From: Diphasiastrum complanatum
Lineage: Eukaryota > Streptophyta > Lycopodiopsida > Lycopodiales > Lycopodiaceae
Assembly: GCA_029204225.1 (NCBI GenBank)
Contig: MU831916.1
Span: 1-64,000, forward strand
Direction of reading: 5' to 3'
Length of the DNA stretch: 64,000 bases
A program made the translations under genes and the position numbers. Below the pieces are notes generated by a model. It was not told where the DNA came from, made no database searches, and saw only the letters and a program-made list of their open reading frames with translations. This document shows, one piece after another, positions 1 to 64,000 of the stretch (within the stretch, counting starts at the first letter, position 1; every line of letters starts with the position of its first letter).

Positions 1-1539
1 ATAAAATACATTGCATCTCCTAATGACGGAGTGGCATTGGACCACAGAGATCACTATGTACAAGATCTAATACATGCTTTGTTTTGTTGGACTGTGATTT
101 TGAAAACTTGCTTCTAGACTGCTTTCCATAGATGCATGATTCACAAAATAAAGATTTCCTATCTAATGGAGATGGGAAATTCAAACCATCAACTGAATTA
201 TTACAACGCTTATAAGAAAGTAATCTTGTATTCACGTGTCCCAATCGACTATGCCACAAAACAGCACTGTCGTTTACATTTTCATTAGAGATACTAGCTA
301 ATGCAACTGAATTAGAGAGTACGTAAAGATTTTTGACTCTAGTGCATGTAGTCAGAGTAGTATCTTCCTCGAGTATTGTACACTGCTCAAATGAGAATCA
401 GTTATCTTAGAGATTGATAACAGATTCTTTGATAACTGAGGAACGTGAAGGACGTTAGGAACACAAATGGACAGATCGTTGTTGAAGCTGATCTTCACTG
501 CTCCTTTGCCTTCCATGCGTATGGTGCTAGAATCTCCAAGGTAGATAAATTGGTCTATGCTGTAAGCTGTGTACTCCGTAAATCATTCATTGCGAGAGGT
601 CATGTGTTGGGTAGCACCACTGTCTAGGTACCAGCTATCACAGTCTTCGCTGCTATTGTAAGCCATTAGCAAGTGTGTATCTAACTCCTTGAATTCCACC
701 GTGTTGGAGGAGTCTGGTTGTTGTTGTTGTTGTTGTTGTTGCTTCTTGGTCTCGTTGTAGATGTAGATGCGACACTCCTTGATGTCGTGATTAGCTCTTT
801 TGCAATATCTGCAGAAAAGTTTCTTGCGCGATCCACCATGCTCACTTTGAGTGTGAGGCTTTTGTTGTTGCTGCTGCACTTGATTCTTGCCCTTGGAATA
901 GTCTTTCTTCTTGGTGTATAGAGCCATGGATTTGTCGTTGATGGACAGGCTACTAGTCTTCTCCGCATTTCTTCTTGAAGAAGGTGACCGATCACCTTTT
1001 GAAGAGTTGGGTTGTGTGGAGATCATCACCACAAAGTGCTCATAGGACTTTGGAAGAGAAGAAAGCAAGGTCATAATGACATCATCATCTTGAATAGAAC
1101 ATCCTACAGCTGATAACTGATCTAACAGGGACTTGAAGCTGTTGATGTGAGAAGTGATGGTAGTAGAATCAAACATGCTAAGAGTAAAGAACTTCCTTCT
1201 AAGATGTAATCTTGTGGTTACATCGTGAGTCTTATAAAGACTTGATAACAAGTCCAGTGCTTCCTTAGAGGTTTTGCACGTGGTAACGTGAGATATTTGG
1301 GAGTTGGCCAGATTGAGTGTGATACATGCTAGGGCCTTCTGATCTTTAATCCTCCATGTCTTTGCTTGATCACCATCTTTTGGTTTCAAGTTTGCACCTT
1401 CTACTACATCCCAAAGATCTCTATCTATCAACATCATTCTAAGTTTTAACTTCCAAATGTAGAAGTTAGAACCATTGAACTTGTCAATGACTCTAGCTTC
1501 ACTGAAGAGTGATGAAGATGAAGAAACAAAATGTTTCTA
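1..1539 (-). pseudogene. Ty1/copia gag-protease-integrase remnant, cut by window edge
   Basis: The 5' part of a copia polyprotein, read right to left. It starts with a UBN2-type Gag (FNGSNFYIWKLKLRMML near 1440-1480), followed by a CCHC knuckle (CRYCKRANHDIKEC, about 790), a Q-rich tract and the protease motif WYLDSGATQHM (about 600-630). The protease region runs on as LHVPQLSKNLLSISK (about 415-460). The integrase zinc region (WHSRLGHVN, then CESC) lies at 100-260 and ends near HSDLCGPM. A stop follows the protease near 583 and a frameshift lies near 380, so the frame is broken. RT and RNase H would lie beyond position 1. Its Gag differs clearly from the other copia Gags in this window, so it is a separate lineage. 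Confidence 0.85.
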
Positions 1540-1764
1540 ACTACAAAGCCTTGCTAGCTTTTGACCCTCGGCCTGACGAAGATGTTCGCGAACACGAAAG
1601 TCAGGAGACACGAAACATGAAAAGTTTTGCGAAAACGAAAGTCAAAGGAAACGAACACGAACGGTTCGCGAACACAAAAGATTCATGAACAAGAATCTTT
1701 TGCGGTTTGGCATAAGAATATTTTGCTGTCCAGTATGAGAGAACGACAGACGAGAAAAACGAAA
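1540..1764. other. Non-coding stretch rich in cgaacacgaa-like words
   Basis: No gene is seen. The words 'gcgaacacgaa', 'acgaaagtc' and 'gaaacgaa' recur at short intervals. The stretch continues beyond the solo LTR (gacatgacacgaaaaatg at about 2430), so it was one sequence before that insertion. It lies upstream of the Gag start on the minus strand and may be the leader of that copia element. No PBS is recognised. Confidence 0.35.
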
Positions 1765-2429
1765 CCAACTGTGAAAATTGTCAACATTTCCTAGCTAGTT
1801 TGAGGCCTAAATTGGCTAAAATTGTAAATAGTTTTGGTTCTGGAGTTTCACACGTGTGAACCAGGCCACAATGTTTTTATTTACTGTATTTTTTCAGTAT
1901 GATGAAGTGTCAAACTTCATACCCTTCAAAATGAGACCATTTTGATGTATTTTGGTCATATAAGCCATTTTTAGCTATTTTTCCTATATAGGGAATATCT
2001 AGGGTCAAGTACCTTCTAGAGAGAGGAGAGAGAGTCATCTTCCTCATCCATAAATAGTAGGGAAGTCGTGGAAAACAGGTTGGAGAAACCTTTTGTATGC
2101 TTCATTGAGATCAATAGATCATTGTCATTGTTTCTTCCTCCATTGAGAGCATTGTTGTGTGTATTGTCTTCAAGCTATTGTGTATGATCTTAGGTGCTTT
2201 CCAAAAGTGGTAGGCTGATGTATTATGGACTGTATAATGCTATTTTGGGCCGCACTTGATGTTTATGGAAGTTTCCATTTGTGATAAATGCTTTTTGATC
2301 AAGTTCTTTGCATTCTAGGTAGCATAGAATGTGTTGCCAATTCCTAGCTTATGTAGTTTGGAGTGCAAGCATTCAAGCCAATGATCTTGGAGTTTAGATC
2401 CACTTAGGATCTGTATTTTTCTCACCAAC
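1765..2429 (+). mobile_element. Solo LTR of the E2 copia family, with TSD
   Basis: The LTR spans 1770-2424 and starts tgtgaaaattgtcaac. It is flanked by a perfect 5-bp TSD, ccaac, at 1765-1769 and 2425-2429. It matches the reverse complement of the LTRs of E2 (39236-39882 and 44144-44790) over its length, but is more diverged. The last bases read ttttctca rather than ttttcaca. One LTR with an intact TSD and no internal region is the expected product of LTR-LTR recombination. It contains the palindrome TTCACACGTGTGAA at 1847-1860. Confidence 0.88.
1847..1860. promoter_or_regulatory. G-box palindrome TTCACACGTGTGAA in solo LTR
   Basis: A perfect 14-bp palindrome with CACGTG core, about 80 bp into the LTR. 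The same motif lies at the equivalent place in both E2 LTRs. CACGTG is the G-box bound by plant bZIP and bHLH factors. A role here is inferred. Confidence 0.45.
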
Positions 2430-3846
2430 GACATGACACGAAAAATGTTGCGAAACCCATTTTGCTCTCACGCCTTAAAGAGTACATGCAAAGATCATGC
2501 AAGAACCCAGAAGTACAGAAATCTGACCTGATGGCATGACATTAGCAGATACTCCCTAGGTCGTAGCTAATCTGCCACTCTGGTAATTCCCTGATTAGTT
2601 ATAGATGCTTAATTACTCTAATCTTAGATTTACATAGAGCGACTGTACTTACTGGATGATACTTGACATATAGATCAACACAGAATGCAAATACAGTGTA
2701 AGGTAGTAGTCTGATGCTAGTAAGCAATCAAGACGAAATTACAGAGTACATGTCCGCCTGCGTGCACGATTCATAGCATATCAGGTAAACCAAAGAAAAT
2801 GCACTCTAGATCCATTGTCGTGATGAGAAACTCACCCACGATTTATAGCATATCAGGTAGAACAGCTCCAGAACCTTGTACCCCTGTACTATCTGATCAC
2901 CAAGTATCCATTACCCGTTGATAGCTCTCCAAGAATCTGTCCACCTGTAGTGCAACTAGACTCCAACTAGATCTAACCAAAAGCTGCGTCATGCTTACCA
3001 AACAATGATGGATAGAAACAACATGTGATGCCAACCTAGAGATCACTATGCATATAACCATCAGCTGTCACTCCTTGAGCAACCATCTCCATCACTGTTG
3101 GCTCACAACCATGGACATGCTGGATCCACATCACCTCGTAATGCACTTCATGCCCTCAGGATATGTACCACCCTAGGTACACTCCATGCCACCTACCTCC
3201 AAGTAGACTTGACCCGTCCCTAGGTCATTATCCTGCTATCCAAGCCGATCGCTGAAGCATCACATGTGCCTCTCCTGACTCCTAGCAGTGTCACTCGCTC
3301 TCCCTGGCTATGTGTCGCCCGACACCATGCCAACACAAGCATATCCCTGAGTCGCCACTCATGGGATTCTGAGACCACTGTCTCCCTGATCGTACTGAGG
3401 TATATGGCTCTGAGTGACTTCCTCTAGGCTTATCCTTGATCTCACCACCTGAGAATCTGCACCATGGAAATTTCAACACATGTGCCAAGCCTAGACTCCT
3501 GCAAATACAGCCAACTGCATGAAAGCTATAGATAGCTTATCCATGCCCATGATGGTAGATGTCTCCCCATCAATGCCAATACCAATGATTGGCCCCCTAC
3601 TGTAATGCCAACCTGTACTCCCAAATGAGCACACCATAAAGTCCTCGCCATCAGTGTCCCCTCTAGTAGATCGCTAGCAGAACACTCACCATAGTGTTTG
3701 CCCTCCGATCTCCATCAGCTCTCCAACCTAGAGCTGGCGCTCAAAGCTTCACGCTTTGCCCATTTGCATTTGCAGCTTCCTGATTTTATCATGAATCCCA
3801 CCTGTAAATCATGTCCATCCAAAGACTCAAGTCCAATATGAAATAG
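2430..3846. repeat. R1 non-coding repeat, copy 1
   Basis: No convincing coding sequence; short open frames are not conserved. The part at about 2811-3333 closely matches 15047-15722, for example 'aagaatctgtccacctgtagtg' and 'gcccgacaccatgcca' in both. The right part, 3629-3846, matches the reverse complement of 25946-26095 plus 26441-26522. R1 is therefore a dispersed family present three times in this window in two orientations. It looks like the internal or LTR part of an unidentified retroelement, but no LTR pair, PBS or protein was found. Confidence 0.6.
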
Positions 3847-4519
3847 CAGTAGTAATTTTTTTTTTTAAAACAAAGTTAAGTCTATGAAGAAAGATATATT
3901 AAGAGGTTTTTACCTAAACTTCTCAATTTATCCATTTCATGAGATTTATTGCAGAGAAAGAATCACTTTTGCTTTTTGTAGCATGGCAATCTGATTTCAT
4001 ATGCAAAAGTAATTAAAGTTTACAGATTTTTTAGAAATACCATAATTTTTCTCTATAAAACAATTCTAGAATCTTTATTCTGAAATAAATTCCTTGATAC
4101 TGATCCAAATTGAGTAACCCATATACTCAAATAGATCATCTCAAAAGTTTTAAATGATTCTAGTTTTGCTCAAAATGATCTGAGGTAGTTTTCATCAACG
4201 TTTTAGAGGTTCCATGTTTTTCTAGTTCATTTTTTCTCTCTCTAGGGTTTTTGTCATAATTTTCTGATTTCCGATTGTAGTTTCCTTAATACAATATGGC
4301 CACTCACATGACTCCTTACATAGAAATTACTAGATGTATTGGATACTGTGTGAAAGTCTTGGGTCTAGCCATATAACGACTTGTGTGCACGAAGTGTTCA
4401 AAGTCTGATAAAAATCCTAGGTGTAAAGTATTTTAGTATCATAATTCAGTATAATTCATGGATATGATCACATTGGGTTCTCTGATATTTCAATATACTT
4501 TATTGCTATCCAAAAGCAG

Positions 4520-4621
4520 ACAACAATAGGGGCTGAGGCTCAGGCTGCGTTATGGTCCGCTAATCCTCTTGTATATGATCCAAGGAGCCTTTCGGAGCGG
4601 TATAGAAGACAACCTTTCAAG
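4520..4621 (+). pseudogene. Exon copy, unrecognised gene (copy A)
   Basis: A 102-bp block between an AG acceptor (ccaaaagcag) and a GT donor (ctttcaag/gtaggt). It is open in phase 0 for 34 codons. It differs from the copy B exon (49990-50091) by replacements such as PPV to PLV and PLK to PFK, but the frame is intact. It lies in a truncated segment with no further exons recognised, so it is probably not expressed. See the copy B entry for a possible identity. Confidence 0.4.
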
Positions 4622-4658
4622 GTAGGTCTAGCTACCTTTCAATATTTTTCAATCTCCA

Positions 4659-4795
<137 letters not shown>

Positions 4796-5530
4796 CCATC
4801 TACTAGTATAAATATTGTTTACATACATACATAAAGGTTCTTTACCAAAACAACATGCATAATAAAGCAAATGGTTCTTTAGCAAGATAGCCATGCATAA
4901 AAAAGCAAATGCTATTTCGGCAAAATAGCCATGCATAACAAACGGCCTTAACAAAAGTACAGTCCTTTGTTTGGGCTCCCACCACCAACATATCTTCAAT
5001 GTTGACTTTTCAACTAACTCCATTGACCAATCTCACCACATAGTATTGCCTTTGCAAGGCAAGGCCAACAGGGTACTCCCTATTGAAATTGCATAAGAGC
5101 CATGTCAACAAGAGATCAAGAGTTCTTATAAGCATGATCACAAAATAAATAAAAAGTGTTGAAATCCCTAGCCTGGCTTAAAGGTAATGTACCAGGATAT
5201 TATTAACAACTTTTGAAATTTAAGAGTCCTACCATAGTGGCATAATTTGAGAGTCCTGCCATAGCAAGCACATCAGGAGTATGATAAATCTGACACATAA
5301 TGTTGGGGAAAAGAACAGATGAACTATGTAGGGTAAAGTTGCCATGATAATGGTTGTTTATACACGCGTGCAGATCCTTACACCAAATTTAAGCTGAGCA
5401 CCACCTCCAAAACTCAATCTTTCAGAAGTACGATAAATCTGGCACATAATGTTGTGCAAAAGAACAAATGAACTATGTAGGGTAAAGTTGCTATGATAAT
5501 GGCTGTTTATATATGCATGCAGATCCTTAC

Positions 5531-5640
5531 AACAAATTTAAGCTGAGCACCACCTCCAAAACTCAATGTTTTAGCACGAATTGGGAGTACACTTGGATCA
5601 ACAATTGGGTCGGCAATAGGATATGTGGGAGCCCATTCGC
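5531..5640 (-). pseudogene. Truncated DIL-domain (gar2-like) exon, copy A
   Basis: The minus-strand frame reads EWAPTYPIADPIVDPSVL, then LSFGGGAQLKF, and ends at a GTAAGG donor at 5525-5530. It corresponds to the last two thirds of exon 51731-51904 in copy B. The exon's 5' part is missing because homology stops at 5640. Upstream, 5277-5400 and 5405-5530 are tandem copies of the following intron and exon end, as in copy B. The downstream exons are deleted, so this is a dead fragment. Confidence 0.7.
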
Positions 5641-7194
5641 TGTTGGAAATTAAGCCCACAGTTGCCTCCTTGGTGAATGACTAATTTCTATTTCATGATT
5701 CTTCCTACATGTTTATTGATCATTGATCTAGGGTAAGGTGAAACCAACTTTGGTTCTACGTCTGCTCATCTGATACCTGCAAGAATCCCAAACTTAGACA
5801 TCCAAATTATTTGAAGAACGTCTACAACGGGCTTCCGGCTGATCTCCAACAAAGAGTACTTTGTGAGTCAAGCCTGGTGGTTTGTTGGTGTGCTTGAGTG
5901 TGAGTCAAGTACATGGTAGCAGGGATATGCATAACATCTTTTGGACACTCCGGACATTGCTACAATTCGTATTTCTTTACTCTTATTACATTTGAGCTTA
6001 AGGGAGAGAGTTAGAAATCAGTTTTGATCTGATTCATTAGTATAAGCTCTAAATGTAATGATGTAATTATTGTATAGTTTATTTGGTTTATTGTATATGG
6101 TTGTGATCAGGACGTGACCCGTTAGGATATATTGATCGGGCATTGATCCCGTAGCCGGCTACTTGGGCTAGTCGAGTAGCCACACAAAGAAAAAATTAGC
6201 CTCCTATATAGAGTTATTTACAGTACTTGCTATACTTAGGGGCATGTCCCAAGTTTGTCGGTCGAATTTGGCCATATTGGTTTGACAGGTGGTAGGCCAA
6301 TTTTAGGACACCTGCCTTTTCATGCAGTTTGTGAATACTCTATATGTACAGTGTTTCTTTGTAATCTATTAACTTTTGTTGTGCCATCTATGAGAGCTTG
6401 TGAGGAGTGGCTATGGTGATTGTGTGATGTGATCTGCATACTGCACTAGATTCTATCGGAATTTCAACTGTTTGGACTATGTTGAGATGGATCTTGGTCG
6501 TGATAGTGAGTGTCACTATCAAATTAGTTAAATAGATAATATTTATAATGCTAAAACTAGTTTAAGCAAGTAACTAGCTTTATTTTGGTTACCATAATGA
6601 AAAATTAAATAGTCGACAATATTTAATTCCAGCTGGGATCAAGTGGACAAATTTGTAGATTTAGGTAAAGCTAAAGTAGATTCGACAAAGCATTGAGTTC
6701 AACTCAATAGTTGTTTGAATTGAACTTATTCAAAACCCTTCATTGAGTCTTATTCTGCTCTCGAATGGTCACCTATTGTGATTGTCATGTATTCATGCAG
6801 ATTGTTTGATAAATCAATTAATTATGTAAGAATTGATTACATTCTAAATAACGAATGGATCTACGTTAACTATTGGATTAGAGAGATAGGGATTCTTCAT
6901 GCCTATATGAATGAAGTAGGGATTTTTCAGCAGAGCTTAAGATCACATCATCTAGTTTTGTATGTCTCACGTTTGGATCCTTGAAGCTCCCTAAGCATTT
7001 CATGGTATACGCAATGGCGTCGAATCAAATTTGTATTTTAACAAAGGTACTTACAAGCTCTAGTGGAAGGAACCTAAATTAAATGTTGATGAAGAACTTC
7101 AAACTAATGTTCTTAGATCAACTCTTTGGCTAGCAAAGTAATTCATGGAAAGGACAAGGATTGAGCACATCATGGTTCACATGAATTCCCATGC
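5641..7194. other. No gene recognised; possible LTR debris
   Basis: AT-rich sequence. It begins tgttggaaattaag exactly where copy A is truncated, as many LTRs begin. A purine run (aagggagagag, about 6000-6010) followed by ttagaaatcag could be a polypurine tract and LTR start. No matching second LTR or protein is present. The 68-codon open frame at 6778-6984 resembles nothing known. Confidence 0.25.
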
Positions 7195-7312
7195 CATCCT
7201 TAAAAAGAAACCAACCAACGGGGTTGTCTTAGTTGGTTAGCTTGACATCCAAAGTTTCTTTGGTCTCAGGTTCGAGCCTCCCCTTGGAAACCAAGAAGCA
7301 TCCTTAAAAAGA
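7195..7312 (+). mobile_element. Short tRNA-derived SINE with 14-bp TSD
   Basis: A 90-bp insert (7209-7298) is flanked by the perfect direct repeat catccttaaaaaga (7195-7208 and 7299-7312). The insert looks tRNA-like. It has ggggttg at the left, an A-box-like tagttggttagc, a short stem (ccaaag/ctttgg), a B box ggttcgagcc, and ccccttgg at the right. The long TSD indicates LINE-type target-primed integration. It has almost no body beyond the tRNA-like head and no poly(A) tail of its own, which is unusually short for a plant SINE. It could instead be a tRNA retro-pseudogene. Confidence 0.72.
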
Positions 7313-8545
7313 GAAGCGGGTGGAAAAGGTAGGTGGATTGTCTAGAGCTCAAGCACATATCAAACAAGACTTAGAGTAAAACCTTCTATTATGAGTGTAT
7401 CTTGGAATGGTTCAAAGAGTCTTAGTGCTTACTCTTTGTGACTTCTAGGTTGAAAACTGGAAAACTTTGATGATCGACCAAATAATTTACAGAAACAGTA
7501 GACTCGGCAAGAAAATATTGCATCCTTGATGCATAGTCACACTGAACATAATGATCATTAAAAATAAAAGCGTCTCTTCCTCTTCTGAGTACATGGATGG
7601 CTGGGCAAAGATAATTCAGAAAACCGAACTATAAATAACTAGCTGAACAAACACACGCACACATGCACAAACCAGTAATCTATTCACATACTGATCCCTT
7701 CTTTCCTTAGAGCTGGAAGAGATAGATTACACCCGAAGATGCGAAACGAGGACGATCCAGGAAGAGATATGCGATCAGATGAGGGCAAATCATAATAATT
7801 CACCAAGGGCTACTCTTATTCTTCCAAATGAATTCTTGTCACCTGCCCTGTAGCAGACGCAGCGTCCATGGCGAATAATTGCGGACTCCTCCATCTCTTC
7901 AAATAGGCTCTTTATATTCTCCTCCATCCAGCAAGTGAGTCAGTTAGTTGCTTCGATGAAGGGGTATCAGAATGTGGAAATCCAACGCACCTTGGAGCCT
8001 TCATTGAACTCTGTGAGTGGAGCTGTCCTCTACCTTGTATCTCACCCCACCAGACACGCCTGTACAAATACGTTGCACACAAAGAACGTTTGAGCGCTAT
8101 GCCATCGAATGGCTACGCCCAGAAACGGCCGCTATCAAACCAAAACTTGTCGATTTAGAGTGTGTGCTCCGTGGACAGATTCACAATGTTGATCTCCAAC
8201 CAACGAACTTTATCATGCACATCTTGCACTGAGCCAAAAATTTGGAAAGCTGTAAAATTGCTTCTGATAGATCGATTGCCAGTTAAGATCCTTTTGGAAA
8301 AGCCTGTCATATCAACGCATTAGTTTTAGGTTTCATATCTTTGACCAAAATCAAGGAATTGTATTTGGTATAAGTAGATGAGTAAATTATTTGTTCATGA
8401 ATGCAAATTTGCTTCACATCATTACTGTTTTCATTCTAATGAACTTGGGCGAGCTGATTCCTACTCATCATGAACAAATAGGGCGGTAAGGCAAACTCGG
8501 AGATGCAGCTTGTCTTTCTTTTGAAAAGTAAAAACACAAACTTAC
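7313..8545. other. No certain gene; possible exon pieces
   Basis: No transposon motif is recognised. On the minus strand, about 7790-7925 is open and ends with a stop at 7790-7792. It includes SLFEEMEESAIIRHGRC and ends RIRVALGELL, so it could be a terminal exon, but no clean acceptor is seen. On the plus strand, 8017-8232 is a 71-codon open frame of no recognised family. Neither is supported beyond an open frame. Confidence 0.2.
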
Positions 8546-8665
8546 AAAACCCCAGCTGACTTCCATAATCTCTGGCCCAGCGATGGTGTAGTCAGAGTGT
8601 TGGTTGAAGTCTTTTACTATTGTATTCACGGCTCCTAAAACTCCCCCAGTATTTTGGATGCAAAA
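8546..8665 (-). other. Exon-like block, unrecognised protein
   Basis: A 120-bp block on the minus strand between acceptor tttttgccag and a full-consensus donor GTAAGT. It is open in phase 0 for 40 codons and includes GGVLGAVNTIVKDFNQ and AGPEIMEVSWGF. The composition looks like real protein and the splice borders are good, but I do not recognise the family. The acceptor region is the part repeated in the tandem array to the right (8654-9510). Other exons may include 7790-7925 and parts of 9522-9960. Confidence 0.35.
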
Positions 8666-9510
8666 CTGGCAAAAAAAAAAAATTTCCCTGGGGCGCCAGG
8701 CAACCATCTGCGCCAGCGCAGATGGATGCCCTGGTGCCCTTTCTTTTTTTCATAGTTTCATTCGTCAAACAATGCGCATTGATTAAAGCTGTTGGCTCAC
8801 ATTTTTTCTTGCAAAAAACGTTGATGAAATTGCCTCCAAACTATTTGCAGATCCATCGCTACCGAAGGCAAATGTTGATACAAAATTGACAAAAATTGTT
8901 TTTCCCTGGGCACCATGGCAACCATTTGCGCAGATGGTTGCCATGCTGCCCTTTTTTTTTTTCATAGTTCCATTCGTCAAACAATGCGCATTGATTCAAG
9001 TTATTAGTGTGCACTTATTCTTGCAAAAAACGTTGATGAAATCGCCTCCAAACTATTTGCAGATCTTGTTTGCAAATCCATAGCTACCACATGCAAGTGT
9101 TGATGCAAAACTGGCAAAAAATGTTTTCCCCTAGAGGGCACCAAACATGGTTGCCTGGTGTCCTTTTTTATTATAGTTTCATTCGTCAATGCGCATTGAT
9201 TCAAGCAGTTGTTTCATGCAAGAAACGTTGATGAAATCGCCTCCAAACTGTTTGCAGATTTTGTTTGCAGATTCATAGCTACCACATGCAAGTGTTGATG
9301 CAAAACTGGCAAAAAAGTGTTTTTTCCTAGGGCACCAAGCAACCACCTGCGCAGATGGTTGCCTGGTGCCCGCGCAGATGGTTGCTTGTTGTTGATGCAA
9401 AACTGGCAAAAAAAAATTTACCCAAGGGCACCAGTTCCATTTGTCAAACAATACGCATTGATTCAAGCTGTTGGTGCGCATTTTTTCTTGCAAAAAACGT
9501 TGAGGTACAC
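8654..9510. repeat. Tandem repeat, about 200-bp unit, 4 full copies and one partial
   Basis: Units start at about 8654, 8874, 9098 and 9293 with g[t]tgatgcaaaactggcaaaaa, plus a partial restart at 9391. Each carries a 'ggcaaccat..gcgcagatggttgcc' inverted-repeat core, 'ttcattcgtcaaacaatgcgcattgattcaag', and 'cttgcaaaaaacgttgatgaaat'. On the minus strand each unit holds a T-rich tract ending tttttgccag, a copy of the exon acceptor at 8666. The array is thus a local amplification of an intron-exon border. Open frames here do not agree between units. Confidence 0.75.
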
Positions 9511-9521
9511 ATCATCCCACG

Positions 9522-9960
9522 TCATATGTTGCATCCCATAACTATATTGGCGCTGGATGCCTTTACATAAATGGTATTTGGGGCCGTTTCAAAGATAGAT
9601 GAACACTTGTCAGGAAATGAGTATCGGATGCAAGAGACCGCCGCGATACAGGTATACATTGTTTTGACAGAAAACCAACGTAGATACTGCTCAATATTAA
9701 GTTTTTCTTGACATTCGATGTTGCAAACAGTGGAGTCATCCTTGCGGGACAGGGCATACAAGATGGCGGCTATTGCAAATCTAGCCAAAGGTCCAGGATT
9801 CTTCCATATCCTGTTCAATAAAGACCGAAATGCAGGAAAACGTGAATGCAAAAAGGCATTTCCCCACAAAGACAACTAGGTCATCGATTTGAATGCCCCA
9901 ACCATCTCGCAGCTTGACGGTTCCATGCTTTGTGGAGGTGCAGAACGATCTCTTGACTTT
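9522..9960 (-). pseudogene. Possible decayed gene piece, unrecognised
   Basis: The minus-strand frame has protein-like composition (WKNPGPLARFAIAAILYALS, then EQYLRWFSVKT) over about 80 codons. A second frame to its right contains KHGTVKLRDGWGIQIDDLVVF. The two are out of register and no splice signal joins them cleanly, so a frameshifted remnant is likely. No family is recognised. It may belong with the exon-like block at 8546-8665. Confidence 0.3.
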
Positions 9961-10050
9961 CACAGGTACATGTCACTGAAGCTTTCCACCTAGTTTTGTT
10001 GAACATGTTTCTATGTTTCCGCTTGGTTCATGATGTTTCCTTAACGCAGA

Positions 10051-10151
10051 TAATGCACAAGATTCTGAGTACTCCTTAGTATGATTGAGTTCCATGCACA
10101 TTAATGCACAAGATTCTGAGTACTCCTTAGTATGATTGAGTTCCATGCACA
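10051..10151. repeat. Tandem duplication, 51-bp unit, two copies
   Basis: The unit starting taatgcacaagattctgag occurs at 10051 and 10102 with essentially no differences, so this is a recent local duplication. Confidence 0.95.
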
Positions 10152-10177
10152 GGAGCATCCAATAGATAAACCAATAA

Positions 10178-10217
10178 GACCTGAGATGTATACGTGAGAC
10201 CTGAGATGTATACGTGT
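10178..10217. repeat. Tandem duplication, 20-bp unit, two copies
   Basis: gacctgagatgtatacgtg followed by a or t, at 10178 and 10198, only 27 bp from the 51-bp duplication. Confidence 0.93.
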
Positions 10218-10795
10218 TAGATAGAAGTTTCACCATGAGCTGACAAAAGGCTCACGTTGAGCTAAAGGAAAGGGCAAGTGCCAACCATATTGACCAATCA
10301 AGATATACTCTTTCTTGCATCATGAAGATCTTACTAAAAACAAAGAACTGGGATGCTGGACAGGAATTGAAGAGTTCAGACATCTGAAAGAACTTGGTAC
10401 TCAACAAAGTGCTTTAATAACCGGAGATGTCTGGATCATTACCATCTTCCTATACTATGGAAAGAATCTTCAACGACCTGCACAACAAGACAAGAGGAAC
10501 AAAATTAGGATAAGAGTTTGGACAATGTTAGAATATCCCATATCCAGCCTGACTTCTTGAAATAAATGATATTTTTGGTATGTTGGTATAATCTTGCAGT
10601 ACACAAAGAAGCAACAAGATGAAAAGAAACACCTTGGTGCATTTATTCATAGGAAAAAGTAGTAGGTACATTGATAAAAAAGATATATACACCCTGAAGG
10701 GGAAATTTAAACAAAAGTAGGCTCAAACAAGAGCGAAGCTTGCAGTAAAGTTAAGATTAATCCAAATCCTGGCATTAACAATAAAAGTGCATAAA
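10218..10795. other. No gene seen; includes LINE 3' flank
   Basis: The 81-codon plus-strand frame at 10315-10560 resembles nothing known. The right part (about 10600-10795) lies directly after the LINE stop codon on the minus strand and may be its 3' UTR. No poly(A) or TSD is identified. Confidence 0.3.
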
Positions 10796-11668
10796 CTATG
10801 ATGATGTCCGTGGGAGTCTGCCAACTGACTGCAGCAGATCAGAAAGGTGAAGAGGTGGTGAGTCGGCTAATGAAGGGAGATGAGATGTAGCAGACCCAGC
10901 CACCGTCGCCCGTTGCAGAATAGATAGGGCCTGAGCACGTTGCAGGGCAATGGAAACACGTTGTTTGAAAGAAGTCACGAGAATAGAACCAGGAATACCT
11001 TGACGCTCTGCCGCCTGATGAGAACACATGCGAAGAAAATCCTCAAAGCATCGATGCAAGGTGCCATAAGTCTCAATAGCCAAGGGAAGGAAAGCATCAG
11101 TGGGGTGTCTGTCGGAGTAGTTTTTTTCCTTCTCTTATGCTGCCACGCCTGCCGCTTCTCTTGGTGTGAAGGTAGAGCGAGGCAATAGGTCACCACGTGT
11201 GGGATCAGCAACAACAACATCTACCAAAGTATGAAGCCCATCCCGAGAGAGGACAATGTCAACACGTCTGCTGGAAGAGTGGGACGTGGAAGAAGAAAAT
11301 ACATGAGACTGCTCTCTGAGGACATGGAATCCTCCATCTCTGGCTATAGCGGCTGCTGCATCTTTGACAGCATCATGCGTAGATGTGCGCTCACTCCTAG
11401 AAGGACAGCGGAGGAGGTGGATAGCAAGAGCATCAATAGGGTGACCACAAACACACCTGGAGAGACCCAAGACCGAAGGATGAGGAAGCCCCAAGCGAAG
11501 ACGAAGAGCAGTGGTGAAGATGGCGGAAGACAACCGGAAGGAAGGAATAACAGACCGAGCTGACAGCCAAGCCCCGACACTAGGACCCGTACAAGAAAGA
11601 AGCCGATCTCGATGCAACGCGGAAGGAGCCTCAAAGAGCATGCTGGAGAGGGGATGTTGTGCACGCAC
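10796..11668 (-). pseudogene. LINE C-terminal zinc motif and nuclease-like domain
   Basis: From 11668 leftwards the frame includes CVCGHPIDALAIHLLRC, then THDAVKDAAAAIARDGGFH and RRVDIVLSRDGLHTLVDVVV. The frame breaks at 11135 and resumes with FLPLAIETYGTLHRCFEDFL at 11083, stopping at 10796. Paired aspartates in VDIVL and DVVVAD are compatible with a PD-(D/E)xK fold. I infer that from order and motif only. Confidence 0.6.
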
Positions 11669-12620
11669 TCCAAGAGGGTCTCTTGCAGGTGATCTGAACT
11701 GAAAGTGAGGAGTTGCTCAAAAGGAGAAAGACAAGCTTGAGTAGAGAGGGGGAGGAGCTCTCGCACAGCGATGAGGAGGTGCTGGAAAGGCAGAGAACTG
11801 CTATCCACATAAGCAATGCAATCCGCCAAGAGAGGGCGAAAGCCAGAAAGGAACCGAGAAGACAAAACAGGGGCGACAAGAGCCCAGCTCCCAAGAAAAG
11901 CTGCAGGTGCAAAAGAAACCGTAGAGAGAAGACCCACATCTCCACAAGAAATGGGTAACCGAGCCTGGTTTTGAGCTGAAAGGGTCTCCACACCATCCAA
12001 AGAACTTGGGCCCAAAAGGCGGCCAAAAACGTCCATAAGAGAGCTGTTAAAGGAAGAGAGGAGATGCAAAAAGTTCGAAGTAGGGGGGAAAGTCCGCAAC
12101 AGATAAGAAGGACGCTGGATAAAGCAAGACGTCAAGATGCCAAACGCGACCTGAGTGTCGCCCAACTGGGGAAGCAGATCTGAATGAGCAACATCCTCCT
12201 GGAGAGCCTCACCAAGAAAAGCAGAGCTGAAGGAAGCAGACCCAAAAGGAATACCCAGAATGCGAATGCCATCTGAAGGAGAAAGGAAACCTTGAGGAGG
12301 AACAAAGTCCGGGGGAAGACCTGCTGGAGACCACACTGAACACTTGCAAGGTTGAATAGACAAACCAAGAGAAGCCAGCTGCTCAGAGAAATGATGAAAT
12401 GTGAGGAGCACCGTAGGAGCAGGACCAACAATATGAGTGTCATCAGCAACCGAAGGAAATAAGCAGGAGGGAAAGGCCTCTGCAGAAGCTCGAAGTGCAC
12501 GGAAATGAGCCTGATCGAAGAGAGGACCAGCCAAAGGATCACCTTGACGAGGAGAATATGAAAATAGAGCCTTGGACGAGGGAAGCCCAAGTGAAAAGCT
12601 CTGAGGAAGTCAAGGGAAGA
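11344..12620 (-). pseudogene. LINE reverse transcriptase, C-terminal half
   Basis: Frame FIFSSSRQGDPLAGPLFDQAHF then VADDTHIVGPAP: the RT motif before the palm aspartates and the catalytic ADD are both present. The thumb and linker follow to about 11640, where the sense frame shifts. Fingers and the first palm motif are absent. The RT reads directly out of the zinc-finger region, so several hundred codons are missing. Confidence 0.65.
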
Positions 12621-12987
12621 AATCTGCAGAGGGAGAATGGGGTGCAGAAAGAGGAGGGCCATCTTGAGACGACTGAAGCAGCGCAGGACAAGAACGCTGG
12701 TGACGGGCAAGACCTCCTATAGGAGAGAAGAAACAACCACAAGCATGGCAAGGAACCCGTTCAGGGGGTTGAGAAGGCAATGCAACAAGGGTCGAAGGAG
12801 ATTCACCAAGAGAGGGGGCAACAATGCCATGGGAAAAGGTGGGCGAAGGAGGAACATAGGGTGTTGTGGCAAGCGAGGAACCCAGCACAGCCTGACGCGA
12901 ATGAGGAGGGGAGTCAGGAGGGGGAGATACAGTTGAAGCAGGTCGTTTGAGACTCAGAGGACGAAGTAGGGAGATGTTCGAAGCCAT
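12610..12987 (-). pseudogene. LINE N-terminal region with zinc finger
   Basis: 125 codons, Ser/Pro-rich. A C-x2-C-x12-H-x3-C finger lies at residues 80-100 (CHACGCFF...ARHQRSC), similar in kind to the DNA-binding fingers at the N-terminus of R2 proteins. The frame stops at 12610, where an internal deletion or frameshift joins it to the middle of the RT. Confidence 0.6.
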
Positions 12988-14539
12988 GAGAACAACTGTA
13001 CAAAGGGAACCCTGTGATGGACCACCTCACCAACTGAACCGAGATCTTTTTTATATTTTTTTGATTTTTCCTCACACGGAATGCCGTTAACCTCGATGGA
13101 GCCGTCGGCCATTGTAAACCTTTTGCAATAGATTCCGAAAAAATGTTATGAAAGCTCTACCAGTGCTCCTTTGCTCCCAAGTGAAAGAACTTCAGGTAGT
13201 TGCAGTCGGAACGGTACATCCTATAATTCTAAATATGATGGGAAGTACTTCTCAAGGTAGCCTCTACCAGCGACAAGCTTGCCCACAACCAAAAGTGCCC
13301 TAATACCTGTTGAAAATGATTGCTTGAGAAGCCCGAAGATACATAAAAGGCAGCTACAAATCTGAACCTAACTAGCTCACTCCATATGATATTCAACGAT
13401 GGTGTAGATGCTCCACGATGTGCTCAAATTTCTCTCAACTCAGATGAACAATGTAATTTGCTAGCAATTTTGCAAATCTTCATCTGCGCTCTGCTCTACT
13501 CTCTTCAAGAGTTGCAACTTTCAAAGTGCTTCCAAAGATCTCCAAAGCACCAACGTAGATTATGAATGAAGCCTCTGAACCTGCTTGCGCTACTCCACCT
13601 CTCTATAGAGCTTTTGGAATCGCTGTTGTAGCAAACTGGATAACTATGTTCTCCTCATTAACTTCTCAATCTCATAGAAGTTATCTTACTTGCATTATGA
13701 TATTACAACAACTGATATAAAATTGAAAAGGGTGTCGACTTGACCTGCTGCAGTTCCTTGTTGTCTCCAATCAAATGATGCTCCTTTGACTCTCCTCTAT
13801 AAGCTACTTTGCACATTCCAAAAGCATATCGTTTGTCATCTCTGATGAGCAATTGCATAGCCTGTATAAAACTTGTTATTAACTTCTATTGGAGACTAGT
13901 TTTGTATACCAGATTTTGGATTGTTATCACATCATTTAGCTTGAAATAAGTAGTTCCTTGCTCTAACTCAGGACCTCAAAGGACGCGTTTAGGTGGTAGA
14001 TATCCAAAAAAACTGTCCAGTACTATCTTGATAATTACCACTGTGATTGACATGATTTTCTTTACTTTCACAAGCTCACTAATTTCCTAGTAAAATACTT
14101 TCCCTTCCAGACAACCCAATTTGTGTCCTTATCTTGGTGGTTTATGGCAGTGCAACTAACACTCACCACAACAACTGAGGGTGGACAACTTATTCATTTG
14201 TAAAATCGTGTTCGCATATCTGAAAATCTTCACATGAAATTTCGTTGTTTTATCATTATCATTGTTAAAAATACCACTTGTGTACGAAACTTGCATACAG
14301 AGATGGTGATTTAGATGAGTCTTTTGTACATCCTATTAGACACTTACAAGCATAGATCTATAAAGCTGACATACATGAGGACTGAGGCTCAACCTGAGGA
14401 AATCTTACTGCCACCATAAGACTATACCCTCACTGGATAAATAGCTAGTAGACATAATGACAAGTCAAAGAGCATCAAATGATTACGTTGTTTCTAATGT
14501 AGCAAATGCACAACCACATATAACTCCGACTCAGATCTA
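12988..14539. other. No gene recognised
   Basis: AT-rich unique-looking sequence with no long open frame, no LTR ends and no clear exon. The first few tens of bases are probably the LINE 5' UTR. Confidence 0.4.
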
Positions 14540-15722
14540 GACTCCCGTGACAAGGTAACATGCAAGCCCACACACACTCATGCAAACCAACACAAATAAT
14601 AAAGTGTCAAATACATGCCCATAAGTCGTATCCTGTTGTACCAACACCTGTGCCACCTGTAGATCCGCTACTACACTGCTGGTCACCAAATCAGGTCCCC
14701 GACCATGGCTCTACACCTGCAACTAAGATGCCCTCATGTCCAAGCATATCCAACTATCCAATAAGCCCTGAAAGATGATCTCCATCCATTCCCCATGCTC
14801 CAAGCACAAGAGTCTACCAAGGACTCAATGAATGAATGTACACAAACCTCACCATAGGCTATACCTGAGTAGCTCGCCTATCTCCCAGAGATACTGATGA
14901 TAGTCTGCCTCTCCTACATCCCATGTAGGCCCAACTTTCCATGCTTGACGTTGCCAACTCTGATTTGACCAGTATATAAGCCTCCCACCAAAGATCCTGT
15001 CTCACCAACACATCCATCATAGCGTCCAAGCGAAAGCAAATGCAAAGTAGATCCACTATTGTGATGAACAACTCACCCATGATCCATAACATATTAGGTA
15101 GGATAGCTCCAGAACCCTGTACCCTGTACCATCTGATCACCAAGTATCCATTACCCGCTAATAGCTCTCCAAGAATCTGTCCACCTGTAGTGCAACTAGA
15201 CTCCAACTGGATCTAACCAAAAGCTGCATCCTGCTTACCAAATAGTGATGGATAGAAACAACATGTGATGCCAACCTGGAGACTACCATGCATATAACCA
15301 TGCAGCTCACCTAATCACTCGCCAAAGTATCATTTGTCACTCCCTGAGCAACCATCTCCATCCCTGTTGGCTCACAACCATGGGCATGCTAGATCCACAT
15401 CACCCCGTAATGCACTCCATGCCCTCAGGATATGTACCACCACTAGGTACACTCCATGCCACTTACCTCCAAGTAGGCTTGACTCGTCCCTAGGTCACCA
15501 CATGATGCACCAGCTGAAGATTATCATCCATACATCAAATGACATATCATACCTAAGCAACTATAGCATCTCCCTGAGTGCCACCCCAATGGACTCGTCA
15601 TCCACATACTATGCTCACCTGATGTCTCTGATCCTGGTCACCATCCTACTAGACAAGCTGAACTCCAAAGCATCACCTGTTCCACCTGGCTCCCTGGCTA
15701 TGTGCCGCCCGACACCATGCCA
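14540..15722. repeat. R1 non-coding repeat, copy 2
   Basis: Matches R1 copy 1; the clearest stretch is 15047-15722 against 2811-3333. The repeat ends at gcccgacaccatgcca, after which gypsy sequence starts (15723). The open frames 14859-15206 (minus) and 15334-15927 (plus) are not shared with copy 1 as coding frames, and the second runs on into the E1 LTR. Confidence 0.6.
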
Positions 15723-15758
15723 ATTTATGTTCACTTATCGAAATTTGATGGTAGTCTT
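15723..15758 (+). pseudogene. Ty3/gypsy pol fragment, left of E1
   Basis: 36 bp that, when E1 and one TSD copy are removed, join the gypsy RT frame at 20998 (LLKESMDVFVWDLKDL). It represents the sequence just before the RT domain. Confidence 0.5.
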
Positions 15759-16440
15759 TGTAAAAATTATAGCAAATAAGGATCCTAAAACACTTGAAAT
15801 GATGAGGAAAACAATAGATTATGATTTCATAAGATTAGCACAAGTTGAACCATCAAAATCCATCAAAAATCTATGCTTGAACCTCACTAAATGGCCCAAA
15901 TCCTTGAAGAAGGCTTCACACGTGTGAAAGTACGGCCTCCCACAGTCTGAGTACTGTACACCAGACCTACATTCAATCCTATAATCATTAGTAATCACAA
16001 GTACTCAAACAATTATGAACATAGAGAGCAATTGCACCATTATGAGAGAAAAAACATGAAATTGCTTGATTGATTTTGGTGAGATATCATCACCTATATA
16101 TACATGATCCATCACGGTTTTGGGCAGGTATGAGTAGCCCTAAACCTATCCCTAATGCTAATTTTGGTGGATCTTTCATCCCTACCAAGTTAGGGTTGGA
16201 ATCTTGGAGATCCCTCAACAATGCAAAAATTACCAAAAATAGCTCCTATTTTTTCTCCCTTGTATCTAAGCATAATTTGGACTCATTCCAAAGGTTCTAA
16301 CACTTAGGTCTACTTGAGAACATCCTTATGAATGGAATCCTATGCTATTTGGCACGTGTGACAAGCCACATCATGACCATCTAACTATTTACAAGTCATA
16401 TGACCAAAACTAGTCAAGCTAGAATTGTGAATTTTTAACA
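15759..16440 (-). repeat. E1 3' LTR
   Basis: 682 bp, sense on the minus strand. A TATA-like GTATATATAG lies at 16094-16103, about 340 nt from the LTR start. The palindrome TTCACACGTGTGAA is at 15915-15928, downstream of the TATA. It differs from the 5' LTR at about 15771 (t/c) and near 16306 (g/a). Confidence 0.95.
15915..15928. promoter_or_regulatory. G-box palindrome in E1 3' LTR
   Basis: Perfect TTCACACGTGTGAA, about 175 nt downstream of the LTR's TATA box, so probably within the transcribed R/U5 part. Confidence 0.45.
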
Positions 16441-16452
16441 CTCCTCCTCACT
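16441..16452 (-). other. E1 polypurine tract
   Basis: The minus strand reads AGTGAGGAGGAG directly before the 3' LTR. This is the expected site of plus-strand DNA priming. Confidence 0.8.
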
Positions 16453-16454
16453 AT

Positions 16455-19400
16455 CTAGCTTGGTTCAATCATTGCTTTACTAATCACTCCAAGTGATGAT
16501 CTGAACTTCATAAAATGTGTCTTTTGAAGTGGTTTAGTAAGTAGATCAGCTACACATTCATTGCTTGGAACATGCTCCAAAGCAATCTCCTTGGCTTGCA
16601 CCATTTCTCTCACAAAGTGATGGCATATCTCAATGTGCTTAGATCTTGCATGGAAGATTGGGTTAGATGCAAGGTGTTGGGCTGATATATTGTCATTGTA
16701 GATGATTGGTGCCTCCTCTGAATCCATGATCTTTAGCTCCACCAATAATCTCTTGATCCAAAGTACCTCCTTTGTAGTGGTTGTCAAAGCTTTGTACTCG
16801 GCCTCGGTTGAAGATAGAGATATAGTTTCTTGCTTTTTTGAAAGCCATGAAACCACACCTTCTCCTATGAAAGTTGAATAGGCACTTGTTGATTTCCTAT
16901 CCCTCTTGTCCCTTGCAAAATCTGAATCACTAAATGCATGAAGGTTAATCACATCTCCTCTATATAGAATCCCAAAATCCAATGTACCCGAGATGTATCT
17001 TAGAATCCTCTTAGCCTTTTTCCAATGGATATTCAATGGCTTTTGCATGGATTGGCTCAACCTACATACACTAAAGCTAAGATCTGGTCTAGTTATAGTG
17101 ATCCACATTAAGGAACCTATAAGTTGCCTAAACAAAGTGATGTCCATGAATGATCTTTCATCATCTTCATTTGGCACTTTTACATCTTGCTCCATTGGTG
17201 TGTCAACACTTTTGCATACTTCCATCTTAAACTTCTTCAAAAGACTTTGAGCATAGTTTACTTGACTTATAAAGATAAAATCAGACCCTCTAAGTACTTC
17301 TATGCCTAAAATGAAGTGAAGACACCCTAGATCTACCATCTTGAACTCTAAGGATAGATCTATCTTGAGTTTGTAGCCCTTGCTTGAGCTTGCATATCCA
17401 AGCATGATCCCTCTTGTGGAAGATGGATCCTCCTTGGTTCTTGTTTCCAATGGCACATGCACATAGCATATACACCCAAAAACTTTCAAGTGATTAAGAT
17501 TGGGTTTCTTTCCATACAACATCTCATAAGGAGTTTTGCCTTCAATTGCTTTGCAAGACACCCTATTCATCAAGTAGTTTGCACATACAAGAGACTCACC
17601 CCAAAAGGATTTGGGCAAACAAGCATCTAATCTTAAAGCCTTAGAACATTCACATAATGTTCTATTCCTTCTTTCAGCAACTCCATTTTGTTGAGGAGTG
17701 TAAGGACAAGAAGTCTCTTTCTTGATCCCTTCCTCCTCACAAAAGGCCTTGAACTCATTGGAGATGAATTCTCCACCATTGTCACTTCTAAGAATCTTGA
17801 TGCTATGATTATGATGCTTTTCCACAAACAACTTGAACTTTACAAAAGTATCAAATACTTGAGACTTGAAGGAAAGTAAGAACACCCAACAATATCTTGA
17901 GTAGTCATCAATGAAGGTTAAAAACATGGATGAACCTCCATTAGATTTGGTGCTAGCAATGTGCACATCCGAGTGTATGAGTTCAAGAGGATGAGATGAC
18001 TTTGTGATGGAGTTAGGAAACACATTCTTATGTGCCTTGGATAAGGCACAAGCTTCACAAACCTTGTCTTCCTTCCCAATAGACCTTGGTAGGCCTAAAG
18101 CATACTCCTCCTTGATCATAGCCTCTATGGAACCCGAGTTGACATGTCCAAGTCTTTTGTGCCATAAAGTAAAGGTAGATATCTTGCTCTTCTCGGCCAA
18201 CATGACAACATTAGTATCCACAAATGCATCCAGCTTATAAAGTTTGCCAAGTCTAGTGCCCTTAGCCACTATCTTACCCTTCTTCTTGATGAAACATTCA
18301 TTTGAAGCAAAGTCAACATTGAAACCATTGTCTACCATTTGGCCAACACTTAGTAGATTCTTTGTTATTGTAGGAATGTACAAAACACCTTCTATGTTGA
18401 TCTTTTTGGAAGATCCTAAGCAAAGGGGAATGCTACCAACTCCTTCAATTTTACAAGCTTCATCATTTGCTGTATAGATAGACTTTATAGGTCCATCATA
18501 AGATAAGAGAGAAGAGAAAAACTCCCTTTTACTAGTCATGTGTGAACTAGCACCCGAGTCAATCCACCAAGGATCTTCTCCTTTGAAGCTTGTTGAAGAA
18601 AATATGGACATCATGAGAGAGTCCTCATGTGAACTCTCCTCATCCTCCTCTTTGCTCATGTTGGCTTGGCTTTGATCTTGCTTCCTCTTGAAGCATTCCG
18701 AGGCATAATGCCCCATCTTGCTACAATAGTAGCACTTCACCTTTGATTTGTCCTTCTTGACTTTGGTGGTTGATGGAGATGCCTTTGGGGGTCCTTCTTG
18801 ATCCTCAAGCTTTGTAGACTTCTTGAATGTTGATCCTTTGCCTTTGGACTTGCCTTTGCCTTTGGTGAAGAGAGCTTGGTCATCTCCACCTTGGATGGAA
18901 AGCCTATCCATCCTCTCTTGCATTTGGCTCCTTCTTGATTCCTCGGCCATGAGTGTGCCTTGGAGTTCTTCAAGTATGGGTAGCTTACCCATAATTGCAT
19001 ATCCCTGAACCAAATTGTCAAATTCAAAGCTTAGTCCATTCAATATGAGTTGAACAAGCTCTTCATCCTTGATAGGGTCACCTATAAAGGCTAGCTCTTT
19101 GTTCAATTCCTTTACTCTTAGGACAAAAGTATGTGCACTCTCTCCTTTCTTTTGATAGCTTCTATAGATTTGATTCTTCAAAGCTAACATTCTAGTTTGG
19201 TTCTTGGATTCATAGACCTTTTGCAAAGTCTCCCAAGCATCTTGAGCTGAAGTGCAATCTCCTACCTCTCTTAAGAGTTCATTTGCAACATTCATTTTTA
19301 TGCAATGTAGTGCAACATTGCACCTCTTGATGTATTTGGCTTTTTCTTGAGGATGAATAGGTTCACCCTCCTTACCATTTACAATTTCCATCAGATCTTG

Positions 19401-19499
19401 CATGATCATGATAGATTCCATTCTAACTTTCCATATGGAATAGTTAGTTTTGTTGAGCCTTTCATTAGTATCCAAAAGATATGCATTTATAGATGCCAT
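16455..19499 (-). CDS. E1 Gag-protease-integrase-RNase H polyprotein lacking the RT palm
   Basis: 1014 codons without a stop. Gag (UBN2 type) covers residues 1-230, with a CCHC knuckle at 256-269 (CYYCSKMGHYASEC). The aspartic protease motif is WWIDSGASSHM (Asp314). The integrase zinc region is H447, H452, C481, C484, and the integrase triad is D511, D573 (SDNGGEF) and E609 (NGVAER). At residues 708-711 the frame passes directly from the integrase tail (SSSKGYK) to the end of RT (LSLEFKMVDLGCLHFILGIEV). About 300 or more residues, including the YVDD palm, are therefore missing. RNase H is present (D858, E899, D937; KHIEICHHFVRE). Copia polyproteins usually exceed 1300 residues. The clean in-frame junction and near-identical LTRs mean this version moved recently as it is. 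The first ATG sits in a typical Gag start (MASINAYLLDTNERLNKTNY). Confidence 0.92.
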   Translation of the reverse strand: MASINAYLLDTNERLNKTNYSIWKVRMESIMIMQDLMEIVNGKEGEPIHPQEKAKYIKRCNVALHCIKMNVANELLREVGDCTSAQDAWETLQKVYESKNQTRMLALKNQIYRSYQKKGESAHTFVLRVKELNKELAFIGDPIKDEELVQLILNGLSFEFDNLVQGYAIMGKLPILEELQGTLMAEESRRSQMQERMDRLSIQGGDDQALFTKGKGKSKGKGSTFKKSTKLEDQEGPPKASPSTTKVKKDKSKVKCYYCSKMGHYASECFKRKQDQSQANMSKEEDEESSHEDSLMMSIFSSTSFKGEDPWWIDSGASSHMTSKREFFSSLLSYDGPIKSIYTANDEACKIEGVGSIPLCLGSSKKINIEGVLYIPTITKNLLSVGQMVDNGFNVDFASNECFIKKKGKIVAKGTRLGKLYKLDAFVDTNVVMLAEKSKISTFTLWHKRLGHVNSGSIEAMIKEEYALGLPRSIGKEDKVCEACALSKAHKNVFPNSITKSSHPLELIHSDVHIASTKSNGGSSMFLTFIDDYSRYCWVFLLSFKSQVFDTFVKFKLFVEKHHNHSIKILRSDNGGEFISNEFKAFCEEEGIKKETSCPYTPQQNGVAERRNRTLCECSKALRLDACLPKSFWGESLVCANYLMNRVSCKAIEGKTPYEMLYGKKPNLNHLKVFGCICYVHVPLETRTKEDPSSTRGIMLGYASSSKGYKLKIDLSLEFKMVDLGCLHFILGIEVLRGSDFIFISQVNYAQSLLKKFKMEVCKSVDTPMEQDVKVPNEDDERSFMDITLFRQLIGSLMWITITRPDLSFSVCRLSQSMQKPLNIHWKKAKRILRYISGTLDFGILYRGDVINLHAFSDSDFARDKRDRKSTSAYSTFIGEGVVSWLSKKQETISLSSTEAEYKALTTTTKEVLWIKRLLVELKIMDSEEAPIIYNDNISAQHLASNPIFHARSKHIEICHHFVREMVQAKEIALEHVPSNECVADLLTKPLQKTHFMKFRSSLGVISKAMIEPS

Positions 19500-20298
19500 C
19501 TAGTCTCCTAATCAAGGACTTGACACAAATGAAGGTTACTTCTATTGATTTGATTGAAGGTCTACCTTATCCCACTTCTTAGGGACCTGAAAAGATCAGT
19601 AATAGACTTCCTATAAAGATCTAAGAATGATCTCTAACAAAATCAAATCATAGAATACTAGAAACAATGCACTTGCTTGATTGAAGTAGACAATACTAGT
19701 AGAATTGCCCCTCTTTCTATAAAGAACATTAAAGCTTCCAAATGATCTGATCAAGAGTGAATTTCAGCAACCTAATATACTTCCAAAATCACTTGTAAAA
19801 GATCTAAATGGAACTTAATGAGGATGCAACACAATCTACTATCCAATCACAAGCAAAAAATGATCAAAATTAATGAAAAATTGATCTAATTTGGTGCATA
19901 AGTCAAGCAATGGTTGGACTGAACCTAAATCACTTTAGGAGGTGCCTACTACACCTTAGAACAGCCTTGAAGAGTCCCCAAAACTCTGATCTTCCCTCTC
20001 CTTGAATGCTAGAAAGCCTTCTCTATGAAATCACCTCCAAAACTCGCTTAGAAATCAATGCTTGGAGCAAGCAAAACTTGCTATCTTGGTAATGTGAATT
20101 GAATTCAACTTTGCCTCTGGTTTTAGACACCTAAACACCTGCAAATGAAGTCACACAACACCAATCTCCAATGTATTTGACTCACTTTGAGTTCTAGAAT
20201 CAATACTAGTTGCTAAGATCCAATCTACACAAGATTTAGATCAAAAATTGTGATCAAATTGAATGCAAACCAAGGATTTAGCTCATTTCAACCTTTAG
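19500..20298 (-). other. E1 leader between PBS and Gag
   Basis: About 0.8 kb with no conserved frame, expected to hold the packaging and dimerisation signals of the element RNA. No specific structure was identified. Confidence 0.6.
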
Positions 20299-20310
20299 GC
20301 TCTGATACCA
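20299..20310 (-). other. E1 primer-binding site (initiator tRNA-Met)
   Basis: The minus strand reads TGGTATCAGAGC directly after the 5' LTR. This is complementary to the 3' end of plant initiator tRNA-Met, the usual copia primer. Confidence 0.9.
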
Positions 20311-20992
20311 TGTAAAAATTACAGCAAATAAGGATCCTAAAACACTTGAAATGATGAGGAAAACAATAGATTATGATTTCATAAGATTAGCACAAGTTGA
20401 ACCATCAAAATCCATCAAAAATCTATGCTTGAACCTCACTAAATGGCCCAAATCCTTGAAGAAGGCTTCACACGTGTGAAAGTACGGCCTCCCACAGTCT
20501 GAGTACTGTACACCAGACCTACATTCAATCCTATAATCATTAGTAATCACAAGTACTCAAACAATTATGAACATAGAGAGCAATTGCACCATTATGAGAG
20601 AAAAAACATGAAATTGCTTGATTGATTTTGGTGAGATATCATCACCTATATATACATGATCCATCACGGTTTTGGGCAGGTATGAGTAGCCCTAAACCTA
20701 TCCCTAATGCTAATTTTGGTGGATCTTTCATCCCTACCAAGTTAGGGTTGGAATCTTGGAGATCCCTCAACAATGCAAAAATTACCAAAAATAGCTCCTA
20801 TTTTTTCTCCCTTGTATCTAAGCATAATTTGGACTCATTCCAAAGGTTCTAACACTTAGATCTACTTGAGAACATCCTTATGAATGGAATCCTATGCTAT
20901 TTGGCACGTGTGACAAGCCACATCATGACCATCTAACTATTTACAAGTCATATGACCAAAACTAGTCAAGCTAGAATTGTGAATTTTTAACA
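20311..20992 (-). repeat. E1 5' LTR
   Basis: 682 bp and near-identical to the 3' LTR. The internal open frame at 20622-20852 on the opposite strand is duplicated in the other LTR and is not a gene. The palindrome lies at 20467-20480. Confidence 0.95.
20467..20480. promoter_or_regulatory. G-box palindrome in E1 5' LTR
   Basis: The same perfect 14-bp palindrome as at 15915-15928, in the 5' LTR that drives transcription. Confidence 0.45.
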
Positions 20993-20997
20993 GTCTT

Positions 20998-22140
20998 TAT
21001 TACAAGTTACTAAAGGAATCTATGGATGTTTTTGTGTGGGACTTAAAGGATTTAAAAAGTATTCCTAGCAAATTTGGAGATCACCGAATTGATTTAAAGG
21101 CAGATGCTCTACCAATTCGACAAAGGCAATACAGATTGAATCCCAAATATTCCCTGATGGTGAAAGAAGAACTAGATAAGTCTCTTGAAGCCGGGATAAT
21201 TTATCCAGTTCTAAGCAGTGAATGGGTATCACCCATTGTGGTGCATCAACAAAAAATGATTATCATCCTTTGCCATTTACAAATACGATATTGAATAAAG
21301 TTGCTGGTTTTGAAAGATATAGTTTTCTGGATGGTTTTTCTGGTTACTATCAAGTTCAAATTAGACCAGAGGATCGAGATAAAATGACCTTTACAACAAA
21401 TTGGGGTACCTATGCATATAACATAATTCCATTTGGACTTTGCAACGCACCTGCCACATTTCAAAGAATGATGATAGTCATATTTTAAGACTTTTTGAGA
21501 AAATTTTTGAAAATATTTATAGATGATTTCTGTATCTTCAGTTCACATAAAGAACATTTGGAGAAGCTTCAACAGATGTTAAAAAGATGCTAAGAAACAT
21601 CCTTTCACTACATCCCGAGAAAAGCTACTTTGGGATGACTGAAGGCATTCTTTTGGGTCATTGAATTTCAGAACGAAGTATCGAAGTTGATCAAGATATA
21701 ATCAAAGTTATTGATGCACTCTTACCCCCCAACCAATCTGAGGGAGTTAAGAGGTTTTCTTGGCCATTTGGGCTGTTATTGAAGATTTATTCAGTATTAT
21801 ATTGTTCTGGTAGCTCCTTTGAATAAGTTATTACAAGAAAAATGTTATATACGAATGGAGTGCAGATTTCTAGAAGTCTTTTGAAGAACTGAAAATTAAA
21901 TTAAAGACTGCTCCAATCTTACGACCCCTAATTGGACCAGGAAATTTCGTGTTTATGTGGACACCTCTTCTTTTGCAATTGGAAGCATTCTGAGTCAGAA
22001 AACTGGTGCCAAAAGAGATTATCCGATATATATTATGCAGGCAGACAATTATCTGCATCTGAAAAGAATTACTCTGCTATTGAGCGAGAAACTTTGAGAA
22101 TGATTTATTTGATAAAGAAATTTCTGTGAAAAATGCAAAT
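20998..22140 (+). pseudogene. Ty3/gypsy RT-RNase H remnant
   Basis: The sense frames read DLKSIPSKFGDHRIDL, RQRQYRLNPKYS, LEAGIIYPVLSSEWVSPIV, then after a frameshift at about 21245 FLDGFSGYYQVQI and IPFGLCNAPATFQRMM. After a stop comes FIDDF, the gypsy catalytic F/YxDD box, at about 21520. RNase H-like pieces (APILRPLIGPGNF, SASEKNYSAIERETL) follow to 22130. Several stops and frameshifts make it dead. It is the target of E1; 15723-15758 is its left continuation. Confidence 0.85.
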
Positions 22141-22159
22141 AGGTTATCTATGTTAGTTG

Positions 22160-22884
22160 TAGGGGTCTTACATTTTTCTATGTCAAGCATCTTGGTGTAG
22201 AATATTGATAGGATCAAAATTGGCATAGGAAAATTAGTCAAATCCACATGTAATGCCTCTATTGAGCCAAAGTAGTGTAAGAGGTGAAACGTGAGCTAAA
22301 TAGATTGTTGACAAGTGTTTTGTTTTAGTTTGATGTGTGACAAGTCAAAGTTCAAAAGGTCCAATAGAATTTAGAGGTGGAAGCATCAATGGTCCAATAG
22401 GATTTGAGTTATGCTTGAGAATGAACCAATAGAATTAAGAGGTGGATGCATTAGTGGTCTAGTAGAATTAAACAGTTGTAAATATGAGGTCCAATGTTTG
22501 GATTAGCTCATGGATCTACTAGTATCATTGTACTACTCATTCTATGCTAAGTAATTTGGAGATCAATCAAGACTTTGAGTCTAAGTGTTTACTTGGTTTC
22601 TCTCTCTACCTAAGAACAATTGATTACATTCTCTCTCTACCCGAGAGTAGGAATTTTCCATACTTAGTTTTTTGAAAGAAAATCTTCTCACATGTGTGTA
22701 TGTACTTTGGTATTGAGTAAATGCATGTGGTACTGTGTTTTTGCCTTTGAGGGTGAGATAGATCTTGAATCTTAATCTAATCTTTCACATTGTGCATTCA
22801 ATCCAATCTTGATCATTGTGCATTCACACACTTTAGGAGATCTAAATCACACTTAGTGGACACTCCACAAGTGTGAAATTCACA
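22160..22884 (+). repeat. Copia 5' LTR (start approximate)
   Basis: It ends ...gtgtgaaattcaca directly before a PBS. The left end could not be fixed, because the partner LTR is not in the window. It contains 'tctctctctacccgagag', as does the LTR at 28564-29245, so the two families are related. Confidence 0.65.
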
Positions 22885-22897
22885 TGGTATCAGAGCC
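22885..22897 (+). other. Copia PBS (initiator tRNA-Met)
   Basis: tggtatcagagcc directly follows the LTR end. This fixes the orientation and 5' end of the element. Confidence 0.88.
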
Positions 22898-23626
22898 TAC
22901 CTAAGGTTACCATGCATTTCTCATCATTAGTATGGAAATTATTGCATCAATAGTGAGCTAGAAAGTGACTAGACTCATTTTCCTAGCTATCTTGTTTAAT
23001 CTTGGATCAAAAGAGATCAATAGGGCATTGATTGGGTCTGACCTGGTATAGTACAGAATCAAGTGGTTAGACATGTGTGAGGAACATCCAATTTCAGTTT
23101 GAGAGTTCGCTTTCATATTTGATCCAAAAATCTTGTTAGATAGCTTGTTTGAAAGCTAGTTTTGTCTAGTTTTTGTAGCAATCAGTTTCATTCCACTTGG
23201 TTGAGCGAATCAAAAGTTATAAGCTTTTGAAGAGGGTTAGGTACGACACCTAGGCCTGGGTGGACACATTTGGTTTGGTCAAAAGATTGCCTGTTTGATC
23301 TTAAATCACAGTTGAAAACTTGTCAATCTCATCTATTTGAGATCTAGGCACTGTTTTGAGATCTTAGCCATTTTGTTTCATACAATATCATTGTATTTGA
23401 GTCAAATTTGGTTTCTTAGTGTATTTCACACATGCCAAGTGTGTTTGATCCTAACTTTGCCCATACTCCATCATTTCATGTGAAGTAGATCTAGTTTTAG
23501 AGAGATTGCTAGAGCTTGTGAGAACCATCTCACAGTTTGTTGCAAGATCTTGCATAGGAGTTGGTAGCACACCATTATTGGAGTAGCAACACTTTTTGTT
23601 CATCATTTGAGGTCATTTCACTTTAT
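22898..23626 (+). other. Copia leader, non-coding
   Basis: Untranslated leader of the element whose Gag starts near 23627. There is no conserved frame. Confidence 0.55.
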
Positions 23627-25929
23627 ATGGCTTCAATGGGTTCATTCTTGTTGGAACCAAGTGAGGGATTGTCCACCTCCAATTATTCAAGATAGAAGTT
23701 GAGGATGGAGTCCATCTTGATACTTCAAAATGTGATGGACATTGTTGTTGAACTTGAAGAAGAGCCTCAAGTTCTTCAAGAGGTTCAAAAATACAAGAAG
23801 AGAGCTAGGACATCAAGATGAATGTCTCTAATGAGATATTGAGGGAGATTGGTACTTGTACTACAGCCAAAGAAGCTTGGGATTGTCTCAAGACTATCTA
23901 TGAGGCTAAGAACACCTCTAGGCTCCTCACTCTTAGAAATCAGATCTACCAAACTAGTCAAAAGAGTGATGAGAGTGTATCTAATTATGTTTTGAGAGTC
24001 AAGGATATTCATAGGAAGCTTGCATGCATTGGTGACTCAATCAATCAAGATGAGCTAGTCCAAGTCATTCTCAATGGCTTGAGAAGTGAATATGACAACC
24101 TTGTCCAATTTTATGCCATTAAGACGGAGCTACCAAGTTTGGAGGTGCTTATTTCTGAATAATCAAGACAAGAGTACAAACTCTTGAGGATGCACAAGCT
24201 ATCACTCAATCATAATGACGACAAAGCTTTATTTGCCAAGGACAAGCACAAAGGGAGGAGCAAGAACCAATATCAACAATCCTCAAGCAAGGAAAAAGCC
24301 AAAGACAAAGACAAAGATGAGGAGGAAGATGATTCCTCTAGTGCTTCTATATCTAATCTCAAGAAGAGATCAAGTGCTTTTCTTGTGGCAAGAAAGGCCA
24401 TTATGCCACCAATTGCTTCAAGAAGAAAAATCAACTCAAGCAAGCCAACATCTCCAACGAGAAAGAAGACACTATTGCAAGTGATGGAGAGGGATCTCTT
24501 ATGGTCTCTAGCTTCTCATCCTCTCCTTTCAAGAAGGATGGATTATGGTATATCGATAGTGGAGCTTCTCCACATATGTGTAGCTCCAAGGACTCTTTCT
24601 CTTCTATTGCTCCTTATGATGGAGCCAAGAAATCAATATACACTGCAAATGATTTTGAATGTCCAATTGAAGGAATAGGGACTATTCCCTTGAAGTTTGC
24701 ACCTTCTAAAGTTCTTTCTCTTGCTAAAGTTTCTTTTTGTACCTAAGCTTACAAATAATCTTATTAGTGTTGGCCAATTGCTTGATAATGGCCTTGATGT
24801 GAAATTCAATATTGATACTTGTACTATCAAAAAGAATGATGAGATACTTGTACTAGGATCTAGATTTGGAGGCATCTATAAGCTAGATCCAAGAGAAAGT
24901 GTAAATACTTGTATTGTTGCTTTTGTGAACAAGCTATCTATGGAGGAGTTATGGCATAGGAGGTTGGGACATCCCAACTACAAATCCATGTTCTCTATGA
25001 TCAAAGAAGCCAAAGCTATTGGCTTGCCAAAGTCATTTTCCAAGGAGATCAAGCCATGTGAGACTTGTTCTATTGCTAAATCTCACAAGAAGCCATTTAC
25101 AAGATCTTCTATCAAGAGTAAGCATCCTTTGGAGTTGATCCACTCAGATGTTCATTTTTCATCATCTATTACCGAGGGAGGAGCCACTTGCTTTGTGACT
25201 TTTATTGATGATTTCACAAGATTCACTTGGATATATCTTCTTGATTCTAGATCTATGATGTTTGATCATTTCATTATTTTCAAAGCTGATGTTGAGAAGA
25301 AATTCTCATTAAAGATTAAAGCTTTTAGATGTGATGGAGGTGGAGAGTATATCTCCAACAAATTCCATGACTCTTGTGAGCTTGAGGGCATTAAAAGGAA
25401 GTTCTCTTGTGCGTACTCTCCATCTCAAAATGGAATGGCCAAAAGAAAGAATAGATCCTTATGTAAATGTGCCAAAGCCATAAGGATTGAGGCATTTTTT
25501 CCAAAAGACTTTTGGGGAGAAACCATAAGTTGTGCAAATTATTTTTGCAATAGACTCCCACATATTGCTCTTGGACAAAAGTCACCATATGAGATCTTAT
25601 TTATGAAGAAGCCTAAGGTTGATCACCTTAGAGTCTTTGGATGCATATGTTTTGCCCATATTCCCTTGGAAACAAGGAAGAAAGATGATCCTACTTCTTG
25701 CAAAGAGATCATGGTTGGATATTTATCCACCAAGAAGGCCTATAGAGTCTTTATACTCTCTACCTCAATTGTGATTGAGAGTGGAGATGTTATTTTTCAT
25801 GAAGAGCAAAAATCCAATTTGGAAGGTGCCGAGATCAAGGCATCTCTAGATGCATCACCAACTATTGCTATTGAAGACAATTATGATGTGATGGGGTCGA
25901 GAATTGAAGAGGAGTCTCCTCGGATATGA
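23627..25929 (+). pseudogene. Copia gag-protease-integrase, 3' truncated
   Basis: Gag begins MASMGSFLLEPSEG and breaks early (stops near 23700 and 23818). It continues as NVSNEILREIGTCTT and VQVILNGLRSEYDNLVQF, then shifts frame through a lysine-rich, knuckle-like region at 24360-24480. The protease motif is WYIDSGASPHM (24545-24580). Integrase has H-H-C-C residues (HRRLGHPN; CETC), HSDVHF, RCDGGGEY (a C replaces the usual S before the D) and NGMAKRKNR, where the expected catalytic Glu of NGVAER is Lys. The frame ends RIEEESPRI at 25929, where R1 sequence starts. RT, RNase H and the 3' LTR are absent. The integrase would be inactive. Confidence 0.85.
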
Positions 25930-25935
25930 CATGAG

Positions 25936-26522
25936 ATGATCATCAAGGGACGACTATTTCAGATTGGACTTGAGTCTTTGGATGGACAAGACTTACAGGT
26001 GGGATTCATAATGGAATCATGAAGCTGTAGACGCAAATGGGCAAAGTGTGAAGCTTTGGGAGCCAGCTCTAGGTTGGAGAGCTGATGGAGATCGCACGAG
26101 GTCATTAGAGGAGTTCTAAATCCAAAAAAGACCTTTTGTAAAGATTCTTTTTATATTTTTTCTTAATGTTTTCTTACACGTGGGCCAATCAAAACACTCA
26201 AATTTGAAATCTACGTAACGTAACATTTTAGTGGTAAGGCCGAATTTAGCGGAGTTTGGTGCATTGGAAAGTGCTCAACAAGGGCTTTCTAATGATATGT
26301 TACATGACATACTTTTGAGCTACGATAAAAAAGTTATGGCAAGTCAAAAGTATTAGTGCTATAATATTTTAATAATATAAACTACATCTTGCACGAATTC
26401 TTAAAGGGTCTTTTTGGAGCTCAAAACTCCCCTAATGGTGATCGGAGGGCAAGCACCATGATGGGTGTTTCGCTAGCGATCTACTAGAGGGGACACTAAT
26501 GGCGAGGACTTCATGGTGTGCT
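25936..26522 (-). repeat. R1 repeat fragment, inverted, split by a MITE
   Basis: 25946-26095 and 26441-26522 together match the reverse complement of 3629-3846. The two parts are interrupted at gatcg by the TIR element at 26095-26440, so the R1 fragment is older than that insertion. Confidence 0.75.
26095..26440. mobile_element. MITE-like element with terminal inverted repeats
   Basis: The left end reads cattagaggagttctaaat (from 26103) and continues tccaaaaaagacc. The reverse complement of the right end (from 26437) reads cattaggggagttttgagct then ccaaaaagacc. It is about 345 bp, AT-rich and has no coding capacity. The uninterrupted R1 copy at about 3706 shows the empty site, ggagatcggaggg. 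The candidate TSD is atcg (26091-26094 and 26441-26444). The exact ends and superfamily are uncertain. Confidence 0.68.
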
Positions 26523-27316
26523 AGATTGTTTCCATATCTTTGTGGGTTTTTCTTGAGTTTCATTTGTTGATTTTCAAGGGAGTGCTTAGTGAATTGGAAC
26601 AGGTTCAAAGAGAGGATCAGATCATTCCAACATGGCAACCTCAAGTGGCTTCATGTTGGAAGACAATGATAGGCTTACCTCAGCAAATTATTCTACTTGG
26701 AAGGTGAGGATGGAATTTTTACTTGAGATGAATGATTTGATGGATATTGTTGTAGATGTGGGGGAGATACCTTTGGCACCACACGATCAATTGAGGCATG
26801 AAAAGAGGGCAAAGAAAGCTTTACATGTGATCAAGATGAATGTGACTAATGAACTTCTCAAGGAAGTTGGTAAGTGCACAACATCAAGTGAGGCTTGGGA
26901 ACCTTTGAAGAAGACTTACGAGTCCAAGTCTACATCTAGGTTCCTAAACCTAAGAAACCTAAGGAGGAAAATTTTTCAAAGTCTTCAAAAGAAGGATGAA
27001 GGTGCTCATGCTTTTGTTTTGAGAGTTAAAGCTTTGCGTGATGAACTTGCATGGTTAAGGATGTAGGCTTCTATCAAGAGGAGGTGTATCTTCTACATCT
27101 CAAGTTGGAGAGGAGGAAGCTATGTTCATCAAAGGCAAGTTCAAGGGAAAAGGCAAAATCAAGTGGTCAAAGAGTCAAGATTAAGGCGAGCCTTCTACTT
27201 TTGTTGGCAAGAAGAAAGATAGATCCAAATTAAAATGCTTCTATTATGGAGTCAAAGGGCATTTTGCTAGTGATTTCTGTCAAAAATCAGAGAATAGAAC
27301 TCAAATAAATCTACAA
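26523..27316 (+). pseudogene. Copia gag remnant (E2/C-like Gag)
   Basis: A short leader (tccatatctttgtgggttt...) like that at 38130 is followed by Gag from 26632: MATSSGFMLEDNDRLTSANY, then KMNVTNELLKEVGKCTTSSE. It is broken at 27065 by a stop. The knuckle near 27235 reads KCFYYGVKGHFAS, with the second zinc Cys replaced by Tyr. The element is cut at about 27316. Its closest relative here is the Gag of E2. Confidence 0.8.
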
Positions 27317-27910
27317 AAGATCAATAAGAGTGATTGGCAACTTGGAATGTTGATTCATCTCCAAACTAGCTTCTACTTGATAATTTCTACATATCCAAGC
27401 AAGAACAATCATGAATAATGATCATAAGCCTTCAGACATGTAAAGTATAGTTATTGTACAGCCTGCTAATAGAAAATATGTTTACTTATAAGATCCTAAG
27501 CATTCACTCACAAAGAACATGCATAGAGAAGTGAAATCACCAAGATTGCTCCCAAATCAATGTTTCTCATCATTAACCTCAAAATGGATCTCACATGGAT
27601 GATATATACAAAATCTTCATAATCTCTCTCTAAGCCATATCCAGCATGTGTGAGACAGCTCATAGTGCTTATCCATATCCACTTTGGCTAAGAATCCACT
27701 AATTTGCCACATCATCATTGGTGACTGTTGTTGACCTTCTAGACTCCTACAATCTAGGAGATAACTCCTACAATCTAGAAGATTTGACATTTGACTTAAA
27801 TAAAATCTAAATACAATGGATCTAAAATTTATGCTTGACCTTTCACACATGTGATCCACATAGATATCAAACTAATTACATTTACAAGGTAAAAATTGTA
27901 AAATCTAACA
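27317..27910 (-). repeat. Copia 3' LTR, minus sense (left end approximate)
   Basis: It ends ...attgtaaaatctaaca at 27910, followed by ctcctcaattttt, which on the minus strand is a polypurine tract abutting an LTR that starts TGTTAGATTTTAC. This is the same layout as E1. The left boundary is not defined. Confidence 0.6.
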
Positions 27911-28563
27911 CTCCTCAATTTTTAACTTGATACATCTATGGTACATCTATCTACAACACCTAAGGCTGATCTTAACTTGATAAATGAAACCTTTGGCAAG
28001 GCTTTAATGAGTAGATCAGAAGGCAATCTAAAGAAGATATATGTTGTAATTTGTTCTCCTTTTCTTGAACCTTTTCCCTCACAAAATGGTGAGCAATCTC
28101 TATGTGCTTGTTCCTTGCATAAAATGTGGGATTGGTTGCTAATGCTTGGCTTGATTGGTTGTCACAATAGATAATAGACTACTCCTTGGCCTCCATGACT
28201 TGTAGCTCCACCAATAGCCTCTTTAACCACAAGACTTCTTTTGTTGTTGATGTCAAAGCCTTGTGTTCCGACTCGATTGAAGATAGAGATATTGTATTTT
28301 GCTTTTTGGAAAGCCAAGATACTATGCCATCACATAGAAAGGTGGCAAAAGCACTTGGAATTCCTATCCACCTTATCACTTGCAAAATCAGCATCCAAAC
28401 AGGCCCTCAAAGCAAGGTTAGTTCCATGATACAAAATGCCAAAGTTCTTAGTGGCCGAGATGTACCTCAACACTCTTTTAGCATTTTTCCAATGACAAAC
28501 CAATGGATTTTGCATAGATTGGCTAAGCTTACCAACACTATAACTTAGATCTGGTCTAGTTAT
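27911..28563 (-). pseudogene. Copia RNase H remnant
   Basis: On the minus strand: TRPDLSYSVGKLSQSMQNP, CHWKNAKRVLRYISATKNFG, then after frame changes DGIVSWLSKKQNTISLSS and KEVLWLKRLLVELQVMEAKE. A stop interrupts it near 28179, and the tail reads ARNKHIEIAHHFVREKV. It is cut at 28563, so RT and upstream domains are absent. Confidence 0.85.
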
Positions 28564-29245
28564 TTTGGGGCTATGCTCACCTTATTTCTTTTGTATATTT
28601 TATTGTACATAGAGGTATGTGAATTGAGCACATAACCTTCTTAGAATAGGTCGAGTTTGTGTTAGGTAGGTTCATTTATGATGTCATGCAAAAGTTTAGA
28701 TAACATGCATAGTCATTCAGAGTGCATGCATGCAACATGCAATCAGTAACATGCAAAGTAGTTTACATGATCTACACATGTCTAGGTTTTGAGAGTTGAC
28801 ATGCAGTACATGCAATATCCATGCATGCAATTTTACATGTGAATCCATGATAGTTGATTTAACTAAGTGAACTGGACTTTCCATGCAACTCCACTATAAG
28901 AATTTGAGCCTCTTTGATGTAGGAAAACTTTGGCTTGTTTTGCCATATTGTGAATTTTGAGATTTTGGTGATTTTGGCTCATTCTCTCTTTACCCGAGTT
29001 CTTGGTGTTGATTTTCTCTCTCTACTCGAGAGCAGGCTATTTTCTCCATAGTGAGCACTTAGAATATTTTCTGATATCCATCTCTCATAGTAAGGAGTTA
29101 GTTTTTTCAGTCTGTTGTATGCCATTATGCTCTTGCCTTGGATTTTTCAAGTAATTTGTTCATTGATCATTCTTGTGCAATCACAACACCTCATAAAGAT
29201 CCTGTAAGGTGTGTGGTGAAGTTCAGATGTGCTAAAAATTTCACA
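28564..29245 (+). repeat. Copia 5' LTR (start approximate)
   Basis: It ends ...gctaaaaatttcaca directly before the PBS at 29246. It shares motifs with the LTR at 22160-22884. The left boundary is taken from where the RNase H fragment stops. Confidence 0.6.
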
Positions 29246-29257
29246 TGGTATCAGAGC
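29246..29257 (+). other. Copia PBS (initiator tRNA-Met)
   Basis: tggtatcagagc directly after the LTR end. Confidence 0.88.
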
Positions 29258-30018
29258 TTCATGCTTTGAAGAGGTGAGGGTGTATACATCAGAACATAAG
29301 TGCTTTTGCTTGCAGGAACTCGGATTTGGGAGAGGAATCCAAACTCGCTGACAAATAAGCCATCTGTGGATCATAAGTGGATCAAATCAAGCCTGATCTG
29401 CTCCAGCTGAGCCTTGTATGGACAGAGAGCTCACACGTGTGAAATCAGCCCTCTTTGTTTGAGTGCTACTTCTCAAGGAATGATATAAATTTGATGTTCT
29501 ATAGCTTGTTGGATAGGTATTGAAGAGTAGATTGTTGTGCTTGAGTTTCTAAATCAATTTGATTTGTTTTTAGAATAGTTTTAGGCAATCAAAAAGATAG
29601 GGAGAGTACTCATCTCATGTGATATGCCAAAAAGAGCACACATCAGTTCTTTTCACCAATATTCTTAATTTTCGTTGTCAATCAAGTAGAATTGGATAAA
29701 GCTGAGTTTTGTGAGATCTTAGACATTTCATTTCACACAAACTCTTGTGTTTAAGTTGAAAGTAAGTTCCTAGAGAGTTTGTCAGTTCTTTGAAACTCGT
29801 GGGAGAGATAGACTTCATACTTGCATGTGCTTCATCTCTTTGATAGAAGCTAGATCCAAATTCAAGGTAGATTGATTTTTTCTGTTGTGAGCTTGATCTC
29901 ACAGTCTGTTGCTAGATTTCATAGGTTGGATCAACATTATAAGTGTTAGATCCTAGATTGAGATAGCAAGCAAGATATTCAATTCCATCCTTGTCATTAC
30001 TAGAATTTCTCAAAGTGA
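29258..30018 (+). other. Copia leader, non-coding
   Basis: Leader of the element with Gag at 30019. It contains a TCACACGTGTGA palindrome at 29431-29442. Confidence 0.5.
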
Positions 30019-31015
30019 ATATGTCTTCAACTGGTTCACATTTTTTGGAGCATAATAAGAGATTAAGATTTTTCAATTATGCAGTGTGGAATATCAGAAT
30101 GGAATCATTATTGATTCTATAGGATGTAATGGACATTGTAAGTGGAGTTGAAGAAGAACTTGCAGCACCTAATGAAGCTGCATCATTCAATAAAAGAACC
30201 AGAATTGCCCTTCAATTCATTAAAATGAATGTCACAAATGAAGTGTTAAGAGAGATCATTACATGCACTACTTCCAAGGAGGCTTGGGACACTCTCAAAA
30301 CAATCTATGAAATTAAGAATACTTCTAGATTGCTTACACTTAGAAATCTAATCTTTCTAAGTTATCAGAGAGTAGATGAGAGTGCTTCATCTTATGTAAT
30401 GAGAGTAAAGGATCTTCATCAAGAGTTAGCTGGTATTGGTGATGCTCTTAAGAACACTGAACTTGTTCAAGTAGTCCTTAATGGACTTAGAGATGAGTCT
30501 GACAATATTGTACACACTTATGTTGTCAGGGAGGAGCTTCCATCCTTGGAGACTCTACAGGAGTTCTCATTGCTGAAGAAAGCAGGCAAGAGAACAAGAT
30601 GTTGAGGATCAACAGACTTTCATTAAAGGATGGTGGAGATGACAAAGCACTCTTTACCAAGGACAAGTCAAGAGGCAAGGGCAAAGGTAAAAAATGCTTC
30701 AAGAAGGACAAAGCCAAAGAAAGTAGTGAGGATCAATCCTCACAAGCTGCAACATCCAGTGGCAAAAAGAAGCTATCAAAGATCAAATATTTCTTTTGTG
30801 GAAAGAAGGGCCACTATGCATCAAACTGTTTCAAGAAGAAGAATTAATCCAAGCAATATAGCCTTACTAATGAGGAAGAGTGTGAGGGTATTGAGAGTGA
30901 AAGAGAGGATTCTTTAATAATGTCTAGCTTTTCATCTTTTCCTTTCAAGAATGAAGAAATATGGTGAATAGATAGTGGGGCTAGTTCCCATATGTCTAGT
31001 TCTAGAAAAATAATA
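30019..31015 (+). pseudogene. Copia gag and start of protease, truncated
   Basis: Gag starts MSSTGSHFLEHNKRL and carries a stop at about 30121. It continues DIVSGVEEELAAPNE, KMNVTNEVLREIITCTTSKE and VQVVLNGLRDESDNI. A frameshift lies near 30570, and the CCHC knuckle FFCGKKGHYASNC is at about 30795. After a stop, the protease motif reads W-stop-IDSGASSHMSSS at 30960-31005. The element ends just before the (GA)n tract. It is related to the element at 23627. Confidence 0.82.
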
Positions 31016-31048
31016 AATTGCTAATTATTTTCAAATTATAATACATAT

Positions 31049-31483
<435 letters not shown>

Positions 31484-31672
31484 GTGAAGGATTTCAGATC
31501 ATTGAAGATCCAATCCATGTCCTTGATCTTTGGTTACAAAAAGGAGCAAACCAACAATCCTGCCAATGTAGAAAAATCAACATCTACATACAAAATGAGA
31601 TGCAAACTCTAAGAGATACTGATCAAACATAAGCCAAAACATAAAACATAGTTGTTGTCCATACAATTACAG
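31484..31672 (-). repeat. Family C LTR fragment (3' end)
   Basis: The reverse complement closely matches 37430-37626, ending ...gatctgaaatccttcaca on the minus strand. Only the last third of the LTR remains. Confidence 0.85.
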
Positions 31673-32235
31673 TACCCTCTTGATTGAAGCCTATACTCCT
31701 CATTTACCAAGATCTCTTGAAAATCCACAATACTTGGCAAAGTCTTTTGAATAGCAAGACTTTGAACAAGATTAGCATGATCATCCAACAAGCCATTAAG
31801 TATAACTTGAACAAGTTCTACTTTCTTAATGCTTTTTATCAATACATGCCAACTCATCATTGAATGCTTTAAGCCTCAAAACAAAAGCACGAGTACTCTC
31901 TTCCTTCTTTTGCAAACTTTGAAAAATTTGCCTCCTAAGAGTAAGCACTTTTGATGTAGACTTGGATTCATAAAGCTTCTTCAAAGCTTTCCAAACCTCC
32001 AAAGATGATGTGGACTTACCAATCTCCTTGAGAAGCTCATTGGTAACATTCATCTTAATCATGTGTAGCTCTCTTGTCATACCTCACTTGACCTTAAGGT
32101 GCTTGAGGCCTCTCCTCCACACCTGCAACAATCTCCATCAACTCATTCATCTCCAATAAGGGCTCCATCCTCACCTTCCAAGTAGAATAGTTGATTGAGG
32201 TAAGCCTATTATTGCCTTCCAACTGTGAAAAATTG
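31673..32235 (-). pseudogene. Copia gag remnant
   Basis: The minus-strand Gag reads NNRLTSINYSTWKVRMEPLL, then HMIKMNVTNELLKEIGKSTS, RRQIFQSLQKKEESTRAFVL and VQVILNGLLDDHANLVQSLA. It has frameshifts near 32085 and 31850. It belongs to the E2/C Gag group and joins an RT fragment of the opposite orientation at about 32235. Confidence 0.82.
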
Positions 32236-32925
32236 CCTACATAAAGCCAACATGCTATGAAGATGCTTGTAAGTCTAAAAGTTGGATGGATGCTATGCAA
32301 GTAGAGTATGATGCTCTTATTGAGAATCATACTTGGGATCTTGTGGATCTTCCTCAAGGGAAGAAACCTCTTGATTGCAAGTGGGTGTTTAGATTGAAGT
32401 ATAATCAAGATGGATCAATAAGCAAGCATAAAGCTAGGCTTGTTGCCAAAGGTTTTTTACAAACCAAAGGCATTGAGTATGATGAGACTTTTGCTCATGT
32501 GGCTAAGCTTGTTACTATCAGGTTGATCATTAGTCTTGCTACAACCTTCAATTGGGAGCTATTCCAACTTGACTTCACAAATGCATTCCTCAATGGTTAT
32601 TTGGAGGAAGAGATCTACATGAGGCAACCCGAGGGCTTCATCAAGGAAAAGCATGAAGGGAAGGTGTGTTTTTTGAAGAAGAGCCTTTATGGGCTCAAGC
32701 AAGCACCTAGAGCATGGTACTCTAGGCTAAACTCTTATCTCATTTCCATCAATTTTGTAATGAGTGCCTATGATCCATCATTGTATATAAGTTTTCATGA
32801 TGGCATGATCATTATTCTTGTTTTGTATGTAGATGACATTATCTTGAGTGGTAATGATCTAGATGGAATTAGAGATGTAAAAATTGCTTTAGCAAAAGAG
32901 TTTAAGATGGTCAATGAATGCTACA
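32236..32925 (+). pseudogene. Copia reverse transcriptase fragment
   Basis: The RT domain is nearly complete: WMDAMQVEYDALIENHTWDL, CKWVFRLKYNQDGSISKHKA, TNAFLNGYLEEEIYM, KKSLYGLKQAPRAWYSRLNS, and the catalytic LYVDDIILSG at about 32820-32850. It ends at AKEFKMV (about 32920). At that point sequence of the opposite strand begins, so the connection and RNase H domains are missing. This is the best-preserved copia RT catalytic region in the window. Confidence 0.9.
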
Positions 32926-33100
32926 TACATATTAGCTCCACTATTGCTAATTGTAGTAAATCCATGAATATCCGAATGTAAAAGTTGAAAAGGCTTTGTA
33001 GATCTAGATATAGATCTAGTATAAGGTAGTCTATGTGACTTAGACAAAGCACAAGACTCACAAACATGTTTGATGCCACTTAAGGAACTTGGAAGACCTA
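32926..33100 (-). pseudogene. Copia integrase N-terminal fragment
   Basis: The minus strand reads IGLPSSLSGIKHVCESCALS, then LLHSDIHGFTTISNSGANMY. This is the zinc-binding CxxC and the start of the catalytic core. It is a short scrap fused to the RT fragment. Confidence 0.75.
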
Positions 33101-33103
33101 TAT

Positions 33104-33810
33104 AAGTATGGTTGGATATTCACGAGGAATCCTCTCCAAACAAGAGTGGTGTGTATGTGTTTGTATATAAGAAATCTAAACAAAATTGAACATAATTGCC
33201 ACAATACAACACATACGAATCTTAAAGTCAATCAAATTCGTATAGTGTCATGTCATTATAGTCAAAAGACAACCATATTTTCTCTTCTCAAGGATGATGC
33301 TATCTTAAGATTTTTCAATAGCATTCTAGAACCGAGATAAACACTCAGGGTATAATAGTAGTTTTTCCCAACCAAATTCCGAACTAATTCACAATAGTAG
33401 CCAAACTTTACCCCAGTCTAGCAGTGGCATATTTGCCTGAGAAGTCATACAACCATAATGTAGGAGGTTGTATGGTTAGAAAATCACATATTTGAAACTT
33501 GTCAATGAAATTACCTTGTCCAATACACATTATAGTGTAGTAGGGGACATGATAATGAAACACAAAGTACAAACCATGTAAGATAGTAATGCCAATAGTG
33601 ACTTTGAAAAACTGAAAACCCAGTATTGTTGGTGAAATGTTACAAGGCAAATCTAGCCAAGTATGGTTGGATTTTTTTAGAGGAATCCTCTCCAACACAT
33701 GAGTGGTGTGTGTGTTTTTGAACCTGACAAATCTAAACAAAACTGCACATTATCACCACAATACCAAGCATATGAATATTAAAGTAAATCAAATTCGTAT
33801 AGAGTCATCA
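33104..33810. repeat. Direct repeats of about 147 bp, 556 bp apart
   Basis: 33104-33250 and 33660-33810 share 'gtatggttggatwtt', 'gaggaatcctctccaa' and 'aatcaaattcgtatag' in the same order, with indels. No coding sequence was seen in or between them. They could be LTR ends of a small degenerate element, but no TG...CA ends or TSD were found. Confidence 0.6.
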
Positions 33811-34084
33811 CAATCAAACATATCATATTGACCAAACCTAACAACCAGCAAAAGCTCCGATTTGAGGAGAATATGCTCAACTGCATCCATCCACAACAAC
33901 AACTGTGTTAGAACAGAGACATTATTGTGAAAACTAGAGGTGTCTACACATACTCTCAGTTGTTATCCATGTCGCAACAAGTAGTCATTGCCAAGTTAGA
34001 TGACTCTAATTTTGTCCATACCATGAGTAAAAAGTCGGACATTGTTTTAGCTTTACTCAAAGTTACAAAACTATAAGGTTAACA

Positions 34085-34495
34085 GTGTATAATCCGTGCT
34101 TGAAAGTCAACAATTACAAAAGTATGACTAAAGTAGACAATTACATCCAGACTAGTTTTAAAGTAGAGTTCAAAACTATCTACCATTACCCTTTTCAAAT
34201 GCTTATCGGAACACCATCCCTTTTGATTACTCGCATTTATTCTTTGTTTGCTGTTATTTTCCAGAGAGTTCAAAGTTGGAAGCACGGAGGAATCATTGCA
34301 TTTACATTCTATTTGGTTCTTCATGTTCTAGTTACATCTTGATATGTAAAATTGGTGTAGACATAGTGAAGCATCCAATGTGGACACTATTCTCTATATC
34401 AATTATGAAAGTTACTATAAAACCATTTTAAAGAGGTCTATACTTAGGATGGAGATCATTCTCAAGATGGATCAAAGTTGTATGGTTAAAACTAT
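34085..34495 (+). pseudogene. Second copy of the E2-type unknown ORF, 3' end
   Basis: From about 34200 on, this matches the last part of the E2 ORF in nucleotides and protein. The reading frame includes HSEASNVDTILYIN and KRSILRMEIILKMDQS, against NSEASYMDTIIYIN and KRSILMMEIILKLEQS in E2. It ends at about 34495, where a copia RNase H tail begins. The conserved frame in a second, diverged copy shows that the E2 ORF is a family feature, not an accident of one insertion. Upstream limits are unclear. Confidence 0.72.
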
Positions 34496-34499
34496 GCAA

Positions 34500-34696
34500 G
34501 AAACAAGCATATGAAAGTGTCTTATCATTTTGTGAGAGAACAGTCATGGAAAAGGAGACGGAGATTCAGCATGTCTCATCAAGGGAGTGTGTGGCTGATA
34601 TCTTCACCAAAGCATTGGGAAAAGAATTGTTTATGAAGCATAGAATGTCACTTGGAGTTCTATCTAAATCTATGCTAAAACTAGTAGAAGAGGGAG
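34500..34696 (+). pseudogene. Copia RNase H tail
   Basis: YHFVREQ, then HVSSRECVADIFTKALGKEL and LGVLSKSMLKLVEEGV, followed by a stop and a polypurine tract (gaagagggag) before the LTR. A frameshift lies near 34545. Confidence 0.85.
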
Positions 34697-35321
34697 TGTG
34701 AAAATTTGTCAACTAGTTTGATTGTTTATTTGGCAATTTTGGGGCCAAGATCAAATATCAACTTAGAGATAGGTTTATGTTTGTCAATAAAGGCCTAAAT
34801 AGTGTTTGTACTATACTTGTCAAGTACATAAATGGATGAGGTCACATTTGGACCCATTCTAATTGGCTAGATTTCATACATTGCCTCTAGACTATAATTT
34901 CTAGGTTATTTGATGAAGTACCAAGAAGTTACCATTTAGGAAAAGTTTAGGACAAGTGGCCAAATGACATTTTGGAAGCTATAAATAGCTGTACCTGCAT
35001 GGAGAGATAATCATCAAAGTTTCTTTCTTTGTGCATAACTCATCTCTTGTGTTTCCATGTCCATCTCTTGCATATTTCTCAAGTTATCTTGATTTCTAGT
35101 TTGTAGAATGTCCATTTTGTTGTTGATCTTGCATCCACACGTGTGAAGGACAATAGGTTGTTGCTGTTATACGGACAAGGATAGTATTGTACTATATTTT
35201 TATGCTTATGATCAGATCTTCGTGATATATTATTTCTATCTTGTAGCTAAATCTAGATATGCACTCCAAATTGGCCCAAGATCTAAGATCCATCAAGTGT
35301 GTTTTGAATCTGAAATTTACA
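34697..35321 (+). repeat. Copia 3' LTR
   Basis: About 625 bp from tgtgaaaatttgtcaac to gaaatttaca. It has the palindrome CACACGTGTG at 35136-35145. It is related to, but distinct from, the family C and E2 LTRs. The right end is estimated. Confidence 0.7.
35136..35145. promoter_or_regulatory. CACACGTGTG palindrome in LTR
   Basis: The G-box palindrome, about 440 bp into the LTR, a position like that in family C. Confidence 0.4.
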
Positions 35322-36012
35322 TAGACAACATGTAACAAATTCCATTTTTTTGAGTCCAATCAACTGGTGGTTCATCGCTGGTTACCTAGCATGAAAAAAT
35401 GTTTATTTCAAAAGTGAAATGACTCTACAATCCACTGTGGACAACAAGCAAAGAGGGCTTTTTTTTTAAAGCATTCAATCCTTTTTACAAGATATAATCC
35501 AATGCTCCAATACATGCTGAAAAATAGCAAATATGATACCTAGAGTAAGCATAGACTATGCTTATAATTCATCGCTGAATCAATGCCGATGAGACATAGA
35601 AAAAGAAGTGTAACCAAGAGGTTCTTACCATATAGAAGAAGATGATAGGCATTGTCACAAAAAGAGATTTATAGTAATATCTGCATAGTTTGGTGTAGAA
35701 GATGTGGACTAATCTGTCTCATATATATAGTAGAGGGTCGTGGAACTTCTTGAGAATACAACAATGTGAATTGAGGGAGAAGCAATCACTCTTGTCCATA
35801 TGTTATGGCTAAGCTAGAAACATCGTAGAGTGTGTAACTTGTAGTAAAAGTAAGTACAAAGGGTTAAAAAGCACAAAAAAAATACCTTAAACAAGAGAGG
35901 CCTAATGTGGTAAGGGTAAAGGACCTTTTTAACGAAAGAACCGACCATCGTATGTTGCAGCCATGATGTACGTAGTGTAGTGGAGTAGTTTAAAACAAAG
36001 AACCATCCATGA

Positions 36013-36014
<2 letters not shown>
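35322..36014. other. No gene seen
   Basis: AT-rich, no long open frame, no recognised element. Confidence 0.4.
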
Positions 36015-36085
<71 letters not shown>

Positions 36086-36435
36086 AGTACAAAAACAAGC
36101 ATATTTTGAGAATGGAAATCTTGACTTTTTTCTTATTGTTGTCATCAAGTTATTAATAGAACACAAGAAAAGATGATACATAGAATACAATTATAATATG
36201 ATAAAACTCGGTGCTTCTCCATTGTTAATTTATTCACAGAGAGCTCTCTTTGTCTCTCTCATCTTAATGTTTAAAAAAGGCATATTTTGACAATTGAAGG
36301 TCGGTATTTTTGTCATCTTTCACATTTTTTTCATCATGTTGAAATAATACAAAAGAATAATGTATGTATCATAGATTGAAAATAATAAACAATTTATAAT
36401 TCGACAAATTACATACTACATTGCCCCCCCCCCCC

Positions 36436-36495
<60 letters not shown>

Positions 36496-36650
36496 TTAAT
36501 GTTTAAAAAAGGCATATTTTGACAATTGAAGGTCGACATTTTTGTCATCATGTTGAAATAATACAAAAGAATAATGGTTGCATCATAGTTTGCATCATAG
36601 TTTGAAGATAATAAACAATTTATAATTTGACAAAGTACATGCTACATGGA
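36015..36650. repeat. Tandem array: (CT)n plus about 170-bp unit, three copies
   Basis: Three units, each starting with a CT tract (36015-36080; a short one at 36243-36260; 36446-36492). Each continues with 'atcttaatgtttaaaaaaggcatattttgacaattgaaggtc', 'tttttgtcatc' and an 'acaaaagaataatg' block. The first unit is the most diverged. A run of 23 C (36424-36446) precedes the third CT tract. The open frames here are microsatellite artefacts. Confidence 0.8.
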
Positions 36651-36976
36651 CATTAACTAGACAAGGACATCATACGAAGTGTTTGACAATGTGACCTTGA
36701 ACATATAGAGTTTTTAAAAAATGTCATTAATAGATGACATACATCCAAGTTCAAAAATTGATTATCGTTGCTTAATGTGCATGGATTCTTGTCAAAGAAT
36801 ATGCACTTTTTGTTTGCCTTGCTTTTAAATTTTGGCATTGCCTTGCTTTGAAAGGTGGCCTTTATTTTTTCAAGGGCTTTTTCTTACCTTATTTTCTATT
36901 GTGAAGAATTTTTCATTTTTCAAGATGAAATGTACTCCAATGTGATTCCTCAATGTTATGTATTGATTGTATGTCC
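36651..36976. other. No gene seen
   Basis: AT-rich sequence left of a family C LTR, with no recognised feature. Confidence 0.4.
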
Positions 36977-37626
36977 TGTGAGAGATTTCAACTAGTTTAG
37001 TATAGTTTAGTCATATTTTGGTAGATTGTCAATATGAGGCCAAAACTCATTTTAGACTTAGAGATAAACTTTTTTGAAGTTATATTAGTTTAAAATACAT
37101 TCAATAAACACTTTTTGAAAGTGTGGGAAAGTTGGTAGTCGAGTTTGAGAGAGATTCAAATTTGAAGTTTGGGTACGTTGAATCTAGACCCAAAAATAGT
37201 AGGGTTTACATTTTGGAGGGAAAGCCAATTGGCCAAATAGGGTTTGGACACTCTATAAAAGGATGTAACTCGTGGAGAGACATATCTTCTCTCTTCTCTC
37301 TCTCATTTCATCATTATACATGGTTCTCTTTGGGTTTTACTACTCATTGGTGCACTCTCTTGATGATACCTTGCAATTCTGTGTCTAGTCATTTATTGCT
37401 ATTTTCGATTTCACATGTGTGAAATACAGTAGGGTACTGTAATTGTACGGACAGCAACCATACTTTATGTTTTGGTTCATGTTTGATCAATATCTCTTAG
37501 AGTTTGCATCTCATTTTGTATGTAGATGTTGATTTTTCTACATTGGCAAAATTGTTGGTTTGCTCCTTTTTGTAACCAAAGATCAGGGACATGGATTGGA
37601 TCTTGAATGATCTGAAATACTTCACA
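36977..37626 (+). repeat. Family C 5' LTR
   Basis: About 650 bp from tgtgagagatttcaac to gaaatacttcaca. A TATA box (tataaaa, 37254-37260) and a degenerate palindrome (tttcacatgtgtgaaa, about 37410) are present. It is homologous to 46211-46585 and 57386-58033. Confidence 0.85.
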
Positions 37627-38257
37627 TGGCATCAGAGATATTGTGTTTCAGGTTATGAAAGGATCAGCCATCTTTAGCAAGGATTTTGAGGAGTTACCAA
37701 TGCTAGAGCATGCTAGATTGATTTATACTCAAAAATCAGCATTTTTGCATGTGTAGAATTGATCTTTTGTAGGCCAAAACTCAATATAGGGTTATATACT
37801 TGATCAATTCCGATTTCACACTTGGTTTATTGGATTTAGATGATTTTTGGTGCATTATGAAGGTCTCATTGGAGGCTACAAGAAGATATATCAAGTTTTT
37901 AGAAATTGCATGTAGAATTTGAGATTTTCAATTTTTTGAGATTTTGTCAAAACCCTAATTTTGATTGGATCTCTAGTTTGTGAGGTTACTGAACTTCATT
38001 TGAGTGTGTTTCAAGCTTAGGAAGTGGCAAGAATCATTAGATTGAGGATAGACCATAGGTTGATCAAGATTTCACTATTTTTATGTGTTGATTTTCTAGT
38101 TAGAAGTGCTAGAAGAGATTTGAGAGGTTCCATATCTTTGTGATTTCTTCTTGAGTTCATTTGTTGACATTCAAGAGAGTGCTTTGTGCATTGAAACAGG
38201 TTGAAAGAAGAAGATCAGGTCATTGCAACATGGCTACAAGTGGTGGATTCATGTTGG
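37627..38257 (+). pseudogene. Family C PBS, leader and first codons of Gag
   Basis: The PBS is slightly mutated (tggcatcagag at 37627). About 600 bp of leader follows, then Gag starts atggctacaagtggtggattcatgttgg at 38232. It is cut after about 9 codons by the minus-strand LTR at 38258. Confidence 0.75.
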
Positions 38258-38946
38258 TGTGAAAGTACAGTACTAAGGACCATAAATGGATCTTTGAATG
38301 ATCCACAAGGTGATTGTATGCTTGTTAAACAATCTTTTAGAAACTAGTCATCAGAAAACAAGATCTAGTTTAGCAGCTTGATAGGAAACAAGTAGAGACA
38401 ATCAAAGCATTGATCAATTAGTATAATCCAACTCCACACGTGTGGAAATAAGGCTGTAGTACGGCCTGTAGACAGTGTTTACAAAGTGCCAAAGCTGGGT
38501 TTCATTGGAAAAATAGAGTAATCACTATACAATGAGAGAAACTCGAGTTTCTCCTTGAGGCTCCAAAAAGTTTCTATCATCTCACTATGAAGAATGGGAA
38601 TACATAGTAAAACACACTTCCTTTGCAAAGTTAGGTGAAAATTCAGCATGTAATAAGGAAGTAGACTCCACTTTCTTGCCCTAATGTGAAAACCCTAGCC
38701 TAGATCCAAGAGTCATGCTTGGTAGGTGCATGGTAGGTACAAATCTCATCATAAATCATGGTCTAGATCCTACAAAGTAGGAATCACTACCAAATAGACA
38801 CAACCACTCCTCTTGACTCGTGGTAACCTACTTTAGGTGTGTATGTACAAGTGGCACTTTGGCCATTGAAGTAACCAACAAACAATATTAACAAAATGTA
38901 CAATATTCTACATGGCTAGATTTGCCAATGTAGGCAATTTTTCACA
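38258..38946 (-). repeat. Copia LTR, minus sense
   Basis: About 689 bp from tgtgaaagtacag to aatttttcaca. It is followed by ctcctcctcaaatc (a polypurine tract on the minus strand) and an RNase H tail, so this is a 3' LTR. The palindrome CCACACGTGTGG lies at 38434-38445. Confidence 0.8.
38434..38445. promoter_or_regulatory. CCACACGTGTGG palindrome in LTR
   Basis: A perfect 12-bp palindrome with a G-box core, in an LTR family otherwise unlike E1 and E2. Confidence 0.4.
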
Positions 38947-39200
38947 CTCCTCCTCAAATCTAGCCTTGGAGATCACAATGCTTTTATCAATAACTCCAAT
39001 TGAAGATCTAAGCTTGACAAATGAATCTTTAGGTAAAGGTCTAGTAAACAAATCAGCCAAGAAACTTGATGATGGCACATGTTGGAGCTTGATCTCTTTA
39101 GCTTGCACTTTTTCCCTCACGAAATGATGAGCAATTTCGATGTGTTTGCTCCTTGCATGGAATGTAGGATTAGTTGCAAGTGATTGGGCTGATTGGAACA
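38947..39200 (-). pseudogene. Copia RNase H tail
   Basis: The minus strand reads SAQSLATNPTFHARSKHIEI, HHFVREKVQAKEI and SFLADLFTRPLPKDSF. It is cut near 39200. The rest of this minus-strand element is gone. Confidence 0.82.
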
Positions 39201-39235
39201 TGGAGATTGGTGGAGTTGCCTAAGGACAAGAAAGC
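39201..39235 (+). pseudogene. Family C RT, left piece
   Basis: The sense frame WRLVELPKDKKA runs up to the E2 insertion. It resumes after the second TSD at 44791 as IGCKWIFKVKTNQDGSINK, reconstituting the start of a copia RT. Confidence 0.8.
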
Positions 39236-39882
39236 TGTGAAAAATACAGATCCTAAGTGGATCTAAACTCCAAGATCATTGGCTTGAATGCTTGCACTCC
39301 AAACTACATAAGCTAGGAATTGGCAACACATTCTATGCTACCTAGAATGCAAAGAACTTGATCAAAAAGCATTTATCACAAATGGAAACTTCCATAAACA
39401 TCAAGTGCGGCCCAAAATAGCATTATACAGTCCATAATACATCAGCCTATCACTTTTGGAAAGCACCTAAGATCATACACACAAAGCTTGAACTCAATCA
39501 CTACACAATGCCAACAATGGAAGGAGAACCCAATAGAAAAATCTCTCATTAAGCAAATGAATACAATGGATCTGCTCCAACCTGTTTCTCCACGGCCTAC
39601 CTGCTATATATAGCTGAGAGAGATGACTCTCTCTCCTCTCTCTAGACCCTCCTTACCTAAAATATGCCCTATATAGGTAAAATTGGCATATATGTCCAAA
39701 ATACATGAAAATGGACTCATTTCAAAGGTCTTGAAGTTTGACACTTCTTCATACTGAAAAAATACACTTACTAAAAATATCTAGACCTGTTTCACACGTG
39801 TGAAAAGTCAGATCCTAAACTATGTGCCATTTTTAGCAATTTTGGCCTAAAACTAGACAAGGAAATGTTGACAATTTTCACA
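39236..39882 (-). repeat. E2 3' LTR
   Basis: 647 bp, sense on the minus strand. A TATA-like tatatata lies at about 39604-39612, 275 nt from the LTR start. The palindrome (39791-39804) is about 190 nt upstream of it, in U3. Confidence 0.95.
39791..39804. promoter_or_regulatory. G-box palindrome in E2 3' LTR
   Basis: Perfect TTCACACGTGTGAA in U3, upstream of the TATA box. Confidence 0.5.
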
Positions 39883-39894
39883 CTCCCTCTTCAA
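39883..39894 (-). other. E2 polypurine tract
   Basis: TTGAAGAGGGAG directly before the 3' LTR. It starts one base after the ORF stop codon. Confidence 0.8.
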
Positions 39895-39895
39895 C

Positions 39896-42800
39896 TTAAC
39901 TTGCTAGTTTTACAACACTACTTTGTTCCAACTTAAGAATGATCTCCATCATCAGAATAGATCTCTTCTCAAGGATCCTAATATGTACAAAATAGGACAC
40001 AACATAATTGATATAGATAATAGTGTCCATATAGGATGCTTCACTATTTCTTACATCAATTTTACATAGAATCATAAAAATGGTACATGTAAAAGAACAT
40101 AGAATCTCAATTAATGAATTCCTCCATGTATCCATCTCTGGTTTCTCTGTAAAATAGCAGCAAACAAGTTGTAAATGAAAGTGATCAACAAGTGTTTGCA
40201 TGCCTCCTCCACATTTCACTATACATATAGTGAATGCAACATGTATCTCCATGAATGAACTTCCATCACCACCTTGCCTTTGTAGATCTTCAATCCATGA
40301 AAGCCTTTGAGTGAATGAATGCCAAAAAGATGTGTTCCCTACTCCATTTGAATGACCAAAACCTGAACTTGAAATACTTGAAGTACCTCCACAAGATTTG
40401 CACACAACGCTTGATCCTACAATGTCAACAAGTTGCCAATTTGCCAACACTAGAATACTAGATCTTGAACTTTGTTCAAAAGAAAACATATTGACCACTT
40501 CAATACCTTTCAAGATCTGAATGAATTCATGTACTTGATCATACAAACCAGCAATGATAACTATTCCATCTCCAAGATCCAAAGGATGCAAAACTATGGA
40601 ACTAGTTTTATTGAAATTTGACAATTTCAACACATTGACATAACAATGTTCATACATGAGATTAGGCAAGTGAGGTAGAGTAAGAAGACACTTCCTTGCA
40701 GCTCCAAAGACCTTACTTGAACCTTCAAGAACCTGTAAAAACAGATCCAAAATGCCTTGACCATTTGTCTCTTCTTTGATGCTTTTCACTAGCTTCGAAT
40801 TGCCACTTGTCTCTTGGTGTTGATGAAGCAATCCAAGATCAACCTCTTGATCTTCCAATAAGACATCAAAGATCTTGCATATGTGAACATCTTCAGATCT
40901 GAAACTCTGAAGATACTCCCTCTCAAACACATGATTAAGATCCCACAAGATCTCATCAATGCTCAAATTTGACCCTTCACTATAGTTAGTGAAAACAATG
41001 CCACCATCATAAACCAAAAGATAGATTCCAACATTTCCATTTAACATGAAGTAGAGTAGGTGAAGATGAGTATCAAACCTAATCAAAACAGCCCTCTTGA
41101 GTTCATAACAAACCTCAATAAGCTCACCAATGATATCTCCCTTGCCTTGAAGAAGTTGCCACTTGAGTTGCTCCATGTAGTCTTCTTCAACCAACCTTTT
41201 GCCATCTTGACCATGAATGAACAATCCACCACAATCATAGAATGCTTTGAGTTGATGAAGAGATGTTAGATCCATGCTTTGGATCTTCCCAAGAACCACT
41301 CTTCCATTGCCCTTTCCTTCACAAGACTCCCTCTTAATGCTAGCACCACAAAAGTTAGAAACCTCCCTCTTGATAGTTGCACCATAAGAAGTAGAAGACT
41401 CTTGAATATTAGAAGCCAAGAAAAGAATCCTTAGTACCTTCAACATAAGAGTGATTGAAGTACTCTCTCTTTTCAAACATGAACTTCTACTCAATGATTT
41501 AGGTAATGAGTCATATGATAATGATTCTTCCTCACTATCGTTCATAAAAACATCATTCAAAGTACATCCTACTTTGAACACTTCACATACTTCTCTTCCT
41601 TTTGACTTGTGATCTCCCTCACCAAGTCTCATGATAGAAACCTTTGATCTACTCTTTTTATGAAGAAATGTGACACCACTTGTTGCACAAATGACTTTAT
41701 CACAAAAAGATGTAAAAGAACCATTTCCTTCAAGCATGCTCAAAGCACCATCATCTTTTCCCACATGATTACATACATCAATATGAAAAGAATTAGAAGA
41801 ACAACCATCTTCTTGCAAAGAATGACACTTAGCATCTCCATCTTTTTCCATATGAACAAACAAGTCATTAGCAACAATCACTTCCAAAGAAGAATCTTCA
41901 TCAACTCCATTGATGAAGTTAGCTCCTTCCTTACCTTTTCCATTTTTGCACTTGCCATCTAGTTCCATTGAAGAGCCACCAAGACTTGAAAATCTATGAG
42001 TAGAAGAGTTCAAACATGATACTAATTTAGCACCACATGACTCCATTTGACTAGTAGGTAGCACTAGTCCATCTTCAAGATCCAATGGATCCAAAAAATT
42101 GACCATAGATTCACCAAAGCTTGCCAAGTTAGCACAACAATTATCATCTCCAAGAAGTACATTAGATCTCAACCTAGATCTAGCATTTTGTTTCTTATGG
42201 CATTCATTTGCAAAATGTCCTTTCACTCCACAATAAAAACATTTGAACTTGGACTTATCTTGCTTCCTACTTTGCAAAGAAGAAGAATGCTTTCCATGCT
42301 CCAAACTACCTTGCTTGGACCACTTGCCTTTGAACTTGCCCTTTGTGAAAAGAGCTTCTTCATCTCCACCTTGTGTTGATGCACCACCACCTTTGGCTTG
42401 CAACCTATGCTCTTCAGCCACCAAGATCTCTTGCAAGTCATTGACACTTGGCAAGGACTTTTGTATAGCAAAGCATTGTACAAGGTTAGAATGTTCATCA
42501 AGCAAACCATTCAACATGACTTGAACTAGTTCCCCATCCTTTATGCTTTCATCTATGCATGCTAGATCATCATTCAAGGATTTAACCTTCAAGACAAATG
42601 AATGTGCACTCTCTCCCTCTCTTTGACAACTTTGGAAGATTTGCCTTCTTAGGGTGAGAACCCTAGATGTGGATTTGGACTCATAGATCTTCTTCAAAGC
42701 ATTCCATGCTTCACTTGAAGAAGTACATTTACCAACTTCTTTAAGAAGTTCATTGGTAACATTCATCTTTATGATATGTAAGGCTCTTTTAGCCCTTCTA

Positions 42801-42970
42801 TCAAAATTTAGTTGCTCTTGAAGAATTAGAGGACTTTCTTCAATTCCCACAACTATATCCATTAGCTCATTCAACTCTAGTAAAGACTCCATCCTCACTT
42901 TCCAAGTTGAATAGTTTGTAGAGTTTAACCTCTCTTTAGCTTCCAACATGATTCCACCATTGGATGTCAT
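39896..42970 (-). CDS. E2 Gag fused to about 750 residues of unknown protein
   Basis: The open frame starts at 43036, but the ATG at 42970 (residue 23 of that frame, MTSNGGIMLEAKERLNSTNY) matches the Gag starts at 26632 and 38232 and is preferred. Numbering here follows the 43036 frame. Gag (UBN2 type) runs to about residue 260, with a CCHC knuckle at 266-279 (CFYCGVKGHFANEC). The rest, 280-1046, has no DSG protease, integrase DDE, YVDD or RNase H motif. It is Ser/Cys-rich at first (HVGKDDGALSMLEGN), then hydrophobic and mixed. It contains two similar segments, LDPLDLEDGLVLP and LHPLDLGDGIVII. It ends with CKIDVRNSEASYMDTIIYIN and MMEIILKLEQSSVVKLAS. No signal peptide is seen. A diverged relative at 34.2-34.5 kb keeps the same C-terminal frame. 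I do not recognise the domain. It could be captured host coding sequence or heavily remodelled pol. Confidence 0.85.
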   Translation of the reverse strand: MTSNGGIMLEAKERLNSTNYSTWKVRMESLLELNELMDIVVGIEESPLILQEQLNFDRRAKRALHIIKMNVTNELLKEVGKCTSSSEAWNALKKIYESKSTSRVLTLRRQIFQSCQREGESAHSFVLKVKSLNDDLACIDESIKDGELVQVMLNGLLDEHSNLVQCFAIQKSLPSVNDLQEILVAEEHRLQAKGGGASTQGGDEEALFTKGKFKGKWSKQGSLEHGKHSSSLQSRKQDKSKFKCFYCGVKGHFANECHKKQNARSRLRSNVLLGDDNCCANLASFGESMVNFLDPLDLEDGLVLPTSQMESCGAKLVSCLNSSTHRFSSLGGSSMELDGKCKNGKGKEGANFINGVDEDSSLEVIVANDLFVHMEKDGDAKCHSLQEDGCSSNSFHIDVCNHVGKDDGALSMLEGNGSFTSFCDKVICATSGVTFLHKKSRSKVSIMRLGEGDHKSKGREVCEVFKVGCTLNDVFMNDSEEESLSYDSLPKSLSRSSCLKRESTSITLMLKVLRILFLASNIQESSTSYGATIKREVSNFCGASIKRESCEGKGNGRVVLGKIQSMDLTSLHQLKAFYDCGGLFIHGQDGKRLVEEDYMEQLKWQLLQGKGDIIGELIEVCYELKRAVLIRFDTHLHLLYFMLNGNVGIYLLVYDGGIVFTNYSEGSNLSIDEILWDLNHVFEREYLQSFRSEDVHICKIFDVLLEDQEVDLGLLHQHQETSGNSKLVKSIKEETNGQGILDLFLQVLEGSSKVFGAARKCLLTLPHLPNLMYEHCYVNVLKLSNFNKTSSIVLHPLDLGDGIVIIAGLYDQVHEFIQILKGIEVVNMFSFEQSSRSSILVLANWQLVDIVGSSVVCKSCGGTSSISSSGFGHSNGVGNTSFWHSFTQRLSWIEDLQRQGGDGSSFMEIHVAFTICIVKCGGGMQTLVDHFHLQLVCCYFTEKPEMDTWRNSLIEILCSFTCTIFMILCKIDVRNSEASYMDTIIYINYVVSYFVHIRILEKRSILMMEIILKLEQSSVVKLAS

Positions 42971-44131
42971 GATGCTAAAATCTTCTTGTGTCCTTAGGCT
43001 CTGTTCTAATGCACCTAGCACTCTCCTTTCTCTCAATAAATGAAGAAGGAGAAGATCTTAAAAGATTTAGAACCCTAAATGACCTCTATCTTGAAACTAT
43101 TTGGCTTTCAAGCATAGAAAGGAAGATTGAAACACATGCAACACTTTGCACACACTAAGAATGGATTACAAACTCAAACCAACCTGAACACACTCTTGCT
43201 TAAGCTCTCAAACTTTCCAGCAAGTGACCAAATCAAGTTATGGTGTGAAGAGTTACTTGCATTCTTAGAAAATACCCAAAACTAGGATGCCAAAATTACC
43301 TAGTAATGAACAAACTTGATCAACATATGATCACCACACTAAGATATTGATTCAACCTGTAAAACCACATGTAAACCACACTTCTAAAAGTTTATAAACT
43401 CCAGCAAGTGATAAATACAAGATTTAGAGGTGAATGAATGAGCACACTTAGTGAATCACAAGACTAGCTTCACTATCTTGTCAAAATTTGGTGTTTAGAT
43501 GTAGATCTAAGATCACTTCACATGAGAATGTTCCTCAACCTGTTAAGAACCTGAAAACACACTTGCATAATGGTTAACACCTTCCAGCAAATGCTCCAAT
43601 CAAATTACATAAGGAGAGTTACTTACATGCTCAACAAAGTACACCAAAATTTATGCCAAAATTGATGACAATCTTTACAATATGCTCTTCACAATGGAGC
43701 TTTCAATATGTTCACCCAAAAAAGGGGATCTTTCATCCAAATGGGAGCTTTGCTCAGCCTTTAGGAGAATTACAACTCACTCAAAAGAGCATTTGTCATC
43801 CACTTAAGGAGAAGTTTCATCCACTTAAGGAGAGTGTTCATCCAAGAATGGAGATTGTCAACAATAGGATTGAAAAGAACATTGTTAGTATTGAATATGC
43901 ACAAGCCTCACAATCACAAATGATTAGGTGTTATGATCTGATCCAAAATAGTTTCTTTTCAGCCTCTGATCTTCAATAGACCTGAAATATGCTTTTGATC
44001 CACAAGTTCAACTCACAAAACAAAGGTTAGTAAGATTTGATCAACAAAGCAATGCAAAATCATGCTAGAACTTGATCAAACATCCAAATATCACCAAAAA
44101 TGGAATACTTACTGTAAATAGAAGCCAACCA
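42971..44131 (-). other. E2 leader
   Basis: About 1.1 kb between PBS and Gag. It contains imperfect direct repeats: blocks with 'aggagagttacttacatgc' or 'gaagagttacttgcattc' and 'ccagcaa(g/a)tg' recur at about 43215-43310, 43395-43450 and 43590-43660. The 108-codon frame on the other strand (43653-43979) contains a duplicated HPLKE motif from a 21-bp tandem repeat and is not considered a gene. Confidence 0.5.
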
Positions 44132-44143
44132 GCTCTGATACCA
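44132..44143 (-). other. E2 primer-binding site (initiator tRNA-Met)
   Basis: The minus strand reads TGGTATCAGAGC, abutting the 5' LTR. Confidence 0.9.
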
Positions 44144-44790
44144 TGTGAAAAATACAGATCCTAAGTGGATCTAAACTCCAAGATCATTGGCTTGAATGCT
44201 TGCACTCCAAACTACATAAGCTAGGAATTGGCAACACATTCTATGCTACCTAGAATGCAAAGAACTTGATCAAAAAGCATTTATCACAAATGGAAACTTC
44301 CATAAACATCAAGTGCGGCCCAAAATAGCATTATACAGTCCATAATACATCAGCCTATCACTTTTGGAAAGCACCTAAGATCATACACACAAAGCTTGAA
44401 CTCAATCACTACACAATGCCAACAATGGAAGGAGAACCCAATAGAAAAATCTCTCATTAAGCAAATGAATACAATGGATCTGCTCCAACCTGTTTCTCCA
44501 CGGCCTACCTGCTATATATAGCTGAGAGAGATGACTCTCTCTCCTCTCTCTAGACCCTCCTTACCTAAAATATGCCCTATATAGGTAAAATTGGCATATA
44601 TGTCCAAAATACATGAAAATGGACTCATTTCGAAGGTCTTGAAGTTTGACACTTCTTCATACTGAAAAAATACACTTACTAAAAATATCTAGACCTGTTT
44701 CACACGTGTGAAAAGTCAGATCCTAAACTATGTGCCATTTTTAGCAATTTTGGCCTAAAACTAGACAAGGAAATGTTGACAATTTTCACA
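44144..44790 (-). repeat. E2 5' LTR
   Basis: 647 bp, essentially identical to the 3' LTR. TATA at about 44513-44520, palindrome at 44699-44712. Confidence 0.95.
44699..44712. promoter_or_regulatory. G-box palindrome in E2 5' LTR
   Basis: Perfect TTCACACGTGTGAA upstream of the TATA in the promoter-bearing LTR. Its position is the classical one for a G-box enhancer element. Confidence 0.5.
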
Positions 44791-46210
44791 AAAGCTATTG
44801 GATGCAAATGGATCTTCAAGGTGAAGACAAACCAAGATGGATCCATCAACAAGTAAAAATGCAAGGTTAGTGGCAAAAGGATAAGCTCAACAAGGGATTG
44901 ACTATGATGCGACCTTTGCACCCGTGGCAAAGATAGTAAGCATTCAAGTCATCATTTCACTTGCTACACTTTATGGATGGGATCTATGGCAAATGGACAT
45001 TTCAAATTCATTATTGAATGGTGATCTTGAGGAGGAAGTGTACATGGAGCAGTCCGAGAGCTACATTTCATCAACAAAGCCAAATCATGTGTGTCTACTA
45101 CAAAAGAGTTTTTATGGCCTTAAACAAGCACCAAGGAGTTGGTATGCTAAGCTTAGCACTTTTTTACTCTCTCAAGGCTTTGTTATGAGTGAGTATGATC
45201 ATTCACTTTATTATAGGTTTGCTGAAAATGATGTTACCATCTCGCTAATCTATGTGGATGATATTATCTTGAGTGGTGGAGACAATCAAGATGTGGAGGA
45301 TATCAAGAATGCTCTTAAGAAGGAGTTTGAGGTCCATGATCTTGGTAATTTGCATTACATTTTGGGAATAGAAGTCATTAGATCTTCTCAATCTACTTTC
45401 ATTTTTCAAGATAAGTATGCTAATTCTATTCTAGAAATATTTCATATGGTAGATGAAAAAGCTAGTGATACACCTATGCAGTCTCATGTAAAGCTAACTA
45501 TAAGAGGTAATGAAAGATCCTTCGAGGACATTACTCTCTATAGGAAGCTAGTTGGTTCACTCAGCTATCTAACCATTACTAGACCAGATCTAAGCTATTG
45601 TGTTGGAAGATTGAGTCAATTCATGCAAGATCCTAGTGAGGAGCATTGGAAGTTAGGAAAGCGAGTTTTGATATACATCATTGGAACTCGAGATTTTTGC
45701 ATATTGTATGAGAGATCATCATCTAATCTTTTTGGATTTTCAAATTCGGACTATGCTGGAGATGTAATGCATGGGAAATCCATTAGTGCTCATTGTGTTT
45801 TCATAGGTGATGGAGCTATATCATGGATGTCAAAGATACCATTGTCATCTAGTGAGGCCGAGTACAAAGCTCTTACACATTGCACAAAGGAGATGGTATG
45901 AATCAAGAGGATGATCAAGGATCTTCACTTGCTAGATTTTTCAAAGAGCCCAATCATCTTTTGTCACAATCAATCAGTCCAAAGTTGGCAACCAATTCTA
46001 TCTTTCATACTAGGAGCAAGCATATTGAGGTGCAATATCATTTTGTGAGGGAGCAAGTCATTGCAAAGGAGGTGGAGCTTCAACATGTGTCTTCAAGAGA
46101 ATGTGTAGCTGATATCTTCACCAAAGCATTGGGAAAGGACTTGTTCATGAGGCATAAGACTTCACTTGGAGTGCTATCAAAGTCTATGCTAAAACTAGTT
46201 GAAGAGGGAG
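44791..46210 (+). pseudogene. Family C copia RT-RNase H
   Basis: Continues from 39201-39235. It has a stop or frameshift near 44855-44885, then ATFAPVAKIVSIQVIISLAT, DISNSLLNGDLEEEVYM, LQKSFYGLKQAPRSWYAKLS and the catalytic YVDDIILSGGD at about 45253-45285. Connection and RNase H follow: TRPDLSYCVGRLSQFMQDPS, FSNSDYAGDVMHGKS, SSSEAEYKALTHCTKEMV. A frameshift at about 45900 precedes the tail FHTRSKHIEVQYHFVRE, CVADIFTKALGKDL. The usual FSDSDWAG is FSNSDYAG here, and the QETVSLS block is shortened. Dead, and split by E2. Confidence 0.9.
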
Positions 46211-46585
46211 TGTCAAAGATTCAACTGGTCTGATCATTTTGTCAATATTTTCATATTTGGCATATTGAGGCCAAAACTTGTTTTCGACTTAGAGAATAAC
46301 TTTTTCAAAGTTCATTAGTCTAAATTTCATTTTAATGGGTACATTGAATCTAGACCCAAAAATAGTAGGTTAGCATTTTGGAGGAAAAGCCAAGTAGCCA
46401 AATAGGGTTTGGACCTATTATAAAAGGATGTAACTCATGGAGAGAGTGATCTTCTCTCTTCTCTATCTCATTTCATGCTTATACATGGTTCTCTTGGGTT
46501 CTACTATCCATTGGTGCACTATACTTGTGATTGCATGCAATTTTATGTGTAGAATGATCTATAATTGCTATCTTGTTTCCTAGCT
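46211..46585 (+). repeat. Family C 3' LTR, truncated
   Basis: Starts tgtcaaagattcaac after polypurine gaagagggag. It matches the 57386-58033 LTR up to 'gatctataattgctat' at about 46575, then diverges. It is probably the partner of the LTR at 36977-37626. Confidence 0.8.
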
Positions 46586-46924
46586 CTAGTTTTGCTAATT
46601 TTCTTCTTCCAAAATTTTCAGGCCTGTTCTGTTGTTAATTTGACCTATCAAATCACATTCAATCATTGATCTGATCCAATAGGATGATAGAGCTTGTTGT
46701 TAGCTTTTTAGAGGTACTGAGCTTGTGTGATTTCGATCAATATTGAGAAAGTTATGATCAACTTAGTGGAGATGGGTCAAACTAGCTAGAATTTTGGAAA
46801 AAAAATTTGCAAGTGAGAGAGAAGCACTTCATTTTTTCATTTTTGAAGTCGTATTTCTTTGCAGAATTTTTTTGTGGCCTTCATAATGAAGTTTTAATGT
46901 TTTTTTGAAATTTTTATTTTTAAC
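46586..46924. other. No gene seen
   Basis: AT-rich sequence between the truncated LTR and a minisatellite. It may be a remnant of leader sequence ('gagcttgtgtgatttcgatc'). Confidence 0.3.
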
Positions 46925-47250
46925 AGGCTTTTACTCGTCCTATAACTCGCCCATACTATTTTTGGGAACTTTCTAAAAATAAAAAGTCTATTACTCGTCC
47001 TATTAGGCGCATTTACTTTTTTCAAAAACTTTTTAAACATAGAAAGTCTATTTCTCGCCTTGTTTCTAGTGGCTGCTATTTTGGAAAACTTTACTCATCC
47101 TATTTCTCACAATTATTATTTTGAAAAACATTCTATTTCTAGTAAGTTTATTTTTCACCTGATTTCTCGCATTTACTATTTCTAAAAATCTTTTTTTATT
47201 TTTGGAAAGCCTATTTTTCGCATTTACTATATATGGTAAATTCAGATTTA
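46925..47250. repeat. Degenerate minisatellite, about 60-bp unit, about 5 copies
   Basis: The unit is roughly 'ctattactcgtcctatttctcgcatttactatttt...aaaacttt...tagaaag'. It restarts near 46927, 46988, 47049, 47090 and 47150 with variable length. The motif also appears at the microsatellite edges ('cctattactcaccctac' and 'cctattactcgctt'). Confidence 0.65.
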
Positions 47251-47294
47251 AAAAAAAAAACCTATTACTCACCCTACCCCCTTCCCTCATTGAC

Positions 47295-47296
<2 letters not shown>

Positions 47297-47362
<66 letters not shown>
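47297..47362. repeat. (CT)n microsatellite, 33 repeats
   Basis: 66 bp of CT followed by cccccc, embedded between two copies of the 'ctattactc' minisatellite word. Confidence 0.97.
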
Positions 47363-47365
<3 letters not shown>

Positions 47366-48550
47366 CCCTAGCCCTCCCCTATTACTCGCTTTAAAAAAAC
47401 AAGGACGATGTGGTATTGAACCACAAAGGCCTTGTCGTGTCATAATAGCATGAATCCTAAAATTTTAGGATTTGTTTAAAGTGTTTTTTTATATTGTTGT
47501 GATAAATTATTTTGTAGTTTCAAAATTTGTATAGTAGTTTGTTGTAAGTTTTTAATAGACATTTAAATGTTAGATGTAATCTATAATATTTGTTATTTAT
47601 TTTAAAAGTCAATTCATTATAAGCAAAGTTTTTTTTTAGTTGATTCCATTCTTGTACTTGTTGGCTTTTTCAAACAATGGCCCAAATTTTGAATCAATTA
47701 AAATCCTAATTAAAAAGGATAAATTTGTTATATGACTTTGTTAGATTTTGAGCATTTTGGCCCATGAGTTTATCTTGTTTTAGGAGAATCGTCGATTCTT
47801 TCTTTGTACTTTGCAATTTTTTTGAAATTTCCTCCATGTTTTTGTATGAAATCTTCAACAGAGATTTCTTGCTCACTGAAATTGCTCAATGGATTCATTA
47901 TTGTGTTTTTCGCTTTGCTTAATAGTTGATAATATTCATTTGTTTTTTGTACTTTCTCAAGTAATAAATGATGTTGTTGTTTAATAGTTGTGAGTCTTGA
48001 TGGACTTGCTTAAATTTGTTAACAACCGACATTTGTGGCAAGTAATGAAATTGATTTATTAGAGAGTGTAGATTTTGTTTCATTGTTTCTGTCCATTTGT
48101 ATCGCTTTTGTTTTTTGTTGTTTGACGAGATACAAGATTCTATGGTTGTTCTTGCTTCTTTCCAAAGATATACTTCTACTTTGTTGTCAGTATTTGTTTG
48201 TATAATGATGATTTTCATTGTTCCAATTTGGATTGATGCATGTCACAATTTTTCGAATTGTTGTTGTTGAATCAATGTCACAATGATATACTAATAACTT
48301 ATAAGTCATGCATTTGCAAAACCAAAACAAACAAAAGCTGTCAAATTGGATCGATTTTCTAGTGTTCTTTCCAAATCGTAGCATCACAATTATTTTCTCT
48401 TAAACTTAGCAAAAAGCATTGCACAACATTTGCTTGAATGTTGTTCGACATAATATGATGATTCAATAGAAATGAAAAGTTGTTGACATTCATAATTTGT
48501 ATTTACGAAAGTCCATATTAATCACGATTACGTTGTAGAGTATTTTAGTA
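47363..48550. other. No gene seen
   Basis: Very AT-rich. The open frames at 47919-48387 on the minus strand lack recognisable motifs and have low-complexity composition. Confidence 0.4.
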
Positions 48551-48554
48551 TTTA

Positions 48555-48850
48555 AGAATATTCAAAATCAATATTCACAAATATTCACAACACGTATTCA
48601 CAATATTCACGTATCTCATAATATATGTTTCTCAATATTCACAATTTCACATCAGTATTCACGATTCGTATTCACAATGTTCACGGTCATTTTTCACGAT
48701 CACTATTCACAACATTCACGATGAAAATCTTAGAATCTCAGTTTCTCAAAATTTCAGTTTCTCAGAATCTCAGTTTCTCCTAATCTCAATTTCTCAGTTT
48801 CTCAAAATCTCAGTTTCTCAAAATCTCAATTTCTCAGTATTTGCAATTTC
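48555..48850. repeat. Two adjacent minisatellites (ttcac-type and tctcag-type)
   Basis: 48560-48725 is built of variants of 'atattcacaa' / 'attcacgat'. 48735-48840 is built of a 16-17 bp unit, tctcagtttctcagaa, repeated about seven times with changes. The transition between the arrays is sharp. Confidence 0.8.
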
Positions 48851-49324
48851 AACGACCACAAACCATCAATAAAGTAATCTTCAGGACGCATCTTTGAAAA
48901 TTCGATCATTTCTTCATCCAATATGGAAGACATTGTCTATATGTCCTGCAAAACAAACACAATCGCATAATTATAGTTTGATAAAGATTAGTTCTTATTG
49001 TTTAAATCTTATTGATGAATTATGTGTCACAAAAGGTGTAATAACTACAATTTTATAGGTCAAGTAAAAACAAAACAAAACACAATAAATGAGCTTTGAC
49101 CATATTTGATACTATTTGCTAATGACACAATGAAGGTGCTAGGAGATGGATAAAAGATAAAGTTCAACTTACTAAAACTTTTTCAATGTAAATTTTGAAT
49201 TTCAAAGTTGGGCTTTTTTTGCTAAATCTGTGACATGCAAAATCTGCATACAAACAATTTCTAAAATCAAAGGTCATTCTAGGTTTCCAAGTCTCAAACT
49301 TTGTATGAAATATTAAATCTTAGA
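48851..49324. other. No gene seen
   Basis: AT-rich sequence before duplicated segment B. No recognised feature. Confidence 0.4.
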
Positions 49325-49989
49325 GACAGTAGTAAGTTTTTTTTTAAAAACAAAGTCTGTGAGGAAAGATATATTAAGAAGTTTTTATCTAAACTTCTCA
49401 ATTTATCCATTTCATGAGATTTATTGCAGAGAAAGAATCACTTTTGCTTTTTGTAGCATGGCAATTTGAGCTCATATGCAAAAGTGATTAAAGTTTACAG
49501 ATTTTTTAGAAATACCGTAATTTTCCTCTATAAAACAGTTCTAGAATCTTTATTCTGAAATAAATTCTTTGATACTGATCCAAATTGAGTAATCCATATA
49601 CTCAAATAGATCATCTAAAAAAGTTTTAAATGATTCGAGTTTTGCTCAAATTGATTTGAGGTAGTTTTCATCAACGTTTTAGAGGTTCCATGTTTTCCTA
49701 GTTCATTTTTTCTCTCTCTAGGATTTTTGTCATAATTTTCTGATTTCCGATTGTAGTTTCCTTAATACAGTATGGCCACTCACATGACTCCTTACATAGA
49801 AATTATTAGATGTACTGGAGACTGTGTGAAAGTCATGGGTCCAGCCATATTGTGTGCACGAAGTGTTCAAAGTCTGATAAAAATCCTAGGTGTACAGTAT
49901 TTTACTATTATAATTCAGTATAATTCATGGATATGATCACATTGGGTTCTCTGATATTTCAAATATACTTTATTGTCATGCAAACGCAG

Positions 49990-50091
49990 ACAACAATAGG
50001 GGCTGAGGCTCAGGCTGCGTTATGGTCCGCTAATCCTCCTGTATATGATCCAAGGAGCCTTTCAGAGCGGTATAGAAGACAACCTTTGAAG
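49990..50091 (+). CDS. Exon-like block, possibly of an ABC1K-type gene
   Basis: 102 bp between acceptor aaacgcag and donor GTAGGT, phase 0, 34 codons. It includes GAEAQAALWSANPPVYDPRS and ends LSERYRRQPLK. The frame is conserved in copy A (4520-4621), where differences are few. The VYDP...YRRQPLK pattern reminds me of the region just before the kinase core of plastid ABC1-family atypical kinases, but I could not confirm this. No other exons of the gene are recognised. It runs opposite to the DIL-domain exons, so two different genes meet here. Confidence 0.4.
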
Positions 50092-50131
50092 GTAGGTCTA
50101 GCTACCTTTCAATATTTTTCAATCTCCAATC

Positions 50132-50134
<3 letters not shown>

Positions 50135-50195
<61 letters not shown>
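50135..50195. repeat. (GA)n microsatellite, about 30 repeats
   Basis: 61 bp in the intron-like sequence 43 bp after the exon. It is the orthologue of the 131-bp tract in copy A. Confidence 0.97.
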
Positions 50196-50197
<2 letters not shown>

Positions 50198-50722
50198 CCA
50201 TCTACTAGTATAAATATTGTTTTACATACAAACATACATAAAGGTTCTTTACCAAAATATCCATGCATAACAAAGCAAATGCTTCTTTAGCAAAATAGCA
50301 TGCATAAAAAAGAAAATGCTATTTTGGCAAAATAGCCATGCATAACAAACGGCCTTAACAAAAGTACAGTCCTTTGTTTGGGCTCCCACCACCAACATAT
50401 CTTCAATGTTGACTTTTCAACTAACTCCATTGACCAATCTCACCACATAGTCTTGCCTTTGCAAGGCAAGCCCAACAAGGTACTCCCTATTGATATTGCA
50501 TATGAGCCATGTCAACAAGAGATCAAGAGTTCTTATAAGCATGATCCCAAAATAAATAAAAAGTGTTAAAATCCCTAGCCTGGCTTAAAGGTGATGTACC
50601 AGCATATTATTAACAACTTTTAAAATTTGAGAGTCCTACCGTAGTGGCATAATTTTGCATCTGCAACTACAAAGCAACAACAATTTATAAAGCGAAATTT
50701 CTTTAGCACAATACTATGCTAA

Positions 50723-51904
50723 CTAGGCTGACTTCAAGCTAATTGGCCACCAACTACTTGTATCACCAATCAAGTCACAAACATAGGCTGAAGATGGGGG
50801 TGCATGATGAACAAAAGGAGCAAGGACTATTGTAGGAGAGGTTGAGTTAGGATAAACTTCACCATGCATTTGCTTCTCCATTGCAATCTTCAAAACAGGC
50901 ATATATCACAAAGAGATTGGCAATGAGAATTTCAAATAGAAGTAGTGTTGCCAAAATATGCCAAATCAACCATTATATGCCAAAAACTTAAGTAGATTAG
51001 GGACCGACACAAACCCAAGTCCTGAACAAAGTACCTCAGTAGTAATGGCAGCCAGAAGTGAAGGAGTGACAGGTTCTAGTGAGAAGTCATCAGGAATAAA
51101 ATTTTCCAGTATTTTCTTGATAAGAGGTAGGCTGAGAGTGGGACAAACCTATGCTCATATTGATACACAGTATGTCAAATAGAATTTAATATACTTTCCA
51201 TCCTGCAAGTTAGACATAGAGAGAGAGAGAGAGACCTCTCTTCTGACAGATTTATCCATGAGCATGTCCTTAGGCAGCATAAGAAGATCAGCCATTGTCG
51301 TCAGTAGAGGAAATGATGCTTGCTGTTTTCTGGTTTCCTTTTCTGTACTATTAAGATGTGATGAAGTAATATTGTCATTAATAGACCCGTCCCCCGCAGT
51401 AACTGCAGCAAGCCAAGTTGACCAAGTTCTAATGTACATATAATAAAAAGTTTCACCACCTATGCAAGCACATCAGAAGTACGATAAATCTGGCACATAA
51501 TGTTGTGCAAAAGAACAGATGAACTATGTAGGGTAAAGTTGCTATGATAATGGCTATTTATACACGCATGCAGATCCTTACACCAAATTTAAGCTGAGCA
51601 CCACCTCCAAAACTCAATTTTTCAGAAGTACGATAAATCTGGCACATAATGTTGTGCAAAAGAACAGATGAACTATGTAGGGTAAAGTTGCTATGATAAT
51701 GGTTGTTTATATATGCATGCAGATCCTTACAGCAAATTTAAGTTGAGCACCACCTCCAAAACTCAATCTTTCAGCACGAATTGGGAGTACACTTGGATCA
51801 ACAATTGGGTCGGCAATAGGATCTGTGGGAGCCCATTCGCCAGGGTCACAAAGGAATGCATTGAACATGGCTACATCCAATCGAGATACACACTGTTCAA
51901 GGAT
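50723..51904 (-). CDS. 3' part of a DIL-domain / 'nucleolar gar2-like' plant gene (four exons)
   Basis: Exons read leftwards. 51904-51731: 58 codons, from ILEQCVSRLDVAMFNAFL to LSFGGGAQLKFA. 51428-51236: WSTWLAAVTAGD, then MADLLMLPKDMLMDKSVRRE. 51148-51035: VCPTLSLPLIKKILENFIPD, ending LLAAITTE. 50887-50723: IAMEKQMHGEVY, APFVHHAPPSSAYVCDL, stop TAG at 50723-50725. Donors and acceptors are GT/AG. The last three exons join in phase, but the first junction does not: exon 2 needs two bases more than exon 1 supplies. The order 'EQC.SRLDVAMFNA - VLPI..LSFG.GAQLK - W..WL - DLLMLPK.ML.D.S.R.EVCP - L..F.PD.F' is that of plant proteins annotated DIL-domain or gar2-like, whose function is poorly known. 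The N-terminal exons are not found. It is a fragment or decayed gene. Confidence 0.62.
51217..51234. repeat. Short (GA)n directly at a splice donor
   Basis: On the minus strand the intron begins GTCTCTCTCTCT, immediately after exon codons SVRRE. The donor GT is thus the first unit of a CT tract and lacks the usual GTAAG consensus. Confidence 0.85.
51476..51725. repeat. Tandem duplication of an exon-intron border, about 125-bp unit
   Basis: 'agtacgataaatctggcacataatgttgtgcaaaagaacagatg' begins at about 51478 and again at about 51627. Each unit ends with 'gcagatccttacascaaatttaag' plus the end of the DIL exon ('ctgagcaccacctccaaaactcaat'). The exon's last 40 bp and its GTAAGG donor therefore exist twice. 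Copy A has the same doubling (5277-5530), so it predates the A/B duplication. Confidence 0.85.
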
Positions 51905-52243
51905 CTGCAAAATTACATTTTCATATCAATAAAACAAAGCTAAGCAGGTTCAATTGTACTTCTACATTCAAGATGGGAGAGACTGGAGATGGAGAGGATA
52001 TTTCAAAAGCTTGTGAAATCATCTCTCCGTAAGCAGACTTTTAATTCTACATTAGATAGCCAGAAGGACAACCTGCATAGAGTTCATTCTCTACGTAAGC
52101 AGACTTTTAATTCTATTACAGGATTCAGAAAGCCCTAAAGTGCATAGCCAATGACTCTATTCCAAGATCACCAAATAAAAGTTAGCGATCTGAATAGTGT
52201 GAATATAAACAAATCTGTTGTGACTTTCTTGTGCAAGCAATAC

Positions 52244-52340
52244 CTTGTGATATCATTTCCACATGCTCATGCAACCAGTACCAGTCCTGAGACACAACTT
52301 CTAGCACAACTGGCTCTCCTATCTTGACTCCAGCTTTTGC
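52244..52340 (-). CDS. Possible exon, unrecognised
   Basis: The minus-strand frame AGVKIGEPVVLEVVSQDW then YWLHEHVEMISQ ends at a GTATTG donor (52242-52243). Composition looks coding, and it lies upstream of the DIL-domain exons on the same strand. An in-frame TAG lies just 5' (about 52368) and the acceptor is not clear. It could be an upstream exon of the same gene or unrelated. Confidence 0.3.
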
Positions 52341-53217
52341 ATGCATGTACGTACAGGCCTAGCCATAAGACGCGCCATAAGGCGTGTCGGGCGATGAATT
52401 TTGTGGGGAGAGCTTCCATGTTGAGCTACAACAAAATAGAAGGAAACTTCAAAAGCTGCAACATCCGCATTTAATGTAAAAGATTTTGCAGGTCTTTTTA
52501 TAGGTTGATTCTTTCAAATCCATATTGGCAGCGGTTGATTCAAAATCGAAATGAGATTCGATTCATTTGATTAACTGGAATGAATTGCACTCTATCTAAT
52601 TCAGATTCACCCGATTCCAAGGGTCAAATCTTAATAAGGTGGAAACACAAAATAAAAGAGCCACAATAAACAGCAACGAAAAGTCTGTTAAGAAGAGAAG
52701 GAAAATCATTGAAGCAAGATCAATGTTCATACGGAGCATTAAAAAAAACTTCAAATTAATAAACCACAGATCACCCTTGTTCCCAATTCTAGCCTATGCC
52801 ATGAGCAATGTTTCCTCAACGTTGAGGCTATCCACGTGGCATCCGTTTGTTGGCCCTACAACGTTGAGGCTATGCTATTCACGGGCCATTAGTTTGTTGG
52901 CCCTGCTTTTCTTGGGCGTTCATCTGGGGACAAAAGCTATTCTTCAGTTTTGCACAAGATTTTTTATTGATGATATTGGATGTGCACATAAAGGCCACGT
53001 GAAGGCCACGTGAATTACTTTGTTATCATCATGCCTTCATCATGCTGCACCTCTCTCTTCTTCCAGTAACAGCTTAGGTGGGCACGAACTTTCAGATTTG
53101 ATAAGGATCAGAGCACAGCATTAATTGCTACTTGTTCCATCTGCATCTGCATCGGATCTGCAATCAGCATCTACTCGCTACCAAAACAGATCTGGCAGTT
53201 GCTTCTCTGCTACAAAA
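52341..53217. other. No gene; short tandem duplications
   Basis: 'aacgttgaggctat' with 'gtttgttggccct' occurs twice (about 52819-52862 and 52860-52905). 'aaggccacgtg' occurs twice in tandem (52991-53012). The 124-codon frame at 52639-53013 has no recognised domain and crosses these repeats. Confidence 0.4.
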
Positions 53218-53503
<286 letters not shown>

Positions 53504-53880
53504 ATGTGGTATGCTTGCTGCTGACATGGATGTGCATACTTGCTATACGTGGTCGTTGTTTTCTTTTCATGTCTTTAAATTGGAAAAGCATTACTACCTG
53601 TAATCTGAACAGAATTCTACTATCAAATGGCCTGATGGAGTATCTAGTCTATCGATGCTTCAATGTCTATATTCTCAACCAAAAGTTGTGATGAATGGCA
53701 AAAGGGAGCCTTTGCAGGCTCCGTCGCAGCTCTAGAGACTACCTTATGAAAAAATGCTACTATTAAAATTAAATGCCTTACTGGAGTTTCTGCCTCCAAT
53801 GCCTATTCCCTTAGCAAACACTACTAAACAATGGCCTAAGGGAGCCTCTGCTCCATCGCAGCTCCTGCAGTTGTATCCTG

Positions 53881-53975
53881 ACATCTCATTCATAGTGTAG
53901 ATGTTGGTTTTTTACATTGGCAAGATTGGTGATTTGCTAGCTTCCTAACCCAAGATCCTTTTATGATTTTAGATC
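53881..53975 (+). repeat. Family C LTR fragment
   Basis: 'catctcatt...tgtagatgttgrtttttyacattggcaa' matches the 3' end of the family C LTR (37505-37580). A 95-bp scrap. Confidence 0.65.
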
Positions 53976-54229
53976 ATCAACAGAAGAGCAGAATCATTCA
54001 TGGTTTGATATGCCATGTTAGGGCCAATTTTTATTTCCTTTGTTGCATTGAATCCTCTAGAAGAAGCACCGTCGCCAGAAGCGTCCTTGAGAACTTGATC
54101 AACATCATATGTTCTGCTCTTTTGGCCTTATGTATCACCTTGTTTGCATGTAGTTATTAAGAACTCTTTTAATAGGAACACATGCATTTTAGTTTAGTCC
54201 TCAACTAAGGTTCATGTCTTATAACTCAA

Positions 54230-54330
54230 GGATGTCACCATAAAGTATCCTTTAATGTTGACTTTTTTTCAAACTCCATTGACCAACCTCAACACATAGC
54301 ATTGCCTTTGCAAGGCAAGGCCAAAAAAAA
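54230..54330. repeat. Third scrap of the A/B segment
   Basis: 'aatgttgacttttt..caaactccattgaccaa' and 'gcattgcctttgcaaggcaaggcc' match 4995-5070 and 50405-50470. It ends in an A-run. Confidence 0.75.
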
Positions 54331-55042
54331 AAATCGTGACATCACCCAGCGCCCGCAGCCTCCAACGCCTCCCTGGATATTCCTCTTCCCTGCCTGCGCC
54401 TAGCAAGAAGACCTTTGGGAAATATTCTGTAGGAATATCCTTAGGAATATTCTCTTCTCTCACCTCTCCTCCATCCTTAAAAAAATAATTTGCCGACAGT
54501 TTTCGGATTCTGGACGGTTCTTTCTATTCTTCTACGAGCACAATAATGTTTCATGGATTCCAAAAATTTATTAAATTCAATTTTGACTTTTCTTTAACCC
54601 CTTTCTTCTAAGTTGTTTATTTCAATTTATTCTCATTCTATGATGTACATAACTTTCTTGTTTGAGCTTGGATTCCAGTGCAGTAAAAACAAAAAGTGAT
54701 CAAAATGATGAGCCTGACACTACTGAGCTATTGAAATTTTGTAATTATTAATTTTCAATCAAGTTTTTCTTGTCAAATACCCCTTTTTCTAAGTTGAAAT
54801 CTTTGTATTTTATTACATATTGTCAAATCCTCATATTGTCTCGCACGGAATTGAATGTTGTAGAAAGCAAACGTGCTCAGTTTTATATGAGCTACAACTT
54901 TTTACCATTTCCAATTTCTCTCATCATAGAACTTTGAGTTTTAAGTGGGTGGAGAAAAGAGCATTTCAGCTATTTATTAAAGTCCATTGCACATAAACTT
55001 CAGCTTAGTATACCGTAACTTACCAGTCCTTCAACTATCAAG
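54331..55042. other. No gene seen
   Basis: No long frame or element was recognised. The last few hundred bases may be the leader of the degraded element that follows. Confidence 0.35.
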
Positions 55043-56853
55043 ATGGATGTGGATTCTGATTTTGAGTATATAGATGATGGTGACTCTGAATATGAAGATC
55101 AATCTAACTATGATTTTGAAGATCAGTATTATGAGTACAGCGATGACGAATTCAATCATTGCAGCGAATCTAATCAGTGCAAACAAGTGTCATATGGAGA
55201 CTATTTAGAAATCAGAACAAGAACTGTAGGTTCCGAATCAACAAAAAAACAAAGTACAGGCCACACAAGATCTGATAGTTACAATGTTGCAAGGAATGGA
55301 AAAAAAATCGGCAAGCTGATGAGATGAAATGGGAAAGATTGTTTGCTAGCATATCTGGTGGACAAGACAAAATTGCAGGAGCTGATCAAAGATGTAATGA
55401 GCCATCTACATCGTTCCAACTATACAATCTCCATCACAAAATGTAACACCTTCTCAAGATGTCCGAAGAATTGACATGGACAAGGGAAAATAGGGGAATG
55501 TTGGAACATACAGAGTCATATTGAATATCCGGTCGGATTTGAAAATGACAGGAGAACGTTGGAACAACGAGTGCAACATGATGAAGAAGAACAACTATCA
55601 ACAATGGGAAAACTTGTTTAGCAAATAGATCAACCAACTTCACTCCACAACTCTTGATTTCCCATTGAATTTACGAGAGATGACCAATCAACATTTATGC
55701 AGTGCTATGGAATGTACACAGGATCGGCAACATAAATGTAGTTCCCAATTTGGATCAAGCAAGAAACTTTCAAATGTGAGCACAATGTCAATGCAAGGAC
55801 ACAAAAAGTCAGTTGAGGATAACAAAGACGATGCGGAGAATTATGAGGACAATATTTTTGTTTTCAATATTGATCTTTAATTGAGAAGTACAAGGGCCAG
55901 TTCAGGCAATGAAGTTGTCAATGAGGCAAATCACTCAAGGACCTCATCTTGCTTGAGATCACAAGAATCATTGCATGACGTTCAACCAGAAGACTTGTCT
56001 AAGACTTCTTGTGAAATGGAATTAATAGACAAGGATATAACTGATCTATATGAATGTTTCACATTCATTATAGAGTGCACAACGGAATATGATGAAACTT
56101 GTATTGTACATACTGGAAATTGTCCTAGCTATGAGATGGGACAAACAATCAAAGATCCATTATATCATAGTTTTCGGTTTGTGATTTAAAATATTGGAGA
56201 TATCAATATTTTTGAACATGATGATGTAATCTACGAAATATTTTTCGTAGAGACTTGGTGTGAAAGAGATATCAGCACTCTTTGACAACACCTCATTCAC
56301 TCTATCTTGCTGGAAATGAATATTCATTTTAAATATCATTTTTCATCTTTGAAGTTGATCAGTCCAATTTCATTGATCTCTATATTGGGTTGTGATCCTG
56401 ATGATATTTCTTCCATATGGGATCTTATCACTTCAAATTCAAGATTAATGGTTATCATCGAAGCATTTGGATTGAGCAACAAAGTGACTATCAAACAACA
56501 TGACAAAATCTTCTGACCAGCATAGCCAGATGCAATGCTAAAATATGATCCTAAAGGAATTGGATAGATCATCCAATTTATTACGATGTTGAAGAAGCAG
56601 ACAAACGAGGATATTGCGATTTGATTGTCAAAAAGCAATATGGTGTTTCATCCATCTCTTCTTCGGCCATCTTTTCTCCTTCATGGGAACAAGGATTACA
56701 GTCTGAAGCTAACAAAAGGATTCAATTAGACAGCTTTGGATCTGTAATGAGGCAATAATTTTGTGGACGACACATCCTCATCAATCCTGACTACTTAACC
56801 AAGGCGATCAAATGTTTTCATTTTTTAGGACAAAAATGTTAAAGTAGGGGGAG
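55043..56853 (+). pseudogene. Degraded retroelement coding region, unrecognised
   Basis: A chain of broken plus-strand frames. The first (55043-55327, 94 codons) is strongly acidic and tyrosine-rich (FEYIDDGDSEYEDQ, then YYEYSDDEFNH), then turns basic. Later frames contain NKDDAENYEDNIFVFNIDL, LYECFTFIIECTTEYDET and ISILGCDPDDISSIWDL. Many stops and shifts interrupt. The region ends with a polypurine run (aaagtagggggag, 56841-56853) followed by tgtcatgtac, as at the 3' end of an LTR element. No RT or integrase motif was found, and I do not recognise the proteins. Confidence 0.4.
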
Positions 56854-57267
56854 TGTCATGTACTATTTGTACATTAGTGCTTATCAATACATCAGAATAT
56901 CCATTGTAAGCTTTGTAGGCCCAAAAGGAACTATTAGCCTTAAGAATAAGGCGGTTCCCTCTTTAGGCTCTTCAAAGTAACTAATAAGGATAATAGGCCA
57001 CTAAGGGCCCAATGTAGTTTGAATAATACTTAACAAGGGCTAAGTAAGAGCATTGTCTATAACTAGGCAAGAGACATCACTTTTGGGATCTTTTGGCTCA
57101 TTTGCAATTGAGAGAACTAGGAGCTCCATCTCCTTTTGAGCTTCACTTTGATATGAGCCTTGTGGTAGCTTGTGGTTACTCTTCATCTTTGGTTCTCTTC
57201 AACATAGGTGTGGTGGTTGCCTCCTTGTTCTAGCTTGCTTTTGGCTTGGATTGAGAGGTATGGCACA
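56854..57267 (+). repeat. Candidate 3' LTR of the degraded element
   Basis: Begins tgtcatgtactatttg after a polypurine tract and ends at ggcaca, just before a copia RNase H scrap. About 414 bp. No second copy is in the window, so the ends are provisional. Confidence 0.4.
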
Positions 57268-57385
57268 TGATAGGAATGTGTAGCTGATATCTTCACCAAA
57301 GCATTGGGATAGGACTTGTTCATGAAGCATAGGACACCACTTGGAGTGCTATCAAAGTCCGTGCTAAAACAAATTGAAGAGGGGG
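57268..57385 (+). pseudogene. Family C RNase H tail
   Basis: ECVADIFTKALG-stop-DLFMKHRTPLGVLSKSVLK, a stop, then polypurine gaagaggggg before the LTR. Confidence 0.85.
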
Positions 57386-58033
57386 TGTGAAAGATTCAAG
57401 TAGTTTGATCATATTTGCTATATTTCCATATTTGGCATATTGAGGCCAACTTTGTTTTTAGACTTAGAGATTGACTTTTCAAAGTTCATTAGTCTAAATT
57501 TCATTTGAATAAACACTTTTTGAAAGTGTGGGAAAGTCAAATTGCGAGTTTGAGTAGATTCAAATTTGAATGTTGGGTACTTTGAATCTAGACCCAAAAA
57601 TAGTAGGGTTAGCATTTTGGTGGGAAAGCCAAGTGGCCAAATAGGGTTTGGACCTGTTATAAAAGGATGTAACTCATGGAAAGACATACCTTCTCTCTAC
57701 TCTATCTCATTTCATGCTTATACATGGTTCTCTTGGGTTCTACTATCCATTGGTGCACTATACTTGTAATTGCTTGCAATGCTATGTGTAGAATGATCTA
57801 TAATTGTTATTTTTGGATCCACACGTGTGAAATAGAGTAGCTTGCTTGTTTTGTACATAAAACAATAGTACTTTATCATTTGATTCATGTTTGATCAATT
57901 TCTATTAGAGTTTGCATCTCATTTTGTGTGGAGATGCTGATTTTTCTACATTGGTGAGATTGGTAGAGTATTTCTCTTTGTAACCCAAGATCTTTCAAGT
58001 GGATTGGATCATAATGATCTGAAATCCTTCACA
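57386..58033 (+). repeat. Family C 3' LTR, complete
   Basis: 648 bp from tgtgaaagattcaag to gaaatccttcaca. TATA box ttataaaagg at 57657-57666; palindrome CACACGTGTG at 57820-57829. It is the best-preserved LTR of the family here and served to define the fragments at 31484, 36977, 46211 and 53881. Confidence 0.88.
57820..57829. promoter_or_regulatory. CACACGTGTG palindrome in family C LTR
   Basis: The G-box palindrome about 165 bp downstream of the TATA box, as in E1. Confidence 0.45.
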
Positions 58034-58109
58034 GTCAACTTGTTTTTATACTCCTCAACAAAATGGAGTTGTTGAAAGAAAAAATAGAACACTTTGTGAA
58101 TATGCAAAA
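58034..58109 (+). pseudogene. Copia integrase scrap
   Basis: STCFYTPQQNGVVERKNRTL then CEYAK: the region around the catalytic Glu of copia integrase, directly left of E3. E3 therefore probably inserted into a copia integrase gene, whose other half is not in the window. Confidence 0.85.
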
Positions 58110-58942
58110 TGTGAAAAATGCAAAAATAAGCTTGGTAGAGGCCAAAAATCTTGTATATAGATAAACACACATGTATGGAGCCTGTTCCCATGTGTGAAAA
58201 TAGTGTACTTGTCATATACCATAATCATATAGGTTGTACATATGATTTAATTCAAGTTCTAGTGGCTAAAAAGGCCAAAAACTAGTTTTCTAGACATATG
58301 ACACATGGCATCAATCTATTGCTTGCATGAGCCACATCCTTTGGTTAGGTGTCACATCCCATGTGTAGAGGACAGCTAACATGTGTGGAATAAGCTGATG
58401 TAGACGAATTTTGACTTCTAGAATATTTTCAAGTACATCTCCATATAGAAGGAAAATGGACCAAAAGTGCTCAAAATAGAAGGCTTTGTCAAAGTGTCAG
58501 TTTTGCATGATGAATCATCATATGACAAAGCACCTTCACACATGTGGGATCAAAGGGATGATCAGTACCACGAGCTGCCACTTATTGTATATATAGATCC
58601 ACATTTGGCCATAATCAGTGTGCGACACCAATCTTGGTTTTGGAAGCAATTTTGAGTGATTCTCTCCATTTGTCTACATTTGTTTTGATTGTTTTGAGGT
58701 GCTATCAATGTGGACTTGATTTTCAGGTTGGATTCCGTACTCAGACAGGGTTTCACACGTGGGAAACCAGAAAGTACACCTACCTTCAATTAATGATTGT
58801 TCTTGTTAGGGTTTTGTGTCTAGAATTGATCTAGATTGATCTTAATCTCAAGTAGATTGATAGATCAAGTAATCTGACAACCAATCCCTCTTGAGGATCA
58901 TATTAGGATCCACTCTTGGTCCTTTTTGTACTTTTTTACACA
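58110..58942 (+). repeat. E3 5' LTR
   Basis: 833 bp from tgtgaaaaatgcaaa to ttttttacaca, directly before the PBS. It contains several palindrome-like words: cacacatgtatgg, cccatgtgtgaaaa, ttcacacatgtggg and tttcacacgtgggaaa (58751-58766). Confidence 0.85.
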
Positions 58943-58955
58943 TGGTATCAGAACC
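58943..58955 (+). other. E3 primer-binding site
   Basis: tggtatcagaacc, directly after the LTR. One base differs from the initiator tRNA-Met complement (tggtatcagagcc). Confidence 0.8.
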
Positions 58956-60454
58956 TAGTACAAGAGGTTTTGTTGAAATTGATAGGGTAAATCCAAATCA
59001 AAGCCAAAATTAGCAGTTTTTTGGAAACTAGTCAGATTTTGTGTAGCGAGTTGGATTTGATAGCTATCCTCAAAATTTTTGGTCCAGATCTTGTCGTGGG
59101 CTGTAGGAATTCTTTTCACACGTGTGAGGCCATACAGCTCCAGTTTTGATTGAGAAATTTCAAAAAATTGTAGAATTTGACTTACATACCCAATTTGAGA
59201 GATTTTTGGTGCAAAATCAAGCATTTTCTATAGAGAATCTAATACCTTGATTGGTTCTTGGATTAGATCAGCCAAGAAATTAAATTTGACGTTTGAAATA
59301 GGTGCATTAATTGATCTTCTCTAAATTTTTGAGTGTATGTTGAAGTTACAGAGATTTTGCTAAAAATCATAGATTAAGGAGTGATATGCAAGGTGAGAGG
59401 TTGAAATCCATTGTTCCATCACTCTAGATTTGTTCAAGAGTGATAGGGTCAAGTTTAGAAGCATCAATTTACTAGAAAACATCCTTGGATCTGTCCTCCA
59501 AGTGAAACCTTTGAGAGTTTCTAGTGCATATAGAGCATTTATGCAAATCTTTTGTAGAATTTGACATAGATTGGCTTCAATTGAAAGTTCTAGAAAAGAG
59601 ATTGAGATCCAAGTCACATTATTCAATCCTACTCAATTTGTTTGAGTGTTTGTGAGGTTTGAAAAGAGTCATTAAGGTGTCTATGGGAAATATGTAGAGA
59701 GAGATCCAATTTTCTAAGAATTACTTCTTGTGTAGAGGACAAGATCTAGAAGCTCATTATGTGTTGTTATTGGTGAAGAATTTGTCTTCTCCAAGGTGAT
59801 CAAATCTTTCTAAGTGGTATTAGCTCTTTGAAGCACAATATCTTAGTGAGAAAAATCACAACTTTTGATTTTGAATTTCATTATGTATGAAACTCAAATT
59901 AGTTCTATTCAACTTTCTTTGTGAGAGTGTGAGGGTCAATTTGTGATCCCATTGGATGTCTAGAATGAGGAGGAGTCCATATTTGAGTATTCATGCATGG
60001 TTGAGATCTTTGTGAATCTCTTGTCTAAATTTTTAAGCTTTGTGAAAAATTGGTGGTATAGTTTGTTTTCAAATCAAATCAAATTCATTCTAAATCTCAA
60101 GAGTGAGATTATTTGGGTCAAGAGTGAGTCCAAAAGAAGTGATTAAGTTTGATTTTCATGTGTTTGAAACAAAACCCATCTTTTGTTCAAGAAACTCAAG
60201 TGTTGAAGAACTAGTCAAGTGAAAAGGAAAATCTAGGTGTCAAATCTTTTCATATCCATTTCAATTTTCAAAAGAAAGAGTCATTGGTATTTGATGAGTC
60301 CAATAGGAGATTGGATCTGATTTCTTTTGTGATTTGATTCAAAGATTGTGTGCTTTTGTCTTAGTGATCAAAGCAAGGTTTCCAAGTGACTAGTCATTAG
60401 TGTGAAAATTGATTCTTAGGTTTGTGAGTTAGATCTTTTGTAGATCCTTCTATA
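58956..60454 (+). other. E3 leader or lost Gag N-terminus
   Basis: 1.5 kb without a conserved frame; the Gag UBN2 region is not recognisable. It holds one TTCACACGTGTGAG at 59115-59128. Minus-strand frames here show no family motifs. Confidence 0.45.
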
Positions 60455-61169
60455 TTGTTGAAGATGTTCAAATCTAGTCTCTTGAGAGTCACAAATTACA
60501 TTTGTAGAATCATATCACAGGTTTTTATTCACATAGTATCAATAGGTGGCATCCTATTGAAGGAAAGAAAGGATCCTAAGTGCAACCTTTGTGACAAGGA
60601 AGGATATATTTTCTCAAGATGCTACAAAAAGAAGACCAATCCATCCAAGGAGAACCAAAGGCAAGGGGGCCGAGGTGAAGGATGGAGCTTCAAGTTCGAA
60701 ATGCAAATACAAGAAGGACAAGTCCAAGGAAAGGTGTTTCCTTTGTGGAAAGGTGAATGAGGCTTGGAGTCTCACAAGGACTTGCAAGATTTGTCTTCAA
60801 GAGTCCATCACAACACATGTCAAATCTTTTGAAATTTTTCATTTGGAAGTGCATTGTTTGGTTCAAGATGCAAAGATAGATGTCACTTTCATGAAAGTAA
60901 CTTGGATTTATTTTATGTCCTTGGAAAGTATTTTGCTTGGAACTTTAGATAAGTTCAAACTTATTGTTATGATCCAAGAGAAATCAATCAAGAATGAGGA
61001 GCATCAATCACAAAATGAAAATGGTTTCATTTATGCTCTCATGTCAACTTATGAAGATCTATTTTGCTTTGAAGGGATTTGTGTATCTCAAAGGTGGCTT
61101 AAGGCAATACTAGTTGAGTGTGATGCCTTAAAGTATAGCAAAGCATGTTTTCCTTGTAAGCTTACATGA
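60455..61169 (+). pseudogene. E3 Gag knuckle region and first unknown part
   Basis: Two overlapping frames. The first (60455-60760) carries the knuckle CNLCDKEGYIFSRC, in which the zinc His is replaced by Tyr. The second (60591-61169) carries a second half-knuckle, ERCFLCGK, and lysine-rich linkers typical of copia Gag. It then carries unknown sequence including ICVSQRWLKAILVECDAL, which resembles the W..AM..E.DAL start of copia RT. It stops at 61169, three bases before the next ORF. Confidence 0.6.
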
Positions 61170-61172
61170 GTT

Positions 61173-62441
61173 ATGAAGACAAGGAAATGGAAATATCTTC
61201 ATAATGTAGGATCTTTTGGTTTCAATAAGATCATGAATGATGTCTTCATTCATAAAGATGAAAATTGTATGTTTTCAATCCTAAAGGCAAGTTGTAAACT
61301 TCTTATGAGAATAAGTGAAGCATCCAAAGTGGACACTTATATCCATAAGCAAGTAGTTAGCCTTATTGAGATGGAAATACCTTTTGATTTCAATATTGGA
61401 AAAATCATGCCAAGTTGTGGTGATTTTTGGACTTATGTTTCTAGCATAGGTAATCTTAATAATCATAGGAAGTGCATATTGAATGGTCATGATTGTTGTG
61501 ATCATTATGAGACATGGAGGTCTCGGATTTCCATAAAAAAGGAACATCATGAAGAGGATCTTAAGGAGTCATCTCAAGGTTCAAGTGTGCCAAGGATTGA
61601 GGAGGAGAGTCCTTCTCAAGGTTCAAGTATGTCAAGGATTGAGGAGGAGAGACCTTCTCAAGTTGTGATTCCAAAAAGAATATCAAGAAACATGGTTGAG
61701 TCCATGTGGCTCACATTTCAAGGGAAAGAGGAGCATACCTCATGTGGTATACATCTCATACTTACTTCTCCTATGGCATTTGATAAATCAATTTACTTTA
61801 GTGAGATCATTGCATCTCAAAATTGGAGTAAAGCCATACTAGTTGAGTATGAAGTCTCTCTTGAGAACATAGATGATGTGCTTAAAAGGTTGAAATTGAT
61901 TTTAAATCAACTAAAAAGCAAATGTTTATTTCATCAAATGTATGCTCTTGAGTCATGTAAGAGCAAAAGTGATTTGTTCACTCATAGTTTGAAAATTTGT
62001 ATTGAGGCAAATTGTAAACTCTTTATGAGAGTAAGTGAATCATCTTCTAAAGACACTTATCTCCATAATGAAGTATTTAGCCTCATTGGATCTGAGATTA
62101 GCATGGTAAACAAGCATGAAGATATGATGCAAACACTTTGTTATTATAGCATGCATAGTCTTGCCAATTTGGATAAGTCTAATTCTCTAGATCATGGTAA
62201 CATGATGTTAGATCTTTGTGATCCTAATAAGTCAAGAAGAAATCTTTATTTTCTCTTGGAGGAGCATGCACATGAAGAAGGAGCAAGCCTCAAAGTCAAG
62301 CATCTACATGAAATTTGGAAGGAATCAATTTCGAAGATGCTAGGATGGTGCAAAGCTCTCAAGTTCATCAAAGATGTCAACATCAAAGAAGCACTATCAT
62401 GGATATGGCGATTTCAGATCAACATCAAGCTCATTGGCTGA
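61173..62441 (+). CDS. E3 long ORF, unrecognised, with internal repeats
   Basis: 422 codons, no stop. The module CKLLMRISEASKVDTYIHKQ (about residue 35) is repeated as CKLFMRVSESSSKDTYLHNE (about residue 285). The segment IIASQNWSKAILVEYEVSLE repeats a motif of the preceding ORF. A middle linker contains the twin units GSSVPRIEEESPSQ and GSSMSRIEEERPSQ, like the linker after copia integrase (RIEEESPRI at 25929). So part of this ORF seems built from duplicated scraps of pol, and part (the SE.S..DT module) is shared with E2. No catalytic motif is present. Function unknown. Confidence 0.6.
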   Translation: MKTRKWKYLHNVGSFGFNKIMNDVFIHKDENCMFSILKASCKLLMRISEASKVDTYIHKQVVSLIEMEIPFDFNIGKIMPSCGDFWTYVSSIGNLNNHRKCILNGHDCCDHYETWRSRISIKKEHHEEDLKESSQGSSVPRIEEESPSQGSSMSRIEEERPSQVVIPKRISRNMVESMWLTFQGKEEHTSCGIHLILTSPMAFDKSIYFSEIIASQNWSKAILVEYEVSLENIDDVLKRLKLILNQLKSKCLFHQMYALESCKSKSDLFTHSLKICIEANCKLFMRVSESSSKDTYLHNEVFSLIGSEISMVNKHEDMMQTLCYYSMHSLANLDKSNSLDHGNMMLDLCDPNKSRRNLYFLLEEHAHEEGASLKVKHLHEIWKESISKMLGWCKALKFIKDVNIKEALSWIWRFQINIKLIG

Positions 62442-62548
62442 TCTTCACACCTTTTGAACCAGCAAAGACCAATTCAGCCCATGGAGTCAAGTTCAAGATC
62501 ATCATGTTTTCCATCAAGCTAGATTTACCAAGCTAGATTTTTGAGGAG

Positions 62549-62674
62549 TGTGAAAAATGCAAAAATAAGCTTGGTAGAGGCCAAAAATCTTGTATATAGA
62601 TTAAACACACATGTGTGGAGCCTGTTCCCACGTGTGAAAATAGTGTACTTGTCATGTACCATAATCATATAGGT
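62549..62674 (+). repeat. E3 3' LTR, truncated
   Basis: The first 126 bp match 58110-58234 with about four changes and a 1-bp insertion. This LTR carries cacacatgtgtgg and cccacgtgtgaaaa, closer to the perfect palindrome than its 5' partner. Confidence 0.85.
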
Positions 62675-63617
62675 AAGCTGATCACAATCTCCTTATCCCA
62701 ATACTTGAAAGCAAAGCATTTCACAATTGGGGTATTGATTTTGTTGGACCCATAGCAGCATGTGGCACATCATCACAATATATTTTGATTGCCACTGATC
62801 ATGCAACAAAGTGGATAGAGGCTAGAGCAACACGAAAAGCAGATGCAAAGTCTATAACATGCTTCCTCTATGAAAACATCATCACTAGATTTGGTTGTCC
62901 AATAGAGCTTGTTAGTGATCGAGGTTCTCACTTCCTTAATAAAGTAATTAACAGTTTACTGACTTATTACTTCGTTATCCACCAAAAGAGTATCCCGTAC
63001 TATCCTAGATGCAATGGACTAGTTGAGTCTACGAATAAAACAATTTGTAAAATCTTAATCAAGATAGTAGAAACCAGTTGATTAGACTGCGAAACAAAGT
63101 TATTCTCTGCTATTTGGGCATATCACACAACGCCAAAGCGAGCCACGGATTGGAAAACACCATTTGAGATGGTATATGGCCAAGAGGCTGTTATGCCAAT
63201 AGAATCTATAATTCCGTCCTTACGCATCACTTTAGCTTATGCCAAAGACTTGTGTGACGATAATGCTTATCAACACCAAGATCAGAATCGATTTTTCATG
63301 TTGACAAAACTGTGTGAAACACGACTTATATCCTACCATGCACAGTTAGTCCACAAACGATGACATAAGGTCTGGCATGATCGTCATGTCCGGACTAAGG
63401 ATATTCACGATGGCGATAAAGTTTTACTTTACACATTTTCAAAAATCCATCCAGGAAACTTAAAATTTCGTAGCCAAGGTCTTTATGTTGTCCATAAATT
63501 TTTTACAAATGGTGTCGTGCAATTAGAGACACTCGAAGACATGCCCCTTGATACCTTACTCAATGGTAGTTGTATACGGCGATCCTATGAAGATACCTTT
63601 ATCATAAATCCTGTTTA
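62675..63617 (+). pseudogene. Ty3/gypsy integrase, C-terminal pol
   Basis: FHNWGIDFVGPIAACG supplies the first catalytic Asp, ELVSDRGSHFLNKVI the second, and YYPRCNGLVESTNK the Glu, so the DDE triad is intact. After a stop at about 63081 it continues SAIWAYHTTPKRATDWKTPF and EMVYGQEAVMPIES. After another stop at 63361 come HDRHVRTKDIHDGDKVLLYT and a tail ending TFIINPV, stop at 63617. The N-terminal zinc domain is missing because E3's LTR is fused at 62674. It may belong to the same family as the RT at 20998. Confidence 0.88.
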
Positions 63618-64000
63618 AGCAGGACTTCCAGATTTTTTTTCTTTTTTCTCTTTGATCAATTTTCTATGTCTAATGATTAGAGTTATTTTTTTTTCCTTGT
63701 GTTTCTTCCATGTATATTCCTACCTACATCTTTCGAAAACCATTGGTATGATACTTACTATTGGAAAATAAAAAAATATATGAAAGTTCGATTTTTAAGA
63801 ACGGGCTCGAAAAAAAAAATTCAATCCTTTGTAGTTTTTTCGATACTTGCTGTTTTTTTTATCCCTTGTAAATTCTCCATACTTTGAAATTTTTTGATGC
63901 TTCGTATTTTTTTTTAATAATGTATGTTTTTCGATACTTGAGATTTTTAGAAAAAAACACACCAAAAGAAGTAAGGCTCGAAATTTTTTCAGATTTTTTC
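63618..64000. other. Region after gypsy pol, no gene
   Basis: T-rich sequence with many poly-T runs, probably the untranslated region between pol and the 3' LTR. The LTR itself is not reached. The 62-codon frame at 63699 is not a gene. Confidence 0.45.

Follow-up and report, generated by a model that had tools for sequence, protein, structure and literature searches.

The window that we analysed is a 64-kb stretch of Diphasiastrum complanatum DNA (contig MU831916.1, positions 1 to 64,000). On its minus strand lies E2 (39236-44790), a copia-type LTR retrotransposon without pol, which is made up of the following parts:

39231..39235: target-site duplication (TSD) AAAGC, left copy, from the sequence
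39236..39882, minus strand: 3' LTR, 647 bp
39883..39892, minus strand: polypurine tract (PPT) GAAGAGGGAG, adjoining the 3' LTR
39899..42169, minus strand: extension X, 757 codons, without a pol domain and with no homolog found
39900..40188, minus strand: tail of X, matching a decayed fragment (34223-34500) at 73% of nucleotides
42170..42970, minus strand: Gag, a copia capsid domain plus CCHC knuckle CFYCGVKGHFANEC, starting at the ATG (42970); assigned by Pfam, identity to the neighbouring element E1, and omega
42971..44131, minus strand: leader, ~1.2 kb, with an internal 73% repeat (43181-43297 and 43548-43663)
44132..44143, minus strand: primer-binding site (PBS) TGGTATCAGAGC, adjoining the 5' LTR
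44144..44790, minus strand: 5' LTR, TGTGAAAATT...TTTTTCACA, 647 bp, one difference from the other LTR
44791..44795: TSD AAAGC, right copy, from the sequence

E2 is a recent insertion. Its LTRs, which end in TG..CA, have a sole difference in 647 bp (39724 A / 44632 G), its TSD is 5 bp long, and once its flanks are rejoined another copia element regains its frame through the N-terminal part of reverse transcriptase (...LVELPKDKKAIGCKWIFKVKTNQDGSI...). An earlier note on this DNA had described 647-bp LTRs with one difference, a TSD, a PBS and a PPT, all of which we re-derived from the E2 sequence, and had taken E2 for a recently moved copia-type element, which the single LTR difference and the clean empty site bear out. 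The PBS is of a type that we take to be that of the initiator-Met tRNA. One full-length copy of E2 is present within the window.

Reading frame, Gag and the extension X

E2 carries a single intact reading frame, as the earlier note had claimed. The listed frame (39896-43036) has 1046 codons counted from a TTG; the start that aligns with the Gag of E1 is residue 23, the ATG at 42970, so we take the natural product to be 1024 amino acids long. It stops 13 nt ahead of the 3' LTR. A frame of this length by chance is ruled out: in 300 simulated 5.5-kb sequences the longest stop-free run was 172 codons.

The frame opens with a copia Gag, in which Pfam recognised Retrotran_gag_2 (PF14223, 4e-22) and DUF4219 (PF13961); the CCHC motif of the zinc knuckle (PF00098) is present, with a Pfam score under the cut-off. 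This Gag is 53% identical to that of E1, and a protein search with it returned three copia proteins at 25-29% identity. Its omega is 0.06-0.15 against three relatives; the pairs with E1 and with the 29.9-kb Gag are both saturated at synonymous sites, so that the value against E1 is a bounded estimate and the 29.9-kb pair is left out. Purifying selection on Gag and pol domains is seen in the window, at omega 0.06-0.27 in five pairs.

Does X conceal a pol? Residues 290-1046 match nothing in Pfam at E ≤ 10, in a search whose HMMER filters discard most hits with E beyond about 0.1, and E1, a gag-pol element, matches E2 in Gag only; we therefore rejected a hidden pol, in agreement with the earlier statement that no copia pol motif follows the CCHC knuckle. 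Because there is no match to pol (PR-INT-RT-RH), we class E2 as a copia derivative and not as an autonomous copia. No homolog of X appeared at E ≤ 1 among 7219 candidate proteins, a search that covered proteins of about 575-1830 aa. Six weak PDB matches to the E2 frame (E 0.13-7.1) fall every one at the zinc knuckle and none in X, and neither this frame nor a 422-aa ORF of a second element, E3, has relatives in the viral-contig or genome-contig collections. The structure prediction that the earlier note had called for, run with single-sequence AlphaFold2 on residues 560-1046, was uninformative: the mean pLDDT was 31, with 0 residues at 50 or above. An antisense gene within X was also set aside, the listed antisense frames there reaching at most 100 aa.

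The codon-position bias of X lies above a stop-avoidance null overall (p = 0.0005), which suggests past amino-acid constraint; residues 800-930 and 930-1046 do not exceed that null. The test is an insensitive one, because the E2 Gag itself stays within the null (p = 0.25). Against the decayed fragment at 34.3 kb, omega is 0.37 (CI 0.17-0.89) over the final 44 codons of X that align, hinting at constraint there, and 2.27 (1.06-7.48) over the 45 codons preceding them.

Sibling element E3 and other relatives

Elsewhere in the window lie these features:

1770..2424, plus strand: older solo LTR of the E2 family, ~85% identity, with a CCAAC direct repeat at both ends
34687..34706, plus strand: copia RNase H-bearing remnant, its 20-nt PPT and LTR start identical to those of E2
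58110..62674, plus strand: E3, with 5' LTR 58110-58942, PBS 58943-58954, a non-pol ORF and the start of the 3' LTR 62549-62674, where it is cut off
60561..62441, plus strand: E3 reading frame with an in-frame stop (61167-61169) and two diverged tandem modules of ~160 aa each

The LTRs of E3 are 97% identical over 126 bp, and the only protein match to its non-pol ORF is the D. complanatum protein P0004. Its two modules, which are paralogous repeats inside one protein and not orthologs of E2, form the longest testable piece of extension, and as a pair have an omega of 0.89 (CI 0.59-1.39). They contain one stop, against 11.4 expected in simulations started from the stop-free module; none of 2000 runs ended with one stop or fewer (the smallest had 2), and the mean was 12.1 when the start was the stop-bearing module. 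Under five frame-blind MAFFT settings the internal gaps were always 3, 3, 6, 12 and 9 nt; the ragged end of the alignments has a gap of 5 and, in four of the five, another of 4. Gaps in a cheap-gap BLAST alignment were not multiples of 3. Across these comparisons the modules remained open as their residues diverged almost freely.

The module profile ties E2 to E3 only weakly: its whole score on E2 was reached by 14 of 300 shuffles, and the score of its best domain there by 1 of 300. Pairwise protein comparison of X with E3 gave p = 0.04 overall, and 0.59, 0.03 and 0.01 for residues 290-560, 560-930 and 930-1046. On the whole-profile and overall pairwise figures, the proposal that X consists of diverged copies of the E3 module is weak, and we do not adopt it. 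A 55-nt in-frame match joining X and E3 beats 200 of 200 codon shuffles.

Gag relatives of E2 at 26.6 kb and 31.8 kb and the X-tail fragment at 34.2 kb, together with the solo LTR and E3, are signs of a wider group around E2. Its 20-nt PPT/LTR-start block recurs at three other sites within three mismatches (one of them exact), against 0.02 expected, and the remnant at 34687-34706 is a possible marker of an enzyme-donor lineage. The exact PBS is found also in E1 and, twice more, on the upstream side of further gag regions; since loose PBS matches (6) are not in excess of chance (4.9), it is by position that this sharing counts. No complete autonomous partner for E2 was found in the window. E1, whose LTRs are near-identical, has lost ~314 residues, most of RT among them, and still has an open frame of 1014 codons.

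Possible roles of X

Why would a recently mobile element carry so long an extension? The earlier note proposed a parasite family with its own accessory protein, and of this the recent pol-less copia with signs of a wider group has stood, whereas a conserved accessory protein finds no homolog among the 7219 candidates (E ≤ 1) and faces an E3 omega near 1. A dedicated accessory protein with a conserved function of its own, perhaps in packaging, nuclear import or the evasion of silencing, is a tentative reading that we consider somewhat unlikely. The E3 modules without clear amino-acid constraint and the weak protein-level links between X and E3 tell against it, and on its side are the 757 codons open in a recently inserted copy, the codon-position bias beyond stop avoidance and the non-pol ORF that E3 likewise has, joined to X by the 55-nt match.

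X could also be non-functional filler, for which any open sequence would serve, held open against the nonsense-mediated decay that a long 3' UTR behind a Gag stop would bring on or for the sake of RNA length, as the position of the stop just ahead of the 3' LTR, the E3 modules that stay open though diverging nearly freely, and the long frame that E1 holds despite its lost residues would fit. We regard this as unlikely, however, given that the codon-position bias of X is greater than stop avoidance alone yields, that a literature search on the idea turned up nothing bearing directly on it, and that a TR-GAG element encoding Gag alone transposes with no extension of this kind (PMC8704663).

That X is host coding sequence, recently captured, joined to the Gag reading frame in the manner of maize Bs1 and open because its source gene was functional, seems improbable in view of the absence of Pfam domains (E ≤ 10) and of matches among proteins of about 575-1830 aa, and of the internal repeat within X and the recurrence of its tail in another element. 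It would account for a third-position T of 0.45 in X versus 0.33 in the E2 Gag (0.31 in E1, 0.39 in E3), which fits a different origin, and for the coding periodicity in residues 290-800, and LTR elements are known to capture genes (PMC7264820). An env-like membrane protein, to which a Kyte-Doolittle hydrophobic peak of up to 2.07 (windows starting at residues 973-978) might point, is highly improbable, as X is fused directly to Gag, its remaining peaks near 813 and 860 reach just 1.56 and 1.70, no peak in E3 exceeds 1.5, and the coding signal of X is weakest at the peak-bearing end.

Most likely, X matters more as an open frame than through its exact sequence and would for that reason evolve fast, a reading that we favour because the E3 modules, at omega 0.89, are yet in frame; the codon-position bias, the omega of 0.37 at the X tail and the BLAST gaps in E3 count against it. 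It is conceivable, if doubtful, that lycophyte copias possess a class of extensions continuing from Gag in which selection holds the frame open and leaves the residues free or even drives them to change, as a sequence-indifferent ORF or a protein in an arms race, with E2 and E3 as two members. A constrained Gag set against a free-but-open extension makes it possible to test whether selection acts on the protein or on the open frame.

A proposed lifestyle and its precedents

We think it fairly probable that E2 is a semi-autonomous member of Ty1/copia, making Gag-X itself and depending on other elements for PR, RT, RH and IN. How the element is built, that it lacks pol, that its frame is intact and its insertion recent, that cis signals are shared and that Gag is constrained are seen directly, and the proposal rests on the intact, constrained Gag without pol, the 1/647 LTR differences and the clean empty site, along with a PPT/LTR-start block common to the RNase H remnant and a PBS common to E1. 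The LTR promoter would produce one RNA, whose translation would give Gag-X, processed or unprocessed; Gag would form virus-like particles, X travelling as its extension, and an autonomous copia would provide PR, RT, RH and IN in trans, its enzymes recognising the shared PBS, presumably of initiator-tRNA type, the PPT and the LTR ends. Trans-mobilisation, the supply of Gag and all roles of X are what we infer.

How does such an element compare with known ones? LARD elements, which have no coding capacity and are moved in trans, resemble E2 in an internal domain without pol; E2 differs in its 1024-codon ORF with a constrained Gag. Bs1 is an LTR element with non-pol coding sequence from identifiable host genes, and E2 is likewise an LTR element with non-pol coding sequence, one for which searches of Pfam and of proteins of about 575-1830 aa found no host-gene source. 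Bs1 is named as a carrier of host-gene sequences in PMC7264820. Wheat RLG_Sabrina variants (PMC9744471) are without RT and INT, some having Gag-Pro and others unique coding segments; unlike E2 they are gypsy elements, and the segments replace Gag-Pro instead of extending an intact Gag. One TR-GAG element has been caught transposing in a ddm1 mutant of Arabidopsis, and its ORF is described there as Gag only, 562 aa (PMC8704663). It shares with E2 the LTRs, the single Gag ORF and the lack of pol, whereas E2 has 757 further codons after the knuckle.

The closest case is wheat RLG_Quinta, a non-autonomous, centromeric Ty3/gypsy element of which 935 full-length copies were isolated from a single accession; its ORF consists of Gag plus DUF1 without RT/INT, and its PBS and LTR ends are common to its proposed autonomous partner, RLG_Cereba (PMC11302176). 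The likeness to E2 is one of layout, Gag together with an uncharacterised domain, RT/INT being absent; E2 differs as a copia element in a lycophyte, with one full copy seen in the window, from a gypsy element with a named partner. RLG_Quinta (PMC11302176) and the transposing TR-GAG (PMC8704663) temper the earlier description of a pol-less Gag-plus-extension element as unusual. The precedents compared for keeping Gag and dropping pol are from angiosperms and the closest is gypsy, and a copia counterpart in a lycophyte would suggest that the loss of pol from elements that retain Gag and gain a new extension has originated repeatedly. By analogy, E2 would be the copia counterpart of a lifestyle already known in wheat gypsy elements, with RLG_Quinta as its direct precedent.

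Anatomy of E2 and its neighbours

E2, the pol-less copia-type element under study, is recently inserted, since its two 647-bp LTRs carry a single difference between them. AAAGC stands at both flanks, and joining the flanks restores the RT reading frame of another copia element, which shows E2 to be cleanly nested within it. With its primer binding site (PBS), polypurine tract (PPT) and long ORF also in place, the earlier note's description of a near-pristine element holds. An ATG at 42970 aligns with the Gag start of E1, a neighbouring gag-pol-type copia element, and gives a protein of 1024 aa; residues are numbered here from the TTG of the listed ORF (1046 codons).

Elements and fragments in the window
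39236-44790, minus strand: E2
44132-44143: PBS of E2
39896-43036: E2 ORF as listed, start codon TTG
15759-20992: E1, LTRs 99.7% identical, GTCTT directly repeated at both ends; ORF 16455-19499, minus strand
58110-62674: E3, with LTRs, a PBS with 1 mismatch and knuckle-like motifs, then a non-pol reading frame
1770-2424: solo LTR, about 85% identical to the E2 LTR, CCAAC on both sides
26.6-27.3 kb: relative of E2 Gag
31.7-32.2 kb: relative of E2 Gag
34223-34500: E2-type tail fragment sharing 73% identity with the final 289 nt of X, the extension of the E2 ORF after Gag
4611-4834, 30999-31198, from 50081; 35975-36512, 47258-47393, from 53345: tandem arrays and CT runs

E1, too, is a recent element that is non-autonomous and has lost sequence in frame: its gag-pol frame of 1014 codons is open despite the absence of about 314 residues, most of RT included, relative to P0002. 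Short-unit tandem arrays in an 8-base register recur across the window together with CT runs. On the minus strand at 11135-12710, three ORFs that overlap one another (177, 396 and 192 aa) look like pieces of a LINE-type reverse transcriptase.

At 34220-34720 an E2-type tail, a copia RNase H end, a PPT and an LTR start are joined directly. The tail fragment leads without a break into a copia element's C-terminal RNase H, and the 20 nt that follow (PPT and LTR start) are identical to E2's. This looks like a possible joint, made by template switching or recombination, between one element of the E2 type and another that bears pol; it would fit co-packaging.

Gag and the extension X

Copia Gag with its CCHC knuckle occupies residues 23-289 (Pfam). 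The claim that no pol follows the knuckle also stands: residues 290-1046, the 757 codons of X, match nothing in Pfam at E<=10 and nothing in the gag-pol of E1. They likewise have no match in the PDB and none at E<=1 among 7219 protein-collection candidates (proteins of about 575-1830 aa, a range outside which short relatives fall). Structure prediction for X was uninformative (mean pLDDT 31). X contains an internal repeat (76 alignment columns, 74%, E=1e-7) that exceeds 200 of 200 codon shuffles.

Could so long a frame be open by chance? This is ruled out, the longest stop-free run in 300 simulated 5.5-kb sequences being 172 codons. Codon positions in X are biased against a stop-avoiding null (p=0.0005, the lowest value that 2000 simulations allow), significantly so in each of four blocks over residues 290-800 (p 0.0005-0.008) and non-significantly in blocks 800-930 (p 0.14) and 930-1046 (p 0.15). 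A negative in this test means little, because E2 Gag, a proven coding region, scores p=0.25; the other yardsticks are E1 (p=0.0005) and E3 (p=0.005, its second half alone 0.09). The fraction of T at third positions is highest in X (0.45), followed by E3 (0.39), E2 Gag (0.33) and E1 (0.31), and X may thus differ in origin from Gag.

E3 and selection on the reading frames

E3 is regarded here as an element of E2's kind. Its LTR pieces share 97% identity across 126 bp, the 3' LTR being cut off, and no Gag capsid was found in it. The non-pol frame, built partly from two diverged tandem modules, has a single stop (61167-61169). Among 2351 candidates the sole match to the E3 ORF at E<=1 is P0004, a hypothetical protein of the lycophyte Diphasiastrum complanatum itself (49% of the query aligned, at 90% identity), which is open at the stop position and loses register further along. 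Past the cut LTR lies an integrase-like sequence (62908-63186), recognised from a single weak match with E1 (27% identity, E=4e-6).

A profile of the E3 modules (two window modules plus P0004) matches E2 weakly, its whole score being reached by 14 of 300 shuffles and its best domain by 1 of 300. In pairwise protein comparison p is 0.04 for the whole and 0.01 when only residues 930-1046 are compared, and an in-frame nucleotide match (55 nt, 76%) lies above 200 of 200 codon shuffles. Towards the end of X, E2 and E3 may be related; homology to the whole of X is unproven.

Selection was measured as omega (dN/dS; Nei-Gojobori, 1000 codon bootstraps). For E2 Gag it is 0.15 (CI 0.04-0.26) against the 26.6-kb relative, 0.06 (0.02-0.18) against the 31.8-kb relative and, with synonymous sites near saturation, 0.08 (0.06-0.23) against E1; the saturated pair with 29.9 kb was left out as the sixth. 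An integrase pair gives 0.24 (0.09-0.36) and an RT-RH pair 0.27 (0.12-0.42). The extension values concern paralogous or decayed pairs, not X across E2 copies: E3 module 1 against module 2 gives 0.89 (0.59-1.39) over 153 codons. The module pair holds 1 stop against 11.4 expected in neutral simulation from the stop-free module, and in none of the 2000 runs was the count as low as 1. MAFFT, run at five settings without regard to frame, places internal gaps of 3, 3, 6, 12 and 9 nt, while the ragged end adds one of 5 nt and, at four of the settings, another of 4 nt; a cheap-gap BLAST alignment splits the same stretch by gaps of other lengths. So the module frame stayed open while its residues changed nearly freely, for which the stop count is firmer evidence than the gap pattern. 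Paired with the 34-kb fragment, the E2 tail gives mixed values, 2.27 (1.06-7.48) for a stretch of 45 codons and 0.37 (0.17-0.89) for one of 44, which say little because the fragment carries stops and frameshifts.

Role of X and known systems

E2 combines this anatomy and a missing pol with an intact, constrained Gag, recent insertion and shared cis signals. An autonomous copia element would supply the enzymes in trans, Gag-X or processed Gag would enter particles, and X would be carried along with Gag. As to the role of X, a real accessory protein is a tentative possibility; slightly less probable is that the frame is held open in the interest of the RNA's stability or length, and captured host sequence is improbable.

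Titles and abstract openings, few from subscription papers, mention no lycophyte copia element of E2's build, and we do not claim its absence from print. Transposition of a TR-GAG element has been detected in Arabidopsis ddm1 (PMC8704663), RLG_Sabrina variants bear other coding segments (PMC9744471), and a review covers additional ORFs in plant LTR elements (PMC7264820). Wheat RLG_Quinta encodes Gag and a domain of unknown function without RT/INT, and RLG_Cereba is proposed as its mover from the PBS and LTR ends (PMC11302176). E2 resembles RLG_Quinta in having Gag, an extra domain of unknown function and no RT/INT; the observation is real and well observed, the lifestyle is already known, and the build of E2 is a variant of it.
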